Part shown: one piece after another, positions 1-64,000 of the stretch | Layout: every line of letters begins with the position of its first letter | How positions within the stretch are numbered: position 1 is the first letter of the stretch | Assembly: GCA_017480495.1 (NCBI GenBank) | Contig: JAFVAQ010000029.1 | Location: 1 to 64,000 of the forward strand | Source of the DNA: Eubacterium sp. | GTDB lineage: Bacteria; Bacillota; Clostridia; Lachnospirales; Lachnospiraceae | DNA: 64,000 nt | Direction of reading: 5' to 3' | Made by a program: the position numbers and the translations under genes | Notes under the pieces: generated by a model | Seen by the model: the letters and a program-made list of their open reading frames with translations, nothing else | The model's database searches: none | Told to the model about the DNA's origin: nothing

Positions 1-125
1 CCTATATTATCACATCCATTACAAAACTGACATTCCTGCCCGCACACCTCTAAAGATTTATTGACTATCCGAATTCTTTCTTCTCTGGTCGTATCTTTTA
101 TCAGAATTGATTTTATACCTTCCAT
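1..125 (-). CDS. Cys-rich miniprotein, cut by the window edge
   Basis: The ATG is at 123-125 behind a good ribosome binding site (AAAGGAAGG on the minus strand); the 3' end lies outside the window. The visible 41 residues begin MEGIKSILIKDTTREERIR and contain a C-x3-C-x2-C-x2-C cluster (GQECQFCNGC region). The gene immediately upstream (153..362) has the same cluster spacing and a similar 'KEERE' segment before it, so the two are tandem paralogues. The cysteine spacing suggests a small metal or Fe-S binding fold. I recall similar short proteins in Lachnospiraceae genomes but know no function. Real gene: fairly sure; role: unknown. Confidence 0.7.
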   Translation of the reverse strand, partial: MEGIKSILIKDTTREERIRIVNKSLEVCGQECQFCNGCDNI

Positions 126-152
126 AATCACTACCACCTTCCTTTGTTCGAA

Positions 153-362
153 CTACCGATAATCATTTGTTATATCCTGAAAATCACGAACTCCATCTAT
201 ATAATCCTTATATACTAGCAGCGGATCCTGATTTTTATACATAGCACATATTCCACAGCTGTCACAGTCACTTATACATTTAAATCTATCTTTAATATAG
301 GATTCTCTTTCTTCTTTAGTAGAATCTTTAATATCAGGAATCATAGTTTTATCCTCTGCCAT
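153..362 (-). CDS. Cys-rich miniprotein, 69 aa
   Basis: A small protein starting at an ATG four bases downstream of AGGAG. Residues 13-27 are charged (STKEERESYIKDRF). They are followed by C29-x3-C-x2-C-x2-C39, the same spacing as in the partial gene downstream, then a tail DPLLVYKDYIDGVRDFQDI that I also associate with this family. No signal peptide or membrane segment. The 27-base gap to the next paralogue suggests co-transcription. The four cysteines could bind zinc or an iron-sulfur cluster, but no catalytic motif is visible. Function unknown. Confidence 0.7.
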   Translation of the reverse strand: MAEDKTMIPDIKDSTKEERESYIKDRFKCISDCDSCGICAMYKNQDPLLVYKDYIDGVRDFQDITNDYR

Positions 363-443
363 CTATCTCCTACTATTCTTTCAATTGATAAGATTAGTTT
401 TACTATTATCAGTTTTATTTATCATACTAGATCTTTGTATCAT

Positions 444-485
444 TTGAAAAGCACTTTCCAAAACATTTTGTTTCAGAAAGTGCTT
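444..485 (-). terminator. Rho-independent terminator after lysS
   Basis: Inverted repeat AAGCACTTTC (449-458) / GAAAGTGCTT (476-485) with a 17-base loop, followed on the minus strand by TTTTC. It lies between lysS and the Cys-rich genes and points in their direction of transcription, so it most likely ends the lysS transcript. Confidence 0.65.
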
Positions 486-552
486 AGTAATCAGTGTTCA
501 CTATCTCGGTTTTATAAGTGTTTCAAAACCATATTATCGGGTACTTACCCAT

Positions 553-580
553 ACCAAATTGGTACACTTATTGGTACACC
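553..580. repeat. Short direct repeat TTGGTACAC x2
   Basis: TTGGTACAC occurs at 559-567 and 571-579, 12 bases apart, and the first copy overlaps the palindrome ACCAAATTGGT (553-563). It lies downstream of lysS, with no integrase gene nearby. It could be protein-binding sites or a relic of an integration arm site; nothing else supports either reading. Confidence 0.3.
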
Positions 581-620
581 AGCGGTCATAAATGTCTGCA
601 AAGCCTTATAAATACTACAT

Positions 621-2249
621 TTACTTCTTCTCTGACTTAAGTGTCGGGAAGAGTAAAACATCTCTAATGGCTGGTGAATCAGTCATAATCATTACAAGAC
701 GGTCGATACCATATCCGATACCACCTGTTGGTGGCATACCAACCTCAAGTGCGTTGAGGAAGTCTTCATCTGTATGCTCTGCCTCGTCATCACCCGCTTC
801 TGCAAGTGCATCCTGTGCAGCAAATCTCTCACGCTGATCGATAGGATCATTAAGCTCTGAATAAGCATTTGCCATCTCCCATCCATTCATGAAGAACTCG
901 AATCTTTCAACATATTCTGGATTCTCTGGTTTCTTCTTTGTAAGTGGAGATATCTCAATTGGATGATCCATAACAAATGTTGGCTGAATCAGATGCTCTT
1001 CTACATATGTTTCAAAGAATAGATTCAGGATATCACCCTTCTTATGGAAATCTTCAAATTCTATATGATGTTCCTTAGCAAGCGCCTTAGCAGCCTCTGT
1101 ATCTGCAACTTCATTCCAATCTACATTTGCATACTTCTTAACAGCGTCAACCATTGTAATTCTCTCAAATGGCTTACCAAGATCCATCTCTACACCATTA
1201 TAGGTAATAGTTGTTGTTCCAAGAACCTCCTCGGCAATATGACGATACATATTCTCAGTCAGATCCATCATTCCATGATAGTCTGTATATGCCTGATAAA
1301 GCTCCATAAGTGTGAACTCAGGATTGTGACGTGTATCAACACCCTCGTTACGGAAAACTCGGCCTATTTCATAAACTCTTTCAAGACCACCAACGATAAG
1401 TCTCTTTAAATACAGCTCCAGTGATATACGAAGCTTAAGGTCCTCATCAAGCGCATTGAAATGTGTCTCGAATGGACGTGCTGCAGCTCCACCTGGATTA
1501 GCAACGAGCATTGGAGTTTCAACTTCCATAAAGCCCTGCTCATCAAGGAATCTACGAATGCATGAAATAATCTGTGATCTCTTGATAAATGTATCCTTAA
1601 CGTCTGGGTTCATTATAAGATCTACATATCTCTGACGATATCTGATATCTGTATTTGTAAGTCCGTGGAACTTCTCAGGAAGAATCTGAAGGGACTTTGT
1701 AAGAAGAGTAACTGTATCAGCATGAACTGAAATCTCTCCCATCATTGTACGGAATACGTATCCAGTAACACCAATGATATCTCCAACATCAAGCTTCTTG
1801 AAATCAGCATACTCATCTGTTCCAAGCTCATCTCTAGAAACGAACACCTGAATATTTCCACTCTTATCCTGAACGTTACAGAAGGAAGCCTTACCCATAA
1901 CACGCTTAGACATCATACGTCCTGCAATGCTAACCTTTATTGGGTTTGCATCCATTATTGCACGTCTTTCATTGTAAGCTTCAGTTTTAACAGCTTTTGC
2001 CTCTTCTGGCTCCATTCCTTCTGTGTCTGGCATATCCTTGCCAACAAGAAGCTTAGCTTCAAGCGCCTCGTACTCGGCCTTCGCCTCAGCAGCATGGTAA
2101 CTCTGATCGTACTTTGTTATAACAAAAGGATCCTTTCCTGCCTCTTGGAGATTAGCAAACTTCTCACGGCGAACCTTGAGTAGCTGGTTCAAATCCTGAG
2201 TCTGCTGACCCTTTCCGTTATTCTTGTTCTGATTGTTCTGTTCTGACAT
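621..2249 (-). CDS. lysS: Lysyl-tRNA synthetase (class II)
   Basis: Charges tRNA-Lys with lysine in the cytoplasm. Residues about 105-190 form the OB-fold anticodon-binding domain (VSIAGRMMSKRVMGKASF). The class II catalytic core follows: motif 1 at about 235-250 (FLDEQGFMEVETPML), motif 2 at about 293-318 (YEIGRVFRNEG...RHNPEFT) and motif 3 at 509-518 (GGIGYGIDRL). At 542 aa it is slightly longer than the usual ~500. The extra length is an acidic, Glu/Ala-rich insertion at about 50-98 before the OB-fold and a Gln/Asn-rich N-terminus. The ATG follows an AGAGG site. The greA terminator lies upstream and its own terminator downstream, so it is probably transcribed alone or with partial read-through from greA. 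Confidence 0.97.
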   Translation of the reverse strand: MSEQNNQNKNNGKGQQTQDLNQLLKVRREKFANLQEAGKDPFVITKYDQSYHAAEAKAEYEALEAKLLVGKDMPDTEGMEPEEAKAVKTEAYNERRAIMDANPIKVSIAGRMMSKRVMGKASFCNVQDKSGNIQVFVSRDELGTDEYADFKKLDVGDIIGVTGYVFRTMMGEISVHADTVTLLTKSLQILPEKFHGLTNTDIRYRQRYVDLIMNPDVKDTFIKRSQIISCIRRFLDEQGFMEVETPMLVANPGGAAARPFETHFNALDEDLKLRISLELYLKRLIVGGLERVYEIGRVFRNEGVDTRHNPEFTLMELYQAYTDYHGMMDLTENMYRHIAEEVLGTTTITYNGVEMDLGKPFERITMVDAVKKYANVDWNEVADTEAAKALAKEHHIEFEDFHKKGDILNLFFETYVEEHLIQPTFVMDHPIEISPLTKKKPENPEYVERFEFFMNGWEMANAYSELNDPIDQRERFAAQDALAEAGDDEAEHTDEDFLNALEVGMPPTGGIGYGIDRLVMIMTDSPAIRDVLLFPTLKSEKK

Positions 2250-2285
2250 TTCTTTTTCCTCTCTAAATATGAGTATCCCATAATG

Positions 2286-2318
2286 TATAAAAACCGCTGG
2301 AATAATACTCCAGCGGTT
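2286..2318 (-). terminator. Terminator between greA and lysS
   Basis: Perfect 10-bp arms AACCGCTGGA (2292-2301) and TCCAGCGGTT (2309-2318) with a 7-base loop, followed on the minus strand by TTTTATAC. It sits 24 bases after the greA stop. Confidence 0.8.
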
Positions 2319-2342
2319 AATGTTCTACACAAAGAGACTAAA

Positions 2343-2828
2343 TTATTTCTCTCTCTTAAAGTCAAGTATCTTATAACTATGTCTTCCGTTTGGAGCATCA
2401 ACTGTTACTACCTGTCCTACCTTAGAACCAATCAGCTTAGATCCAAGTGGAGATTCGTTAGAAATCTTTCCTTTAAGGATGTTAGCACCAGTTGAACTGG
2501 ATATTTTGTATGTGAACTCTTCTTTAGACTCCATATCAACAAAGTGCACCTTGCATCCAATATATACAGACTCTGTATCTAAGCTATCTTCATCGATAAC
2601 TTCAACGTTCTTGAGAATTTTCTCAAGCTCTGCAATACGTGTCTCTATATCTCTCTGCTCATCTTTAGCAGCATCATACTCGGCGTTCTCTGATAAGTCT
2701 CCCTGTTCACGAGCTTCTTTAATTTTCTGAGCTATTTCTTTACGACGGTTAACTTTAAGATCAGATAACTCATCCTCTAAGTTTTTAAGCTCTTCGTATG
2801 TGACTATGTGCTTTTTTTCTTCTGACAT
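2343..2828 (-). CDS. greA: Transcription elongation factor GreA
   Basis: Rescues backtracked RNA polymerase by inserting a coiled coil into the secondary channel and stimulating transcript cleavage. The 161 residues match the family length. An N-terminal antiparallel coiled coil spans about 10-78 with the acidic tip GDLSENAEYDAA (D44, E47), and an FKBP-like C-terminal domain spans about 85-158. The ATG is preceded by AAAGGAG. The gene lies just downstream of a tRNA-Leu and upstream of lysS, a housekeeping grouping common in Firmicutes. Nothing unusual in the sequence. Confidence 0.96.
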   Translation of the reverse strand: MSEEKKHIVTYEELKNLEDELSDLKVNRRKEIAQKIKEAREQGDLSENAEYDAAKDEQRDIETRIAELEKILKNVEVIDEDSLDTESVYIGCKVHFVDMESKEEFTYKISSSTGANILKGKISNESPLGSKLIGSKVGQVVTVDAPNGRHSYKILDFKREK

Positions 2829-2876
2829 GGGATCTCTCCTTTGAAATATACTATTAATATATTGTCTACATTATTT

Positions 2877-2961
2877 TGCAGATGACGGGACTCGAACCCG
2901 AACCCACGTAATGTGGACATGAACCTGAATCATGCGCGTATACCAATTCCGCCACATCTGC
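2877..2961 (-). tRNA. tRNA-Leu (anticodon CAG)
   Basis: A class II tRNA of 85 bases. The acceptor stem GCAGATG pairs with CATCTGC with discriminator A. The D-arm has GGCGGAATTGGTATACGCGC. The anticodon stem CATGA/TCATG encloses the loop TTCAGGT, giving CAG. A long variable arm (TCCACATTACGTGGG) and a T-arm GGTTCGAGTCC follow. The CCA end is not encoded. CAG reads CUG codons. Confidence 0.95.
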
Positions 2962-2968
2962 TTAAAAC

Positions 2969-3019
2969 GCCAAAGCCAAGTTTAACACAGCGTTTTGTAT
3001 GTGTCAACAATGGCTTTGG
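2969..3019 (-). terminator. Inverted repeat after the foldase gene, probable terminator
   Basis: GCCAAAGCCA (2969-2978) and TGGCTTTGGC (3010-3019) are perfectly complementary around a 31-base loop, and on the minus strand are followed by GTTTTAA. It lies just after the foldase stop (3042). The long loop and weak U tract make it a poor canonical terminator; the enclosed tRNA promoter is notable. Confidence 0.5.
2979..3007 (-). promoter_or_regulatory. Sigma-A promoter for tRNA-Leu
   Basis: On the minus strand a perfect -35 TTGACA (3002-3007) is followed by a 17-base spacer and TAAACT (2979-2984). The predicted start is about 10 bases before the tRNA 5' end at 2961. The promoter sits inside the loop and arm of the inverted repeat 2969-3019. 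Confidence 0.75.
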
Positions 3020-3041
3020 CAGTATTATCTTAACCTAAATA

Positions 3042-4154
3042 TTATTCTTCAGTAGTAGCATCATCCATACTAGCATCTGTTGCTGAAGCCTTTACTGCAT
3101 TATCATAAATGAAGTCCATTATCTTTGTATAGAGTACTTCATAATAGTAATCTTCATCTGTGAAACCATACTGCTGATTAAGTGTTTCCTTGTCAGTCAG
3201 TCCTGACATCTCCAGAAGCTCCTGAACCTTTGCATCAGCTTCTTCGTCAGTTACAGTAATCTTTTCTTTCTCAGCGATAGTTACAACAACCATCTTCTCT
3301 TTGATGTATGTCTGTACTGAGTCCTTGATATTTGACTTGAAATCTTCAAGTGTATATCCATAGTTGCTTAGGTATGTATTAACGTCTACACCATTCGCCT
3401 CAGCTTCCTGCTCAACATTATCCATTACCATCTTGATTCTTTCCTCAACTTCTTCCTGAGGATATTCGCTTACAGTACTGTTATCAATAACCTGCTGGAA
3501 TAATGAATTCTTATCTGAAGCAAGGTCTGACTCTTCTGCATTTTTCTTATACTCATCAAGGAGTGACTTCTCATACTCCTCAACTGTTGTATAATCTGTA
3601 GCACTAGCTACAAGTGCATCATCATACTTTGGCTCTTCTTTTTCTACTATATAATTAAGAACTGTCTTGAATACAGCATCCTTACCAGCAAGGTCAGCGC
3701 TGCCATAATCATCTGGGAATGTAACCTCAACGTCAAATGCATCTCCAGGGCTGTGTCCCATTATCTGCTCCTCGAATCCTTCTATATATGTTCCAGATCC
3801 AAGCTCGAGATCAGTTCCTGCACCCTGTGTGCTTCCACCGTCAAATTCCTCACCGTCGATAGAACCTACATAATCAATGTTAACTGTATCGCCCTCTGTA
3901 GCGATTCCTGTCATCACCTTATTCTCCTTAGTATTCTGAGAGATAAGATTCTGAATATCATACTGAATGCTATCCTCTGTGACTGGAGTCTGTGTAGGTA
4001 CATATGATACACCCTTGTACTCGCCAAGTGTTACATACTTGCTATACTCCTTTGCCATATCCTCGATAACACCTTTTGATTTGTTTCCACATCCTGAGAA
4101 TAATGATATCATCATTACTACTACAAGAAGGGCACTAATCTTTCTGAACTTCAT
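3042..4154 (-). CDS. Lipid-anchored trigger-factor-like peptidyl-prolyl isomerase
   Basis: Probable extracytoplasmic folding factor. I place the start at ATG 4152-4154 (370 aa) because AAAGGA lies 8 bases upstream; a longer frame to 4214 has no site. The N-terminus is a lipoprotein signal ending in the lipobox LFSGC. The middle third is an FKBP-type PPIase domain as in trigger factor (EGDTVNIDYVGSIDGEEFDGG, YIEGFEEQIMG, VTFPDDYG). The last half resembles the trigger-factor C-terminal chaperone domain (KMVVVTIAEKEKITVTDEEAD), ending in an acidic Ala/Thr tail. The ribosome-docking N-terminal domain of true Tig is absent, so it should act outside the membrane. It is divergent from dut. Confidence 0.85.
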   Translation of the reverse strand: MKFRKISALLVVVMMISLFSGCGNKSKGVIEDMAKEYSKYVTLGEYKGVSYVPTQTPVTEDSIQYDIQNLISQNTKENKVMTGIATEGDTVNIDYVGSIDGEEFDGGSTQGAGTDLELGSGTYIEGFEEQIMGHSPGDAFDVEVTFPDDYGSADLAGKDAVFKTVLNYIVEKEEPKYDDALVASATDYTTVEEYEKSLLDEYKKNAEESDLASDKNSLFQQVIDNSTVSEYPQEEVEERIKMVMDNVEQEAEANGVDVNTYLSNYGYTLEDFKSNIKDSVQTYIKEKMVVVTIAEKEKITVTDEEADAKVQELLEMSGLTDKETLNQQYGFTDEDYYYEVLYTKIMDFIYDNAVKASATDASMDDATTEE

Positions 4155-4289
4155 AATAAGCATCCTTTCACTTTTACTAATGAATAGTCTTTTCAATAAA
4201 ATTTCCGTTTTCATTCAACCGTATGATAATAACATACAAACCTTTAAAAATAAAGTATATTTTATTTTTTCCCTTCTTTTTTCACAATA

Positions 4290-4318
4290 TTTACAAAAAG
4301 AATTGCAGATGCTATAAT
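4290..4318 (+). promoter_or_regulatory. Sigma-A promoter of dut
   Basis: TTTACA (4290-4295), a 17-base spacer and a perfect TATAAT (4313-4318), followed by AAGGAGG and the dut ATG at 4348. The predicted leader is only about 25 bases. Confidence 0.8.
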
Positions 4319-4347
4319 TTTTTTCTGTAATTAAGGAGGGCTCTAAA

Positions 4348-4797
4348 ATGGTCCAGATAACAAATGTAAATATAAAGAAACTTAGTCCAAATGCGACTAT
4401 CCCAACCTATGGTTCGGACTATGCAGCTGGCGCTGATCTGTACGCTTGTATAGATAGTCCAATTACTTTTGAGCCTGGTGAAACTTATTTAATAAAAACT
4501 GGTTTATCAATGGAAATTCCTATTGGCTATGCTGGTCTTATATATGCAAGAAGCGGTCTTGCCTCCAAAAGAGGCCTAGCTCCTGCGAATAAGGTCGGAG
4601 TTATAGACAGTGATTATCGTGGCGAAATAATGGTTGCACTTCACAATCATTCAACAGAGCCACAGACAATCGAACCAAACGAAAGAATCGCACAGCTTGT
4701 AATAACACCTTATATACAAGCTGCGTTTAATGAAGTAGATGAGCTATCTGACACCGTTCGCGGTGAAGGTGGATTTGGTTCCACCGGAACAAAATAG
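4348..4797 (+). CDS. dut: Deoxyuridine 5'-triphosphate nucleotidohydrolase (trimeric dUTPase)
   Basis: Hydrolyses dUTP to dUMP and pyrophosphate, keeping uracil out of DNA and supplying dTMP synthesis. All five motifs of trimeric dUTPases are visible: AGADLYA (27-33), ARSGLA (67-72), GVIDSDYRGE (84-93) with the uracil-pocket region, ERIAQLVI (about 117-124), and the Gly-rich C-terminal arm RGEGGFGSTG (138-147). At 149 aa it is full length. It is one of only three plus-strand genes here and has its own promoter. It ends 13 bases from the convergent stop of the PrsA-like gene, with no hairpin between them. Confidence 0.96.
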   Translation: MVQITNVNIKKLSPNATIPTYGSDYAAGADLYACIDSPITFEPGETYLIKTGLSMEIPIGYAGLIYARSGLASKRGLAPANKVGVIDSDYRGEIMVALHNHSTEPQTIEPNERIAQLVITPYIQAAFNEVDELSDTVRGEGGFGSTGTK

Positions 4798-4810
4798 TAG
4801 TGAATATATT

Positions 4811-5887
4811 CTAAAATTCTATTCTTTTATATACATCGAAGTCTACGGATTTTTCGTAGGAGAAGCTAGAATCTATATCATTCTTCCACTCTCCATACAG
4901 TTCTTCCATATATGCATTCTTCTTAGTTTTTATTATATCTTCCTTATGCAGGTCTGTCGCATTTCTATCTGTCAGCGCCTTCATATAGAAGATATGATAT
5001 CCGTACTCGGATTCAGTAACCAAGCTGTAGGAGCCATCCTCTAAGCTATACAAGCTGTCATATATCTCCTCACCATAGATACCCTTTATCTCTGAAGGAG
5101 TCATAGTATAATACGATGAATTCTGCAACCCATAGTATTCCGCTAGTCCCTCTATATTTGTACTATTTGAATTTGATGAGGAAGTTCCATCATTGATTCC
5201 ACTCTCTATCGGATTAATCAGAGTATTATACGCCTGAACCGCTCTATCATACTGAGCTGCCTTCTCATCCTCGGAGAAGCCTGTTACGTCTCCACTAGAT
5301 GCAACTGCATAACACTCGAAATAAAGGTCATAAAATGTTGTCTCGCGCGCCTCTTCATCAGAAACCTCTATTCCAGCCTCACCTATAATCTTGTCATAAA
5401 CCTTTCGAGCTACCATATTTTCCTGCATAACAGACTTAACTAGATCATAGGACAGCTGCATATCATGAATCTGATCATCTGTCAGCTTAGCATAGAAGGC
5501 ATCCGTTTCACTGGCAACCATCTTCTCATCATCCTCTGTCAGAGCAACCTTATAGTCTGAAGCCTTTGCATTCAGCATCTTAACATGTACGATATTTTCT
5601 ATAATATCTCTTCTGGTCACATCCTCCATGTTAGCGGTATCATCCTTGCTAACGGAAATGCTGGTTCCCCAGATCTCATTTCCATATATTGTTTCATAAT
5701 CCTCAATAACTGTGTTTGCATATAGATACACCTCACCAAGAGATACATCCTTACCCGCATATCTAAATACTGCGTCTGCATTTTCCTCTGCTATCTCTGC
5801 CTCTCCGCAACCAACGGTAACAAGAACTAGCGCAGCCATTAATATTGCCGCCAGATAGCTTCTGATTTTTCCCTTGTGAAATGTCAT
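4811..5887 (-). CDS. PrsA/SurA-like foldase lipoprotein
   Basis: Probable extracytoplasmic peptidyl-prolyl isomerase. The N-terminus is basic then hydrophobic and ends in a Cys of the sequence TVGCGEAE, consistent with lipid attachment. The middle is helical and SurA_N-like (TRRDIIENIVHVKMLNAKASDYKV). Towards the C-terminus a parvulin-like stretch is recognisable (SLEDGSYSLVTESEYGYHIFYM). It lies 12 bases downstream of mfd, an arrangement common in Clostridia, and is probably co-transcribed with it. The parvulin domain is divergent, so isomerase activity is less sure than the chaperone-lipoprotein class. Confidence 0.75.
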   Translation of the reverse strand: MTFHKGKIRSYLAAILMAALVLVTVGCGEAEIAEENADAVFRYAGKDVSLGEVYLYANTVIEDYETIYGNEIWGTSISVSKDDTANMEDVTRRDIIENIVHVKMLNAKASDYKVALTEDDEKMVASETDAFYAKLTDDQIHDMQLSYDLVKSVMQENMVARKVYDKIIGEAGIEVSDEEARETTFYDLYFECYAVASSGDVTGFSEDEKAAQYDRAVQAYNTLINPIESGINDGTSSSNSNSTNIEGLAEYYGLQNSSYYTMTPSEIKGIYGEEIYDSLYSLEDGSYSLVTESEYGYHIFYMKALTDRNATDLHKEDIIKTKKNAYMEELYGEWKNDIDSSFSYEKSVDFDVYKRIEF

Positions 5888-5899
5888 TCAACTAACCTC

Positions 5900-8800
5900 T
5901 TATTCATCCTTATCTTTTATGATAAGATTCTCATTTATATCATTTATTACTTCTTCTATCTTCTCGAGCATGTTGTCCTGAACTAAGCTTGATGTCTTAA
6001 CAGAGAAGCCCGATTCCTTTGCAGTTATAAGCCTCATATCACCCTTATACTTTTTGATAAACCTGGACACCTTCGTCACATCTATTGGCGCATCGTCCTT
6101 GATAATATATTCAACTCTATCCTGCCTATATCTAAGAAATGTTATATACGCCTTATGAGCCATCGCTTTGATAAGCGCCACTCTCATAAGTCGCTGCATC
6201 GTCTTCGGAACAGGTCCGAATCTATCCTCCGCCTCGTCAACTATATCACCTATATCATCTTCTGTTTCAATATGTGATATTCTCTTATACATTTCAAGCT
6301 TCAGATATTCATTTCGGACATACTCATCCGGGATAAATGCGTCTACAGGGATATCAACAGAAGTATCAAAATCCTCTTCGACCTTTTCTCCCATCTTCGT
6401 ACGTATAGCCTGACTGAGCAGCTTTACATATAGGTCATATCCAATTTCTTCCATATGACCAGACTGGCTACTGCCGAGAACATTTCCCGCTCCACGAATC
6501 TCCAAGTCTTTCATGGATATTTTATATCCTGAACCCAATTCTGTAAACTCCCTAATTGCAGAAAGCCTCTTCTCAGCAACCTCTTTGATTACCTTATCTC
6601 TTCTGTACATCAGAAAGGCATAACTGGACCTGTCTGATCTACCAACACGACCACGAAGCTGATACAGCTGAGCAAGTCCGAAGTTATCTGCATTATGGAT
6701 AATAATCGTATTAACATTCGGAATGTCGAGACCTGTTTCAATTATGGTAGTTGAAACCAGAACATCTATCTCTTTATTTATGAAAGCGTGCATGATATTT
6801 TCAAGCTCTCGCTCCTTCATCTTGCCGTGAGCAAACTCTATCCTAGCATTCGGTATCAGAGCTCTAAGTTCTAATGTCACTCGCTCTATATCATCTACTC
6901 TATTATATACATAGTAGATCTGACCGTTACGAGACAGTTCCCGGGCAATCGCCTCCTTGACTATTTCCTTGTCGTACTCCATTACATAGGTCTGTATAGG
7001 ACGTCTATCTACTGGAGGTTCTTCTAGAAGGCTCATGTCTCTTATTCCTATAAGACTCATATGAAGAGTTCTTGGAATAGGAGTTGCCGTCAGCGTTAGA
7101 ACATCCACCGTATTCTTTAGCTGCTTAATAGTCTCTTTATGCTTAACACCGAATCTCTGTTCCTCGTCAATGATCAGAAGTCCGAGCGCCTTATAAGCTA
7201 CGTCCTTAGAGAGAAGTCTGTGTGTTCCTATAACTATATCCACACTTCCATTTTTCAGTCCTTCAAGAATCTCTTTAGCTTCCTTAGTGGTGCAGAATCT
7301 AGAAAGCACTCTGATATTAACAGGATAATCCTTCATTCTCTCTGTGAAGGTTGAGAAATGCTGTTCTGCCAGAATAGTAGTTGGAACCAGATAAGCAACC
7401 TGTCTTCCATCCTGAACTGCCTTAAAGGCAGCTCTAATGGCAACCTCGGTTTTACCAAAGCCGACATCTCCACAGATTAGGCGGTCCATTATTTTGTCGC
7501 TTTCCATATCCCTCTTGGTATCAAGTATTGCATTATACTGATCTGGTGTTTCCTCATAAGGAAACAGCTCCTCAAATTCCTTCTGCCAGATAGTATCCTC
7601 TGAAAACTGATAGCCCTTCTTGTTCTGTCGAATAGCATAGAGCTGAATTAGTTCGTCCGCTATATCATCAACATGAGATCTAACTCTCTCTCGAGTCTTG
7701 TTCCACTCATTTCCACCCAGCTTATTCAGCTTTGGTTTTCTGGAATCCTTGCTAGCAAACTTTCCTATCAGACTCAGCTGTTCAACTGGAATAAATAGTT
7801 TACCACTGTCAGCGTAATCTATATGTATATAATCTCGTTCTCTTCCATCAGAGGTACGAACCTTTTCTATTCCTTTATAGATACCGATTCCATGTCTCTC
7901 ATGAACGACATAGTCTCCAACACCTATCTCATCTATACTTCCGTACTTTTCACCTTCATATTTAGGAGGAAGCTTCTTTCTACGTTTTCTTCCGCTGTCC
8001 GCTCCAAATATCTCGCTCTCATTTATTATTACAAGCTTAACCTCTGGAATTCTTATACTTTCCTCAAGATTACCTGTAGTAACCATAACCTCGCGAGGCT
8101 GTAAAACTCTCGACTTGCTACTGGAGAAAAATGCCATTATATCTTCATCTACAAGAGACTGAACGAGTCTCTTCGCCCTAGTCTGAGATGGAGATACAAT
8201 CATTATCCCGTAATCTTCATTTCTCCATTTTCTTATATCTGTAAGGAGTTTGCTGGTATTACCCTTATAAGACTCAACACCCTTAGTTTCAAAATGATAC
8301 GAATCCTTGAAGACCAGTGTTCCTTCAGAGTAGAAGAACTCCGACATAGAAACCGTCTTCATCTTCGATAATCTTCCAACTATCTCGTCGCTGCTAAAGA
8401 GTACCTCTGCCTGCTTTGGAAGTATATAACCACTTTCAAGTCTGGCCTTCATAGATATAGCGAATTCATTAGAATGAGCAACCGCTCTCTCCTCGACCTT
8501 TGCCGGATCATCTATGAAAACTGGCACATCCTTAGGAAGATAATCCAGAAATGACACAGTATCGGTAAAGAAATAATTAACTAAGCTGTCCAGACCAGAT
8601 GTAGAGTTATACTCAACAACCTCTTCCTTAACATGTTTAATATAAGATCTTAGTCTAGCATAAGACTCAGTCTCAAACTTTTCCTTGAAGACCTTAGCGA
8701 CTCTTTCGCCCTCTTCCTCTATTTCATCTATACCTCTTTTGATACGAGCAGCACTCAGGACGTACTCACTACTTGGCAGAATATCGAAGCTCTCGCAGCT

Positions 8801-9427
8801 TTCTATCGATCTCTGTGTGCTCTCATCAAAATATCTAATAGAATCAACCTCATCGCCGAAGAACTCAACTCGACAAGGGCACTCTTCTGTAAGAGGGTAT
8901 ATATCAAGTATACCTCCACGTACAGAAAACTGCCCACGTGCATCAACTACCGCAACATTTTCATAACCCAGCATGATAAGCCTACGTTTGATATCCTCCA
9001 GCTCTATCTCCTGACCTACTGAAAGGCTAAAGGCGTGTCTCCGGTAATATTTCATATCCGGGATTTTATCCATCAGTCCATCAACAGTGGTTATGATAAC
9101 TGTTCTTTCGTTCCTATATATTCTTTTAATGATTTCCAGTCTTTTAGCAGACGTTAGATTACCATGAACATCGGCATAATAAAACAGAGCATCCTTCGCA
9201 GGATACAGATATACATCTCGATCAATAAACCTGTAGTCCTGAAAGAGCTTGTCAGCTCTAGCTCTGTCATATGTCACAATGAGTGAAAAGAGGCTATCAC
9301 TTCGCAGAGCCTCCATAAGCAGCGGTTCTGCGCATCTTGTAACCCCCCACATACTGGCAGGGTAGCCCTTTTTCTGTAATCTGGTTAGCGTCTTACTCTC
9401 TCTAACCGGTTTTACAAGTGACTCCAT
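5900..9427 (-). CDS. mfd: Transcription-repair coupling factor Mfd
   Basis: Displaces RNA polymerase stalled at DNA lesions and recruits UvrA. The 1175 residues show the full Mfd layout. UvrB-like N-terminal domains come first, including GYPASMWG and the 'RGGILDIYP' segment. The RNA-polymerase-interacting CarD-like domain follows at roughly 500-560 (YVVHERHGIGIYKG). The RecG-type translocase has Walker A GDVGFGKTE, DEEQ box IIDEEQRFG, TATPIPRTL and QLRGRVGRSD. The C-terminal UvrA-masking domain is last. It starts 10 bases after the pth stop and precedes the foldase gene, so pth-mfd-foldase looks like one unit. Confidence 0.97.
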   Translation of the reverse strand: MESLVKPVRESKTLTRLQKKGYPASMWGVTRCAEPLLMEALRSDSLFSLIVTYDRARADKLFQDYRFIDRDVYLYPAKDALFYYADVHGNLTSAKRLEIIKRIYRNERTVIITTVDGLMDKIPDMKYYRRHAFSLSVGQEIELEDIKRRLIMLGYENVAVVDARGQFSVRGGILDIYPLTEECPCRVEFFGDEVDSIRYFDESTQRSIESCESFDILPSSEYVLSAARIKRGIDEIEEEGERVAKVFKEKFETESYARLRSYIKHVKEEVVEYNSTSGLDSLVNYFFTDTVSFLDYLPKDVPVFIDDPAKVEERAVAHSNEFAISMKARLESGYILPKQAEVLFSSDEIVGRLSKMKTVSMSEFFYSEGTLVFKDSYHFETKGVESYKGNTSKLLTDIRKWRNEDYGIMIVSPSQTRAKRLVQSLVDEDIMAFFSSSKSRVLQPREVMVTTGNLEESIRIPEVKLVIINESEIFGADSGRKRRKKLPPKYEGEKYGSIDEIGVGDYVVHERHGIGIYKGIEKVRTSDGRERDYIHIDYADSGKLFIPVEQLSLIGKFASKDSRKPKLNKLGGNEWNKTRERVRSHVDDIADELIQLYAIRQNKKGYQFSEDTIWQKEFEELFPYEETPDQYNAILDTKRDMESDKIMDRLICGDVGFGKTEVAIRAAFKAVQDGRQVAYLVPTTILAEQHFSTFTERMKDYPVNIRVLSRFCTTKEAKEILEGLKNGSVDIVIGTHRLLSKDVAYKALGLLIIDEEQRFGVKHKETIKQLKNTVDVLTLTATPIPRTLHMSLIGIRDMSLLEEPPVDRRPIQTYVMEYDKEIVKEAIARELSRNGQIYYVYNRVDDIERVTLELRALIPNARIEFAHGKMKERELENIMHAFINKEIDVLVSTTIIETGLDIPNVNTIIIHNADNFGLAQLYQLRGRVGRSDRSSYAFLMYRRDKVIKEVAEKRLSAIREFTELGSGYKISMKDLEIRGAGNVLGSSQSGHMEEIGYDLYVKLLSQAIRTKMGEKVEEDFDTSVDIPVDAFIPDEYVRNEYLKLEMYKRISHIETEDDIGDIVDEAEDRFGPVPKTMQRLMRVALIKAMAHKAYITFLRYRQDRVEYIIKDDAPIDVTKVSRFIKKYKGDMRLITAKESGFSVKTSSLVQDNMLEKIEEVINDINENLIIKDKDE

Positions 9428-9437
9428 ATGGTCAACC

Positions 9438-9995
9438 TTAATTATATTTATTCATGGCTGAAGCTGCTCCAGCCATTATTATCTCTTCACATGCAAGAAC
9501 AGCTCTACTCACACTATCTCTTACATCCTCTAACTGTTCCTTGGGAAATCTTCCAAGTACATGATCTATTAAGTCAAAGTTTTCAGGCTTATGTCCAACA
9601 CCAATCTTAATTCTATCAAACTCTTCAGTTCCGATATTCTGAATGATGCTCTTTATTCCATTATGACCGCCTGCGCTACCATGACTTCTAATTCTAATCT
9701 TACCCACATCCAGATCTATATCATCGTAGATAATTATCAGATCCTCTGCAGTGCATTTATAGAAGTTAAGAAGTTCTCTTACTGATTCACCACTTAGATT
9801 CATAAAGGTCTGAGGCTTCGCCAGCACAACCTTTTCTGTACCAATGAAACCATGTCCAGTAACAGCCTTACATTCCTTCTTATTAAAGGGAATATCGAAA
9901 TGATCCGATATTCCTGTTATAGCCGAGAAACCCATATTGTGACGGGTACCTGCATATTTAATTCCTGGATTTCCTAGTCCAACGATTATCTTCAT
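9438..9995 (-). CDS. pth: Peptidyl-tRNA hydrolase
   Basis: Releases tRNA from peptidyl-tRNAs that drop off the ribosome. The family signature is complete: VGLGNPGIKYAGTRHNMGF with the catalytic His near residue 20, FMNLSGESV with the substrate-binding Asn, IIYDDIDLDVGKIRIR with the catalytic Asp, and GSAGGHNGIKSI. 185 aa is normal. Its ATG overlaps the stop of the upstream uridylyltransferase gene (ATGA at 9992-9995), indicating translational coupling, and mfd follows after 10 bases. Confidence 0.97.
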   Translation of the reverse strand: MKIIVGLGNPGIKYAGTRHNMGFSAITGISDHFDIPFNKKECKAVTGHGFIGTEKVVLAKPQTFMNLSGESVRELLNFYKCTAEDLIIIYDDIDLDVGKIRIRSHGSAGGHNGIKSIIQNIGTEEFDRIKIGVGHKPENFDLIDHVLGRFPKEQLEDVRDSVSRAVLACEEIIMAGAASAMNKYN

Positions 9996-10726
9996 TCTTT
10001 CCTAGCCTGCATGATTGCCTCAGCCTCTTCCAACTGGGCGATTGTATTAACACCTAGTATCTCATTGTTATCTTCAACAGGAAGAGCATTTATCTTGAGT
10101 CCAGCATTCTTAATGATGGCAACTGTGTCTGTCAGATAATATTCTCCCTGAGCATTATCATTAGTGAGAAGACCAAGGCTTGCATTTAGTGCTTCCGCAT
10201 TAAATACATACATGCCTGAATTGATTTCTTTTACTTCAAGCTCTTCTTCTGTACAATCCTTATGTTCAACTATCTTAATAAAGTTTCCATCTGCATCTCT
10301 TATGATTCTTCCATATCCTGTAGGATCCTCCATTATTGCAGATAAAACAGTAACTCCATTCGATTCATGCTTATGCTTCTCATACAGCTTGTGAATAGTA
10401 TCTGCTGTTATAAGAGGTGTATCTCCACAGAGAACCATTACATCTCCTTCATTACCCAGAAGACTCTGCGCACATTTTACCGCATGGCCAGTACCCAGCT
10501 GTTCTCTCTGCTCAGCAAACTCAACATAGTCAACTATCTCTCTTTTAACAAGCTGACCCTGATATCCTACTATTACTATAACGTCCGTAGCACCTGCATC
10601 CTTAGCTGCCTGAATAGTGTAATGCACCATTGGCTTACCATCTACCTTATGAAGAACCTTTGGTAGATCCGATTGCATGCGAGTTCCTTTTCCCGCTGCA
10701 AGAATGACTGCCTTAAACTTATCCAT
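9992..10726 (-). CDS. GlmU-like UDP-GlcNAc pyrophosphorylase, N-terminal domain only
   Basis: Expected reaction: GlcNAc-1-phosphate + UTP to UDP-GlcNAc + PPi, for peptidoglycan. The 244 residues are a complete nucleotidyltransferase domain of GlmU type: LAAGKGTRMQSDLPKVLH at 10-27, the uridine-binding EQLGTGHAV, the Mg-binding CGDTPL, PTGYGRII, and NSGMYVF. Bifunctional GlmU is about 450 aa; here the left-handed beta-helix acetyltransferase half is missing. The reading frame stops cleanly and overlaps pth, and no hexapeptide-repeat remnant follows, so this is a designed single-domain protein rather than a recent truncation. The acetyltransferase step must be encoded elsewhere. Confidence 0.85.
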   Translation of the reverse strand: MDKFKAVILAAGKGTRMQSDLPKVLHKVDGKPMVHYTIQAAKDAGATDVIVIVGYQGQLVKREIVDYVEFAEQREQLGTGHAVKCAQSLLGNEGDVMVLCGDTPLITADTIHKLYEKHKHESNGVTVLSAIMEDPTGYGRIIRDADGNFIKIVEHKDCTEEELEVKEINSGMYVFNAEALNASLGLLTNDNAQGEYYLTDTVAIIKNAGLKINALPVEDNNEILGVNTIAQLEEAEAIMQARKE

Positions 10727-10796
10727 AGTATTTTCATACTCCTCTCAAAACCTTTATACAAACGAGTGAATTAAAGCTCTGTATTAAAACAGACGT

Positions 10797-10825
10797 ATTA
10801 TAGCAGAAATGTAAATAACAAACAA
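10797..10825 (-). promoter_or_regulatory. Promoter of the uridylyltransferase-pth-mfd unit
   Basis: On the minus strand TTGTTT (10820-10825), 17 bases, then a perfect TATAAT (10797-10802). The weak -35 lies in the U tract of the spoVG terminator. The start is about 80 bases before the ATG. Confidence 0.55.
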
Positions 10826-10847
10826 GCAGGTCTTTTACGACCTGCTT
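10811..10847 (-). terminator. Terminator after spoVG
   Basis: Perfect arms AAGCAGGTC (10824-10832) and GACCTGCTT (10839-10847) around a 6-base loop, followed on the minus strand by TGTTTGTTATTT. It ends the glgC-glgD-spoVG unit. Confidence 0.8.
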
Positions 10848-10871
10848 GCCCCTATAATATCATATTTAGTT

Positions 10872-11144
10872 TTATATAGCCGCTTCTTCTCCAGAAGTCT
10901 CCTCATACTTTGTAAGTATAAGCTCCTGTATACGGCTTCTAGTCTCGGAATTAATAGGATGAGCTATATCTCTATACTCTCCATCAGATGACTTGCGACT
11001 TGGCATCGCGATAAACAGCCCCTTCTCACCTTCTATAACTTTTATATCATGAATAACGAATTCATTATCTATAGTTATAGAAACGACCGCTTTCATCTTC
11101 CCTTCTTTATCTACTTTTCTTACTCTTACATCTGTGATTTCCAT
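10872..11144 (-). CDS. spoVG: Septation/RNA-binding regulator SpoVG
   Basis: A small site-specific nucleic-acid-binding regulator conserved in Firmicutes. The 90 residues carry the family core: [39 protein letters not shown] and [18 protein letters not shown] lies 8 bases before the ATG. The gene is only 22 bases downstream of glgD with no terminator between, so it probably shares the glycogen-biosynthesis transcript. In B. subtilis the gene follows yabJ near glmU; here it is also next to a glmU-like gene but on its upstream side. Confidence 0.96.
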
Positions 11145-11166
11145 ATCTTGCTACCTCCCAAAAATA

Positions 11167-12291
11167 CTACAGTGTATATCTAAAGCTCTTCTCTATTACT
11201 ATCTTTGGATTACCTACCTCACCGGTATGAACCGTATTCGCCTTAATAGTATCTCTACTCTCGACTATACAATTCTCAATGTAGCAGTTATCACCGATAT
11301 GTACATCATTAAGAATGATCGAGTTCTTGATAACACAATTATTACCCACGTATACCTTTTTAAACAGAACTGAATTCTCAACAGAACCATTTATGATACA
11401 TCCACTTGCTATAAGCGAGTTAGATGTAACTGCATCACCATTAAACTTGGCTGGCGGAAGATCCTCAACCTTTGTATAAACACCCGGTGTTGTACGGAAG
11501 AAATGATCTCTTACCTCTGGATTCAGGAAATCCATATTAGTCTTAAAATATGAATCTATAGAACCTATGTTTCTCCAATAAGAATCAAGGCTATAAGCGT
11601 TAATGCGCTTTACATTCTTATATCTGATAAGGATATCCTTAACAAAATCTGTTCTTCCCTCTGCAGCACATGTCTCCAATAGTTCAATCAATTGACGACG
11701 TCTTACTACATAAACACCAATAGATGCGGTTGTTGTCTCTGCAACTAGAGGTTTCTCCTCAAAGTCCAGAACTCTTCCATTATCTCCGACCTTTACTACA
11801 CCAAATCTGGAAATGTCATCTTCATCAGCTCTTATTTCCTTTGTTACAATTGTGATATCAGCATTCTTAGCTATGTGATCTTCCAGAACCTTATTGTAAT
11901 CCATCTTGTAAACACCATCACCTGATGCAATTACAACATATGGCTCATGGGCATCCTTTAGGAATCCAATGTTCTGATACAACGCATCTGCAGTACCTTT
12001 GTACCAATAGCTGTTTGTTGCCGTTATTGTAGGTGTGAAGATATAGAGTCCACCTTGCTTTCTACCGAAATCCCACCATTTTGAAGAATTAAGGTGTTCA
12101 TTCAAGGATCTTGAATTGTACTGTGTGTAAACAGCCACCTTCTGAATATGGGAATTTGACATATTTGATAAAGAAAAATCAATTGCTCTGTAGCATCCTG
12201 CCATTGGCATAGCTGCTGTAGCACGTTTCGCTGATAAGTCTCCCATACGGCTGCTGTTTCCACCTGCCAGAATTATACCTATAGCTCTCAT
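11167..12291 (-). CDS. glgD: Glucose-1-phosphate adenylyltransferase regulatory subunit GlgD
   Basis: Partner of GlgC in ADP-glucose synthesis. The nucleotidyltransferase fold is intact (IILAGGNSSRMGDLSAKRA), but positions that are catalytic in GlgC are changed: SGDGVYKMDY instead of [10 protein letters not shown], and NSSRMGDL instead of QGSRLGVL. This fits a regulatory role. A left-handed beta-helix of hexapeptide repeats fills about residues 280-360 (CIINGSVENSVLFKKVYVGNNCVIKN region). I prefer ATG 12289-12291 (374 aa), 8 bases after AGGCAGG and just past the glgC stop. A GTG at 12298-12300 would give an overlap and three more residues. Confidence 0.95.
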   Translation of the reverse strand: MRAIGIILAGGNSSRMGDLSAKRATAAMPMAGCYRAIDFSLSNMSNSHIQKVAVYTQYNSRSLNEHLNSSKWWDFGRKQGGLYIFTPTITATNSYWYKGTADALYQNIGFLKDAHEPYVVIASGDGVYKMDYNKVLEDHIAKNADITIVTKEIRADEDDISRFGVVKVGDNGRVLDFEEKPLVAETTTASIGVYVVRRRQLIELLETCAAEGRTDFVKDILIRYKNVKRINAYSLDSYWRNIGSIDSYFKTNMDFLNPEVRDHFFRTTPGVYTKVEDLPPAKFNGDAVTSNSLIASGCIINGSVENSVLFKKVYVGNNCVIKNSIILNDVHIGDNCYIENCIVESRDTIKANTVHTGEVGNPKIVIEKSFRYTL

Positions 12292-12292
12292 A

Positions 12293-13564
12293 TTATTCAC
12301 CTGCCTCTCTGATTATTGAGCCTCCACCTGGTAGTAATCCATCAGGATAATCCTCAGGCGTTGTCTCTCCGAGAATAGCAGTATTCTTTCCGATCTTAAC
12401 ATCATCAGGAATAACAGAATTCTCTCCAATAGTTACGAGGTCAAATGCATAAACCGAAGGCTTATAGTCATTCTCTGCAGGCTCACCCACACCGAGCTCT
12501 ACATTTTTGCCAATTCTAACTCCCTCAGCCAGGATAGCCTTATCAATGATTGCTCCATCACCAATCTCAACATTGTTCATGATGATAGAATCCTTGATAA
12601 CAGCACCCTTTCCAATCTTTACAGCCGAGCCAATAACAGACTTTTCAACGTTTCCATATATTTCAGTACCTTCTCCAACGATACTCTTTATTACGCTGCT
12701 GCCCGGTGCAATATACTGAGGTGGTAGATTGTCACTCTTAGTATATATTCTCCAGAATTCTTCATATAAGTTGAATTCAGGAATAATATCAACAAGTTCC
12801 ATATTAGCCTCCCAGTAAGAACCGAGAGTACCAACATCCTTCCAGTAGCCCTTATAATCATAAGCAACTATCTTCTTGCCCTCTTGATGACAAGCTGGAA
12901 TAACGTGCTTACCGAAATCGCAGGAAGGTGTGTCCTTCATTTCAATAAGCTTCTCCTTCAGGAGCTTCCAGTTGAAGATATATATACCCATCGAAGCCTT
13001 GTTGCTACGAGGATGTTCAGGCTTCTCTTCAAACTCCTGAATAACATTGTTGTCATCTGTAATAACAACACCAAATCTACTAGCCTCTTCCATCGGTACC
13101 TGATAGGTAGCGAGTGTAACATCAGCATGCATAGATTTGTGGAAGTCCAGCATTACTTCATAATCCATCTTGTAGATATGATCTCCAGAAAGAATGAGAA
13201 CATAATCAGGATTGTAGTAATCCATGAACTCTAAGTTCTGATAAATAGCATTCGCAGTACCTGTGTACCAAGAAGCATTATCTGAACTCTCGTATGGCGG
13301 AAGAACCGTAACACCTCCAAAATTTCTATCCAGATCCCAAGGCATACCAATACCGATATGCTGATTTAGACGAAGAGGTCTGTACTGAGTAAGTACACCA
13401 ACGGTATCAATTCCCGAGTTAATACAGTTACTGAGAGGGAAGTCAATAATTTTGTACTTTCCACCGAAAGCAACTGCAGGCTTTGCAAGCTTTGAGGTGA
13501 GAACACCCAGACGGGATCCCTGGCCACCAGCAAGAAGCATTGCGATCATTTCCTTCTTTACCAT
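12293..13564 (-). CDS. glgC: Glucose-1-phosphate adenylyltransferase GlgC
   Basis: Makes ADP-glucose from ATP and glucose-1-phosphate, the committed step of glycogen synthesis. The N-terminal domain has [23 protein letters not shown], the substrate loop [12 protein letters not shown] and the Mg site [10 protein letters not shown]. The C-terminal third is a hexapeptide-repeat beta-helix ([20 protein letters not shown]). I choose ATG 13562-13564 (423 aa), with AGGAG 7 bases upstream; the frame is open to 13621, but those extra residues run through the leader hairpin. First gene of glgC-glgD-spoVG. Confidence 0.96.
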
Positions 13565-13602
13565 ATTGTCACTCCTTTTTAGTATAAATAATGTGCCATT
13601 TT

Positions 13603-13641
13603 TGTGGTCTCGCGACCACAATACAAGTCTTATTTATTATA
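13603..13641 (-). promoter_or_regulatory. glgC promoter with palindrome at the transcription start
   Basis: Minus-strand -10 TATAAT at 13636-13641 with no good -35. About 15 bases further, TGTGGTC-GCGA-GACCACA (13603-13620) is a perfect 7-bp inverted repeat in the mRNA leader, about 40 bases before the ATG. It could be an mRNA 5' stabilising hairpin or an operator. Confidence 0.55.
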
Positions 13642-13747
13642 CCACTTAAAGAGGTTTTTTGAAACACTTTTTTGGATATTATTACTTGAAAATGTCTATT
13701 ATTATATAGCGTTTTGTACATGTTGCACAAAAAATCAAGGATAAAAC

Positions 13748-13789
13748 AAAAATCAGCCTTTAAAACATACTAGTTTAAGGCTGATTTTT
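13748..13789. terminator. Bidirectional-looking terminator between glgC and the SPFH operon
   Basis: Arms AAAAATCAGCCTT (13748-13760) and AAGGCTGATTTTT (13777-13789). On the minus strand it is followed by GTTTTAT and would end the acn-lipoprotein-nfeD-SPFH transcript. T runs on both sides make it usable either way. Confidence 0.75.
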
Positions 13790-13822
13790 TGTCATTTTTA
13801 ACAAAGATTTGATATTTTATTA

Positions 13823-14779
13823 TTACTGTTTTCCAGTTTTTATAGCCTCTGTTACTGCTGTTGCAAGTCCTGTTATACCTGCAAGATCAGCTGGAACTAT
13901 AAGCTTATTAGCAGGTCCTGCTGCTGCTCTTTCGAATGCTGCAAGTCCCTTAACAGCTATAGTATTCTGTGATGGAGCTGCCTCATTCATCATCTTGATA
14001 GCATCTGCTTCCGCCTGCTGTACCTGACGAATAGCCTCAGCATTACCCTGTGCTCTCTGGATAGCTGCTTCTCTCTGAGCCTGAGCCTCTAAGATAGCTG
14101 CCTGCTTCTTAGCTTCTGCCGCAAGGATAGTAGCTTCCTTATCAGCTGTTGCACGGAGGATCTTAGCTTCCTTCTCACCTTCAGATACTGTGATAGCTGC
14201 CTGCTTCTCACCTTCAGCTCTGATGATCTGCTCACGTCTCTCACGCTCTGCCTTCATCTGCTTCTCCATTGACTCCTGGATAGCAGCTGGTGGCATGATA
14301 TTCTTAAGCTCTACACGATTAACCTTGATTCCCCATGGATCAGTAGCCTCATCCAGTGTAGCCCTCATCTTAGAGTTGATTGTCTCACGAGATGTAAGTG
14401 TCTGGTCAAGCTCGAGATCACTGATGATATTACGAAGTGTTGTAGCTGTAAGATTCTCGATAGCAGCAAGTGGATTCTCAACACCATAGCAGTAAAGCTT
14501 AGGATCTGTTATCTGGAAGAAAAGAACTGTATCTATTCTCATTGTAACATTATCCTTTGTGATAACTGGCTGTGGTGGGAAATCAGCAACCTGCTCCTTA
14601 AGGGATACTCTACGAGCAACCTTATCAATGATAGGAACCATCATATGAAGTCCCACGCCCCATGTTGCTGTATATGTACCGAGACGCTCGATAACATATG
14701 CATTTGCCTGACGTACAACGCGAAGTGCGCTGCAAAGCAGAATAATTGCAATTACTAAAATAATTATTAATGCTGGCAT
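13823..14779 (-). CDS. SPFH/stomatin-family membrane scaffold (QmcA/YbbK-like)
   Basis: Organises membrane microdomains, usually with an NfeD partner. The start is ATG 14777-14779 (318 aa), 11 bases after AGGAGG. An N-terminal hydrophobic segment (about 2-22) is followed by the SPFH domain (VRQANAYVIERLGTY, VDFP-type QVADFPPQPVITKDNV, RATLDEATDPWGIKVNRVEL). A long Ala/Glu/Lys/Gln coiled coil lies at about 185-275 (EKQAAITVSEGEKEAKILR), and the C-terminus is hydrophobic. The NfeD gene lies directly upstream on the same strand, matching the known NfeD-stomatin pairing. Confidence 0.92.
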   Translation of the reverse strand: MPALIIILVIAIILLCSALRVVRQANAYVIERLGTYTATWGVGLHMMVPIIDKVARRVSLKEQVADFPPQPVITKDNVTMRIDTVLFFQITDPKLYCYGVENPLAAIENLTATTLRNIISDLELDQTLTSRETINSKMRATLDEATDPWGIKVNRVELKNIMPPAAIQESMEKQMKAERERREQIIRAEGEKQAAITVSEGEKEAKILRATADKEATILAAEAKKQAAILEAQAQREAAIQRAQGNAEAIRQVQQAEADAIKMMNEAAPSQNTIAVKGLAAFERAAAGPANKLIVPADLAGITGLATAVTEAIKTGKQ

Positions 14780-14864
14780 AATACTTAAAACCTCCTCAAT
14801 CCTTGTATAGATTATTATTAATACCATTTATATTTATTATGGATACTTGATCCTAATAAATCAA

Positions 14865-15308
14865 TTACATTACATCAGAAAGCTCTCTTCTGACAAAAAG
14901 CTTAGTACCTTCGATTCTCTCTATCTTAACAAGAGTTCCTTCTGGAATAACGCTTCCGTCGTCTGACACTGCACGCCACTCCACATCGCCTATCTTCAGC
15001 ATACCTGTACCGGCATTATTATCAACCTCTACAAGTATCTTCTCGGTACGACCAATCATACTATCAGTATTGGTCTTCTCGTTTCCGATAGCGAGATGTT
15101 TCTTGGCCAGCGGACGCATAGCCACAAGAAGTATCGTAGATACTACTATAAATGCTACAATCTGTAGCCATAATGGTCCACCCATATATCCTATCACAGC
15201 TGAAACTATTGCGCCACCTGTAAACCATATAGAAGTTAGACCAAGGGAAACAATTTCTACTATGAGAGTTATAGCCGCAACTATAACCCAGAATATACCA
15301 AAATTCAT
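14865..15308 (-). CDS. NfeD-like membrane protein, short form
   Basis: 147 residues with a hydrophobic N-terminal half (about three membrane segments: FWVIVAAITLIVEIVSLGL, a Gly-rich middle one, and IVAFIVVSTILLVAMRPL). A C-terminal OB-fold follows (MIGRTEKILVEV...GMLKIGDVEWRAVSDDGSVIPEGTLVKIERIEG), typical of NfeD1b proteins lacking the protease domain. It is the expected partner of the SPFH protein encoded 85 bases downstream. AAAGG lies 7 bases before the ATG. Confidence 0.9.
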   Translation of the reverse strand: MNFGIFWVIVAAITLIVEIVSLGLTSIWFTGGAIVSAVIGYMGGPLWLQIVAFIVVSTILLVAMRPLAKKHLAIGNEKTNTDSMIGRTEKILVEVDNNAGTGMLKIGDVEWRAVSDDGSVIPEGTLVKIERIEGTKLFVRRELSDVM

Positions 15309-15328
15309 ACTTTTACCTTTCTAGATAT

Positions 15329-15952
15329 TTATCTCTCTGCCATACCAGAAATATTGATTATTCCAAGCTTTCCAGTATTTACATCTTCACCAATCCATAC
15401 CTGTCCGTCTCCAAGACAGATACCACCGCTATTTGCGAACATATCCTTGCAAGTTTCTGCTTCCATAGATTCAAGATCCGCACTAGCGATTGATTTTCCT
15501 TCACAATAGTTCATGAAATCCTCAGCATTGTTACAGGTAACATCTGGATACATTGTTATTGGATATAGAATCATCTGTGAAAGAGCTGTATAGTTTGACT
15601 CTGTATAAGCTTTCTTTACTTCTGCAGCATAGCTTTCTACTGTCTGTTTATCAAAATTTGTAGCTACCACGTAGAAATCAGAATCGTCGGATGAACCAGA
15701 GTTACTATCGTCAGCAGCTTTTTCCTCTGCAGCAGCTTCTGTTGTATCAGCAGCTGCAGCCTCAGTGGTTGCAGCTGCTGTAGTTGCCTCAGTTGTAGCT
15801 TCTGTAGTTGCAGCTGTAGTAGCTTCTGTAGTAGCCTCTGTAGTCTTCTTAGCTTCCTTCTTAGACTTGTCATCCTTTTTATCCTTGCCACATGCAACAA
15901 GTGATAAAACTAGTACGAATAAAATAACACCAGTAAGTATTTTTTTCTTCAT
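15329..15952 (-). CDS. Lipoprotein with Thr/Glu/Ala-rich stalk
   Basis: The signal peptide ends in LSLVAC (lipobox, Cys about residue 21). Then come a Lys/Asp-rich patch and, at about 36-85, a low-complexity stalk of TTEAT/TTAA units probably spanning the cell wall. A globular domain of about 115 residues follows (FDKQTVESYAAEVKKAYTESNYTALSQMILYPITMYP...). The globular part looks like a small alpha+beta domain, perhaps NTF2-like, but I do not recognise it. The ATG comes one base after the aconitase stop with AAGGAG overlapping that gene's end, so the two are coupled. Function unknown. Confidence 0.85.
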   Translation of the reverse strand: MKKKILTGVILFVLVLSLVACGKDKKDDKSKKEAKKTTEATTEATTAATTEATTEATTAAATTEAAAADTTEAAAEEKAADDSNSGSSDDSDFYVVATNFDKQTVESYAAEVKKAYTESNYTALSQMILYPITMYPDVTCNNAEDFMNYCEGKSIASADLESMEAETCKDMFANSGGICLGDGQVWIGEDVNTGKLGIINISGMAER

Positions 15953-15953
15953 C

Positions 15954-18251
15954 CTAGTTCTCCTTGTAATAATTGATAAGGCATCCGCTTGTTATAATAG
16001 TACGTTCATCATCTGTAAGCTCTCCCAGCTTCAGGGATATTTCCTTCATACCCTTATTAACGATATAAGCTTTGATAACTTCTGCCTTCTCTTCAACTGC
16101 CTTACGAATATCAGGAACAAATACATAGTCTCCATTCTCGAATCCGTATGGATTATCTATACTTACATCAACTGCTGTGTCATCCATAATAAATGGAAGC
16201 ATTCCCCAGTTGATAAGGTTTGATCTATATCTCTTAGTTGCATATTCACGAGCTATATTAGCCCAACCACCAAGAACCTTCTGGCAGGAAGCAGCCTGCT
16301 CACGAGCAGAACCATCACCTGGCTTAACTGCATAGATTGTACTACCAAATCCAGTATTCTTATGATTAACTGAATTGAACTTCTCTTTGATAACTGGCAT
16401 AACCTGTTTGATATCAGGATATACCTCACAAGGATGTCCACCCTCTTCGCGAACTATCTCTAACTGGTGGAATTCCTTAGCACGTCCTACATACTCAGGA
16501 TCCTTACGAGACAGTGTAAACTCAGCAAGTCCGATAGGATTTGATCTAAAGCTTGATGTCTCACCTGAAGGAATCAGCTCATCTGTTGTAGTAACTGGAT
16601 CAGTAATTACAGAGCAAACCTTGAGCAGAAGATTCTCTGTAAGTGCTGGCATAGCTGGCCATGGCTTAATGTTTGGTCCCTGCTTCAGCTCCTCTTCTGG
16701 TCTGGCTTTCTTCCATCCGTCGTAAACTCTATTTTCATAGATTGACTTATCAAAGAAATATTTAGGTCCTGTATATTCTACATCTATATCTGTTGCTGGT
16801 GTAAGGAAGCCCTTATTAACAGCAGTAGCTGCAATTGAACGAGCATCCATAAGTGCAACGGAACTAATCTGTCCATTCTGTATCTTAGATCCTTCACGGT
16901 TAGGGAAGTTACGGGTTGAATGTCTGATAGAAAGTGCATTATTAGCTGGTGTATCTCCTGCACCGAAGCAAGGTCCACAGAAGGCTGTCTTGATAATAGC
17001 ACCTGTCTTCATAATATCAGCAGCACGTCCATTATTAACAAGCTCCATCATAACCGGCATACTTGCAGGATAAACATCAAGTGTAAATTCATCATTACCG
17101 ATATATGAACCCTTAAGTATATCCGCTGCATCGCAAATATTCTCGAAGCCACCACCGGCACATCCAGCAATGATACCCTGCTCTACATAGAGCTTACCAT
17201 CACGAATCTTATCTGTAAGCTTAAATTCAACATTTCCTGTCAGCTGCTTCTTACCATTCTCCTCGCACTCATGAAGAATATCTTTAAGATTTGCATTTAA
17301 CTCTTCAATAGTAAATGTATTTGATGGGTGGAATGGAAGCGCAATCATAGGACGAACCTTTGAAAGATCTACATATACAACACCATCATAGTAAGCAACG
17401 TCTGCTGGCTTCATTTCTTTATAAGCTTCTGGTCTGTAATGAGTCTCGAACCAATCCTTAGTCTTCTCATCTGTCTTCCAAATGGAGCTAAGGCAGGTAG
17501 TCTCTGTTGTCATTACATCAACGCCGATACGGAAGTCTGTACTGAGCTTATCAACTCCAGGTCCTACAAACTCCATAACGCTGTTCTTAACATATCCATT
17601 CTTAAATGTGGCTCCGATAAGAGCAAGGGCCACGTCCTGAGGACCAACACCCTTTACAGGCTCACCATCAAGATAAATAGCGATTACCTTTGGAGCCTTA
17701 ACATCATAAGTTCTTCCAAGGAGCTGCTTAGCAAGCTCTCCACCACCTTCACCGATAGCCATTGTACCAAGAGCACCGTAACGTGTATGACTGTCTGAAC
17801 CAAGTATCATAGCACCACATTCAGCAAGCTCTTCACGTGCATACTGATGGATAACAGCCTGATGAGGAGGAACATAGATTCCACCATACTTCTTTGCAGC
17901 AGATAGACCAAACATATGGTCATCTTCATTTATAGTACCACCTACTGCACAAAGTGAGTTGTGGCAGTTAGTCAGAACATAAGGTATAGGGAACTCCTTA
18001 AGTCCTGATGCTCTAGCAGTCTGAATAATACCTACAAATGTAATATCATGAGAAGTCATCTTATCAAACTTAATCTTGAGATTCTCCTCATCTCCTGATG
18101 TATTATGGCTTGTCAGAATACCATGTGCTATAGTACCCTTTCTAGCCTCTTCCTTGCTAGTGTTCACACCCTTAGCGGCAAGCTCAGCTTCATCTGTAAC
18201 GAGCTCAGTACCCTTAACAAGGTATGCACCTGTTTCATACAACTTAACCAT
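15954..18251 (-). CDS. Aconitase-family hydratase, probable aconitate hydratase
   Basis: Probably isomerises citrate to isocitrate. The 765-aa protein has aconitase-family features: [21 protein letters not shown], an Fe-S cluster set made up of the Cys in IIAGCAGGG and the pair in FCGPC, the substrate-loop RNFPNREGS, and the C-terminal swivel domain with [27 protein letters not shown] lies 6 bases before the ATG. Citrate synthase and pyruvate:ferredoxin oxidoreductase are encoded a few kilobases upstream on the same strand, supporting a TCA role. It is a less common subfamily, often called just 'hydratase' in Clostridia, so another hydroxyacid substrate cannot be excluded. Confidence 0.82.
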
Positions 18252-18303
18252 CTTTTTCCTCCTAGAATTTTATGTAAACCTTAATGGTCTTTAGCTTTAG
18301 TTT

Positions 18304-19545
18304 TTAGCTGTTCTCTTTTTTCTTATTTGTAAAGAAGCTAAATACAAATGCAATCGCATAAAGAATTATAGTTGCAAATAGAAGAAGATCATAGCATCTA
18401 GTCGCAACACTTGGACTTGTAGCTTTCAGTATCACTTCAGACATATTGTTACCTGTAAGTCCAGCAACTGCCCAAGCAGAAAGTGTTATACCATGTATCT
18501 TAGATATATTATTCATTCCAAAGCGAGAGGAAAGAAGTGCTGGAAGGGTTGAGAAACCGCCTCCATATCCAAGATTGATAACCATTAGTAATGCTATAAT
18601 ACTTACCTTATATAATCCACTTCCCTCTGACAGAAGCCACATAAGTAAAGTAAAGCCTGTAAACAGAACAGAGCTTGCAAATATGATTTTATATACAAGA
18701 ACTCTATCCTTCATTTTATCCGAAATAGTCGAATAACCTATGCGACCAAGCGCATTACAAGCCGCAGTAATTGATGGGACTACCGCCACTATAGTAATTA
18801 CAAAATCTGTCGCATTAAATGTAGACTGAAGTATCTGCTTTTCATAAGTGATAAGCATAAGTCCACAATGTATATTGATGTAGAACATAAGCCAGATGAA
18901 GATAAATATAGGATTCTTCAAAAGCTCTAATAACTTGAAATCGCTATGTTTATCATCACTTTCAACCCAGCCCTCAGGTTTTCTGAGAAGTATATGTCCC
19001 GCAAACATCATAATGAAATATATAGTTCCCAGTATATAGAACATAGCCGATATTCCATATGCCGTTTGAAGTCTCTCCATAATTGGAGTTGCAATAGCTT
19101 TGGCAAGTCCAAAGCCCATGATAGAAATTCCTGTAGCAAGTCCCTTCTGATCAGAGAACCATAGCATAAGTGTTTTTACCGGAGTAAGGTATCCCACTCC
19201 AAGTCCTATTCCCATTATGCATCCATAAAAAATATATATACCAATTAGAGCAGGAACGCCCTTCATAAACTGAATTACCAGTCCAGTACCAATCATACCG
19301 ACAGTAAAACATATACATGAAATAAGAGAAGACTTATGAATATCCTTCTCCACTATCTTTCCTGCAAAGGCAGCTGACATTCCTAAGAAAAATATAGCCA
19401 GTGAAAATGCCCAGCCGGTCCCAAATGTGCTGACCCCTATTTGGTTTGCAATCGCTTCCTTAAATGTACTCCAGCAATAAACTGTTCCTATGGAACAATG
19501 AATAAGCAACGCTGGAATTGCCGCTCTGACCCATCTGTTATTCAT
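18304..19545 (-). CDS. MFS transporter, OFA (oxalate/formate antiporter) type
   Basis: 413 aa with about 12 membrane segments and the OFA-family N-terminus WVRAAIPALLIHCSIGTVYCWSTFKEAI. Other family hallmarks are the GIGLGVGYLTPVKTLMLWF loop and the conserved second-half motif GRIGYSTISDKMKDR. OFA carriers exchange small carboxylates. It lies 52 bases upstream of the aconitase-family gene, so transport of a di- or tricarboxylate or another monocarboxylate is plausible, but the substrate cannot be read from the sequence. AGGAG lies 5 bases before the ATG. Confidence 0.85.
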   Translation of the reverse strand: MNNRWVRAAIPALLIHCSIGTVYCWSTFKEAIANQIGVSTFGTGWAFSLAIFFLGMSAAFAGKIVEKDIHKSSLISCICFTVGMIGTGLVIQFMKGVPALIGIYIFYGCIMGIGLGVGYLTPVKTLMLWFSDQKGLATGISIMGFGLAKAIATPIMERLQTAYGISAMFYILGTIYFIMMFAGHILLRKPEGWVESDDKHSDFKLLELLKNPIFIFIWLMFYINIHCGLMLITYEKQILQSTFNATDFVITIVAVVPSITAACNALGRIGYSTISDKMKDRVLVYKIIFASSVLFTGFTLLMWLLSEGSGLYKVSIIALLMVINLGYGGGFSTLPALLSSRFGMNNISKIHGITLSAWAVAGLTGNNMSEVILKATSPSVATRCYDLLLFATIILYAIAFVFSFFTNKKKENS

Positions 19546-19575
19546 ACCAACTCCTATTTATACCCCAATAACTAT

Positions 19576-21192
19576 CTACTGTTCCTGTTTGTTATGAGTT
19601 TTCTTAAACTCATCCATTTCCCTATACAGCAAATATGAACTCTTCTCGCTAGTATGCTTGACTGTGTAGAGCGCATCATCCGCCTTCTTATAAAGATCTT
19701 CTATATCATTTGTATCTGATGGTATATCTGCGATACCTATACTTGCAGATATATTAAAAGTATGACTCATCGTTTTGCCATCTTCAGTATTAAGGGTTGC
19801 ATCGATTGGTTCATCCATAGCTTTACATATCAGGTCAGCTATTCCACGAACAGCAACCTCATTAGTAGCATTCTTGAAGATAACGAGGAACTCATCCCCA
19901 CCCATACGAACAGATATACATCTATCCTGCTTTAGATTTCCAAGTCTTCTACCAACCTCACGAAGTACCACGTCCCCCATATCGTGACCATAATTATCAT
20001 TAATCGGTTTAAAATAGTTAAGATCCAAAGAATATAGCGCTATAGGATAGGTACTTCCATCCTTTACAAGTTTTTCCAGATGCTCCATACCATATCTACG
20101 GTTGTAGAGCTTTGTCAGCGCATCTGTATTGGATACATATTCCAGGTGGTCATTAGCCGCCTGAAGCTCCTTGACCTTCTCTTCTACCATCTTCTCAAGT
20201 CTGGCCGTTTCATCCTTCTGTCTGGCCAGAAGTTCTTCAGCAAGGGCATTTGCCTGAACTGTCTTACACATAATGAGATATGCAAGAGCAACTATTATCA
20301 TCAGAAGCAGCATATTACTTCCAAAAAAATGAACCGAATATAGAATAACTGATAAAACAAGAATAAAAATAACGTTGAACCATGGAACATATTTTTCTTT
20401 CTTAGAAACTCTATCCTTAGGTGTAATAACCTTTTCTCCTATATCAGGTATCATCCAGGCGAAGCTATATACAAGAATACACAGATAATAAATTATATCT
20501 ATATAATCGTTTTCAGGATCTTTGTTGATGATCATCATGTAGGTAAAGCGTATCTCAATCAAGCTGAATACAAGCATGGAGACAAGTATCATATAGAACG
20601 CTTTATGATGTCCCTTTGTACCAGTTCTACCAAGAACGATCACTGCAATCATTATAGAGAATACTGAAACAAAGAAATATAAGAGTAAGTCGACAAGTTC
20701 AACCGAAATACCATGATTATAATTATGATAGTTAATAGCAAATCTATAACCAATAACAGAGGTTACAATTGCGACCGCAAAGGCATTTACAGCTATTCTC
20801 TGATAGTCACTTTTCTTAAATACGTCTCTACAATAAACTATTGCTCCAAGCAGAAATACATAATCCGAAACTAGATACATATTATCTGATATATGTTCAA
20901 CAATAGGCATACTTCCACCACGCATGGAGTTATACGCCCAGAATATATCTCCCAGTAGCCATACTAAAATGCCTAGGAAAAAACATATTCCTGTCCGATT
21001 ATATTTTCCTGTCGTTCCCAGTGAAATGTAGATAAGTGCGGCCATACTAGCTGATAAAAAAACAGTCTCAATATCAGTAAATAGTACCCATCCAAGTAGT
21101 GTTGCCACAACAAAAATAACAAATAATGCTGCCGCTACTATTTGCAATACTCTTCTGTTTTTATAATAGCTATAGTCGTTGAATCTACTCAT
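19576..21192 (-). CDS. Membrane diguanylate cyclase (GGDEF)
   Basis: Predicted to make cyclic di-GMP from two GTP. The first ~310 residues are hydrophobic with about nine or ten membrane segments and no recognised sensor name. A short coiled coil (about 315-350, LARQKDETARLEKMVEEKVKELQ) leads to a GGDEF domain at about 355-520 with the intact motif RMGGDEFLVIF. No RxxD inhibitory site precedes the motif (the residues are QDRCISV), so product inhibition is likely absent. It sits between the MFS carrier and the AAA gene, with gaps of 30 and 23 bases, in the same transcription direction. Confidence 0.9.
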   Translation of the reverse strand: MSRFNDYSYYKNRRVLQIVAAALFVIFVVATLLGWVLFTDIETVFLSASMAALIYISLGTTGKYNRTGICFFLGILVWLLGDIFWAYNSMRGGSMPIVEHISDNMYLVSDYVFLLGAIVYCRDVFKKSDYQRIAVNAFAVAIVTSVIGYRFAINYHNYNHGISVELVDLLLYFFVSVFSIMIAVIVLGRTGTKGHHKAFYMILVSMLVFSLIEIRFTYMMIINKDPENDYIDIIYYLCILVYSFAWMIPDIGEKVITPKDRVSKKEKYVPWFNVIFILVLSVILYSVHFFGSNMLLLMIIVALAYLIMCKTVQANALAEELLARQKDETARLEKMVEEKVKELQAANDHLEYVSNTDALTKLYNRRYGMEHLEKLVKDGSTYPIALYSLDLNYFKPINDNYGHDMGDVVLREVGRRLGNLKQDRCISVRMGGDEFLVIFKNATNEVAVRGIADLICKAMDEPIDATLNTEDGKTMSHTFNISASIGIADIPSDTNDIEDLYKKADDALYTVKHTSEKSSYLLYREMDEFKKTHNKQEQ

Positions 21193-21215
21193 TAAATATC
21201 CTCTTCTAAAACCTA

Positions 21216-22661
21216 TCAGATATCCTCTTCTACATCTGGAAGCTTGAGAGTTGTAAGGCTGTTAGCATCTATATTCGGCTCACTCACCACTCTAGTTGCC
21301 TGTCTCTCCACGCAACGTTCGAAGTAGTTACGAACCTCTCTGGCATTTGCAAAATGCTTCTCGTGCTTTTCTGCTATATGCCTCAGATACTGGTCGATGT
21401 ACTCTCTAGCCTCTTTATTCATTACATAATCCTGACTATCACACATCAGATTAAATATCTTGATCAGCTCATCTCCTGCGTAGTCAGGGAATTCTATAAA
21501 CTTGTTAAATCTGGACTTAAGTCCAGGGTTGGATTCAATGAATTTCTTCATTTCCTCCGTATATCCAGCAACAATAACTATGAGGTCCTTACGATTATCC
21601 TCCATACGTTTGAGAATAGTATCTACTGCCTCCTGTCCGAAGTCTTCGCCTTCTGCATTTGTCAGTGTATAAGCCTCATCTATGAATAGCACTCCGCCCA
21701 TCGCTTCGTCACAGACCTTCGCAGTTTTCTGAGCAGTCTGACCTACATATCCTTCCACAAGTCCGGCTCTATCCACTTCGACCATCTGGCCCTTACTAAC
21801 TACGCCCAGCTGATGATATATCTTCGCGAGGAGTCTGGCCACTGTTGTCTTACCAGTTCCTGGATTTCCAGAGAAAACCAAATGAAGAGACATACTAGGT
21901 GTTTTAAGTCCCAGCTTCTCTCTCATCCCTCTTATCTTCACAAGGTTTATCAGATTAGTCAGATTCTTCTTAACAGATTCAAGACCAATCAAAGAATCGA
22001 GTTCATTCAGAAGCTCTTCCAGACTCTCCTCATTAGAAGCCTTTGATACCTTGACATTTGCTGGTGGAGCTTCCTTTTCCTCTACACTAACAGTTGTTGG
22101 TGTAGCACTTTCATCTCTCAGACTGATTCTTCCAGACCTACTACCGGATGGTGCATAATTATATATATCAAAACCATTAGCATAATTATTCATCATGTTG
22201 ATGTAGTCCGACAGACGGTCTGCCTCTTTATCGCTTATACCACCATAAGCAATAAAGTTACAGCCTACATCATTAAAGGTTCCAATGAGGTATTTTGATA
22301 TAGACATTCCGTAGCCCGTTCTCTGTTCTGAGGGAGCTGTATCATCATTTACAAAATACTGAAGACTTCTTGGAACATACGTAGCAAGATCTAGATTTCT
22401 ACATCTATCATTTATAAATCTTTTGAAATTATATTCAGTTATAACTATTTCCAGATTCTCGTTAAGGAACTTGATCTGATTTGCTATATCTGAGCTGGCT
22501 TCATCGAACACATATCCCAGATAAACAAGCATATCGTCCTTTAATTGATTCTTCAATGTGATACGTGCATCACGAGGGTATGGACTACCCTCTTTATACT
22601 GCACGTTATCAGCATATGAGAAACAATAATCGATCATCCTTTTGATATTCTTAGTTATCAC
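21216..22661 (-). CDS. CbxX/CfqX-type AAA+ ATPase (SpoVK-like)
   Basis: 481 aa. Residues 1-175 are an unrecognised helical N-terminal domain. After a linker comes an AAA+ module with Walker A GNPGTGKT (265-272), Walker B VLFIDEAYT (about 325), the pore-like segment near VEGYVGQTAQK, sensor 1 IVIVAGYTEEM and an arginine-finger region GLKSRFNKF. This clade includes Rubisco-activase CbxX and Bacillus SpoVK; no Rubisco is implied here. The start is GTG (22659-22661), 7 bases after GAGGG. Its place between por genes and a diguanylate cyclase is unexplained; the client protein is unknown. Confidence 0.88.
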   Translation of the reverse strand: MITKNIKRMIDYCFSYADNVQYKEGSPYPRDARITLKNQLKDDMLVYLGYVFDEASSDIANQIKFLNENLEIVITEYNFKRFINDRCRNLDLATYVPRSLQYFVNDDTAPSEQRTGYGMSISKYLIGTFNDVGCNFIAYGGISDKEADRLSDYINMMNNYANGFDIYNYAPSGSRSGRISLRDESATPTTVSVEEKEAPPANVKVSKASNEESLEELLNELDSLIGLESVKKNLTNLINLVKIRGMREKLGLKTPSMSLHLVFSGNPGTGKTTVARLLAKIYHQLGVVSKGQMVEVDRAGLVEGYVGQTAQKTAKVCDEAMGGVLFIDEAYTLTNAEGEDFGQEAVDTILKRMEDNRKDLIVIVAGYTEEMKKFIESNPGLKSRFNKFIEFPDYAGDELIKIFNLMCDSQDYVMNKEAREYIDQYLRHIAEKHEKHFANAREVRNYFERCVERQATRVVSEPNIDANSLTTLKLPDVEEDI

Positions 22662-22674
22662 CTATTATCCCTCA

Positions 22675-23610
22675 CTAGTTGCATCTATTTTTAAGTTCTT
22701 CCCATCTCTTATCAACTTCGGCCTGGAACTCAGCAAGTAAATGCTCATTTTCCGGCTTGAAGAGATGCTTGAATCTTCCCTGAGGCTTCAGGAAATCTTC
22801 AATAGGCAGCTTTGTCTTAGGCTCGTAGCTCAGTATCCACTTTCCATCTACTACCTCGAATAGAGGCCAGTAGCAAGTATCAACAGCAAGCTTACAAATC
22901 TTTGCCATATCTGCTGCATCAAATCTCCATCCTCTTGGACATGGTGACATTACATTTAAGAATGCTGGGCCTTCTGTATAGATAGCCTTCTCAGCCTTCT
23001 CATAGAGATCCTTCATTCCAGATGTAAAGGTTGACTGTCCTACGTATGGGATATTATGAGCTGCCATGATTGCCGCCAGATCCTTACGGGACTGAACCTT
23101 ACCTGTACTAACCTTTCCAACAGGAGTTGTTGTTGTATCTGCAAATCTTGGAGTTGCAGAGGATCTCTGGATACCAGTATTCATATAAGCGCCATTATCA
23201 TAGCAAACATAAACCATGTCATGTCCACGTTCCATAGCACCTGAGAGGGACTGGAATCCGATATCATATGTACCACCATCACCACCAAAGGTAATGAATT
23301 TATAAGTTACATCTTCGTCGATACGTCCACGCTTCTTCAGCGCATTGTATGCTGTTTCTACACCTGACAGAGTTGCTCCTGCGCAGGCAAATGCATTATG
23401 GATATAGCTATCTTCATAAGCTGTATATGGATAGAGATATGTAGATACCTCTAAGCATCCAGTTGCATTTCCGATAACTGCCTTATCCTCTTCCTTAAGT
23501 GCTCTAAGCACTGTTCTTACTGTTATAGCCGCACCACATCCGGCACAGAGTCTATGACCTGGGGTCAGACGATCCGGCTTGCTCATTACTTCTTTTAAAT
23601 TATATGCCAT
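22675..23610 (-). CDS. porB: Pyruvate:ferredoxin oxidoreductase, beta subunit
   Basis: Thiamine-diphosphate subunit of the heterotetrameric enzyme, which decarboxylates pyruvate to acetyl-CoA and reduces ferredoxin (reversible). The N-terminal CAGCG motif plus two later cysteines (ATGCLE and CPRGW) supply a [4Fe-4S] cluster. The ThDP motif is GGDGGTYDIG...CYDNGAYMNTG, and TTTTPVGKV is typical of PorB. 311 aa is normal for the four-subunit type. AGGAGG lies 9 bases before the ATG, 14 bases after porA. Last gene of the porC-porD-porA-porB unit. Confidence 0.88.
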   Translation of the reverse strand: MAYNLKEVMSKPDRLTPGHRLCAGCGAAITVRTVLRALKEEDKAVIGNATGCLEVSTYLYPYTAYEDSYIHNAFACAGATLSGVETAYNALKKRGRIDEDVTYKFITFGGDGGTYDIGFQSLSGAMERGHDMVYVCYDNGAYMNTGIQRSSATPRFADTTTTPVGKVSTGKVQSRKDLAAIMAAHNIPYVGQSTFTSGMKDLYEKAEKAIYTEGPAFLNVMSPCPRGWRFDAADMAKICKLAVDTCYWPLFEVVDGKWILSYEPKTKLPIEDFLKPQGRFKHLFKPENEHLLAEFQAEVDKRWEELKNRCN

Positions 23611-23623
23611 TTCCGTCTACCTC

Positions 23624-25045
23624 CTACTCACTAACCTTGATTCCGTCACCGGATATTCTGATATCCATCTTGTCAGGACCCTTGAAGTCAAATACTTGAT
23701 CCTTCTTCGCATCCTTATCACGCAGTCCAACGTACTTGAACTGAACTGGTGTCTCATCACGTCTAACGATCTCACGGATATCCTTGAATACATCTCTGGC
23801 CTCTTCAACTGTGTAATCACGTCCACCAAGACCATAGAAATAGTTAACGGTAGGTATCTTTAGACCGGCATCATACATTGCAGCCTTAAGCTCTGAACCA
23901 AGAGGTCCACCATTTCCTGAGAAGCTTTCTGCTCTATCAAGAATAGCAACTGACTGACATTTCTTCAGTGCTTCTGCAAGCTCAGCTCCAGGGAAAGGTC
24001 TAAATACTCGAACCTTTATCATTCCGACATGGATTCCATATTCACGAAGCTTATCTACTGCATCCTTTGTCTGACCTGCAGCGGATCCCATGATTACTAT
24101 GGCATACTTTGCATCTTCCATTCTATATTCTTCAAACAGTCCATACTTACGACCTGTCAGCTGCTCATATTCAGCACATACATCCAGGATGACCTTCTTG
24201 GCATTTATCATACCCTGTCTCTGGCTGTACTTAGTCTCCATATAGTATGGGGAGTTTGCATAAGGGCCAGCAGCCATTGGCATATCCTTATTAAGAAGGA
24301 AATTCTCAGGCTCATACTGTCCTACGAAGTTTCTTACTGAATCTGTATCTATTGTTTCTATATTCATTACAGCGTGGCTGGTAATAAATCCATCATAGCA
24401 AACCATCATTGGAAGCATTACGTCTGGATGCTCTGTTACTCTGTAAGCCATAATGAAGTTATCGTACGCTTCTTCATTTGTCTCAGCAAATACCTGAAGC
24501 CATCCACTATCTCTTGCTCCCATTGCATCTGAATGGTCACAGTTGATATTAAGAGGTCCTGTCAGTGTTCTATTAACAAGGCATAGAACTAGAGGAAGTC
24601 TATCAGAAGCAGCTATATATAGCTCCTCCCACATGAAAGCAAGTCCTGCTGAAGATGTAGCTGTAAGAGCTCTTGCTCCAGCCGCTGAGGCACCAATTGC
24701 AGCACTCATTGAACTATGCTCTGACTCAACCGGAATAAACTCTGTATCTATCTCACCATTTGAGATATATGTTGATACCATCTGAGGAAGCTCCGTGGAA
24801 GGTGTGATAGGGAAGGCTGGCATAACATCAGGATTAACCTGCTTAATAGCAAGTGCAACTGCTTCATTACCAGACATTCTATCTCTCTTAAGAACTGCTG
24901 TCCCTGTTACTCGCTCAGCGTTCTTCTGATTTTCTCTATACTCAGTATCATATGGACTCTCTACACTTGGAGTCTGATTTGCATTTACAGCATCGATAGC
25001 GGACATTGCCATCTCTTCTGCTGTTAACTTCTTATCCTTTGACAT
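23624..25045 (-). CDS. porA: Pyruvate:ferredoxin oxidoreductase, alpha subunit
   Basis: Carries the pyrimidine-binding half of the ThDP site and the CoA-interacting region. From about residue 55 it follows PorA: RMSGNEAVALAIKQVNPDVMPAFPITPST, VESEHSSMSAAIGASAAGAR, TATSSAGLAFMWEELYIAA and ALDRAES-type VAILDRAES. The first ~55 residues (DKKLTAEEMAMSAIDAVNANQ onward) are a polar extension not usual for this ~390-aa family; total length is 473 aa. The AGGAGGG site overlaps the porD end. Confidence 0.88.
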   Translation of the reverse strand: MSKDKKLTAEEMAMSAIDAVNANQTPSVESPYDTEYRENQKNAERVTGTAVLKRDRMSGNEAVALAIKQVNPDVMPAFPITPSTELPQMVSTYISNGEIDTEFIPVESEHSSMSAAIGASAAGARALTATSSAGLAFMWEELYIAASDRLPLVLCLVNRTLTGPLNINCDHSDAMGARDSGWLQVFAETNEEAYDNFIMAYRVTEHPDVMLPMMVCYDGFITSHAVMNIETIDTDSVRNFVGQYEPENFLLNKDMPMAAGPYANSPYYMETKYSQRQGMINAKKVILDVCAEYEQLTGRKYGLFEEYRMEDAKYAIVIMGSAAGQTKDAVDKLREYGIHVGMIKVRVFRPFPGAELAEALKKCQSVAILDRAESFSGNGGPLGSELKAAMYDAGLKIPTVNYFYGLGGRDYTVEEARDVFKDIREIVRRDETPVQFKYVGLRDKDAKKDQVFDFKGPDKMDIRISGDGIKVSE

Positions 25046-25046
25046 C

Positions 25047-25361
25047 TTACAGGCCCTCCTTCATAGTTATAGCCCCGAAGGAGCAGCAGCCTACACATAT
25101 ACCGCAGCCCTTACAATGATCCAGATCAAAGTCCAGTCTCTTTCCATCCTCTACAGGAATAGATGAATCTGGACACATAGGAGCGCACAGTAGACACTGT
25201 ACACACTTATCCCAGTCAACAACTGGTGTCTGTGTTCTCCACTCACCAGTATTAAACTCTCTGGCGCCACCGCCGCCATAGACAACATTTCCAAATGTTA
25301 TATCCTGATATGGTGCAGTCTCCATTAATGTATGAATATCTGTTCTTGTCTTGTTAGCCAT
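25047..25361 (-). CDS. porD: Pyruvate:ferredoxin oxidoreductase, delta (ferredoxin-like) subunit
   Basis: Electron-transfer subunit with two [4Fe-4S] clusters: CVQCLLCAPMC and CKGCGICVGCC, each C-x2-C-x2-C-x3-C followed by a further Pro or Ser. The N-terminal 45 residues are family-typical (a Gly-rich VVYGGGGAREFNTGEWRTQTPVVDWDKC region). 104 aa. Its ATG overlaps the porC stop (TAATG), so it is translationally coupled. Confidence 0.9.
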   Translation of the reverse strand: MANKTRTDIHTLMETAPYQDITFGNVVYGGGGAREFNTGEWRTQTPVVDWDKCVQCLLCAPMCPDSSIPVEDGKRLDFDLDHCKGCGICVGCCSFGAITMKEGL

Positions 25362-25933
25362 TACTGCACCTCCTCAAATGCACGCTCAAGAGCACGCATG
25401 TTTCCATCTATTACTTCTGGCTTTTTAGCGAACTTGTGTTCGTAGGAGCCTCTCATCTGCTCCAGGAAGTCCTGCTTGGACATGATTCCTGAAACCTTAA
25501 CTATTGCTGCAAGCATTGGGGAATTAGGGAAATACTTTCCTAGAGTTTCCATCGAAATAGTACGAGCATCAATTGTATATACCGCACCTTCATATCCCTT
25601 GAGAAGCGGAACAATCTCTTCCTTAGACTTTGGAGTATTTACAACTATGCCTCCGTCCTTATTAAGTCCTGCTGTTACATCTACACTATGAAGCAGAGTT
25701 TCATCAACTACTACTACATAATCAGGGTTGTAGATATTTGAATGGTTTCTAATCTCCTTCTCGCTTATTCTGTTATAAGCTGTAATAGGAGCTCCCATTC
25801 TCTCTGGACCATACTCAGGGAATCCCTGAACGTACATTCCAGTGTTGAATGCCACGTCTGCTAGCAGAAGCGCTGCAGTCTTGGCACCTTGTCCGCCTCG
25901 ACCATGCCATCTGATTTCAATTGCTTTACTCAT
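25361..25933 (-). CDS. porC: Pyruvate:ferredoxin oxidoreductase, gamma subunit
   Basis: First gene of the por unit. The start of the protein is the gamma hallmark IRWHGRGGQGAKTAALLLADVAF, followed by GFPEYGPERMGAPITAYNRIS. It binds CoA and organises the complex. 190 aa. GGGAGG lies before the ATG, and a promoter lies 40 bases upstream, overlapping the end of the citrate synthase gene. Whether the enzyme prefers pyruvate or 2-ketoisovalerate is set mostly by other subunits; the beta subunit looks pyruvate-type. Confidence 0.87.
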   Translation of the reverse strand: MSKAIEIRWHGRGGQGAKTAALLLADVAFNTGMYVQGFPEYGPERMGAPITAYNRISEKEIRNHSNIYNPDYVVVVDETLLHSVDVTAGLNKDGGIVVNTPKSKEEIVPLLKGYEGAVYTIDARTISMETLGKYFPNSPMLAAIVKVSGIMSKQDFLEQMRGSYEHKFAKKPEVIDGNMRALERAFEEVQ

Positions 25934-25968
25934 TATTTTTCCTCCCAGAAAAAACTAAACCACCCTAC

Positions 25969-25996
25969 ATTGTATCATAAGTTATCCATTTGTAAA
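25969..25996 (-). promoter_or_regulatory. Promoter of the por operon
   Basis: Minus-strand TTTACA (25991-25996), a 16-base spacer and TACAAT (25969-25974), immediately after the citrate synthase stop at 25998. Confidence 0.55.
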
Positions 25997-25997
25997 A

Positions 25998-27356
25998 TCA
26001 GTTTCTGTCATCAAGTGTAATATAATCACGCTCTTTCATAATACTCATATATGCAGGACGGATAATCTTATCTACATTTATCAGCTCTTCTATTCTATGA
26101 GCTGACCATCCAACTATTCTCGCTATAGCAAATAGTGGGGTATATAACTCTACTGGAATACCCAGCATGCTGTAAACGAAACCACTGTAGAAGTCAACAT
26201 TGGCGCTAACACCTTTGTAGATTCTGCGCTTCTCTGCAATGATTTCCGGAGCCAGCTTCTCGATGTTAGAGTACAGCTCGAACTCCTTCTCCATATGCTT
26301 ATCTACAGCCAGTCTCTCGACAAACTTCTTAAAAGCTCTTGCTCTAGGATCTGATATAGCATAGATAGCATGGCCCATTCCATAGATAAGGCCAGCTTTA
26401 TCAAAGGCCTGTTTATCAACTATCTTGCTCAGATAATCCTTTAGGGCAGCATGATCATTATAATCAGGAACATGCGCTCTGATATCTTCCATCATCTTCA
26501 TAACCTTGATATTTGCGCCACCATGCTTTGGTCCCTTAAGAGACGAAAGCGCTGCCGCAATAACAGAATATGTATCGGAGCCTGCACTAGAAACAACTCT
26601 GGTTGTAAAGGTTGAGTTGTTACCACCACCATGTTCCATATGAAGAACCAGAGCCGCATCCAGAACTTGAGCCTCAAGCTCGGTATACTGCTTATCTGGT
26701 CTAAGCATTCTGAGGAAGTTCTCAGAGGTACTAAGGTTTGGATTAGGACGATGTATATACATACTGTCATCCCTCTCATAATGGTTGTAGGCACAGTAAC
26801 CATAAACTGCTAACATAGGAAACTCACTTATGAGAGCCATACACTGACGGAGCACATTCGGAATAGAGAGATCTGCGACTTCATAATCATCATAGGATGC
26901 AAGCGTCAGTACAGACTTCGTCATAGAGTTCATTATGTCATGGCTTGGAGCCTTCATTATTACATCTCGCGTAAAGTTGGTAGGCAAATGATTCAGATTG
27001 CCAAGCGCCGCTCTGAATTCAGACAGTTGTTCAGCATTTGGAAGCTCGCCAAAGAGGAGAAGATATGCCATTTCCTCAAATCCAAATCTCTTAAATCCGA
27101 AATCCTTTACCATATCTATTACATTGTATCCACGGTACCAGAGCTCTCCATCACAGAAAACCTCTTCACCATCTATCATCTTAGAAGAAACGACCTTAGA
27201 TATATTGGTCACTCCCGTTAAAACTCCATGACCATTCAGATCTCTAAGACCTCTCTTGACTCCATATTTATCATAAAGACTGCTATCTACTACATCCTCA
27301 TCCTGACAAAGGACAGCGCCTTTTTTCATATATTCAAGCATTTCTTTTTCGTTCAT
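25998..27356 (-). CDS. gltA: Citrate synthase
   Basis: Condenses acetyl-CoA and oxaloacetate. Family signatures: the catalytic His in MEHGGGNNSTF, the second His in MGHAIYAISDPRARAF, and the CoA/citrate-binding GVSANVDFYSGFVYSMLGIP. The start is ATG 27354-27356 (452 aa): GGGGG lies 9 bases upstream, and this ATG overlaps the mnmA stop (ATGA). An ATG three codons earlier has no spacing to the site. The protein belongs to the ~450-aa Clostridia type with an N-terminal helical extension. Together with por and the aconitase-family gene it supplies carbon towards 2-oxoglutarate. Confidence 0.93.
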   Translation of the reverse strand: MNEKEMLEYMKKGAVLCQDEDVVDSSLYDKYGVKRGLRDLNGHGVLTGVTNISKVVSSKMIDGEEVFCDGELWYRGYNVIDMVKDFGFKRFGFEEMAYLLLFGELPNAEQLSEFRAALGNLNHLPTNFTRDVIMKAPSHDIMNSMTKSVLTLASYDDYEVADLSIPNVLRQCMALISEFPMLAVYGYCAYNHYERDDSMYIHRPNPNLSTSENFLRMLRPDKQYTELEAQVLDAALVLHMEHGGGNNSTFTTRVVSSAGSDTYSVIAAALSSLKGPKHGGANIKVMKMMEDIRAHVPDYNDHAALKDYLSKIVDKQAFDKAGLIYGMGHAIYAISDPRARAFKKFVERLAVDKHMEKEFELYSNIEKLAPEIIAEKRRIYKGVSANVDFYSGFVYSMLGIPVELYTPLFAIARIVGWSAHRIEELINVDKIIRPAYMSIMKERDYITLDDRN

Positions 27357-28582
27357 ACCGTACATCCCCCTTTAACTATTATTCCACCCCCTAGGCAATA
27401 ATCTCCATCATAAACCACGAGACTTTGTCCAGGAGTAGATGCTCTTACAGCAGCATCAAAAACCATCGTCACATTTCCATTTTCATGAAGCAAAAGGAAA
27501 CCTGCCGTATCCTTTGCTCTATATCTAACCTTACCTGTAACTCTGAAAACTCTGTCCCCAGGTTCGAGACACTGTTGCAGCTCATCGTCTGACTTATCCA
27601 GTTCCTCTGCTGAAACTAAAGCGTCCGGAGTATAAATCAGATTGAAATCCACTGCGTCTACTCGTCTGGTAAAGAGCTCTTCATTGGAGCCAAGTATTAC
27701 CTGATTTTTTTCAGGTATTATTTCTATAACATATAACGGTTCCGTATAGGATATTCCCAGGCCTTTTCGCTGGCCTATCGTATAGTGATAATATCCTTTA
27801 TTCTTACCGAGTATATTCCCTTTTGTATCTACGAAGCAGCCGAAGCCTGCCTCTTCGTTGTCTATATTAGTGGAGTTCTTGCAAAGCATTTCCGCCTTCT
27901 TCAAAATTTCAGAAATCTTGCCCGAAGCCTCTCTATCTATATAACCTGCGTAGTCCCTATCGGGGACAAAGCAGATATCCTGGCTGTCGTGCTTATCTGC
28001 AACTATCAGCCCACCTTCTGCTGCTATCTCTCTCGCAGAAGTCTTCTCATATTTCCCAAGAGGAAATTCCAGCTTAGCCAGCTGCTGCTGACTAAGGAAA
28101 TATAAAACATAGGTTTGATCCTTTGTCTGGTCCACAGCTCTTTTTAATTTATATATACCTTTTGCTTCGTCATATTCTATCTGAGCATAATGTCCAGTCA
28201 CTACCTTTTCGCAGCCTTCTCTATCCGCCATCTCAAATAGTCTTCCGAATTTCATATACCTATTACAATCTATACATGGATTCGGAGTATGTCCCTCAAG
28301 ATAGGTATCTATAAATTTTTCTATTATCTTCTCTCTAAAACCGTCCATGAAGTTCACTACATAAAATGGCACACCAAGACTAGAGGCTACTGTTCTTGCA
28401 TCCTCTATATCATCTGGAGTACAGCATAGATGTGTACCTGCTGTACTAGCTATATCTTGATCATGAAGCATCATTGTAACTCCTATAGGAGAATACCCTG
28501 CTTCCTTCATTAATAAAACAGCGACGGAGCTATCAACTCCGCCGCTCATTGCTACAAGTGCCTTCTTCTGAACCTCGGACAT
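27353..28582 (-). CDS. mnmA: tRNA-specific 2-thiouridylase MnmA
   Basis: Thiolates U34 of tRNA-Lys, -Glu and -Gln. The PP-loop ATP-binding motif AMSGGVDSSVAVLLM is at residues 9-23. The catalytic cysteine pair is TPNPCIDCNR and DSQDICFVPDRDY, followed by GYYHYTIGQRKGLGI. 409 aa is slightly long; the family is usually 355-380 aa. The sulfur-donor desulfurase is not encoded here. Translational coupling to gltA downstream is odd functionally but clear in the sequence. Confidence 0.95.
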   Translation of the reverse strand: MSEVQKKALVAMSGGVDSSVAVLLMKEAGYSPIGVTMMLHDQDIASTAGTHLCCTPDDIEDARTVASSLGVPFYVVNFMDGFREKIIEKFIDTYLEGHTPNPCIDCNRYMKFGRLFEMADREGCEKVVTGHYAQIEYDEAKGIYKLKRAVDQTKDQTYVLYFLSQQQLAKLEFPLGKYEKTSAREIAAEGGLIVADKHDSQDICFVPDRDYAGYIDREASGKISEILKKAEMLCKNSTNIDNEEAGFGCFVDTKGNILGKNKGYYHYTIGQRKGLGISYTEPLYVIEIIPEKNQVILGSNEELFTRRVDAVDFNLIYTPDALVSAEELDKSDDELQQCLEPGDRVFRVTGKVRYRAKDTAGFLLLHENGNVTMVFDAAVRASTPGQSLVVYDGDYCLGGGIIVKGGCTV

Positions 28583-28593
28583 TTCTACCTCAA

Positions 28594-29406
28594 TTATTTC
28601 TTTCTGATAGCTGATAGGCTCTTCTTCATTCGCTCGTCAAATTCGGTGTAAAAATCTTTTTCAAAATCATATGGATCCATATAGAAATATTTTAGGCAAA
28701 GCTTCATTACTTCCTTGATTCTCATCTCGCCTTCAGCCCTTATCGCTTCCGCCTTCCACTTTCTATATTCTTCCGCCTTCATAGCGTCCCACTTCTCAGC
28801 GTCTCCAACTATTCCAGCATACACTTCCAACTCACCTTCATCGATTTCACTTATCCTTTTACTTTCGTATCCAGACATCTCGCGAATCTCAGCTACCTTT
28901 TTCTGTTCAAATCCTAGAAATTTATGCCACTTATTTATGAATTTCGAATTAGTCTCCAGATCCTCTATCCCCAGCCATTCTCTAACAGTAACAGGGGTTC
29001 TATCCTGGACAACACATTCCTTTACTTGAAGGATATATTTAAAGTCGCCATTTTGATATATCCTGCCTAGAGGAAAGAGTCTACAGATTCCCGGTCTCAA
29101 GGTATGTACTAAACATCTTCCATTTTCAAGGAACTTACAACCCTTATCCATTTTTAGATGAGGAAGAGCCACTCCGTCTATCATGGAGATTTCTATATAG
29201 AAACCAACTAACAGTTCATCGAAGCTCTTACCACTCGCCCGACACAGGTTGTAAATGTCATACGGCGTAAGTACTATTGACTTACCCATATCTGTTTCAC
29301 AGCAATGACTGCATCCCTTGCAGCCTTCTGTGCCTAGCAGCACCTCATCCTCCGGCCCATATATATTGCCGTCAGATATATCTTGTATATCCTCATATCT
29401 AAGCAT
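28594..29406 (-). CDS. YkgJ-type cysteine-cluster protein
   Basis: 270 aa. The N-terminal ~120 residues carry the YkgJ/CxxCxxCC pattern: GCKGCSHCCETDMGKSIVLTPYDIYNL and later CKFLENGRCLVHTLRPGICRLFPLG, eight or so cysteines likely to bind Zn or Fe-S. The C-terminal half is a Lys/Glu-rich helical region ending in ERMKKSLSAIRKK. The family is widespread but has no established function. It lies 11 bases upstream of mnmA and 26 bases downstream of the AICAR formyltransferase gene, so it is probably co-transcribed. Confidence 0.8.
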   Translation of the reverse strand: MLRYEDIQDISDGNIYGPEDEVLLGTEGCKGCSHCCETDMGKSIVLTPYDIYNLCRASGKSFDELLVGFYIEISMIDGVALPHLKMDKGCKFLENGRCLVHTLRPGICRLFPLGRIYQNGDFKYILQVKECVVQDRTPVTVREWLGIEDLETNSKFINKWHKFLGFEQKKVAEIREMSGYESKRISEIDEGELEVYAGIVGDAEKWDAMKAEEYRKWKAEAIRAEGEMRIKEVMKLCLKYFYMDPYDFEKDFYTEFDERMKKSLSAIRKK

Positions 29407-29432
29407 TTCAGTTTTCCTTTACAGGATTATTT

Positions 29433-30611
29433 TTAGTGATGGAAAAGTCTGATACCTGTGAAGCTCATTACTATTCCATACTTGTTACAGGTTTCAATTA
29501 CATTATCATCTCTGATTGATCCACCTGGCTGAGCAATGAACTCAACACCACTTCTGTGAGCTCTCTCAACATTATCTCCAAATGGGAAGAAAGCATCAGA
29601 ACCAACGGATACTCCTGTGTTCTTCTTAAGCCATTCTTTTCTCTCTTCTCTTGTGAATACAGCAGGCTTCTCTGTGAAGTACTTCTGCCACTCGCCTTCG
29701 CCGATTACATCCTCGTAGTCATCGCTTATATATACATCGATAGTATTGTCTCTATCTGCACGTCTGATATCCTCCTTAAATGGCAGGTTCAGAACCTGTG
29801 GTGACTGACGAAGGAACCACTTATCAGCCTTATCACCTGCAAGTCTTGTACAATGGATACGTGACTGCTGTCCAGCACCGATACCGATAGCAGCGCCATT
29901 CTTTACATAGCATACTGAGTTTGACTGTGTATACTTAAGTGTGATCATTGCTATAGCAAGATCGATCTTAGCTGAGTCAGGAAGCTCCTTAGCTTCTGTA
30001 ACAATATTTGAGAAGAAGTTGTCATCGATAACGAGCTCATTTCTTCCCTGTTCAAATGTAACTCCGTATACATCCTTTGTCTCACTTGGAGCTGGTGTAT
30101 AGTTTGGATCTATCTGAATTACGCAATAGTTTCCGTTCTTCTTAGACTTAAGAATCTCAAGAGCTTCATCTGTATATCCTGGAGCAACGATTCCGTCTGA
30201 AACCTCTCTCTTTACAAGCCTTGCTGTATCAGCATCACATACATCTGAAAGTGAGATGAAATCACCAAAGGAGGACATTCTATCTGCACCTCTTGCTCTA
30301 GCATATGCACATGCAAGTGGGCTAAGCTCTCCCATATCCTCTACCCAGTATATCTTCTTCTCTACATCTGTAAGAGGAAGACCTACAGCAGCACCTGCTG
30401 GAGAAACATGCTTGAAAGATGTAGCAGCTGGAAGGTTAGTTGCCTTCTTCAGCTCCTCAACTAACTGATAACCATTGAAAGCATCCAGAAGGTTGATATA
30501 TCCTGGCTTACCGCAAAGTACTGTAAAGGGAAGATCACTTCCGTCCTTCATGAAAACTCTAGAAGGCTTCTGATTTGGGTTACATCCATACTTAAGTTCT
30601 AATTCGTTCAT
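29433..30611 (-). CDS. AICAR formyltransferase (stand-alone)
   Basis: Penultimate step of IMP synthesis: AICAR + 10-formyl-THF to FAICAR. The 392 residues correspond to the formyltransferase half of PurH: YGCNPNQKPSRVF, the catalytic Lys-His pair in SFKHVSPAGAAVG, and YTQSNSVCYVKNGAAIGIGAGQQSRIHCT. The cyclohydrolase half of bifunctional PurH is absent and is replaced by a separate PurO-type protein encoded upstream (30825..31538). AAGGAG precedes the ATG. A 160-base structured repeat separates the two genes. Confidence 0.92.
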   Translation of the reverse strand: MNELELKYGCNPNQKPSRVFMKDGSDLPFTVLCGKPGYINLLDAFNGYQLVEELKKATNLPAATSFKHVSPAGAAVGLPLTDVEKKIYWVEDMGELSPLACAYARARGADRMSSFGDFISLSDVCDADTARLVKREVSDGIVAPGYTDEALEILKSKKNGNYCVIQIDPNYTPAPSETKDVYGVTFEQGRNELVIDDNFFSNIVTEAKELPDSAKIDLAIAMITLKYTQSNSVCYVKNGAAIGIGAGQQSRIHCTRLAGDKADKWFLRQSPQVLNLPFKEDIRRADRDNTIDVYISDDYEDVIGEGEWQKYFTEKPAVFTREERKEWLKKNTGVSVGSDAFFPFGDNVERAHRSGVEFIAQPGGSIRDDNVIETCNKYGIVMSFTGIRLFHH

Positions 30612-30637
30612 TTCTATTCTCCTTTTTTATTTAACCC

Positions 30638-30797
30638 GCCTGAAATTATATATACCTTTTTCAACACTGCTCTCGCACAGTGCGGGTTACCCCTAGCGGC
30701 CGCTTCGCTCGCTAAGCTCTCACTTCGTACTTCGTACTCGTGAATCGCTAAGCGCCGAGACCCGCAATGGTTTCAAAAGGTATATATTATTTCAGGC
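30638..30797. repeat. Palindromic repeat element between the two purine genes
   Basis: Outer arms 30638-30660 and 30775-30797 are complementary at 22 of 23 positions (GCCTGAAATTATATATACC / GGTATATATTATTTCAGGC). An inner pair GCGGGT / ACCCGC (30682-30687 / 30760-30765) nests inside. The core is GC-rich, unlike its surroundings, and contains TAGCGGCCGCTTCGCTCGCT and the tandem TTCGTACTTCGTAC. It has no coding potential. The form is that of a miniature mobile or REP-like element. Confidence 0.65.
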
Positions 30798-30824
30798 TCA
30801 TTTATAATTATGCAATTTATAATA

Positions 30825-31538
30825 TTACTTATTCTTATTTACGATTTTGGTTTCAACCTTGCCTGTTTCGATATCGATGAAACGTGTGAAGAGTGATACT
30901 TTGTTGTCTTCATTAAGGGCGTTCCAAACTGTTTCTGTAAATGTATCTAGGTCATCTGTCTTAATTTCAACAGGTGTTGGCTCTCCCTCATAGCTTGGAA
31001 GTGGATTTCCGTCGCCCATATATGTGTGAATGAAATGTCCCTCACCAGCCTTTGGATTATCATAGCTAAATGTGAATCTCAGGCACTGATCTGGATCACC
31101 GTTATTTGACTTAAGGATAGACATCTCATATGTATATCCATCTTCTACATGAAGTACACCAGATATTCTAGGTGTATAGTTAGGAGCATCTGGCTCAAAC
31201 TCACGATTTCTAAGAGACTCCTCAAAGGTATCTCCCTGCTCCATATTCTCGAAAATAGTATCTGTCTGATCACCATTTGTTACGATAGTATCTGTACCAC
31301 GAACTCTTACTGGTGCATATATGATAAGGCTTGGATCCTCAAGCTTTGCTGGATCAAACGCCTCTGTTCTTATTCCCTCACCTTCTGTTACGAATACTCT
31401 GTTACGACTGTTCTCAGAACGTCCCATAATAAAGTAAGCAATTGCTGCCTTCTTACCATCTGGAGTGCATCCAATAACGATACCTCTTCCTGGATAGCTG
31501 GTTGCTCCGATTTCTGCTGCTAAATCAACTCTTTTCAT
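30825..31538 (-). CDS. purO: IMP cyclohydrolase, PurO-type
   Basis: Closes FAICAR to IMP. The 237 residues start VDLAAEIGATSYPGRGIVIGCTPDGKKAAIAYFIMGRSENSRNR in pieces typical of the IMP_cyclohyd (archaeal PurO-like) family, which is unrelated to the PurH N-terminal domain. Other family segments are NGDQTDTIF, PNYTPRISG and FIHTYMGDGNPLPSYEGEP. GGAGG lies before the ATG. It is the first gene behind a ZTP riboswitch and is followed by the formyltransferase gene, so both late steps of purine synthesis share control. Confidence 0.92.
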   Translation of the reverse strand: MKRVDLAAEIGATSYPGRGIVIGCTPDGKKAAIAYFIMGRSENSRNRVFVTEGEGIRTEAFDPAKLEDPSLIIYAPVRVRGTDTIVTNGDQTDTIFENMEQGDTFEESLRNREFEPDAPNYTPRISGVLHVEDGYTYEMSILKSNNGDPDQCLRFTFSYDNPKAGEGHFIHTYMGDGNPLPSYEGEPTPVEIKTDDLDTFTETVWNALNEDNKVSLFTRFIDIETGKVETKIVNKNK

Positions 31539-31591
31539 TTTATTCCTCCTTCAAATTGGTTTTATATTTATTCCCAAATACTTCTTTTTAG

Positions 31592-31628
31592 AATAAAAGC
31601 CATCTGGGCAAACATTTACCCAGACGGC
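31592..31628 (-). terminator. Riboswitch terminator hairpin
   Basis: On the minus strand GCCGTCTGGG (31619-31628) pairs with CCCAGATGGC (31599-31608) over a 10-base loop, then TTTTATT. The left arm is also the conserved 3' half of the ZTP aptamer, so ligand binding and termination are mutually exclusive. Confidence 0.85.
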
Positions 31629-31694
31629 CGGTTTTTCATCTATATACTGTGCTTCCCGTGGTAAACTCCACTCAAATCCGTCAGTCACACAGCT
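31619..31694 (-). ncRNA. ZTP (pfl) riboswitch controlling purO
   Basis: Minus-strand sequence matches the pfl/ZTP consensus in order: a P1 strand CTGTG, then GTGACTGACGG, GTGGAGTTTACCACGGGAAGC, the closing CACAG, a linker, and the pseudoknot-forming CCGGCCGTCTGGGTA. These correspond to the known GUGACUGRCG, GUGGAAUCACCACGGGGAGC and CCGCCUGGGCA elements. It begins at or just after the predicted transcription start and is followed by the terminator that competes for its 3' half. Established behaviour of the class: ZTP/ZMP binding prevents termination and turns on folate or purine genes. It should raise purO expression when AICAR-related nucleotides build up. Confidence 0.9.
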
Positions 31695-31701
31695 ACAATC
31701 T

Positions 31702-31730
31702 ATTCTACATAGAGCCATGTTCAAAGTCAA
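31702..31730 (-). promoter_or_regulatory. Sigma-A promoter of purO
   Basis: Minus-strand TTGACT (31725-31730), 17 bases, TAGAAT (31702-31707). The predicted start near 31695 coincides with the first base of the riboswitch. It begins only 25 bases after the HAD gene stop. Confidence 0.8.
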
Positions 31731-31754
31731 TATTCAAAATAGCTAAAAATCGCC

Positions 31755-32618
31755 TTATTTATCGTAAGATTCATGCTTATCTCGCACATGTTTATCTTCT
31801 AATATTTCGTAGGCAGCTGTCTTATCAATTATGGCCTTTAGAAGCTTATCTATCTCAGCTCCCTCTGAATAGTCCGCAGGAGCAAAATATCGGATACGAT
31901 TATCTCTCAGCATCTTATGAACACGGTCCTTATTCTGATTCTCAGGATTATATACTCCTATCGAATGTCCACCATTTATATTAACAAGCTTCATGCAAGG
32001 AATATCTGTATCACTGTCTCCTATGTAGACCATATTTCTAAAAGGAACCCTCATATTTTCAGGCTCGAAATATTCATTTACATCCTCATCATTTATATCC
32101 AGGACACCCTTTTCAATTCTGAAGAGAAACTGCGTCTTATTTGTATAGTTAATAACCTGCGCTGGCCAAACTGCCATGCCTCTATCATCATAGTAAAAGC
32201 TGCTGGCATAAACCTTTGTAAAGGCTCCATTTTTGGCAATGCTCGTGCCATCAATCATTTCCTTAAGTCCAGAGGAAATGATATAATGCTCCACCTTCAC
32301 ATTTCTCTCTTTACCATATTCATTGATTCTGTCAAACCAGCCATCAACCCCTGGAAAAAGCTGAACTCGGCTTCCATACTCTTCCAGCTTCTCTCTGTTA
32401 AAAAGAAGACGACCTCTCGCCTCATCCATCATTACATACATATAAGCTAGATTACTATCCATCTCATTTGCCTGTGCAAGGGCATTTGTCTTCTCCCAGA
32501 ATTCATCTACATCATATCCCACAGACTGGATATATCCCTGCGCCTGCATATCGGTAGGTGAAAGCGTCTTATCAAAATCATAACAAATAGCCAGTACGGT
32601 CTCTTTTTTATCCCCCAT
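31755..32618 (-). CDS. HAD-superfamily phosphatase-like protein
   Basis: 287 aa. HAD motif I is CYDFDKTLSP near residue 14-20 (nucleophile Asp and acid Asp), motif II is YIISSGLKEM, and motif IV is VYIGDSDTDIPCM. The cap lies between I and II. The layout resembles phosphoserine-phosphatase-like HADs, but the substrate cannot be told. AAAGGAGG precedes the ATG, and it has its own promoter and no obvious terminator before the purO promoter. It is monocistronic or reads into purO. Confidence 0.85.
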   Translation of the reverse strand: MGDKKETVLAICYDFDKTLSPTDMQAQGYIQSVGYDVDEFWEKTNALAQANEMDSNLAYMYVMMDEARGRLLFNREKLEEYGSRVQLFPGVDGWFDRINEYGKERNVKVEHYIISSGLKEMIDGTSIAKNGAFTKVYASSFYYDDRGMAVWPAQVINYTNKTQFLFRIEKGVLDINDEDVNEYFEPENMRVPFRNMVYIGDSDTDIPCMKLVNINGGHSIGVYNPENQNKDRVHKMLRDNRIRYFAPADYSEGAEIDKLLKAIIDKTAAYEILEDKHVRDKHESYDK

Positions 32619-32654
32619 AATTACCTCCTTTTCTAGACGAACAATTCATTCTTA

Positions 32655-32683
32655 ATTTTACACCAGCCCTTTTCCCTAAACAA
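32655..32683 (-). promoter_or_regulatory. Promoter of the HAD gene
   Basis: Minus-strand TTGTTT (32678-32683), 17 bases, TAAAAT (32655-32660), about 37 bases before the ATG. It starts in the U tract of the transporter terminator. Confidence 0.6.
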
Positions 32684-32684
32684 C

Positions 32685-32730
32685 AAAAAAATAAGGAGAC
32701 CAGTAGGGACGGCCGAACAGTCCCTACTGG
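32685..32730 (-). terminator. Terminator of the sugar-transporter operon
   Basis: Perfect 11-bp arms CCAGTAGGGAC (32700-32710) and GTCCCTACTGG (32720-32730) around a 9-base loop. On the minus strand they are followed by TCTCCTTATTTTTTTG. It lies 19 bases after the last permease gene. Confidence 0.8.
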
Positions 32731-32748
32731 CCTCATATGCACATGGGA

Positions 32749-33807
32749 TTATTTTGTAAGAAGTTTCTTTTTGTTTGAGATAACTATTGACTGGATAACC
32801 AGGAAGAGACAAAGCATAGCTGCTATTGTTATGCCTGTCCACCAAGCCTGATCCAGACCTGCAGAGGAAACTATGTTCTGAATAGTTGATAGTGATAATA
32901 CTCCGAAGAGGGTTCCGATAATATTACCAACACCACCTGAAAGCATTGTTCCTCCAATAATTGATGATGCTATCGCATTCATCTCCATTCCACTTGCATG
33001 TGATGCTGAACCAGAACCAACATGCATGAAATATACAAAACCAGCGATTCCTGCAAGAACACCACAGATAAGGTGTGACAGGAACTTAGTTCTCTTTACA
33101 TTTACACCAAGCATCAGTGCACTCTGGCTATTACCACCAACTGCATAAAATGCTCTACCAAGATTTGTCCATCTAAGCACTACGAAGAATATAAGAACAA
33201 TAAGTAATGCTACTATAACTCCTACTTCTACGTAAGCATTTACATAGTTACCCAGCTTATTAACTGAACCAAAACCAGGAACTATAACTCTTGTTTCTTT
33301 AAGTGCAACGAACTCTTCATTCTCTACGTTGAAAGGAGCTGTATGAACTATGGTCGTCATACCTCGGGCGAAGAACATTCCTGCCAGAGTAACGATGAAT
33401 GGCTGAATATCAAGATATGCTACAAGGAAGCCCTGTACAAGTCCAAATGCAAGTCCTATACCAAGAGCAATTGCGATAGCTCCAAGCACGCTTCCGTTAT
33501 GGAAATCAAGAAATACAGCGCAGCTCATACTTACAAGTGCAACTACACCACCAACGGAAATATCGATACCGCCGCAGATCATTACGATACTAAGTCCAAC
33601 AGAGGTAATGATAAGTGCAGCATTCGCATTTAAAATATTGAAAAATGTCTGTGGCTTCAGGAATCCTTCTCCCTGGAAAATAATAGCACCTATATACATC
33701 AGGAAAAATACTACTATCGTGATAGTAAGAAGGAGATTTGTATCACTGGTTCTTCCAAACCATCTGGAGATTATGGCACCTATACCACTTTTCTTCTTCT
33801 CAGGCAT
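32749..33807 (-). CDS. Sugar ABC transporter permease, YjfF-like
   Basis: 352 aa, about eight to ten membrane segments, RbsC/BPD_transp_2 family. The signature loop ICGGIDISVGGVVALVSM (about 75-95) and the C-terminal IIGGTMLSGGVGNIIGTLFGVL are characteristic. The second of two permeases, as in the E. coli ytfT-yjfF pair that carries furanose sugars. It starts one base after the preceding permease stop with AGGAGG upstream. With araD and a pentose-type kinase nearby, arabinofuranose or galactofuranose is the likely class of substrate; that is inferred from context. Confidence 0.88.
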   Translation of the reverse strand: MPEKKKSGIGAIISRWFGRTSDTNLLLTITIVVFFLMYIGAIIFQGEGFLKPQTFFNILNANAALIITSVGLSIVMICGGIDISVGGVVALVSMSCAVFLDFHNGSVLGAIAIALGIGLAFGLVQGFLVAYLDIQPFIVTLAGMFFARGMTTIVHTAPFNVENEEFVALKETRVIVPGFGSVNKLGNYVNAYVEVGVIVALLIVLIFFVVLRWTNLGRAFYAVGGNSQSALMLGVNVKRTKFLSHLICGVLAGIAGFVYFMHVGSGSASHASGMEMNAIASSIIGGTMLSGGVGNIIGTLFGVLSLSTIQNIVSSAGLDQAWWTGITIAAMLCLFLVIQSIVISNKKKLLTK

Positions 33808-33808
33808 A

Positions 33809-34867
33809 TTAAGCCACCTCCTTCTTCGTAGATTTAATCTTGTTAATGGACTGTGAAAAAGCCTTGCGGACCGCTGGAGAACTTACTACAACTAGAATTA
33901 TAACGACTACAGCCTTGTAAGCTGACAGGGCATCTGAATTTACATTCATCTTATATAAAGTTGTCGTAAGGAACTGAATAACATATGCGCCTAGTATTGA
34001 AGCTGGCATGTTAAACTTACCACCACTAAGAGCATTTCCTCCAAGTGCAACTGCAAGGATTGCATCCATCTCTATATCCTTTGCAATAACTGAGTAGTTG
34101 ATAGTTGATAATCTACTAACCTTGATAAGACCAGCAACTGCCACGCAGAGGCCAAGGATAACAAATGTCAGGAACTTGATGAACTGAGGATTGATACCGT
34201 TCAGTCTAGAGGAACTCTCATTTATACCCACTGACTGAGTGTACAGACCAAGAGTTGTGAACTTCAGCACCAACATAACCACGATAACTGAGATCATAGC
34301 TATGAAGAATGGTGTTGGAATTGGAACTCCAGGAATATATCCTCCGTAATATCCGAATTTTGGATCACTGATAATTGGAAGCTCGTTGTTGTTGATCCAA
34401 GCTGCTATAGAACGACCTGCTGTAAAGAGAATCAGTGTCGCAACCATCGGTTGTATCTTGAAGTAAGCAACGAGTATTCCGTTAAATGCACCAAAGAGCA
34501 TTGATACTATGCATGCTACAAGGAAAGCAACAATTATAGGAGCTTGAAGCCCATCAGGTCTTGAATTTGTACCGCAAAGAACTCTAAGAATTACACTACC
34601 TGCAATAGCTATAGTTGCGCCCACTGAGATATCCTGTCCCCCCGACGCTGCTGTTACAAGTGTCATTCCTATAGCAAGTATGGCAAGCTCTGAACCATAA
34701 TCAAGTATGGTTATAAGATATCCAGAAAGAACTGGATCACCAGCACTATTTGTTCCAAGTGTCACTTTGAAGAAAGAAGGATCCATAAAAAGGTTAAAGA
34801 GAGCCATTACAATTATAGCTACTAAAGGTATAAGCAACTGTTTATTAAATACTTTTTTCTTATTCAT
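33809..34867 (-). CDS. Sugar ABC transporter permease, YtfT-like
   Basis: 352 aa from ATG 34865-34867, 8 bases after GGAGG; a GTG one codon earlier also exists. RbsC-family permease with the loop AASGGQDISVGATIAIAG and the C-terminal VALGGNALSGGKFNMPASILGAYV. It carries a hydrophilic external segment near NNNELPIISDPKFGYYGGYIP. The start overlaps the end of the ATPase gene, implying coupled translation. It pairs with the YjfF-like permease as a heterodimeric pore. Confidence 0.88.
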   Translation of the reverse strand: MNKKKVFNKQLLIPLVAIIVMALFNLFMDPSFFKVTLGTNSAGDPVLSGYLITILDYGSELAILAIGMTLVTAASGGQDISVGATIAIAGSVILRVLCGTNSRPDGLQAPIIVAFLVACIVSMLFGAFNGILVAYFKIQPMVATLILFTAGRSIAAWINNNELPIISDPKFGYYGGYIPGVPIPTPFFIAMISVIVVMLVLKFTTLGLYTQSVGINESSSRLNGINPQFIKFLTFVILGLCVAVAGLIKVSRLSTINYSVIAKDIEMDAILAVALGGNALSGGKFNMPASILGAYVIQFLTTTLYKMNVNSDALSAYKAVVVIILVVVSSPAVRKAFSQSINKIKSTKKEVA

Positions 34868-36407
34868 CACTCTCTCCTCCTTCCTCTTCTACTTTTTCTT
34901 CGCCACCAGCAATGGTCTTCATGATTCCACTCTGAGTAAGCTCTGCTCCCTTAAGCTCGCCAACAACCTTTCTATCTCTCATTACAATGAGTCTTGAACA
35001 GGTTCTCAGCATCTCGTCTGTTTCAGAAGAAATAAATGTAATACTCATTCCTTCTGATGCAAGCTTAAGCACAAGCTTCTGAATATCTACCTTAGTACCT
35101 ACATCAATACCTCGAGTAGGCTCATCCAGTATCAGATATTCTGGATGCATAAGCAGCCATCTGGCTACGATAACCTTCTGCTGATTACCACCTGAAAGAG
35201 ATTTGATAGGTGTATCCGCCGAAGCTGTTTTTATATCTAGAAGCTTAATATATTCATCTGCAAGTCTGTAGGTTTCAGCCTTTGAAAATGGTCTGAAGAA
35301 GCCTCTAAGTACCTGCGCCGCAAGGATAATATTTTCTCTAACTGATAAGTCTCCAACTATACCATCCAGCTTTCTATCCTCCGGCAGATAAGCTATACCA
35401 TTTTTCATCGCATCTAATGGCTTGGTTATCTTAACATCCTTACCATTTTTCTTAACTTTACCTGTGATAACTCGGTCTGCTCCGAAGATTGCTCTTACGC
35501 ATTCGCTTCGGCCAGATCCAAGAAGACCAGTGAAGCCATTTACCTCTCCCTTCTGAATATGGAAATCAAATGGCTTAATACCTGCATTTGACTGAAGTCC
35601 TTTAGCCTCAAAAACAGGAACCTCGTCACTCTCTACTTCTGTCTCTGCAGATTCTTCCTTGATATCTGACAAATCATCAAGCTCTTTACCAAGCATCTTT
35701 GAAACAAGTTCTACTCTTGGAAGCTGACTGATGTCATATTCTCCAACAAGCTTTCCATCTCTAAGAACTGTTATCTTGTCACATACTTCATATACCTGAT
35801 CAAGGAAATGAGTAACGAAAATGATTCCTACTCCCTTTGCCTTCAGATCTCTCATGAGTCCAAACAGCTTCTGAACTTCACTTTCATCCAGAGATGAAGT
35901 TGGTTCATCCAGAATCAGAACCTTACATTCCATATCCACAGCTCTCGCTATCGCAACCATCTGTTGTACAGCGAGTGAACAGCTTGCCAGCTGCTGAGTT
36001 GCACTTACTGCGATATCCAGAGACTTAAGGATTCTGTCCGCTTCCTCATTCATTTTCTTCCAGTTAGTAAACTTGCTCTTAGTTCTTCCTATGAACATAT
36101 TCTCCGCAACTGTAAGATTAGGACACAGTGTTATCTCCTGATAAACTGTACTTATTCCAAGATTCTGAGCATCCTGCGGAGAGTGAATATTCACCTCTGA
36201 CTCATTACCCTTGAGGAATATCTTTCCTTCTTCTTTCTCATAAACTCCTGTTATAACCTTGATGAGGGTTGATTTACCTGCACCATTCTCGCCCATAAGT
36301 GCATGTATTTCTCCTTCACGAAGGGTGAAGTCTACATCTTGAAGAGCTTTTACACCAGGAAAGATCTTATATATATTGTGTAGTTCTAAAACTGCATTTT
36401 CTTTCAC
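34860..36407 (-). CDS. Sugar ABC transporter ATPase with two NBDs (YtfR/MglA-like)
   Basis: 515 aa, two nucleotide-binding domains. The N-terminal NBD has Walker A GENGAGKSTLIKVI, Walker B LILDEPTSSLDESE and a degenerate signature (LAVQQMVAIARA). The C-terminal NBD has a degenerate Walker A (GLLGSGRSECVRAIFG) but an intact LSGGNQQKVIVARWL and LILDEPTRGIDVG. This asymmetry is normal for the CUT2 class. The start codon is GTG (36405-36407) behind AGGTGAGG. It ends in a Glu-rich tail. It energises the two permeases encoded downstream. Confidence 0.93.
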   Translation of the reverse strand: MKENAVLELHNIYKIFPGVKALQDVDFTLREGEIHALMGENGAGKSTLIKVITGVYEKEEGKIFLKGNESEVNIHSPQDAQNLGISTVYQEITLCPNLTVAENMFIGRTKSKFTNWKKMNEEADRILKSLDIAVSATQQLASCSLAVQQMVAIARAVDMECKVLILDEPTSSLDESEVQKLFGLMRDLKAKGVGIIFVTHFLDQVYEVCDKITVLRDGKLVGEYDISQLPRVELVSKMLGKELDDLSDIKEESAETEVESDEVPVFEAKGLQSNAGIKPFDFHIQKGEVNGFTGLLGSGRSECVRAIFGADRVITGKVKKNGKDVKITKPLDAMKNGIAYLPEDRKLDGIVGDLSVRENIILAAQVLRGFFRPFSKAETYRLADEYIKLLDIKTASADTPIKSLSGGNQQKVIVARWLLMHPEYLILDEPTRGIDVGTKVDIQKLVLKLASEGMSITFISSETDEMLRTCSRLIVMRDRKVVGELKGAELTQSGIMKTIAGGEEKVEEEGGESDE

Positions 36408-36457
36408 AGCCTCACCTCATTTTTCTAATCATAATTTATGTCTTATAAAGAGCACGA

Positions 36458-36487
36458 GGGCGCAACATTTAGATCAATGCCGCACCC
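36458..36487 (-). promoter_or_regulatory. Intercistronic hairpin between binding protein and ATPase genes
   Basis: On the minus strand GGGTGCGGCAT (36477-36487) pairs with ATGTTGCGCCC (36458-36468), 11 bp with three G-U pairs and an 8-base loop. No U tract follows. Such hairpins between a binding protein and its ATPase often stabilise the upstream message and lower the downstream dose. Confidence 0.6.
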
Positions 36488-36514
36488 CCACACCCATGTA
36501 TAAAGGTTTCTTAA

Positions 36515-37516
36515 TTAGATACCATATTTATCAACATCATCCTGTGTGATTGAAGAAGCATCGAATCCCTTCTCTTCCATGATGATAACCTTGTTTGCTG
36601 GCTTCTCACCCTTCTCAAGAGTCTTGATAACTTCATCAATGTAGCTAGCCTGGAATGGATTACACTGTCCATCATAGTTCCAGTTCTGAGCAAGGAGCTC
36701 TTCGAGCGCCCACTTGTTGCAGTCAAATCCCATAACTACTACGTCCTTACCAACACCGTGTGAGATGTTAGCCTTATCAAGTGCCTCAACTGCACCCTTA
36801 GCCATATCGTCGTTCTCTGCATAGATTACGTTGAAAGACTCACCTGAGTCGATAACTGACTGAACGATCTGCTGAGCCTTCTCTGCATTCCACTCAGCTG
36901 TCTGCTGTGTAACGATCTTCCAACCATTGTCCTTAGCCATCTGATCAAGTGCTCCAGATCTACCCTGCTGAGCAGCTGATCCCATAACACCCTGAAGGTG
37001 AATGATGTTGTACTCGCTGAGGTTCTGATCCTTAAGCCAATTAGCTGCTGTCTCGCCTTCCTTATCCATATCAGATACGATAGAAGCTGCATAGAGACTC
37101 TCGTCTGCGTCGATTGTACGGTCGAAGAGGATTACCTGAATTCCTGCATCCTGTGCATCCTTGAGAACACTATCCCATCCTGATGTATCAGCTGCTGAAA
37201 GAAGAAGATAATCAACTCCATCCTGGATAAACTTCTGAGCTGCTGTAATCTGCTCATCATTCTTTAAGCTGTAAGCAAAGGAAGCATCATATCCATTTGC
37301 CTCACAGAACATAGCCTTGAGATCCTTGTCGTTAGCTGTACGATAACCTGACTCGTTTGGATCGTTGTTGATGATACCAACCTTAATCTTGTCACCGCCG
37401 CCTGATCCTGAACCTGAATCATCAGCTGCTTCCTTGCTTCCACCACAAGCTGCAAGGCCGAGCACCATAGTTGCAGCAACTACTGTTGCCAGAATTTTCT
37501 TTCCGAATTTTTTCAT
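36515..37516 (-). CDS. Sugar-binding lipoprotein of the ABC transporter
   Basis: Start ATG 37514-37516 (333 aa), with GGAGG 8 bases upstream; an ATG five codons earlier overlaps that site. The signal peptide ends in the lipobox GLAAC, followed by a Gly/Ser/Asp linker. The periplasmic-binding-protein fold (Peripla_BP_4, YtfQ group) shows KVGIINNDPNESGYR, QKFIQDGVDYLLLSA, DRTID and IYAENDDMAKGAVEAL. It is first in the transporter transcription unit, which is usual for the most abundant component. It is paralogous to the lipoprotein at 37743..38831 (shared CNP-x-Q segment and overall layout). Confidence 0.9.
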   Translation of the reverse strand: MKKFGKKILATVVAATMVLGLAACGGSKEAADDSGSGSGGGDKIKVGIINNDPNESGYRTANDKDLKAMFCEANGYDASFAYSLKNDEQITAAQKFIQDGVDYLLLSAADTSGWDSVLKDAQDAGIQVILFDRTIDADESLYAASIVSDMDKEGETAANWLKDQNLSEYNIIHLQGVMGSAAQQGRSGALDQMAKDNGWKIVTQQTAEWNAEKAQQIVQSVIDSGESFNVIYAENDDMAKGAVEALDKANISHGVGKDVVVMGFDCNKWALEELLAQNWNYDGQCNPFQASYIDEVIKTLEKGEKPANKVIIMEEKGFDASSITQDDVDKYGI

Positions 37517-37547
37517 TAAAAAACCCTCCATTTCACTTTGACTTTTT

Positions 37548-37565
37548 CCAAAACCGCTGTTTTGG
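37548..37565 (-). promoter_or_regulatory. Leader hairpin before the sugar-binding protein gene
   Basis: CCAAAAC (37548-37554), CGCT, GTTTTGG (37559-37565): a perfect 7-bp stem in the 5' leader, about 30 bases before the ATG. A TATAAT lies further upstream on the minus strand (complement of 37611-37616) without a convincing -35, fitting activator-dependent transcription. Confidence 0.5.
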
Positions 37566-37721
37566 TTATCACCGTTTTACTGATGAGTAAAATATATCAA
37601 AGTATGAAGGATTATAATACGGAGTATCTTTTGAATAATTTTCAAATATTTATTTTATAGTTTTTTCAATTTTTCAATATTTTATTCAAAGTTTGTTTTT
37701 TTATTATTTATATTTTTCAAC

Positions 37722-37754
37722 TAAAAAAGAGAGTACCTTTAGTTAGTACTCTCT
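37722..37754 (-). terminator. Terminator overlapping the sensor-lipoprotein stop codon
   Basis: AGAGAGTAC (arm 37746-37754 read on minus) pairs with GTACTCTCT (37728-37736), then TTTTTTAG. The upstream arm encodes the last residues of the lipoprotein and its TAA stop lies at the edge of the loop. Confidence 0.8.
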
Positions 37755-38831
37755 AGAATTTAAAATGCTCTCTGTTAGCATTGTAATCTCGTAGTCTTCG
37801 TCATTTATCTTAACGCTCTTAACTGTATCATCAAGCGCGAAAGCACTCTCTTTAACATATGTATATTTATTATATTCTTCACCATTTTTAACCGCTTTAA
37901 CCAGTTTCTCTATTTCTTCTCCCTGAAGCGGATTACATTCTACATCCAGCGCAATCTTACCTTCAAGAACCTTGCTGAGTCCTGAGTGAGCAGCATCAAA
38001 GGATATAATAAGTATCTCGCCATTTTTGATATCTGTTCCAACCGTTCTACCGGATTCCTCTATAGCTTCAATAGCACCAATAGCTTCATTATCATTTTCA
38101 CAATAGACTACATTTATATCGTCATATTCCTTAAGAAGATTTTGCATAACCTCCTTAGCCTTGGTCTGAGCATAGTCCGCCGGAACTTCCGCTATCAGAT
38201 TCCAGCCATAATTTCTACTTGCCTCCTCAAGCCCTGAGGTTCTGCCTATCTGAGCAGTAGCTCCTAGGGTTCCTTGAATATCTACTATGTAGAGTTCTTC
38301 AGGAGCTATTCCTTTAGCCTCGGTAAAACTCTTAAGCCATTCACAGGCGACCTTTGCCTCTTTTCCGAAGTCCGAACCAACCCACGCTGTAACAAGAGAT
38401 GTATCTGTAACTCTAACCTGTCTATCAACAACTACAACAGGAATATCAGCATCTCTTGCTTCTTCCAAAACCGTATCCCATCCTGTCTCCATAACAGGAG
38501 CCAGCACTATACAGTCAACCTCCTGTTGAGTGAAGTTCCTAATAGCCAGAAACTGTTTATCCTGTTTCTGCTGTGCGTCATCAAACATCAGTTCAAAACC
38601 ATTTGCTCTAGTGAGACTACTTTTGATAGATTCTGTATTAGCTACACGCCAGTCAGATTCTGCACCCAGCTGAGAAAAACCAACAGTGATAAGCTCAGAC
38701 TCCCCCGCCTCGCTGGTTTCCTTTTCCTCCTTTTTACCGCAGCCCGCAGCAGTAAGCAGAAATGCAGTAGTTAGCAGAAGCGCTATGCTTCGATATATCT
38801 TTTTTCTTTTACTATAGCTTTTCTTTATCAT
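37743..38831 (-). CDS. YtfQ-like sugar-binding lipoprotein, probable sensor component
   Basis: 362 aa. Basic N-terminus, hydrophobic core, lipobox TAAGC, then the binding fold: VGFSQLGAESDWRVANTESIKSS, a close match to YtfQ (galactofuranose-binding), VDCIVLAPVMETGWDTVLEEA, DRQVRV and YCENDNEAIGAIEAI. It is encoded 15 bases after the histidine kinase gene and ends in its own terminator, separate from the transporter unit. By analogy with XylFII-LytS and similar three-component systems, it probably presents the bound sugar to the kinase. A second transport binding protein is the alternative. Confidence 0.85.
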   Translation of the reverse strand: MIKKSYSKRKKIYRSIALLLTTAFLLTAAGCGKKEEKETSEAGESELITVGFSQLGAESDWRVANTESIKSSLTRANGFELMFDDAQQKQDKQFLAIRNFTQQEVDCIVLAPVMETGWDTVLEEARDADIPVVVVDRQVRVTDTSLVTAWVGSDFGKEAKVACEWLKSFTEAKGIAPEELYIVDIQGTLGATAQIGRTSGLEEASRNYGWNLIAEVPADYAQTKAKEVMQNLLKEYDDINVVYCENDNEAIGAIEAIEESGRTVGTDIKNGEILIISFDAAHSGLSKVLEGKIALDVECNPLQGEEIEKLVKAVKNGEEYNKYTYVKESAFALDDTVKSVKINDEDYEITMLTESILNSREY

Positions 38832-38846
38832 AATGCCCTTTCACTA

Positions 38847-40334
38847 TCACTGAATAGGAATTCTTACAGTAACTGTTGTGCCTTCCTCATACGTACTCTC
38901 TACATCAAGACCGAAGTTTTCTCCGTAGAGCATTTCTATTCGCTTCTCAACATTTGCCATACCGAAGCCGCGCTTATCATCTATAGTTATCTCTCCGGAA
39001 ATAAGCTTACGAAGTCTTTCTAGTTCTTCTTCGTTCATGCCTATTCCATTATCTTTTACCTTGAAGATAATCGTTCCAGAAGCTTCTCCTTCTGCAGTTT
39101 TTTCGTCTGTTTTAGATAGGTATCCCTCTACTATTATCTTTCCTCCCCCACGTTTATTTTTAATACCGTGGTAGAGTGCATTTTCAACAATTGGTTGAAG
39201 CGTAAGCTTCTGTATATGATAGTCCAGGATATCTTCAGCTATATCTATCTCATAATCCAAAATATCCTGATATCTATATCTTTGAATCTCTAGATAGTTC
39301 TTAACATGTTCCTTTTCATTACGTATGGTGATCTCGCTTTCACCCTTACTAAGGGATATTCTAAAGAAGCTTGAAAGCTCCTGGATGATCTGGATTGCTT
39401 TCTTGTTCTCCCCCGCTTCTGTCATCCATATGATTGCATCTAAAGTGTTATATAGGAAATGCGGATTAATCTGTTCCTGAAGAAGTCTAAGCTCCGCGTC
39501 CTTAGCATTTTCCTGCTCACGGTGTATGTCCTCTACCAGATTCTCGATTTCTTTAACCATGCTGTTAAAGCTGTCTGCCAGAGTTTTCATCTCATCATCT
39601 CTATCCGGATGGTAAGATACTGTAAAGTCACCTCCGGCAAACTTCTCGGTCATACCAACAAGTTCCGTGATTGGTTCTGTTATTCGTTCAGATAGTCTTC
39701 TCGACAGGAAATATATAACAACCAGAATTATAATAAGAACAATAATCATTATCCTGATGGTGTTTAGGAGACTGGAAGCAACCTGGCGACGGAGCATTTC
39801 CATGTTTTGTGCTTCGTCATAGATATATTTCTGGATGTCCTCTTGAATAAGAGAAGTAAGAGTACGGATATTCATATCCAGCATCTCCATATTCTCATCG
39901 TAATGACCACCCTCTTCAACATTTATAAGGATGTCATCCACTCTTTCATCCAGTATCTCTAGAAGCTTGATGAGCGCTGTAAGATCCGCCCTGACATTGT
40001 CCTCGGTAGTCTTTTCACGTAGCTCTTCAAAATGCTCCTTCGCCTCCGCTATAAGGGCCTTAGGATCATCATTTTCCAGTTTCTCATCAGCATTGGTCCA
40101 GTTTGCAGAACCTATAATGATTCGGTACATCATCTCATCCATAGATTCTTTAAAACTCATATTATATTCATTTGCGCTTGTGATATTACGCACCAGAAGA
40201 TCGTAATCCTGATAGAAGCCGTACATCCTTATTATCGCAATACTAAAAAGGATAATAAGTGGGATAACACATATCCATATATACTTTATCAACTTGGATT
40301 GTATCTTGCTGCCTCTTTTTTTCTCAGCCTTCAA
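38847..40334 (-). CDS. Sensor histidine kinase, YesM/LytS type
   Basis: 495 aa. TM1 (about 20-42) and TM2 (about 190-212) flank an extracellular helical domain of ~145 residues. A HAMP domain follows (LSERITEPITELVGMTEKFAGGDF), then a His_kinase domain with QINPHFLYNTLDAIIWM (phospho-His) and an HATPase domain with LTLQPIVENALYHGIKNK, DNGIGM and GFGMANVEKRI. The start is TTG (40332-40334), 10 bases after AAAGGA; no better start is seen. It pairs with the YesN-type regulator directly upstream. Confidence 0.92.
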   Translation of the reverse strand: MKAEKKRGSKIQSKLIKYIWICVIPLIILFSIAIIRMYGFYQDYDLLVRNITSANEYNMSFKESMDEMMYRIIIGSANWTNADEKLENDDPKALIAEAKEHFEELREKTTEDNVRADLTALIKLLEILDERVDDILINVEEGGHYDENMEMLDMNIRTLTSLIQEDIQKYIYDEAQNMEMLRRQVASSLLNTIRIMIIVLIIILVVIYFLSRRLSERITEPITELVGMTEKFAGGDFTVSYHPDRDDEMKTLADSFNSMVKEIENLVEDIHREQENAKDAELRLLQEQINPHFLYNTLDAIIWMTEAGENKKAIQIIQELSSFFRISLSKGESEITIRNEKEHVKNYLEIQRYRYQDILDYEIDIAEDILDYHIQKLTLQPIVENALYHGIKNKRGGGKIIVEGYLSKTDEKTAEGEASGTIIFKVKDNGIGMNEEELERLRKLISGEITIDDKRGFGMANVEKRIEMLYGENFGLDVESTYEEGTTVTVRIPIQ

Positions 40335-40377
40335 AACCTATTATTCCTTTTCTGCATTACTAAGATTGAAAGTCTTT

Positions 40378-42075
40378 TTACTTCTTTGTTCTTCTATATT
40401 CCTTAGGAGACATGCCTGTAGTCTTCTTGAAAATATAACTAAAATAATGTGGATCTCTATAGCCCACCTCGAATCCAATTTCTGAAGTCTTCATCGAAGT
40501 GCAGGTAAGTAGCTCTTTCGCATTTTCCATGCGCACGCGAGTTAGATAGTCAATAAATGTTTCTCCAGTTTCCTTCCTGAAAATGGCACTGAAATGATTC
40601 GAGCTGACATTTACATTTGAAGCAACCAGCTGAAGGGACATATCTTCATTTCTATATTCATCTTGAATGAATTTCTTAGCCTTCTCAATAATTTCCAGAT
40701 ATTTCTTATCTGATATCTGGTTACGATATTCAATCATACTATTGAGAAGAAGCCTTATATATTCCTTAGAGGAATCAAGGTTTTCCACGAATTTGATAGG
40801 ATCCTTCAACTCTCCAAGTATGTCAGATGCCTTGTCCCTACCTACGCCCATACTATCTAAAAATGTAAGACCGCTAAGAAGCGATTCCATGAGGATGTAC
40901 TGACGGAACATGATCGAGCCCATAGCATCCTCTCCTATACTATTAAAGTATTCATTTACTAGGTCGCCCACCTCAGACAAAGTTCCGCTTCTAAGGAAAT
41001 GAAGAATAGTTTTCTGCGACAACATTTTGAAATCGATTCCGCTGATATCAAGTTTTCTGATATCTATGTTGCCCAAATCCATATCCTGAGCAGAATCTTT
41101 TTTCTCCGCCTCGATAGTTTCTCGGATCTTTCTCTGCCTCTGTGGAGTATCATCATTTCCAAGTATTATGCAGCTTTCGTCCAGCATATATCTATCAGCA
41201 AATCTTCTGCTGGCATCTCTATATGAATTATTTACATCTCGAATTCGTTCTACTGATTTTCCACAGGAAATAAAATAGATCCAATCCTCGAAATCCTTCA
41301 TTATATCTGTGATACGTCCGATACCTCGATTAATATTTGTTCCCATTTCCTCAAGTGTATCAGACTTCTCGAGAAAGCACAGAACGTCGCCCACCTGCTC
41401 ATACAAATATACATTATCAAGATCTGCAAATTCTTCTTTGATTCTCTTAAGAATTTCTTCATTCACACCGGAATAAGCGTTGACATCGGAGTCTTCCCGA
41501 TCCTTTAGAAATGCTTGGAATAGCACTATAGAATAATAAGTGGCAGTAATATCAATTCCTAGCTCGCGTCCCTGTTCCAGCGACTCCTGCATAGATATTT
41601 TGCCATCTATCATATCATGAATAAACTTCTGTCTCTCAAGAGCGCGTATTTCCTCCATGTCCTGAAGATACTTCTCACGCGCCTGTTCCTCCTGTCTATG
41701 AGCCTTGATAGATTCAGCTATCTTTCCAAGCTCTTTAAGGAGATTTTCTCCAGAAACAGGTTTAAGTATATATTCTTCCACGCCAATACTGATAGCCTGC
41801 TTAGCATAATTGAAATCATCATAACCACTAAGCACAACTATCTTGATGTCCGACAGTTCCTTCTTAACTAAAGTTGCCAGTTCTAGACCATCCATAAAAG
41901 GCATACGAATATCGGTGATCAGAATGTCCGGTTTCGTCTTCAGAATCTTTGGAAATGCCATTTCCCCGTCTCCTGCTTCGCCTACCAGCTCGAAACCATT
42001 TTTCTCCCAATCAACGGACTTCTTTATGCCTTCTCGGATTGCATATTCGTCTTCTACCAAAAAAACCTTTATCAT
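40378..42075 (-). CDS. Response regulator with AraC-type DNA-binding domain (YesN-like)
   Basis: 565 aa. The receiver domain has the acidic pocket EDE and phospho-acceptor D55 in ILITDIRMPFMDG, and Lys in YILKP. A ~300-residue middle region has no clear family. The C-terminal AraC domain has two helix-turn-helix units (SLQLVASNVNVSSNHFSAIFR and KTSEIGFEVGYRDPHYFSYIFKK). It probably activates the transporter promoter upstream of 37516 and perhaps its own operon. GGGAGG lies 5 bases before the ATG. Confidence 0.93.
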   Translation of the reverse strand: MIKVFLVEDEYAIREGIKKSVDWEKNGFELVGEAGDGEMAFPKILKTKPDILITDIRMPFMDGLELATLVKKELSDIKIVVLSGYDDFNYAKQAISIGVEEYILKPVSGENLLKELGKIAESIKAHRQEEQAREKYLQDMEEIRALERQKFIHDMIDGKISMQESLEQGRELGIDITATYYSIVLFQAFLKDREDSDVNAYSGVNEEILKRIKEEFADLDNVYLYEQVGDVLCFLEKSDTLEEMGTNINRGIGRITDIMKDFEDWIYFISCGKSVERIRDVNNSYRDASRRFADRYMLDESCIILGNDDTPQRQRKIRETIEAEKKDSAQDMDLGNIDIRKLDISGIDFKMLSQKTILHFLRSGTLSEVGDLVNEYFNSIGEDAMGSIMFRQYILMESLLSGLTFLDSMGVGRDKASDILGELKDPIKFVENLDSSKEYIRLLLNSMIEYRNQISDKKYLEIIEKAKKFIQDEYRNEDMSLQLVASNVNVSSNHFSAIFRKETGETFIDYLTRVRMENAKELLTCTSMKTSEIGFEVGYRDPHYFSYIFKKTTGMSPKEYRRTKK

Positions 42076-42114
42076 GGTGCCTCCCAGGAATCCTCATTCC
42101 TGTTTATTACTTGT

Positions 42115-42810
42115 CTATCCCTGTCCGTAATATGCATTTTCACCATGCTTACGGAAGAAATGTTTATCTCTGATACAATCAGGTGCAGTCTTAACTGCTG
42201 GATTGATTAGTTCCGTCTTAAGTGCCATCTTGGCAACCTCTTCTAGAACAACTGCATTATGTACTGCTTCAGCAGCATCCTTACCCCATGTAAAAGGACC
42301 ATGGTTCGTACATAGAACACCAGGTGTATACATAGGATTTAGTCCTCTTTCGTCAAAGGTTTCTATTATTACAAGGCCTGTATTTTTCTCATACGCCTCA
42401 TCTATCTCCTCTGGAGTGAGGCTTCTGGCACATGGTATCTCACCATAAAAATAATCCGCATGTGTTGTTCCATAAAGTGGAATGCCTCTTCCCGCCTGAG
42501 CCCAGGATGTTGCCTCTGGAGAATGTGTATGAACTATTCCGCCTATTTCCTCGTACCTCTTATATAGTTCTAGATGCGTTGGAGTATCTGAGGATGGCTT
42601 ATATTTTCCTTCTACGCGATTGCCCTCAAGATCCATAACAACCATATCATCAGGTGTCATAATGTCATAGTCTACTCCACTTGGCTTAATAACAAATAGT
42701 CCTGCCTCTCTATCTATTCCACTAACATTTCCCCAGGTATAGGTAACAAGATTTCTCTTTGGAAGCTCCATATTAGCTTCAAATACTTTTATCTTTAACT
42801 CTTCTAGCAT
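42115..42810 (-). CDS. araD: L-ribulose-5-phosphate 4-epimerase
   Basis: Converts L-ribulose-5-P to D-xylulose-5-P. It is a class II aldolase-fold enzyme of 231 aa, the normal length. Seen: [26 protein letters not shown], the metal-binding [18 protein letters not shown], and the further His in GTTHADYF with the terminal His region ([10 protein letters not shown]). It lies between the FGGY kinase and the regulator genes. No L-arabinose isomerase is in this window, so either it is elsewhere or the substrate enters as ribulose. Confidence 0.93.
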
Positions 42811-42832
42811 TTTTTTATCCTTTCAATTTTAA

Positions 42833-42851
42833 GCTGTATCTATTATACAGC
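42833..42851 (-). promoter_or_regulatory. Small hairpin at the kinase stop codon
   Basis: GCTGTAT (read on minus, 42845-42851) and ATACAGC (42833-42839), loop AATAG. The TAA stop of the kinase gene is in the stem/loop. It is too weak for a terminator; possibly it tunes araD translation. Confidence 0.35.
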
Positions 42852-44453
42852 CTCTATTGCTGCTCTTTCAAGTTCGAGCGCGGATGTAAAGACTTTCATA
42901 TAATCGTTGAAGCCGTTAACCTCTTCAGCATCCGCGGCAACTGTCGTTCCCTCTTCACCCGCGAAGATTTCACCCTTTAGGAAGTCTGATAGGCTAACGC
43001 CATCAGAAGCATTTCCACCTGTCTTCATAAGGTAAAGTGCTAGTACAGCCATACCCCAGGCACCGCCCTCACCAGCGGTTTCCATTACGGTGATTGGTCC
43101 TCCCGTTGCTGCAGACATTATTCTCTGTCCAACTTCCTTTGTTTTGAAGAAGCCACCATGTCCATATAGCTTATCAACCTTTACATCCTCTTCCTTAAGA
43201 AGAATATCCAGTCCAACCTTAAGAGTACTAACAGCCGAATATAGATGCAGTCTCATGAAATTTGCAAAGGAAAAATCCGCATTTACTTTTCTCGCAAAAA
43301 CAGGTCTACCCTCATCAAAGCCTGTAACTGGTTCTCCCGAGAAATAGTTAAATCCAACGAGACCACCGCAATCTGGAGCGCCGTCCAGAGCCGCCTTAAA
43401 CAGAGTTGTATAGAGCTTATCTGTATCCACTTCTATTCCCATCATCTGGCTATATTCCTTAAAGATATTCGCCCATGCATTTATGTCTGAAGTACAATTG
43501 TTACAATGCACCATTGCTACATCATCTCCCACTGGAGTGGTGACAACATCTATTTCCTCATGGACCTTATTTAAGGCGTGTTCCATAACAACCATGGCAA
43601 AAATAGAAGTTCCTGCAGATACATTTCCGGTTCTAACCGCTACACTATTAGTTGCAACCATCCCCGTTCCTGCATCCCCTTCTGGAGGGCACATTGGAAT
43701 ACCCGCTTCGAGAGTACCACTTACATCCAGCTTTGCTGCACCTTCCAGAGTAAGTGTTCCAGCCGCTTCTCCTGCAACCTTTACCTTTGGAAGAATATCT
43801 CTTATCTTCCAAGCAATTCCTTTCTTCGAAAGGATTCCATCATATATATCAAGATACTTTTCATTATAGTTTCTAGTTGTACTGTCTATTGGGAACATAC
43901 CCGATGCATCGCCTACCCCCAGCACCTTTTCCCCACTCAGTTGCCAATGTATATATCCTGCAAGCGTAGTAAAAAATGTGATACCTGGGACATGCTCTTC
44001 GCCATTTAAAATAGCCTGATGAAGATGAGCTATACTCCATCTCTGAGGAATATTGAAACCGAATTCACCGGTAAGTTCCTTCGCTGCCTCTTCAGTAATT
44101 GTGTTACGCCAGGTCCTAAATGGAACGAGAAGATTATCACTACTATCAAAGGCCATATATCCGTGCATCATAGCGCTAAATCCTATAGCTCCTGTAGTTT
44201 TTATAGCAGTTCCGTACTGCTTCTTAACATCTTCGGCCAGATCACTATAGGCCTCCTGAAGCCCCTTCCAGATCATATCAAGACTGTAGGTCCACACTCC
44301 ATTCTCGTACTGATTCTCCCAGCCATGACTTCCCTGAGCTATTGGCTTTCCGGCATTATCTACCATAACCGCCTTTATTCTTGTTGAACCAAACTCTATT
44401 CCAATCGCAGTTTTACCTGAATCTATCAATTCTCTTATTTCAGCTACTTCCAT
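42843..44453 (-). CDS. FGGY-family carbohydrate kinase, probable ribulokinase
   Basis: 536 aa from ATG 44451-44453 (GGGAGG 7 bases upstream). The N-terminal ATPase-fold has AIGIEFGSTRIKAVMVD, MMHGYMAFD and RTWRNTITEEAA. The sugar-site region includes PEGDAGTGM, and the C-terminal half contains YGHGGFFKTKEVGQRIMSAA. The gene context (araD next, furanose transporter, pentose-type regulators) suggests phosphorylation of L-ribulose. The FGGY subfamily cannot be assigned from motifs alone, and xylulokinase is the alternative. First gene of the kinase-araD-RR-HK-lipoprotein unit. Confidence 0.82.
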   Translation of the reverse strand: MEVAEIRELIDSGKTAIGIEFGSTRIKAVMVDNAGKPIAQGSHGWENQYENGVWTYSLDMIWKGLQEAYSDLAEDVKKQYGTAIKTTGAIGFSAMMHGYMAFDSSDNLLVPFRTWRNTITEEAAKELTGEFGFNIPQRWSIAHLHQAILNGEEHVPGITFFTTLAGYIHWQLSGEKVLGVGDASGMFPIDSTTRNYNEKYLDIYDGILSKKGIAWKIRDILPKVKVAGEAAGTLTLEGAAKLDVSGTLEAGIPMCPPEGDAGTGMVATNSVAVRTGNVSAGTSIFAMVVMEHALNKVHEEIDVVTTPVGDDVAMVHCNNCTSDINAWANIFKEYSQMMGIEVDTDKLYTTLFKAALDGAPDCGGLVGFNYFSGEPVTGFDEGRPVFARKVNADFSFANFMRLHLYSAVSTLKVGLDILLKEEDVKVDKLYGHGGFFKTKEVGQRIMSAATGGPITVMETAGEGGAWGMAVLALYLMKTGGNASDGVSLSDFLKGEIFAGEEGTTVAADAEEVNGFNDYMKVFTSALELERAAIEAV

Positions 44454-44534
44454 GTCAGAACCTCCCATTATTATAGATAGTACATATTTTACCATCTGTC
44501 TTTTTTCAATAAAACAAAATATCTTCTTTAAATT

Positions 44535-44552
44535 TTTCGTTTTTTTACGAAA
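44535..44552 (-). promoter_or_regulatory. Palindrome upstream of the FGGY operon
   Basis: TTTCGT-TTTTTT-ACGAAA, a 6-bp inverted repeat about 80 bases before the kinase ATG. It may be an operator or a weak hairpin. A TATAAT on the minus strand (about 44472-44477) follows nearer the gene. Confidence 0.35.
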
Positions 44553-44578
44553 GATGAGTATATGGAGACAGATATTAA

Positions 44579-44653
44579 ATGAGTATATAGGGACGGTTCT
44601 TATTTACTCACTTTTTGAAAGTGAGTAAATAAGAACCGTCCCTATATACTCAT
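44579..44653. repeat. 33-bp perfect palindrome (GGGACGGTTCT type)
   Basis: Arms 44579-44611 and 44621-44653 are perfectly complementary around the 9-base loop TTTTTGAAA, and each contains GGGACGGTTCTTATTTACTC or its complement. It could act as a terminator for the EAL gene ending at 44674, but the arms are far longer than needed. The GGGACGGTTCT core resembles dispersed palindromes I associate with Y1-transposase (RAYT-like) elements. Confidence 0.75.
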
Positions 44654-44673
44654 ATACTCATTCATTAATCTTA

Positions 44674-47600
44674 TTAATTTACTTCGTAGAAGCCCTTTGC
44701 CATTCTCTGTTCAAAGTCTTCGACAGGAAGTGGTCTATCAAAGAGGAAGCCCTGAGCATAGAAGCAATTATTTTTTCTAAGAATTTCAAGCTGTCTCTCA
44801 TTTTCTACACCCTCAACTATACAGTCAATACCCATTTCATTAACCATAGCTATAACATTTCTAAACATTATGCTATTAATGCTGGTAGGTGTGTCATCCT
44901 CTGTAGGAAGGAAGCTCTTATCCACTTTCAGCACATTCCATGGGAGTTCACGAATAAGATTCAGTGAAGAATAACCCATACCGAAATCATCCACGGAAGT
45001 GTAGATGCCCACGCTTTGAAGTCCATTAACGACTCTCTTTATATCAGCAAAGCTCACGTCTGTTGTTGTTTCTGTAAGCTCGACCTCTATACAGCTATGT
45101 GGAATATTATGCCTATCTATAATCTTGAGAAGTGCATCCACAAGACTACTGTTATGCATATGCTTACGCGACAGATTGACAGATATACGAATAGCTGTCA
45201 TACCCTGATCCAGCCATCTTCTGATATCTCTACATACATGATCAAACATATAGAAATCAAGCGTACAGATATCATCGGTTTCTTCCAGCATTGGGATGAA
45301 GTCCCCTGGACTGATCATCTTTCCTTCATGGAACCAGCGGCAGAGCGCCTCCGCTCCAATTATCCTACCAGTTTCAGTATGAACCTTTGGCTGATAATAT
45401 ACTTTGAATTCTTCATTCCTAATTGCCTCTGGGAACATTCTCTGAACATTCATAGATTGTTCTCTATTTGCAACTAAGGAATCATCAAAGAATACTACTT
45501 TCTCATTTCCACCAGCTTTGGCATTAAAGAAGGCTATCGTTGTCTTTTCCAGGATAATTCCCGGATCTTGCAGTTTTTCATTCTTAGGCAAACGATACAC
45601 TCCAACTGTACAGCTAATATTAACTGACTTTCCATTTTTAGAATCATATATTACTGGCGTTTCTCTTAGATAGGTAAAAACATTTCCCATCTTCTGGTAT
45701 CCAAAGATAGCCATAAAATTATCTCCGCCCAGACGAACCAGTTTACCGTCCTTGCCAATAATCTCCTTGAGTCCCTCATAGTGGCGTCTAATAACCTTAT
45801 CACCCATAACTCGCCCAAGTTCCTGATTGACAAGAATAAAATGTAATAGATTGTATCTAATAGCTATCATGCCATTTAGACGGTCTCTATTCTGCATTAA
45901 ATAGCTCATATAATTTCTCTGATTTTCATATCCAAAATCATCAAAATAAGCCAGTTCATAAACCATGTCCTTTAGTCTGTTTCTTGTCACATAGCTAAGA
46001 ACCGTTCTCATAGTGAGTCCAACGTACCATTTTTCTTCTTCGGCAAGAGGCGTCTCATCCTTAGACATATAGACTCTCATAACACCAATTGACATCACGC
46101 TCGTAACAACTCTGAAGCTTATTATCTCTTCACCATCCACACCTGTATCATAACAACTAAGCGTTTCTCCAATTCCCTGAGCCTCGTCTTTTGGATTTTT
46201 ATAAAGTCTGGTTACCGCCTTGGAGAGCCTGAACATACTACAGATTTCTACAAGTATATTCTCTATCTCCGGAGTTTTTGCCTCTATACTAGCCTTGAAA
46301 TCTGTCATAAGTGAAACGAGCTTTATAAAAAGCTCATAAAATCTCGTCTTTTGATCATCACTTTGTGTAGTTAAGAATCTATCCGCCTTTGTGGTATCAC
46401 TTTTATCTAGAAGGGCTCTAAGCGACTTCTTGTTGACAATCATCGCCTTCTGAGCACGTTCATAAACATCCTGAACCTTCATATCTCTATCTGGCTTATA
46501 TTCAGAGATTCCGTAGGCTACGGTAGCTTTCGCATTATCTTTGTTAAAGAGCTGCTGAGCCACCAGCTTATCTATATAGCTACCCCTGTCCTCATACTTG
46601 TCCTCCATCAGGATAATACAGAATTCATCTCCGCCAACCCTATATATATCCACATCGGTGAAAACACTTTTTAGCAGATCCGCTGCTTCATTTATATAAT
46701 TATCTCCCGCTTTTATTCCCCGCTTATCATTAATATCGCGGAGCCCATTTATATCACAAACAACTACAGCAAATTTCAAATTTTTTTCTTCATATATTGC
46801 ATTATCTATTCTCATTTCATTTTGAACATAGAAATGCTTATTATAGAGTCCTGTTAGCGGATCACGATTTGATAGATTAACCCCTCCACCAAATTTTTGT
46901 TCAAATTCAAGTTCCTTACGTTTTGCGAAATCAATATTTGCAACAGCAATAATGATATGGTTTGAATCCATCATAGGACGAACTGCAAATAGCGCCATAT
47001 AGAGAGGTTCACCATCAATGATAAGTCTATAGCTAAGAAAAAGCTTGCCGCTCTCTTCGAGATTCTTCATAAGCTTCGTCTTATCCATAGCAACAGACAT
47101 CATATGCAAATCGTCTGGATGAATCTCATTTCTCATTCTATTCTGAGTATCAATGAAGAAATCTTTTCCTTTTCCACCCTCTTCAAGCTTTGTGAGATCC
47201 TTCGAAGAAAAATACTCCGTGTATTCATTTGTTTCAACATCAACACAGTAGATTACCTCGTAACGTTGAGCCAGAGCAATTGCCACTTCATTAAACAGCT
47301 GGCTATCAGGCAATACGCTAGCTTCATTTCTAGCCTGTGTGTCCACATTACGCACAGCAATAACAAGATGCTCTTCATCTGTTCCTTGCTTTATCGCAAA
47401 TAAACTGACATATCTCATCTCGTCATTTACCATTTGTCTATATACTGTGGAATAACTATTTGAAGTTTTAAGGGTATTAAGAAGATTGGTTCGCTCCAAT
47501 TCGAAGAGAAGCATTTCTCTATCTTCAGGATATATATGCTTCTCTATATCAGTTTGGAGATTAAGAAAGAAATCATCTCCTTCTTCACCCATGTTAAGAT

Positions 47601-48138
47601 TGGAGAAATACTCACTGGAATAGTACTCTATATAATGTCCCGTCTGAATATCTATGTAATAGATAACCTCAAACATACTGCCTAGGGACTTTGCAATTTC
47701 AGCATAAATAGTATTCTTCTCATTATCTTTCTGCTGACGACGAACAACATTATCGATATTTTGAACACCGATTACAATATCCCCATTGCTCATCATCATT
47801 GATTTCAGAGAGAAATAGATAGGCTTATTATCAATATTCAGTCTATATCTAAGACCAAAGGAATCACCATTTTCCAGAGCCTTGATTACATTTTCCTTCT
47901 TAAACGTCCTAAGAAAGAGGCTCTGGTCCTCTGGCCATACCATTTTCCTACAGTTGATTACAGTATCTGCATAGAAGTCATCTCCAGAAGAAACAATAAC
48001 CAGCTCTTTTTCCGCTCCTGATGCACTATATTCGACATAGCTGTCATCCTCTGATTTAATAAGATAGATACTCTCATAATCGTTTGCCAGAGCTGACGCC
48101 AAATCTGAAAACGTAGTTTTTACTCCATCATTCCCCAT
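44674..48138 (-). CDS. Cyclic di-GMP signalling protein: PAS-like x3, GGDEF, GAF-like, degenerate GGDEF, EAL
   Basis: 1154 aa, no membrane segment. Three related ~125-residue repeats (about 8-135, 142-268, 280-405) share Y/FE-x-IY-x-x-D, a conserved YRL/YRQ segment and the ending VQNID/VRNVD/VANID; they look like divergent PAS domains. GGDEF-1 (about 425-580) has an intact YRVGGDEFCIIL. Next is a GAF-like stretch, then a second GGDEF with RLGGDNFMAIF (degenerate), then an EAL domain (about 900-1150) with EALCRW, ISVNLS, EVELTET, VDDFGMGYSS, LKVDKSF and EGVENE. The phosphodiesterase residues look complete, so the protein may both make and break c-di-GMP. Confidence 0.9.
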   Translation of the reverse strand: MGNDGVKTTFSDLASALANDYESIYLIKSEDDSYVEYSASGAEKELVIVSSGDDFYADTVINCRKMVWPEDQSLFLRTFKKENVIKALENGDSFGLRYRLNIDNKPIYFSLKSMMMSNGDIVIGVQNIDNVVRRQQKDNEKNTIYAEIAKSLGSMFEVIYYIDIQTGHYIEYYSSEYFSNLNMGEEGDDFFLNLQTDIEKHIYPEDREMLLFELERTNLLNTLKTSNSYSTVYRQMVNDEMRYVSLFAIKQGTDEEHLVIAVRNVDTQARNEASVLPDSQLFNEVAIALAQRYEVIYCVDVETNEYTEYFSSKDLTKLEEGGKGKDFFIDTQNRMRNEIHPDDLHMMSVAMDKTKLMKNLEESGKLFLSYRLIIDGEPLYMALFAVRPMMDSNHIIIAVANIDFAKRKELEFEQKFGGGVNLSNRDPLTGLYNKHFYVQNEMRIDNAIYEEKNLKFAVVVCDINGLRDINDKRGIKAGDNYINEAADLLKSVFTDVDIYRVGGDEFCIILMEDKYEDRGSYIDKLVAQQLFNKDNAKATVAYGISEYKPDRDMKVQDVYERAQKAMIVNKKSLRALLDKSDTTKADRFLTTQSDDQKTRFYELFIKLVSLMTDFKASIEAKTPEIENILVEICSMFRLSKAVTRLYKNPKDEAQGIGETLSCYDTGVDGEEIISFRVVTSVMSIGVMRVYMSKDETPLAEEEKWYVGLTMRTVLSYVTRNRLKDMVYELAYFDDFGYENQRNYMSYLMQNRDRLNGMIAIRYNLLHFILVNQELGRVMGDKVIRRHYEGLKEIIGKDGKLVRLGGDNFMAIFGYQKMGNVFTYLRETPVIYDSKNGKSVNISCTVGVYRLPKNEKLQDPGIILEKTTIAFFNAKAGGNEKVVFFDDSLVANREQSMNVQRMFPEAIRNEEFKVYYQPKVHTETGRIIGAEALCRWFHEGKMISPGDFIPMLEETDDICTLDFYMFDHVCRDIRRWLDQGMTAIRISVNLSRKHMHNSSLVDALLKIIDRHNIPHSCIEVELTETTTDVSFADIKRVVNGLQSVGIYTSVDDFGMGYSSLNLIRELPWNVLKVDKSFLPTEDDTPTSINSIMFRNVIAMVNEMGIDCIVEGVENERQLEILRKNNCFYAQGFLFDRPLPVEDFEQRMAKGFYEVN

Positions 48139-48183
48139 TTAAGTCCCTCCGTTTATCATTTATGCAAATAATATAAATGCTTA

Positions 48184-48894
48184 TCAGCCTATATTACTAA
48201 CAATCCCGACTGATACATAATTATCTATAATTGCGGCAAGATCTGTTCCCTCAGTAGCTTCCCACTTTCTATGAACAGAGATCATAAAGCTCCTAACCCC
48301 ATCCTCTATGGTCTCTATATCATAATCATCGTGATAGAAATCATCTGTCGAAACAGCGCGGTCTCTCAGAACACCCTTACATTCCTCCAGCTTGCAATCC
48401 GGGAAGTTGATATTCCAGACCTTTCCAGCCCCCAGAGGCTTAGACATACACTCCACCATCAGTTCGTCTATATACCTCTTGACTACCTCTGAATTATCTG
48501 GATTCCCCTGTGAAAATGCTATGGACTGAACCCCATAGAAAATGCCTTCCATAGCTGCCCCAAGGGTACCAGAATATTGTATATCCCATGACATATTGAA
48601 GCCGGAATTAATGCCGGCAAAAACAAAGTCCGGTTTTTCAGGCAATAGCTTTATTATTCCAATCCTTACACAATCCGCAGGGGTACCGCTACATGTATAA
48701 GCCTTTACCCCCTCCATTTGAAAGTCATAATCCTTCACAAGTACCGGTTTATTAAAGGTAAAACAATGAGACATTGCGCTCCTCTGTCCATCTGGAGCAA
48801 CTATCCAAACCTCACCATGTTTTCTTGCCGTATCTGCCAGCAATCTAAGACCTGGCGCATCTATTCCGTCATCATTAGATATAAGTATTTTCAA
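48184..48894 (-). CDS. surE: 5'/3'-nucleotidase SurE
   Basis: Dephosphorylates nucleoside monophosphates. The metal site ILISNDDGIDAPGL is at residues 3-16, with VAPDGQRSAMSHC, GTPADCVRIG and SGFNMSWDIQYSGTLGAAMEG further on; all are SurE signatures. 236 aa is within range. The start codon is TTG (48892-48894), about 9 bases after GAGG, with TATAAT (complement of 48949-48954) in a palindrome TATAATT-TCC-AATTATA upstream. The EAL gene follows after 45 bases. Confidence 0.94.
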   Translation of the reverse strand: MKILISNDDGIDAPGLRLLADTARKHGEVWIVAPDGQRSAMSHCFTFNKPVLVKDYDFQMEGVKAYTCSGTPADCVRIGIIKLLPEKPDFVFAGINSGFNMSWDIQYSGTLGAAMEGIFYGVQSIAFSQGNPDNSEVVKRYIDELMVECMSKPLGAGKVWNINFPDCKLEECKGVLRDRAVSTDDFYHDDYDIETIEDGVRSFMISVHRKWEATEGTDLAAIIDNYVSVGIVSNIG

Positions 48895-49074
48895 TTGTGA
48901 AAACCTCGATTTCTTCGGTAGTCACCTGTCACCACCATATAATTTCCAATTATAATATATCCCTAACAAATTAAGGTTCTATAACATATTCAATATTTTA
49001 ACATTATTTAGGCATAATAGCACTATTTATTCCAATTTGTCGTTTATTAAAAAATTTTGTATATATAGAAGCTA

Positions 49075-51375
49075 TTATTTCTTAGCGAGATACTCTGTAG
49101 CAAACTGGATTTTTGTAACATTAAACCCGTCTTCAAGAGGGTAAATGAAAAATGTATCATCCATTGTCGACAGTGTAACACACTGTCCCTTACCTCTATA
49201 GTCATACTCTGTATGAATCGATATAGTAGACTTCGGTGCAAAATGAAGAGTTTCCATCTTGTCAGTTCTGTAATTATAAAAGGTCAGATCAAAACCATTT
49301 AGATTATGAACCAGTCGTCCTTCTCCACAATCAACAAAATTGAAGGAGTTCGGCAAAGCCTCTATCTTGACTCGTATATCTAAGCCATATTCACCTGCAT
49401 CTATCTCTTCGTTAACACATTCTCTTTCCCAGTCATACCAGTCAGGAATGTAGAGCTCATCCCCCTTGTCACTTAACAGAAATTCTTGCGAACTCTTCTT
49501 ATGTAACGTGCCCAGCTCATCCATCTCAAAACCCACACCACAGAAATCACATTTTATCTCTGCTCCTGTAGTTATCATTTTGAATTCCTTGCCACAGCAT
49601 ATACATTTATAAAGCGGCAGATGAAGTCCCTCAGCTCTGAAGTCATCCGCTATCACCATATTATTGTCACGCTGGTATCTATATTCATCATAGTCCAAAC
49701 TCTCGGTTAGTATCTTATGAATATCCTGAACACTCTGCTGCTTTGTATCCTCCGTACTAAGGACGCAGGTCACATCCGCATGAAGCTTCACCGACTTCCT
49801 TTCCTTCAGATTCCATATAGGAGACATTAGATAGTTTCCCTGCATATTAACCGTCACAACAGGAACCTTAAGGAGTTTAACGAGCTTCGCAACTGATAGT
49901 GGAATCTCAGATGGAGTTCCGACATTTGCATATCTTGCTTCCGGGTAGATAACCATGATACCCTTTCGTTTAATCACCTTTCTGATATTTTTGATAAGCG
50001 CCTGATCATTGATGAACTTTCTGGTTCCGAGACAGCCCACCTGTCTGTATATCCACTCACCAAAATTCTCGAAGCCCTCCAGTTCAGATATATAATTCGC
50101 CCTATAAGGTGCGAGACAGAGTGGAGTCACATAGAAGTCCGTGAAGGACTGGTGCGTACCCAAAACTAAAAATGGCGGCTTAATTCCTTCCATATTGTGT
50201 TTATCTATTTTTAGTTTGTTTTTCGACGTTAGTATCTTACAGATAAGAAGCATCAAAGGAAAGAGGAACAGATTCTGTTTAGGTGGAACCCTGTCCCTAT
50301 CAAATGGTTTCTTATCTGGAACAACATAAGCATCTTTTCTAACATATCGTCTTATAGGCGCGAGCTTACACAGCAGATAATAAAGGATTCCCGTCACAAG
50401 GAACGAGCATCCCGTTGGAGTCAGAACAAAGAGCACTGGTATATGAACCACGCCCTTGATCGGATTGTATATAAGAAGGGAAAGAATAAAGCCCACCGCC
50501 AGGCAAACTATTCCAACTATATTGAAACCCTTCGTATAATCATAGGAATGATGACCCTCCAGTCCGTAAGCACTTCTTAGATCAAGTTTCTGCTTTCTTA
50601 CCAGGAAGAAGTCAACTACCAGAAGCGCTGCCAGCGGCGCATAAACAAGTGCCCCTATGGTCAGGAAGCTTCCAAAATATTCTGTTATCTTGCCCCATAC
50701 ACAGAGTGCTGTTACGTACGCCCCGAGAATCAGAATAAGCACTCTATAGGAAAGCTTCGGAAATGTTGATTTCAGCATTACTCCATAGATATATGAACCT
50801 ACTGCCTGAGTTCCGATATTTGCAAATGCAACGAGCAGAAGCGACGACAGTCCAAGTATTGGAGTCGAAAGTGTCGCCAGCATCATCGTTGGATCGTCGA
50901 TCATTTCTCCTGTGACGTGATGCATAGCAATTGCCATAACCGCACCAACTACCACGAAGAAGGAACCCGCAAGTCCTTGTCCTAAAACCCCGGCATAGAA
51001 GCCGGACTTCTCAGACTTACATAGTCTTGGCACCTCTGCCATTCCACCAACAAGAGTTATTACAAAAGCAAAGTTTGCTTCTATAGAAAGTATATAGTTT
51101 GTAGTCTGACTCACATCCCCCCTAAGCTCAGGCTTATAATTCCAGATAACATCCATCGGCACAGATGTAAAGCCAACAATTACAACCACAACTCCTACCA
51201 AAAGAAGTAGCGGAACAAGTATTCTCGTCGTCCACGTTATACTTCCTATACCTCTATAGGCGATAAATGTACCAAGCACAACACAGGAGATACTAAGCAC
51301 CAGATGTCCCCCCCGGAAAAAGTGATATACCAAAAAGTCCCAGAAGATTTTCCATTGAGTCCGCAAACAGTTCAC
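49075..51375 (-). CDS. NCS1-type permease (C-terminal part) fused to PlsC-type acyltransferase and zinc ribbon
   Basis: 766-codon frame. Residues about 23-345 are permease-like (ten or so membrane segments; NYILSIEANFAFVITLVGGMAEVPRL). From about 365 it becomes a 1-acyl-glycerol-3-phosphate acyltransferase: H408-x4-D413 in GTHQSFTDF, then CLGTRKF and VIYPEARYANVGT. A zinc ribbon follows (CICCGKEF ... CDFCG, about 592-622), then a C-terminal domain with IPDWYDWEREC, the layout of a stand-alone Clostridia acyltransferase. No stop lies between the two parts. The first ~23 codons overlap the preceding reading frame and are probably not used: the permease N-terminus is in the other frame (51293..51736), joined through a G7 tract at 51308-51314. 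Substrates unknown. Confidence 0.85.
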   Translation of the reverse strand: MNCLRTQWKIFWDFLVYHFFRGGHLVLSISCVVLGTFIAYRGIGSITWTTRILVPLLLLVGVVVVIVGFTSVPMDVIWNYKPELRGDVSQTTNYILSIEANFAFVITLVGGMAEVPRLCKSEKSGFYAGVLGQGLAGSFFVVVGAVMAIAMHHVTGEMIDDPTMMLATLSTPILGLSSLLLVAFANIGTQAVGSYIYGVMLKSTFPKLSYRVLILILGAYVTALCVWGKITEYFGSFLTIGALVYAPLAALLVVDFFLVRKQKLDLRSAYGLEGHHSYDYTKGFNIVGIVCLAVGFILSLLIYNPIKGVVHIPVLFVLTPTGCSFLVTGILYYLLCKLAPIRRYVRKDAYVVPDKKPFDRDRVPPKQNLFLFPLMLLICKILTSKNKLKIDKHNMEGIKPPFLVLGTHQSFTDFYVTPLCLAPYRANYISELEGFENFGEWIYRQVGCLGTRKFINDQALIKNIRKVIKRKGIMVIYPEARYANVGTPSEIPLSVAKLVKLLKVPVVTVNMQGNYLMSPIWNLKERKSVKLHADVTCVLSTEDTKQQSVQDIHKILTESLDYDEYRYQRDNNMVIADDFRAEGLHLPLYKCICCGKEFKMITTGAEIKCDFCGVGFEMDELGTLHKKSSQEFLLSDKGDELYIPDWYDWERECVNEEIDAGEYGLDIRVKIEALPNSFNFVDCGEGRLVHNLNGFDLTFYNYRTDKMETLHFAPKSTISIHTEYDYRGKGQCVTLSTMDDTFFIYPLEDGFNVTKIQFATEYLAKK

Positions 51376-51736
51376 AGCATACTGCGTACCAAGGGAAATT
51401 CACGAGAATAATAAGAATAGTTACAACATTTACCCCCTTAAAGCCAAAGACACTCCTAAGCCATATCCAGATATCTATTCCATATCTAACTGATAAAATA
51501 ACCGGAATCTGATATATAAGAAGCATGAAAAGGGCTGCAAAAAATGCCCCTATGATAAGTTGTTTAAAATTCACCAGCGTAGCCAGATAGGAACCCTGAG
51601 TATAACTCCAGGTTGCTATACAATAGCCCGAAAGCACTAGCAGCGCATCTATAAAACCATATTTTCTTTCTTTAGGGAGGACCGGATATGTACCAAAGTA
51701 TACCTCCTGCTCTATTGCCTTTTCTACTTTATTCAT
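51293..51736 (-). CDS. NCS1-type permease, N-terminal part (frame break at G7)
   Basis: Starts at ATG 51734-51736, whose first bases overlap the stop of the 79-aa gene (TAATG). It encodes an NCS1-like N-terminus (VEKAIEQEVYFGTYPVLPKERKYGF) and the first three or so membrane segments. It ends LFPGGTSGA at a stop just past a run of seven G (C on the plus strand, 51308-51314). Dropping one G, or a +1 slip there, continues as FPGGHLVLSISCVV in the downstream frame, giving about 886 aa. Either a sequencing or assembly error, a phase-variable tract, a slippage site, or a genuine pseudogene. Confidence 0.8.
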   Translation of the reverse strand: MNKVEKAIEQEVYFGTYPVLPKERKYGFIDALLVLSGYCIATWSYTQGSYLATLVNFKQLIIGAFFAALFMLLIYQIPVILSVRYGIDIWIWLRSVFGFKGVNVVTILIILVNFPWYAVCCELFADSMENLLGLFGISLFPGGTSGA

Positions 51737-51975
51737 TAAACCCATCCCCCTATAATCACAAGAATAAGGCAGACCACTGCGAAAATGCCTGTCCATATGT
51801 AGTCCTTCTTCGTCATAGTAGGAATACCGGTTCTGATACCTCGATTGTCTATGTCATCCTTTATGACATTTTCTTCGAGATATTCTATTCTTTTTTCCAG
51901 TTCGAGATCCTTTTCTTCTATATTATTTATATCTACTACTTTTTCTTCCATACCTTCTCTACACTTTCCCTTCAC
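51736..51975 (-). CDS. Small membrane protein with coiled coil, coupled to the permease
   Basis: 79 aa from GTG 51973-51975 (AAGGAG 13 bases upstream); an internal ATG at 51951 is an alternative but its site is too close. A charged helical segment (about 9-40, EEKDLELEKRIEYLEENVIKDD) leads to one C-terminal membrane helix (YIWTGIFAVVCLILVIIGGW). Its stop overlaps the permease start, so the two are translated together. It may be an accessory subunit; no family recognised. Confidence 0.65.
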   Translation of the reverse strand: MKGKCREGMEEKVVDINNIEEKDLELEKRIEYLEENVIKDDIDNRGIRTGIPTMTKKDYIWTGIFAVVCLILVIIGGWV

Positions 51976-52060
51976 TTACTAAAAACTTCTCCTTAATTAT
52001 CAAGGTAATACAGTGACTCCATTGTATAAAACTATTCATACTTATTCAATCAAATGGGAG

Positions 52061-52077
52061 TTGTGCAAAGTGCACAA
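52061..52077. promoter_or_regulatory. Perfect palindrome TTGTGCA-AAG-TGCACAA
   Basis: 7-bp arms with a 3-base spacer, 60 bases upstream of the pilin promoter and about 85 bases from the divergent 79-aa gene. The size and symmetry suit a dimeric regulator's operator, possibly serving both directions. Confidence 0.5.
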
Positions 52078-52096
52078 AAAAGATTGTGAGGTTTTT

Positions 52097-52200
52097 TGTT
52101 CACAGAAAATACACATTCGCTTGCGATTATGAACAGATAGAACTATAATGTGAACAAAATATGAACGAGTTGTAAACAGATTTAAAACTTTTTGTGAACA
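52097..52200 (+). repeat. Helically phased TGAACA repeat cluster
   Basis: TGAACA or a one-base variant at 52130, 52151, 52162 (TGAACG), 52173 (TAAACA) and 52195. A weaker GAACT lies at 52140 and an inverted copy (TGTTCA) at 52097. Steps are 21, 11, 11 and 22 bases, so copies lie on one helix face. They overlap and follow the predicted promoter. Confidence 0.6.
52121..52149 (+). promoter_or_regulatory. Promoter of the pilin-like gene
   Basis: TTGCGA (52121-52126), 17 bases, perfect TATAAT (52144-52149). The start is near 52156, giving a ~100-base leader to the ATG at 52256 that contains several TGAACA copies. Confidence 0.6.
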
Positions 52201-52255
52201 TGTTTTATATTTTAAACATCAAAATGACATTTTTTATCTTGGGAGGGAATAAAGA

Positions 52256-52942
52256 ATGGAAGAAAGTGGAAGGAAACGTAACAATAAAGGTTTCTCACTT
52301 GTAGAACTGATAGTTGTTATCGCTATCATGTCAATACTTGCAATGGTAATAAGTATTGCCGTTATCCATTATATGGAGAAGGCTCGTCAGGCAAAGGACG
52401 TATACCACGCAAGTCTTATTAAGGATGCGCTTAATGTATATCCATTTGCCAGTGATTTTCAGGGAAGAGACGTTTGGTACGAAGATCCTGTAACTCACGA
52501 AAAGGAACATTTCAGAAGAGGCTGGGTATATGTTGACAAGGACGAGGTAAGATGTTCTGATGCAAGTTGCGCTCTTGCAATGATTTATGCCGGACTTGTA
52601 CATGTTAGCCCAGAAATGGAAGCAACACTTGCAGAACATGAAGAGAGTAATCCAGCATGGTTCCCAACTGGACCAGATGGAGACTACATTAGAAAATCAG
52701 ACATTAACGAATATGTATTTAAGAATGATATCACGGTTCACGCAAGAAGAACCTGGAATACATATCAGCTGGATGTATATGTAGACGATCAGGGCGAACT
52801 GCATCTCGGAGCCAGTGCCTCCAACGCCCAAAGAGTCGGCGGTCACGAAAAGGATGAGAAAACCGCAAGGCTCATGGCTCAAAAGCTCGGTTTCTATGAC
52901 GCAAAGATCACACCAATCGGTGAACAGTATACAGGAAAATAA
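52256..52942 (+). CDS. Type IV pilin-like (pseudopilin) protein
   Basis: 228 aa. Leader MEESGRKRNNKG, then the prepilin-peptidase cleavage motif G|FSLVELIVVIAIMSILAMV with Glu at +5, then a hydrophobic helix to about residue 43. The rest is an extracellular domain with two close cysteines (RCSDASCA, about 101-106), probably disulfide-bonded, and a C-terminal Lys/Thr-Gly end. AGGGAGG lies 9 bases before the ATG. It stands alone on the plus strand between minus-strand genes, with no pilus assembly ATPase or peptidase nearby, so it must use machinery encoded elsewhere. Confidence 0.88.
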   Translation: MEESGRKRNNKGFSLVELIVVIAIMSILAMVISIAVIHYMEKARQAKDVYHASLIKDALNVYPFASDFQGRDVWYEDPVTHEKEHFRRGWVYVDKDEVRCSDASCALAMIYAGLVHVSPEMEATLAEHEESNPAWFPTGPDGDYIRKSDINEYVFKNDITVHARRTWNTYQLDVYVDDQGELHLGASASNAQRVGGHEKDEKTARLMAQKLGFYDAKITPIGEQYTGK

Positions 52943-52962
52943 ATAAATTATAGCCACACCTT

Positions 52963-53008
52963 AAAAAATGTTGTCCTTTTACCTTATTGGTAAAGGACAA
53001 CATTTTTT
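52963..53008. terminator. Bidirectional terminator containing a stop codon
   Basis: Arms 52963-52983 and 52989-53008 (AAAAAATGTTGTCCTTT / AAAGGACAACATTTTTT) with a single bulge and 5-base loop. T tracts on both strands. The TAA of the minus-strand GTPase gene is the loop, and its last residues are encoded by one arm. Confidence 0.85.
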
Positions 53009-55653
53009 CTGCTCATTAAGTAGTCACTTTCGAGCTGAGAAGCCGTCATCATCTTCGAATTCTCACCTCTTATTATCAGCTGAATCATTCCATCTGAGGT
53101 GGCGACAGTTATATCAAGCTTCTTAGAATTCTCCACTGTAAATCTTTCTATGTACTGATCTGCAGTTTCCGCCTGTTTCGTATAAACCACGTGAACTCCC
53201 AGGTAATCCATTTTCTCCGTGAAATGCCCCCTCACATTATACGCATCGAAAACCACTATTATTTCAGTACCCTTAAGTGCCTTATATTCTGACATCATAT
53301 CAAGCAGCTTAAACCTGGCCGCCTCTAAATCCAGTGACTGTTTATCTTTTGAGGCATTTGCATCCGCCAGAAGGCTCTTCAGTTCCCTCCAGGCATGAAT
53401 AATATTATATCCATCTACTAGAAGGTATTTCTTTTTAGCTGAAGTTTCAGAAGTAGCCGCCTTCTTTGCCCCGCTTGCTCTATTCTCTGCCTGGACCGTA
53501 CTTTTACTGAGGTACACGCGCTTAGTCCTGCGGTTTTCCTTACCCGCATTTGAGTGAGTGGCACTTCTAAGGATATCATCTATCTCCTCTGTTCCAAGTG
53601 CTATATCTCTCTCCTCCGCGGTTCTAGTATGCACTCGTCTCAAGGCCTCTGCTTCTCTATTTATCCTATCCTCTTCACTTTCCTCATCTAGTTCAAAATA
53701 TTCAGACTCCTTAGATGGAAGATGCATAAGCTCCTCACATTCAAACCATGGCACATAGTAGCCCGCTCCATGATCTATAAATATACTTCCGGAAGGATTC
53801 TCTTTATCATTATCAGGATTATATCCCCTCTCCTCTATCACCGACTCGGCAATAGCTTCAGGTGCATCCTGGTATCCTGCAAACTTAAGCTCAATCTCAC
53901 CCTGCCCAGAGGTATACTCCGTCAACCTGGTCTGGTAATCCGCTATACATCTAGCAGGAGCATTTCCAACTAAGCCTGCCTCTGCATCCATTGAACAGCT
54001 TCCACCCATATCCGATATCTCAGTCATCACACGGCCAACACTCTCTGTAGGAAGAGTTATTCTAAAATCAAACATAGGTTCAAGCAGCACGCATCCCACC
54101 TTCATAAGGCCCTGCCTAATTGCGCGCCTTACCGACTCACAAAAGTCCTGACTATCTGTATGCTTTAAATGCGCCTTACCTGCGACCAGTGTAAATCTAA
54201 TATCTGTCAGCGCCGCCCCTGTAAGAATACCAACGGGCAAATGCTCTGTAATCGTGGAGAGAATGGTTTTCTGCCAATTTATATCCAGATCATTTACACT
54301 AAGATCACTGGCCACTTCAATACCTGTCCCACGAGGTAAAGGCTCCATCAGAATCTGCACCTCTGAATAGTGGCGAAGGGGTTCGAAATGTCCATATCCA
54401 ATAACAGGACTAGCAATAGTTTCCTTATAAACAAAGCTTCCCTTTGCGAAGTCAATTGGAACTCCATATTTTTCCAGGACTCTTTCTCTAAGTATTTCCA
54501 TCTGGAAGGAACCCATAACTGATATACTCGCCCTATCCTCTCCTATTATCTCCAGTTGTAGAAGAGGATCCTCATCGCAGAGTTCTCTTAATTTTGGAAG
54601 GAATACTCGAAGTGGAACATCTGTCGGAAGAACTACGTCATATCTCAACACCGGCTGACAGACCGGCGCATCGTCGTCAAACTCTTCGCCTAAACCCATT
54701 CCGGCAAATGTGTGTTCAAGTCCAAGAAAAGCAACTACATCTCCAGCTTCCGCCTTATCTACATTTACATACTTAACTCCGCTATAGCTTCTTATCTGAC
54801 TAATTTTCTCGCCAGCCAGTCGCGGGTCTTCTATCTCCCCTCTAACGGCTACACTTCCACCAGTTATCTTCGCATAGGAAAGCTTCTGTCCATTTTCGAA
54901 GCTCACCTTGAATATCTTAGCCGAAAAGGAATCCTTAAATGAAATCTCAGGCAGATATTCCGTTATCATCCTGATTAACTCGTCAACATTTTCATTTTTA
55001 AGAGCAGCACCAAAAACCACAGGATGAAACTTTCCAGAAGAAATGAGCGATGTCACATCCTCTTTACTTAGCTTCTCCTCTTCCAGGTACTTCTCTATCG
55101 TCACTTCAGATAATGCAGCAACCTCTTCCCACTTAGCGAAAATGTCCTCATACTTAATGAATCCCTCTCCAACCTTCTCTAATAGTTCAGAGAGAAGCTC
55201 TTCCTCAGTCCTTTCACACATGTCCATCTTATTAATGAACACCATATAAGGAATCTTATATTTTTTCAACATGCCTATAAGACGTTTCGTTGAAGCGGTC
55301 ACTCCATCTGGTCCACTAACCAAAAGAAGAGCCAAATCAAGCACTGACAGTGCTCTCTCTGCCTCACCTATAAAGTCCGCATGTCCAGGGGTATCTATAA
55401 GAGTTATCCTGATGCCATCACCACAATTATTTAGTTCATTATCCTTGTCAATATCGCAGAGCGCTTGCTTCGACAGAATAGTTACGCCTCTCTTCTTCTC
55501 CAGATTATCTGTATCCAGAAAGGCATCTCCATTATCAACTCTACCCGCATTTCTGATCATTCCCAGATTATATAAAATGCTTTCTGTAAGTGTTGTCTTT
55601 CCAGCATCAACATGGGCAAGAATACCCATCGTTATTTTCTTTAAACCACTCAT
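52984..55653 (-). CDS. TetM/EF-G-like ribosomal GTPase fused to a YacP/Rae1-like NYN nuclease domain
   Basis: 889 aa. The GTPase domain has G1 AHVDAGKTT (14-22), switch region RGVTI, G3 DTPGHADF and G4 NKMD, followed by EF-G-like domains II-V in TetM layout to about residue 640. An acidic linker follows, then a basic patch (RRTKRVYLSKS) and a NYN/PIN-like domain at 740-889. That domain has acidic residues D747 (LLVDGYN), D803 (VVFDAYN), D832 (ETADQYIERF) and D854 (ATSDGM), as in YacP/Rae1, a ribosome-associated endoribonuclease. Inference: a ribosome-directed factor that can also cut mRNA or rRNA. Real tetracycline protection is unproven. Downstream of a two-component pair, 36 bases after it. 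Confidence 0.9.
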   Translation of the reverse strand: MSGLKKITMGILAHVDAGKTTLTESILYNLGMIRNAGRVDNGDAFLDTDNLEKKRGVTILSKQALCDIDKDNELNNCGDGIRITLIDTPGHADFIGEAERALSVLDLALLLVSGPDGVTASTKRLIGMLKKYKIPYMVFINKMDMCERTEEELLSELLEKVGEGFIKYEDIFAKWEEVAALSEVTIEKYLEEEKLSKEDVTSLISSGKFHPVVFGAALKNENVDELIRMITEYLPEISFKDSFSAKIFKVSFENGQKLSYAKITGGSVAVRGEIEDPRLAGEKISQIRSYSGVKYVNVDKAEAGDVVAFLGLEHTFAGMGLGEEFDDDAPVCQPVLRYDVVLPTDVPLRVFLPKLRELCDEDPLLQLEIIGEDRASISVMGSFQMEILRERVLEKYGVPIDFAKGSFVYKETIASPVIGYGHFEPLRHYSEVQILMEPLPRGTGIEVASDLSVNDLDINWQKTILSTITEHLPVGILTGAALTDIRFTLVAGKAHLKHTDSQDFCESVRRAIRQGLMKVGCVLLEPMFDFRITLPTESVGRVMTEISDMGGSCSMDAEAGLVGNAPARCIADYQTRLTEYTSGQGEIELKFAGYQDAPEAIAESVIEERGYNPDNDKENPSGSIFIDHGAGYYVPWFECEELMHLPSKESEYFELDEESEEDRINREAEALRRVHTRTAEERDIALGTEEIDDILRSATHSNAGKENRRTKRVYLSKSTVQAENRASGAKKAATSETSAKKKYLLVDGYNIIHAWRELKSLLADANASKDKQSLDLEAARFKLLDMMSEYKALKGTEIIVVFDAYNVRGHFTEKMDYLGVHVVYTKQAETADQYIERFTVENSKKLDITVATSDGMIQLIIRGENSKMMTASQLESDYLMSRKNVVLYQ

Positions 55654-55689
55654 ATAAAATATCGTCCTTGATTACATTTCCCTTTGACT

Positions 55690-57075
55690 TTAGCTGATTG
55701 GAATCATAAGTGTAACCGAGAAACCTTTATCATCACTGTCACAGATTAGTTCTCCGTTCATTTTAAGCATAAGTGACTTTGCTATGTATAGTCCCAGACC
55801 ACTTCCATCCACTTTTTCATTTTCTGCCCTTTTACCACGATAGAACTTGTTGGTTATAAGCTCCAGCTCGTCACGTGGAACCCCTGGTCCATAATCCTTA
55901 ATAGACATCTCAAGGTATTTCTCTGAAACGCTATAATCAACATCTATCTTAGTTTCAGCATACTTATACGAATTACTGATGATATTCCCTATCACCTGAC
56001 TCATACGCTTGCTGTCAATATTAATAATCAGCTTTGGAAGCGTCGACTCATTAACCAGCCCCTTTGAATCATTTTTCTTAATTATCTCACTTAAAACACT
56101 AGAAGCCTCGTCATGTAAGCTTACCTTGAATTCGCCCAGATCCTCGAGGGTAGTCGAGAAGAGATCGCTTACCAGACTGTCTATCTGGTCAGCCTTCTTG
56201 TAAATGTTATCCAGCTTATCTAAGATATCTGTATCTCTCTCGAGCTCCAGTTCCTTAGTCGTACCCTCACCTAAAGCTTTTTTCTCAGGTTCTTCATTTA
56301 TATATTTATTAAGCTTAGCTTCGAGAAGCTCAGCCGTTAGCTTAATACCTGTTATGGGAGTTTTTAGATCGTGACTAAGAGAGGCTATAAGCTCTTTCTC
56401 CTTACGCTGAAGTTCTATCTCTCGCTGACGTGACTCAGCCAGTTCCTCTCGCATGATGTCGAAGCTTTCTGTAAATGCACCAAACATGTTATTTTCTTCC
56501 ATCATCAATGGTTCATCCAATTTTCCCTCTGCCACCTTACCTGCGAAGGTCTGCATTCTATCAAATGGCTTCACTATATTCTTCTCAATATATAAGCCAT
56601 ATATAACGGCACCTATTATGAAAAACAGTGCCATAATAGCCACGCCCATAACCAGTTTTCTTTTTATCCGAGCATAACCTTCCTCCGGTGTATCCAGCAG
56701 GACAACAGAGCCAACAATCCTTTCGTCCTTTATGACATATCTATAGATAAGCCTTTTTTTGCTGGCAACTTCAACTGTTAGTCTTCCCTTATTGTCAGTT
56801 ATTTCGTTGATTCTTTTTTCTGCACCGGGAGTTTTATACACCTCATTTCCCACGCTATCCAAAACAACAAAATCCACCCCATAGTCCTTTTCTTCAAGAC
56901 TATCGGGTGAATCCATCTTCTCTTCAGCATCCTTGACTATATCATTTAGTATAAGGAGTTTTTCATTATCCACTGCAATACTCTCACTTATATCACCAGA
57001 TACATTTACAAAAAGAATGATACCTGTGAGCATTAAAATGCCAAATACTAAAACAGCTTTTGCATAGTTCCTCAT
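55690..57075 (-). CDS. Sensor histidine kinase (HAMP, HisKA)
   Basis: 461 aa. TM1 is at about 6-26 and TM2 at about 140-160, with a ~115-residue extracellular loop. HAMP (IVKPFDRMQTFAGKVAEGKL) is followed by HisKA with SLSHDLKTPITGIKL (phospho-His) and HATPase with NIISNSYKYA, DYGPGVP and GSGLGLYIAKSLM. Its ATG overlaps the regulator's stop (ATGA). The GTPase/NYN gene follows after 36 bases, so the kinase may sense the condition that calls for it. An equally close ABC exporter unit lies upstream on the same strand. Confidence 0.93.
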   Translation of the reverse strand: MRNYAKAVLVFGILMLTGIILFVNVSGDISESIAVDNEKLLILNDIVKDAEEKMDSPDSLEEKDYGVDFVVLDSVGNEVYKTPGAEKRINEITDNKGRLTVEVASKKRLIYRYVIKDERIVGSVVLLDTPEEGYARIKRKLVMGVAIMALFFIIGAVIYGLYIEKNIVKPFDRMQTFAGKVAEGKLDEPLMMEENNMFGAFTESFDIMREELAESRQREIELQRKEKELIASLSHDLKTPITGIKLTAELLEAKLNKYINEEPEKKALGEGTTKELELERDTDILDKLDNIYKKADQIDSLVSDLFSTTLEDLGEFKVSLHDEASSVLSEIIKKNDSKGLVNESTLPKLIINIDSKRMSQVIGNIISNSYKYAETKIDVDYSVSEKYLEMSIKDYGPGVPRDELELITNKFYRGKRAENEKVDGSGLGLYIAKSLMLKMNGELICDSDDKGFSVTLMIPIS

Positions 57076-57824
57076 TTTAATACACTAAAATCCCTCTCAA
57101 TCATGTATCCAACGCCCCAAACAGTTTTTATAATCTGCGGATTCTTTGGATCATTTTCTATTTTTTCCCTTAAATGCCGAATGTGAACCGCCAGAGTTCC
57201 TTCCCCTATAAATTCATCATCCCATACATTCTTTAGAAGTTCATCCTTCGTAACAACGCGGTTTTGATTTTCAAGAAGATATATCAGCATTTTATATTCC
57301 ATAGCTTTAAGACCAAGCAATTCATTACCTTTCCTAAGCTTATGAAGATTTGTATCTACACTGATAGTATCTGTAAGACTTATACTGTCTGAATTTTCAT
57401 CTATCTTGTTTTGCTCTACACTACTTGTTTTTGATGCAAGCTCAGCATTCTCCTTCGCCTTCTCATATCTTGCAAGGATAGTCTTTACCTTAGCCAGAAG
57501 TATGCTGAGAGTATAAGGTTTCTTGATATAGTCATCACCACCGATATTCAGGGCGATTAGAACATCATCATCACTGGTTCTGGCACTAATAAAAAGTATC
57601 GGAACATCCGAGCTTTCCCTGACTTTTTTACAGAGTTCAAAACCGGACTTATCTCCAAGATTAATATCCAGAAGAAGCAGAGATACACTGTTCTCGTTCA
57701 AAAATTGGATGGCATCTTCAAAACTCGTCACATATGCAGTTTTAATGTCGAACATATTGAAGTACTCCGCAGTTGACTGGGCTATTACTTCATCATCGTC
57801 GATCATAAGAACCTTGTATTCCAT
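57072..57824 (-). CDS. OmpR-family response regulator
   Basis: 250 aa. Receiver with IDDDE, phospho-acceptor D53 (LLLDINLGDKSG) and YIKKPYT. An unusual ~35-residue polar linker (SKTSSVEQNKIDENSDSIS) comes before the winged-helix DNA-binding domain (EYKMLIYLLENQNRVVTKDEL, RHLREKIE, VWGVGYMIE). AGGTGG lies before the ATG. First gene of the RR-HK-GTPase unit; a palindrome at its start site suggests autoregulation. Confidence 0.94.
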   Translation of the reverse strand: MEYKVLMIDDDEVIAQSTAEYFNMFDIKTAYVTSFEDAIQFLNENSVSLLLLDINLGDKSGFELCKKVRESSDVPILFISARTSDDDVLIALNIGGDDYIKKPYTLSILLAKVKTILARYEKAKENAELASKTSSVEQNKIDENSDSISLTDTISVDTNLHKLRKGNELLGLKAMEYKMLIYLLENQNRVVTKDELLKNVWDDEFIGEGTLAVHIRHLREKIENDPKNPQIIKTVWGVGYMIERDFSVLK

Positions 57825-57887
57825 TTCACCACCTGCATTTTTTTATTTAATATGCTTTTCCTGCAAGCAGGAACGCAGTTTGACTTT

Positions 57888-57931
57888 TGACACTTATGTC
57901 ATATTATAGAATAATTCCAAATAGAGGACAA
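57888..57931 (-). promoter_or_regulatory. Promoter and palindromic operator of the RR-HK-GTPase operon
   Basis: Minus-strand TTGTCC (57926-57931), 17 bases, TATAAT (57903-57908). Directly after the -10 lies TGACA-TAAG-TGTCA (57888-57901), spanning the start site, with a further TGAC half-site 7 bases on. A dimeric regulator bound here would control initiation. Confidence 0.65.
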
Positions 57932-57952
57932 TCCTTTTCAAGAACTGTCCTC
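57924..57952 (-). terminator. Hairpin after the serine hydrolase gene
   Basis: GAGGACA (57924-57930) and TGTCCTC (57946-57952) with a 15-base loop. The minus-strand follow-on TATTTGG is a weak U tract. It overlaps the next operon's -35, so it may be a partial terminator. Confidence 0.5.
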
Positions 57953-57999
57953 CCCATATTGTTACAATTTCAGGAATCATTTGTAACACTTTATATAAC

Positions 58000-60003
58000 T
58001 TATCTTATCCTTATAGTATCCCCTGTCTCTCCTATAAACATGATATACCCCTCCTTTGGAAGGTGGATGACATCTCCATAGTCTATCATATGGGTACTGT
58101 ACTTAACCTTTCCGAACTTATCATATACATAGACTGCGCTGTTATCAGGCCGTTCCAGACTGATGTTTTTGTTTGCCATAGAGTCATCTATATTAAACCA
58201 TACAGCCTTTTCTGTTGTAAGGCTCACTTCCTTAACATCAGCTGTAAAGCTCTCATTATCTGTAACAGGTACAACCTCCAGATCAGTTGATGCATGAACC
58301 ACTCCGGTATCATCAACATAAATATCAAAGATATCTCTATTTCCGGAACTAGGAATAGTTGTAAATGCCTCCAGATGATTCTCATCAACTATTTTTAATA
58401 TTCTGGTCGCCATACCAAAATTGACAACATAACCGCTATCTTCCAGTACCCTAATCTCAGTAAACGGAATTTGATAAACCGCTGAAGAGTACTTTTCAGA
58501 TTCGACTGCATACTTCATGCCATCTCTTTCTTGCCATGCTTTTATAGCTTCTTCAGATACAGGATAAGGCTCCAGTTTTTCTCCTGAATATGTTCTATTA
58601 CATCCATTTACAAGGCCACTCTGTTTTGAAACACTTTCCTCAGTAATATATACATGTCCCTCTGCCTCTACAAAATTAATACAGAAGTAGTCAGGATCAA
58701 CCCTAAATTCTCCAGCTTCTATATCTCCTGTCACCCTTACAAATCCATTATCCGTATACATATAATATTCATCAGATGTACCTGCCCCGAGCATCTTGAC
58801 AAGAGCATACTTCATATCAGGAAATGTGATTTCAGCAGGAGCTCCATCCAGTGAATAATAACCTTCATACTTCTTATAAGAATCAGGAACTGTTTCCTTT
58901 AGTTCTACCTCTGGTGCGGTAGTCTCCTCTACTTCGATACCTTGCTCCTCGAGAACTATATTGGCAAGTGCTTCTGCCATAGCCATGTTATACCCGCTGC
59001 TTCCTCCCGAAGTAGTAACACATACACTCACTTCCTCGTCTGGCAGCACTAGAAGACCAGCATGATAATCCGTGTTGTCGCCACCTTTATAGAGAGCTTT
59101 CACACCCGCCTCTTCATACATAGGAATATCTACCATATCCCAACCCAGACCGTTTTGATCCATATAGTCCGGATCATATTTTAAATTGCCAGAAGCATCA
59201 GTTGTACTACTCCAAAGAGTTGCCATCTCATTCTTACTACCTTCAGAAAGAAGTCTGTTATCGCCTTTAAAGAACGTACTTCCGAATTCACAGGTATCTA
59301 ACGCAGTTGAGTAAATTCCTCCGGAACCAAAATCCATACTGTATTCTGTTTCATATCTGTTATTACTATCTGGGAATATATCTGCAAGAGCCGGATTTCC
59401 AAATACATTCTTTGCAGTATATATATTTTCAGCCCCGAGCTTTCCTGCTATATTTTTCTCCACATAGTCTGTATAGCTCATACCGGAGACTCTCTCCACT
59501 AATAATTCAAGGAGTGTAAATCCATCATTACAATAAGCCGCATATTCACCCGGATCCGCCTTAAGTCTCTGATTCTCCAGATTCTTAAGAGTGTTTTCCG
59601 TGGAAACGGAAGAATTATCGCCATAAAGGTCAGAGTTTTTAAGAGATGAACCAAATATCCCAGACGTATGATTCATCAGCATCCTGACAGTGATATCCTT
59701 GTAACGTTCATCTGCCATCTTGAAGTCATCTATATAGTCTGTCACCGGCGCATCCAGATCCACCTTACCCTGTTCCACCAGCTGCATCACAGCTGTTGTT
59801 ACATACACCTTACTAACCGAACCAATACAGTAGATCTGATCCGCATCACCTTCCGTCGCATCCCCCTGCACCTCACCCTCTGCCGCATATACAACCTCAC
59901 TACTCCTATCATCCAAACCGGTTGCGCAGCTGATACCAGCAATCATTAATGAACACATTCCAAATGTTATAATTCTATTTTTTATATTCTTATTATTCAT
60001 CAT
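58000..60003 (-). CDS. Beta-lactamase-fold serine hydrolase with long C-terminal region
   Basis: 667 aa from ATG 60001-60003 (AAAGGG 5 bases upstream). A signal peptide ends near GISCATG or VVYAAE. The class C/DD-peptidase-like domain has S-x-x-K in IGSVSKVYVTT, LLMNHTSG-type MLMNHTSGIFG and the Tyr motif YCNDGFTLLELL. Only ~35 residues lie between the signal and the SxxK, where the family usually has ~60 with two beta strands, so the N-terminal part of the fold seems shortened. The ~300 C-terminal residues are beta-rich and unassigned. It is encoded downstream of an ABC exporter, so a role with cell-envelope peptides is plausible. Confidence 0.82.
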   Translation of the reverse strand: MMNNKNIKNRIITFGMCSLMIAGISCATGLDDRSSEVVYAAEGEVQGDATEGDADQIYCIGSVSKVYVTTAVMQLVEQGKVDLDAPVTDYIDDFKMADERYKDITVRMLMNHTSGIFGSSLKNSDLYGDNSSVSTENTLKNLENQRLKADPGEYAAYCNDGFTLLELLVERVSGMSYTDYVEKNIAGKLGAENIYTAKNVFGNPALADIFPDSNNRYETEYSMDFGSGGIYSTALDTCEFGSTFFKGDNRLLSEGSKNEMATLWSSTTDASGNLKYDPDYMDQNGLGWDMVDIPMYEEAGVKALYKGGDNTDYHAGLLVLPDEEVSVCVTTSGGSSGYNMAMAEALANIVLEEQGIEVEETTAPEVELKETVPDSYKKYEGYYSLDGAPAEITFPDMKYALVKMLGAGTSDEYYMYTDNGFVRVTGDIEAGEFRVDPDYFCINFVEAEGHVYITEESVSKQSGLVNGCNRTYSGEKLEPYPVSEEAIKAWQERDGMKYAVESEKYSSAVYQIPFTEIRVLEDSGYVVNFGMATRILKIVDENHLEAFTTIPSSGNRDIFDIYVDDTGVVHASTDLEVVPVTDNESFTADVKEVSLTTEKAVWFNIDDSMANKNISLERPDNSAVYVYDKFGKVKYSTHMIDYGDVIHLPKEGYIMFIGETGDTIRIR

Positions 60004-60075
60004 TTCGTCCCTTTTCAATTCACAGCATATATCTATAATTTATTCTCGAGACCGTTTTTGGACCTCGGCTGATCA

Positions 60076-62607
60076 TTACTCCGTCATCAGCTCCGTAACC
60101 GAAATCTTCTTAACCTTTCCGGCTGATATATATGTTGACACATATACATAAAGTGATATCAAAACTATTGCAATTGGTACCCAGAAGAGTCTGATATCAA
60201 AGACCGTTCCAAAGGCTATCTTTAAAAATAACATCACAACCGGAAGTGCCAGAATTGTACCGGCTATGATAGCTGGTACTGCCACCGGCATCATCCTAAC
60301 CACTATCTGCTTCCTTATATCCTCTGAAGTATATCCACAAGCCTTCTCTATACCCATGGCCTGTCTTTCCTTTTTGATAATGGATTCAATAAGGAAGTTC
60401 ATAATGATAGATATTACGCCAACAATTATGATCATCAATATTATAGAAATAATCTGAGATATAACACTTAGACCACCCATTTGTGTATCCATCGTTTCAC
60501 TAAATGAAGAAATCTCAGTAAGCTTAAATTTTCCACTATCTCCGGTTATGATCTTATCTCCAACCTTTATGGCATAGCTTGCATTACTTACACCATATTT
60601 AGATTTAAGCAGAGCCATCTGTTCATCAGCCTTCGCCTTAATCCTATCCTCGAGCGTTCCTTCTTCCTGAGACTTTCCAACTGCGTCTTCCACACTTCCA
60701 TATTCTTCTGTCAATCTGTCCTTAAGCTCTGCCTCGCTAACACCATCCGCAGCATATACGAACAGATAATTTAAGCACTCTGAAGGGGACATAAACTGTT
60801 CAAAACCATCTAAGGTAAGATATCCTTCCATTCCACCGTTCAAAAATACATTCGTCGTGCCTGATATGATAAAGCTTTTTTCTATATTGTTATACTTTAA
60901 AAGTACGCTATCTCCAACACTTAGAGTATATTTCTCCGCCATACCGGTTCCTATCATAATTTCATTTTCATGAATCGGGAATCTACCCTCAGAAATATAG
61001 AGATTTTCCAGCTCATCATAGTCCTCATAGGCAAAAGTTTGAAATGTATCATGATCATTTCCATTTATACTGAAGCCCATATTGGCTCTAAGAAGCACAC
61101 ACTTTCTCACATCTTCTCTAGTGGAGATTTCCTGCATTACCGAATCAAAATCAGTCCCCTTATCAAATCCAACCATAAGTGCCTTTTCGACACCGGCTAT
61201 ATTAAGGAACACCGCACCTCTGTCTCTAAAAATATCAGCCAGATAGATGCAAAATGTAATTACAAAGGAAGCTGTCACGATACATACAAAGAGTCCAACA
61301 TTTTGTCTGGCATTTGCAAATAGCCCCTTAAATCCAAGTCTACTATTGATATCTGATTTTGTTTTATCAAGCGGAAATACATTTCTTCCAAAATGATGGG
61401 TTCTGATTCCTTTTCTGAAAGCCACAACCGGTGGGTACTTCTTAATTCTCCTTGCTTTTAAGAGAGCCGTTATGAGAATTAATATTATTAGTAACGCCGC
61501 AGGAACGAGAAGAAGATAACCCTTTCCTGATACAACATAGTTATGACCTGTAAATACCTGCAATAGTCTTGTCATAAGCGAATCGGTCGCCAGTATCAAC
61601 ACTCCTCCTAATATCACACCTATCATACCAAGCAACAGATATTCATAAATGTATGCTCCCGATATCTCTCTTGATCTATATCCCAAGGCTTCAAGGACAC
61701 CAATTGATTCCATCTGATTTTCAATATCATTTGTAATTTTATGTCTTATCATAAAGATACACGAAACAGCAGTAACTAAAGATACAAATGCGATTATCGC
61801 CATTATTATATCTATAGTGGATGTTGTCGCGAGTTTTTCAGTATAGTAGTCGTAACAAAATAAGAATAAAGATTTCCCGGATACATCTTCAAATTTCTTC
61901 TGAAAATCATTAATAAGTTTTTCTTTTTCATCATAGCTATTGATAGTTCCATCCTTTGTATTGAAAGCAATCATCTTATGTTCCGGAACTACCGCGCTCA
62001 TCATATCGTAGTCTCTCTCAGTAAGGACACATTTGATTCCATTACTATAACCTGCTGAAAGTCCTGACTCATAAAATCCAGCTATCTGAAATGGATAATC
62101 CTTACCACCGATTACCAGCATCAGTTCATCGCCTTCAGAAAAATCCAAATCATATTTCAGGTAATATGGTACCCATATAGGATGTTCAAAGCTTTCAAGC
62201 TTTTCGTCTGAAAGAGAAGTTTTCTTCTCGAATTGTTCCAGTTTGCTTTCATCACCTTCATTTACAAACAGAGCCTGAAACTGTGCTGTAGAACCATCAT
62301 CCTTCCTATAGGAAACTGATGTTGAAGTATCAAACTGAAGTGAGTTAAAGACGAAGGTCTCAGTAACACGTTCGTCATCCTCGACTATTTCACCATACTC
62401 ATTCTTATAGCTATTTCCAGGAAACATAATCATATAGTCATAGCTTCCTGTCTTCTCGAACATATCATCAAACATCCTGTCAGCTTTTTCTATGTTGATG
62501 ATACCGATTCCAAGAAGGGCCATGCTGATCATAATAAGGAAGATAATGACGAAGGATTCCTTCTTGTGCTTTTTTATATTAAATAAAGATAATCGTAGTA
62601 TTTTCAT
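60076..62607 (-). CDS. ABC transporter permease, FtsX/MacB type
   Basis: 843 aa. An N-terminal membrane helix (KESFVIIFLIMISMALLGIGI), a ~220-residue external domain, then a first FtsX domain (helices at about 265-390, DIENQMESIGVLEALGYRSREI). A second external domain and a C-terminal FtsX domain follow (KERQAMGIEKACGYTSEDIRKQIV and the last three helices). This duplicated layout is typical of Lachnospiraceae ABC exporters. It starts 28 bases after its ATPase gene. Substrate unknown: antimicrobial peptide, lipid or lipoprotein handling are options. Confidence 0.92.
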   Translation of the reverse strand: MKILRLSLFNIKKHKKESFVIIFLIMISMALLGIGIINIEKADRMFDDMFEKTGSYDYMIMFPGNSYKNEYGEIVEDDERVTETFVFNSLQFDTSTSVSYRKDDGSTAQFQALFVNEGDESKLEQFEKKTSLSDEKLESFEHPIWVPYYLKYDLDFSEGDELMLVIGGKDYPFQIAGFYESGLSAGYSNGIKCVLTERDYDMMSAVVPEHKMIAFNTKDGTINSYDEKEKLINDFQKKFEDVSGKSLFLFCYDYYTEKLATTSTIDIIMAIIAFVSLVTAVSCIFMIRHKITNDIENQMESIGVLEALGYRSREISGAYIYEYLLLGMIGVILGGVLILATDSLMTRLLQVFTGHNYVVSGKGYLLLVPAALLIILILITALLKARRIKKYPPVVAFRKGIRTHHFGRNVFPLDKTKSDINSRLGFKGLFANARQNVGLFVCIVTASFVITFCIYLADIFRDRGAVFLNIAGVEKALMVGFDKGTDFDSVMQEISTREDVRKCVLLRANMGFSINGNDHDTFQTFAYEDYDELENLYISEGRFPIHENEIMIGTGMAEKYTLSVGDSVLLKYNNIEKSFIISGTTNVFLNGGMEGYLTLDGFEQFMSPSECLNYLFVYAADGVSEAELKDRLTEEYGSVEDAVGKSQEEGTLEDRIKAKADEQMALLKSKYGVSNASYAIKVGDKIITGDSGKFKLTEISSFSETMDTQMGGLSVISQIISIILMIIIVGVISIIMNFLIESIIKKERQAMGIEKACGYTSEDIRKQIVVRMMPVAVPAIIAGTILALPVVMLFLKIAFGTVFDIRLFWVPIAIVLISLYVYVSTYISAGKVKKISVTELMTE

Positions 62608-62634
62608 TTTTTTGCCTTTCTAGCTTAACGCGGT

Positions 62635-63390
62635 CTACCATCCCATAGTTTCCAAAAACTCTGACAACTTAGCTCTACGTTCTTTAACATCATCTTCACC
62701 GTAGGCTGGCATTTCGTAGTCGCCTACAACTCCTCCGTCTCGAAGGTAGAGTACTCTTGTACCTCTGAGAGCTGTCTTGAGGTCATGAGTAACCATGACA
62801 ATTGACTGACCGTTCTTATGTACTTCCGAGAAAATATCCAGTACATCTCTTGAAGATGCTGAGTTAAGCTGTCCTGTTGGCTCATCTGCGAAGAGTATCT
62901 TCGGATCATTTATTATGGCTCTTACGATTCCGACTCTCTGTGCTTCACCACCTGATAACTGGTTTGGATATTTCTTCCAGTCCTCTTCATTAAGTCCTAC
63001 CTTCTTAAGCAGGTTCTTGGCTTTCTGAACAAGTTCAGGGGAATTCTTCTGAACAATGAGTGCACCTGTAAGTACATTATCGAGGACTGTCTGATTTTCC
63101 AGAAGATATACACTCTGGAATACAAAGCCACAGTTACCTCTTCTAAATACTGCAAGCTCGTCATTTGAGTAGTCCTGTATCTCCGTATCACCGAAGAAGA
63201 CCTTTCCCATATTCGGCTTATCCATACCGGACAGCGCATAGAGAAGTGTTGACTTACCGGATCCTGACGAACCCATGATAACTGTGAAGTCTCCCTCTCT
63301 TATCTCCAAATCAAGGTTCTTTATAACATGCTGCTGCACTCCCCCGTTGGAAAATGATTTGCAAAGCTTTTCTGTTCTGAGAATACTCAT
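62635..63390 (-). CDS. ABC transporter ATPase, LolD/MacB type
   Basis: 251 aa. Walker A GSSGSGKSTLLYAL (about 41-54), Q-loop VFQSVYLLENQTV, signature LSGGEAQRVGIVRAI, Walker B ILFADEPTGQLNS and H-loop VTHDLKTAL. AAAGGAG precedes the ATG. First gene of the exporter-hydrolase unit. No separate regulator sits inside the unit; the RR-HK pair downstream has its own promoter. Confidence 0.95.
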   Translation of the reverse strand: MSILRTEKLCKSFSNGGVQQHVIKNLDLEIREGDFTVIMGSSGSGKSTLLYALSGMDKPNMGKVFFGDTEIQDYSNDELAVFRRGNCGFVFQSVYLLENQTVLDNVLTGALIVQKNSPELVQKAKNLLKKVGLNEEDWKKYPNQLSGGEAQRVGIVRAIINDPKILFADEPTGQLNSASSRDVLDIFSEVHKNGQSIVMVTHDLKTALRGTRVLYLRDGGVVGDYEMPAYGEDDVKERRAKLSEFLETMGW

Positions 63391-63565
63391 CGTTCTAACT
63401 CCTTTTTACCTATCAACAATTTTTTCATCTTATGGTTGTAGTATATATGGTTTCTTCCTAATCATCTTTACCGAAGAATTATTAAATTCTTATCAAATTC
63501 TTAACTGGTTTAACATTTTCCAATCATATTCTTTGAAGGGGGTATGTGTAGATTTTGTTAAAATG

Positions 63566-63595
63566 TTGACATTAATAGTAATATTCTAATATCAT
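63566..63595 (+). promoter_or_regulatory. Possible promoter of the right-edge pilin gene
   Basis: Perfect TTGACA (63566-63571) with TATCAT at 63590-63595 (spacer 18) or TAATAT at 63587-63592 (spacer 15). Neither is ideal. The ATG is at 63631. Confidence 0.45.
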
Positions 63596-63630
63596 AGTAT
63601 TAATAAAATTAAGGAAAGGAGTGTGTAGAT

Positions 63631-64000
63631 ATGAAAAAGAATCGTGGATTTACATTGGTAGAGCTTATCGTTGTTTTAGTTATACTTGCGATACTTGCTG
63701 CCATACTTGTACCTGCCCTCCTTGGCTGGATAGATAAAGCAAATAGCCAGAAAGATATCGAAAAAGCAAAGGCTGCCATGACAGCTGCTCAGGCCGTATT
63801 CACTGAGGCTTATGGAAAAGATATGCCCGTAAAAAATAATAACGTTTTAGGGCTACCAGCCGATTGCAAAGTTTATTCAGAGGATAATAATTATAGAGAT
63901 ATAAACTGCAAAGGAACCTATATAGAACAGCAAGTACATAATTATGTAGATGATGATCCTTACATATTCCTTGTTGCTGCCGGAAATAGTAAAGAAGGTT
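63631..64000 (+). CDS. Type IV pilin-like protein, cut by the window edge
   Basis: At least 123 residues; the 3' end is outside. Short leader MKKNRG, then G|FTLVELIVVLVILAILAAILVPALLGW with Glu at +5, a class-typical prepilin. A helical spine follows (KANSQKDIEKAKAAMTAAQAVF), and then a domain with two cysteines about 17 residues apart. AAAGGAG lies 9 bases before the ATG. It may open a pilus or competence gene cluster to the right. It is distinct in sequence from the pilin at 52256 apart from the N-terminus. Confidence 0.88.
   Translation, partial: MKKNRGFTLVELIVVLVILAILAAILVPALLGWIDKANSQKDIEKAKAAMTAAQAVFTEAYGKDMPVKNNNVLGLPADCKVYSEDNNYRDINCKGTYIEQQVHNYVDDDPYIFLVAAGNSKEG

Follow-up and report, generated by a model that had tools for sequence, protein, structure and literature searches.

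Rae1 (YacP) of Bacillus has been described as a ribosomal A-site endonuclease (PMC6613710, PMC12320835), and the C-terminal missense change R166P in B. subtilis Rae1 was counted as a loss of function. A fusion of such a nuclease domain with a translational GTPase was noted in ten Clostridiales species by Atkinson (2015), with a suggested role in antibiotic resistance; the part of that paper available to us gives no account of a replacement of Rae1, and we found no further account of the fusion in print in the open-access literature.

The window, a 64,000-nucleotide stretch of a Eubacterium sp. contig, encodes an 889-aa member of this class behind genes for a response regulator (RR) and a sensor histidine kinase (HK) (Table 1). 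The gene order agrees with the preliminary description: the RR and HK genes share a 4-base ATGA overlap, and 36 bases separate the HK gene from the fusion gene. That description had also supposed that the class might already be annotated as a GTPase family, and indeed the Monoglobus fusion carries the NCBI name 'translation factor GTPase family protein' and the fusion was in print in 2015. The region contains 24 promoter-like sites and its shuffled versions 19.2 (sd 4.9), so the one upstream of the RR gene is by itself no evidence of a promoter.

Table 1. Features of the fusion gene and the two genes upstream of it, with positions in the window
Feature	Position	Strand	Source
Response regulator (OmpR-type; Response_reg + Trans_reg_C)	57072-57824	-	Pfam
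Sensor histidine kinase (HisKA + HATPase_c)	55690-57075	-	Pfam
889-aa translational GTPase-NYN fusion	52984-55653	-	ORF, Pfam
GTPase (G) domain, GTP_EFTU, residues 7-235, E 6e-50	54949-55635	-	Pfam
EF-G domain IV (EFG_IV), residues 409-518	54100-54429	-	Pfam
Domain-IV tip loop, residues 492-505, signature G-x-x-H-x-K-H-T	54139-54180	-	alignment
EF-G domain V (EFG_C), residues 522-603	53845-54090	-	Pfam
C-terminal extension, residues 604-646, ends in MH	53716-53844	-	alignment
Predicted linker helix, residues about 685-700, contains EEIDDILRSAT, conserved	53554-53601	-	
NYN_YacP nuclease domain, residues 744-882, D747/D803/D832/D854	53008-53424	-	Pfam
Promoter-like site upstream of the RR gene	57903-57931	-	consensus match only

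Domain architecture of the fusion

The N-terminal part belongs to the EF-G superfamily, with GTP_EFTU, EFG_IV and EFG_C domains and conserved G-motif residues: 12 of 15 sampled positions (D16, G18, K19, T20, T21, D87, T88, G90, H91, N141, K142, and D144) are kept in all 71 fused relatives. At the tip of domain IV, H495 aligns with H573 of Thermus EF-G. Both H495 and H498 occur in 71/71 fused and 20/20 un-fused GTPases, and K497 in 68 and 20 of them, respectively. The C-terminal extension is common to fused and un-fused members.

The C-terminal domain is of the YacP/Rae1 type, as had been proposed; it scores 133.7 bits against a curated Pfam cut-off of 24.6 and matches the solved B. subtilis YacP (5mq8/5mq9) with an E-value of 1e-16. 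The four aspartates that had looked conserved in the single sequence (D747, D803, D832, and D854) align with D7, D53, D81, and D104 of B. subtilis YacP, and each is kept in 71/71 fused relatives. Unlike a full-length Rae1/YacP domain, however, the NYN of the window protein covers positions 1-131 of the 166 in the profile, so its C-terminal tail is short. At most 41 residues follow the last aspartate in 30 of the 66 fused proteins scored, and 65-67 residues do so in 10 of the 11 free NYNs scored (6 fused proteins and 5 free NYNs were left out of the scoring). Twelve phage records also match the NYN domain, all of them without annotation.

Linkers between GTPase and NYN span 69-135 residues, and AlphaFold assigns low confidence to most of the linker. 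The linkers contain a predicted helix whose pattern, derived from the same data on which it was scored, is matched at six or more of seven positions by 68 of 72 linkers and by 3% of shuffles. The AlphaFold model of the whole fusion is weak (pLDDT 63.5, pTM 0.42), and the best 50 structures listed in a fold search with it are of the EF-G type, with query TM-scores near 0.3, a result that is uninformative. Because the linker is so long, the reach of the NYN domain on a ribosome is a weak test of function.

Fused and free NYN domains across genomes

Our survey took one genome from each of 150 genera of the window's family. In 123 of these genomes the NYN domain sits in a fusion frame of at least 500 aa; in 9 it stands alone, in 3 it falls in split genes or at contig ends, and 15 have none. 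The same 15 also lack the GTPase, their best matches (E 1.8e-20 to 1.1e-26) being EF-G background. The fusion, carried by many gut bacteria and related anaerobes, occurs across many families, and its presence in 123/150 genera is the pattern of a core gene rather than a scattered one. In the survey of the class, NYN was found in 189 of 291 genomes and the fusion in about 100 (counted by eye).

No genome among the 135 + 189 that are NYN-positive (two counted twice) has both the fusion and an intact free NYN. Seven have two matches, explained by pieces scoring under the cut-off, a fragment at the edge of a contig, one gene broken into two pieces, or, in a genome that is 61% complete, a second fusion. 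Among the nine free-NYN genomes of the family, the family GTPase is missing from four and occurs apart from the NYN in five, and six genomes of the class with an un-fused GTPase have no NYN match (G178, G183, G211, G227, G332, and G355). Since each occurs in genomes without the other, GTPase and NYN are not mutually required. Fused and un-fused GTPases separate on one branch (SH-aLRT 100), but the GTPase tree has no certain root, with Tet attaching differently in two trees, so the tree does not decide between fusion and fission; resolution is poor in the NYN tree, which requires three changes.

Free NYN genes are directly preceded by rlmB in 12 of 16 loci, and in one locus the identities of RlmB, CysS, and SigH, together with a domain of RNase III, were confirmed. 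Of 15 fused genomes, 11 have sigH next after rlmB, with no intact NYN between the two; the fusion in the window does not have rlmB and sigH as neighbours. Both states are found within genus g184, with the fusion in 7 of 11 genomes, a free NYN in 4 of 11, both intact in none, and the family GTPase and NYN as separate genes in 3 of 11. One fused genome of this genus, G174, retains a dead NYN remnant between rlmB and sigH (six stops in one stretch, one in the other), at the site where its relative G208 has an intact NYN and no family GTPase. The G174 fusion shares 76% identity with the one in G127, a genome from another family, and the identities between these two genomes are 54% for rlmB, 48% for mrnC, and 48% for sigH. 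Its GC content is 0.378, versus 0.297 and 0.325 in the two nearby stretches sampled. The G174 fusion was apparently acquired by horizontal transfer. A relic sought in the rlmB-sigH gap of G370 was not found.

Proposed function and alternatives

The fusion is probably the Rae1 (YacP) of its lineage, relocated onto an EF-G/Tet-like GTPase and serving GTPase-delivered mRNA cutting on stalled ribosomes. Rae1 would have left its old operon, cysS-mrnC-rlmB-rae1-sigH, and become the C-terminal end of an EF-G/Tet-like GTPase of a distinct kind. In its GTP-bound form the factor would occupy the factor site when a ribosome has paused or stalled, where domain IV, with its EF-G-like histidine at the tip, may probe or clear the A site. 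The tethered NYN domain could then cut the mRNA on the ribosome, and GTP hydrolysis would release the factor. Cutting would make the ribosome available for rescue and initiate message decay. Ribosome binding, A-site cutting, GTP-driven delivery, and a role in rescue are what we infer for the fusion. Against this scheme, the A site would hardly accommodate domain IV together with a docked Rae1, the two being competitors for it. The short tails of many fused proteins, set beside the loss of function counted for R166P, also weigh against it, as do the genomes with GTPase or NYN alone, the lack of fixed neighbours, and the weak AlphaFold model. More tentatively, and with somewhat less confidence than we place in the relocation, the fusion may represent a GTP-powered mRNA-cutting translation factor, one polypeptide that recognises stalled ribosomes in the manner of an elongation-factor-like GTPase and cuts the mRNA on them. 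This factor would be shared by most of the family's sampled genera and by many other Clostridia, and would have displaced free Rae1, at least once horizontally.

The preliminary description had inferred that one polypeptide may both dislodge something from stalled ribosomes and cut RNA there, switched on by an external signal; the nuclease-GTPase fusion with its conserved sites is supported, and the external switch is not. A module in which the RR-HK pair turns the fusion on upon an outside signal is suggested by the order RR-HK-fusion with a short gap, which recurs in L032 and L033, and in L034 with a phosphoesterase gene between RR and HK. Yet these three, 90-97% identical to the window, are the only loci with the pair among 55 readable upstream of the fusion (in 2 of the 52 negative loci, the second gene upstream lies beyond the contig), and relatives at 70-78% identity carry other genes there. 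Conservation of the pair had been set beforehand as the measure, and by it this module is very improbable. We rejected RR-HK control as a general feature; the pair, confined to close relatives, is a local neighbour and not part of the system. At L050, a further locus, the fusion is preceded by a gene for an unrelated hybrid kinase. No neighbour of the fusion is fixed, and no neighbour family occurs in more than 4 of 51 loci. The ylmH gene lies directly upstream of the GTPase gene in L039, L041, and L092 (the spacing lies between a 4-base overlap and a gap of 3) and within two genes of it in 5/71 GTPase loci. As the two are within 5 kb of each other in only two genomes of the 150-genome survey (coordinates by eye), YlmH was dropped as a general partner and kept as a clade-local hint.

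Atkinson's proposal would make the fusion a protection factor of the Tet(M/O) kind against tetracycline or another ribosome-directed drug, with NYN adding an RNase-based resistance step. Among solved structures, TetO (E 1e-64) and TetM (E 1e-62) are the nearest in sequence, the 2015 paper places the fusion in subfamily Tet, and NCBI labels un-fused kin on L. salivarius plasmids as 'TetM/TetW/TetO/TetS family' (TetB(P) is absent among the plasmid matches listed). However, against a curated Tet cut-off of 775 bits (NCBIfam NF012153), the window GTPase reaches 363, and five more members, of which two are fused and three un-fused, score 361-438, with a TetM/W/O/S-family control at 853; the Tet-like comparators L089 (487) and L090 (533) also miss this score. 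The domain-IV tip YSPVST of Tet(M/O) is replaced in the fusion family, although L089 and L090 share histidines at 495 and 498, so that these residues alone do not divide the groups. On score and tip motif we reject Tet membership, with the caveat of the two comparators, and retain from the earlier label 'TetM-type' the EF-G/Tet-like character; with its core-gene-like distribution, a protection factor is improbable. A somewhat better, still unlikely, alternative is a fusion of convenience, in which two factors from a single pathway (post-stall clearance and mRNA decay, for instance) are made as one chain and act in succession, and neither delivers the other. The genomes that encode GTPase and NYN separately, in the family and in g184, and the long, mostly low-confidence linker would fit it; the conserved predicted linker helix and the retention of the fused state across many families speak against it.

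We know of no settled account of how an A-site mRNA nuclease selects the right ribosomes. A widely kept natural fusion in which such a nuclease is joined to an EF-G-like GTPase suggests that a translation factor delivers it, an idea testable by single-residue mutants in one protein, and genus g184, with both states, amounts to a natural replacement experiment. Core genes of this class and their un-fused kin, such as those of L. salivarius, may be mislabelled as tetracycline resistance on weak grounds.

Comparison with described systems

The fusion resembles Rae1/YacP in its NYN_YacP family assignment by sequence, its four aligned aspartates, and an NYN domain that is usually single-copy per genome; Rae1 is a free protein in Bacillus, whereas here it forms the C-terminal part of a GTPase and its tail is often shortened. 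With EF-G it has domains G, IV, and V and the aligned tip histidine in common, and it differs in its family-specific GHFEPLRHY and HxKHT loops, its NYN domain, and a score far under the EF-G cut-off. Tet(M), Tet(O), and Tet(W) are likewise EF-G-like GTPases, about 30% identical over the GTPase part, from which the fusion is set apart by another domain-IV tip, a score below the curated one, its own C-terminal extension, the NYN domain, and its occurrence in most genera of a family. The class of Atkinson (2015) is the same fusion, presented there in a short note with a resistance proposal.

Domain architecture and conserved residues

An RR (response regulator), an HK (sensor histidine kinase), and the gene for the 889-aa fusion follow one another on the minus strand, in the order given by the preliminary description. 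Its reading of the fusion as a translational GTPase joined to a NYN nuclease was borne out by Pfam, which recognizes GTP_EFTU, EFG_IV, EFG_C, and NYN_YacP in the protein. The top solved relatives by sequence are TetO/TetM for the GTPase part; for the NYN part they are YacP/Rae1 of B. subtilis. The closest named relatives of the window, whose assembly is 66% complete, are Lachnospiraceae MAGs (L032-L034, 90-97% identical), and on that basis we assign it to this family.

The alignment comprised the window protein, 71 fused relatives (near-copies such as L032 and L033 counted in), 20 un-fused relatives (family GTPases without NYN), and four Tet-like comparators. The fused set is smaller than the set of all loci, as L092-L104 duplicate loci already among L003-L031 and only L105-L131 were used from L092-L131. 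The four acidic NYN residues previously singled out as conserved-looking, D747, D803, D832, and D854, occur in 71/71 fused relatives. In the G-motifs, 12 of the 15 sampled positions carry an identical residue in all 71; the variable ones are H14 (69/71), R55 (70/71), and position 57 (I or V). Fused and un-fused members have in common GHFEPLRHY and HxKHT in domain IV, where H422, H428, H495, H498, and R510 are invariant (71/71 fused, 20/20 un-fused), as well as an extension ending in MH after domain V. Cys626 in this extension is present in 54/71 fused relatives and lost in 17, the window's clade included. Two comparators of the TetM/W/O/S family (L088 and L091) have the tip YSPVST, the more distant Tet-like L089 and L090 also have histidines at 495 and 498, and Thermus EF-G H573 aligns with H495.

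The linker between the two parts measures 69-135 residues (median 83), is rich in charged residues, and was mostly modeled with low confidence. A predicted helix, EEIDxIL.RT, is kept in 68/72 linkers compared with 3% of shuffles, the pattern having been derived from the same data. On such a tether the NYN domain could reach much of the ribosome; because the tether is so long, reach is a weak test.

Distribution of the fusion and of the free nuclease

Among 150 Lachnospiraceae genomes (one per genus), 123 have a NYN match within a frame of >=500 aa, 9 have a stand-alone NYN (G007, G016, G020, G024, G029, G054, G059, G068, and G099), and in 3 (G042, G095, and G128) the match sits within a split gene or at the edge of a contig. 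Neither NYN nor family GTPase was found in the remaining 15. Five of the 9 stand-alone genomes encode an un-fused family GTPase and four have none. In the class sample, NYN is present in 189/291 genomes and the fusion in about 100 (count by eye). Un-fused GTPases (frames of ~640-700 aa) occur in several families, either with a free NYN (e.g., G217, G270, G294, G338, G359, G391, G397, G410, and G416) or with no NYN match (G178, G183, G211, G227, G332, and G355). In the phylum sample, matches of E 1e-45 or better are present in 43/398 genomes, roughly 23 of them fusions by eye, some from outside Clostridia. The fusion is real and widespread. The suspicion that the class was already annotated proved right: in Monoglobus the fusion goes by the NCBI name "translation factor GTPase family protein". 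The Tet annotation of the L. salivarius megaplasmid GTPase (L133 in the table) is perhaps a misnomer.

The fusion and an intact free NYN were never found together in the genomes sampled. Two NYN matches occur in seven NYN-positive genomes: the second is a 46-residue stretch below the cut-off in G285, G350, and G390, a contig-edge fragment in G039, and a sub-cut-off edge piece in G076; both are pieces of one gene in G130, and G282 (61% complete) has two fusions. The free NYN directly follows rlmB in 12/16 loci, mostly inside cysS-mrnC-rlmB-NYN-sigH. The neighbours checked in L074 are CysS, an RNase III-domain protein, which from its position we take to be mrnC, RlmB, and SigH. Sixteen fused genomes were searched for the RlmB substrate-binding family, and the window's own gave one weak match only. 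In the other 15, rlmB is followed by sigH without an intact NYN in 11, a search of the short stretch covered turned up no sigH in 4, and blastp found no NYN at the rlmB locus in any.

Features by locus
Locus	Position (strand)	Feature	Remark
Window	31611-31698 (-)	ZMP/ZTP riboswitch	above Rfam gathering score
Window	44674-48138 (-)	1154-aa protein, GGDEF + EAL domains	
Window	48184-48894 (-)	SurE protein	adjoins GGDEF/EAL gene
Window	52256-52942 (+)	pilin-like ORF (GFSLVELIVVIAIMSILA start, by eye)	convergent with fusion gene
Window	52984-57824 (-)	RR, HK, fusion	
G140:C41	19732-22286	fusion gene in two frames, split at query residue 388, 4-base overlap	error or real splitting
G042:C93	5567-8198	fusion gene in two frames, split between GTPase and NYN	error or real splitting
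L133 (L. salivarius pMP118)	3968-5902	un-fused-GTPase relative on megaplasmids, 42% identical to L057	annotated Tet ribosomal protection protein
L118 (G370)	5783-13987	fusion gene ~5 kb from rlmB-sigH site	same strand
L039	5206-5997	ylmH	directly upstream of fusion
L041	2890-3642	ylmH	directly upstream of fusion
L092	4035-4775	ylmH	directly upstream of fusion

Probable replacement in one genus and origin of the fusion

Of 11 genomes of genus g184, seven have the fusion, three an un-fused GTPase plus free NYN, and one a free NYN without a GTPase match at E 1e-45. The fused G174 retains a NYN remnant between rlmB and sigH (48% over residues 47-144, interrupted by 6 stops; 62% over 124-168 with 1 stop), where its kin G208 (sigH 96% identical) has an intact NYN; the gap of fused G350 is shorter and showed no NYN. 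Between G174 and G127, a genome from the window's family, identity is 76% for the fusion, compared with 54, 48, and 48% for rlmB, mrnC, and sigH; against G350, of the same genus as G174, the values are 74% and 70, 78, and 89%. The GC content of the G174 fusion (0.378) is like that of the G127 copy (0.377), its own upstream flank and rlmB locus having 0.297 and 0.325. It falls outside a supported clade of four, made up of the G285 copy and, by nearest rows, G350, G824, and G825. The simplest reading is that G174 gained the fusion horizontally and its native NYN then decayed. Fused and un-fused genes of g184 share no flanking genes in the stretches compared.

In the GTPase trees, a single fully supported branch parts fused from un-fused proteins, and a single change of state is therefore enough. 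One tree joins the Tet outgroup to the un-fused side, the other places it within the fused set, and the trees therefore do not fix the direction of change. The free NYN is favoured as the older state by its absence between rlmB and sigH in fused genomes and by the G174 remnant.

Gene neighbourhood and relation to Rae1

Conservation of the RR-HK pair beside orthologues, which the preliminary description had proposed to survey, did not hold up: among 55 loci with a readable upstream gene (51 fused loci, L032-L034, and L050; in two the second upstream gene lies beyond the contig), the pair is upstream in L032-L034 only, and in L034 a phosphoesterase gene separates the RR from the HK. Every neighbour family occurs in at most 4 of the 51. 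In L050 a kinase of hybrid type, with HisKA, HATPase, REC, and Hpt domains, lies 6 bases upstream of the fusion, and RR-HK pairs are found downstream in L106 and L123 and, on the opposite strand, upstream in un-fused L060; we give these placements no weight because two-component genes are common. The pilin-like ORF is also downstream of the fusion in L032-L034 and, in L038, upstream on the other strand. ylmH, whose product acts in ribosome quality control in B. subtilis (PMC11317155), is not a general neighbour.

In outline, the fusion has been in print since 2015: Atkinson 2015 (PMC4342817) describes it in ten Clostridiales species, classed under Tet, proposes resistance with RNase activity, and lists the ability to act as an rRNA RNase among things to test. 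This drug-resistance interpretation is probably a misreading. Rae1 is described as acting at the A site of the ribosome or on mRNA under translation (PMC6613710, PMC12320835, PMC10100781), its cleavage has been mapped (PMC11780869), and an efp mutant is suppressed by loss of Rae1 or of the RlmB homologue YacO, an effect that is not additive (PMC6613710). The fusion looks functional, and on our best reading it would be this lineage's Rae1, with a GTPase of its own that brings it to the ribosome.
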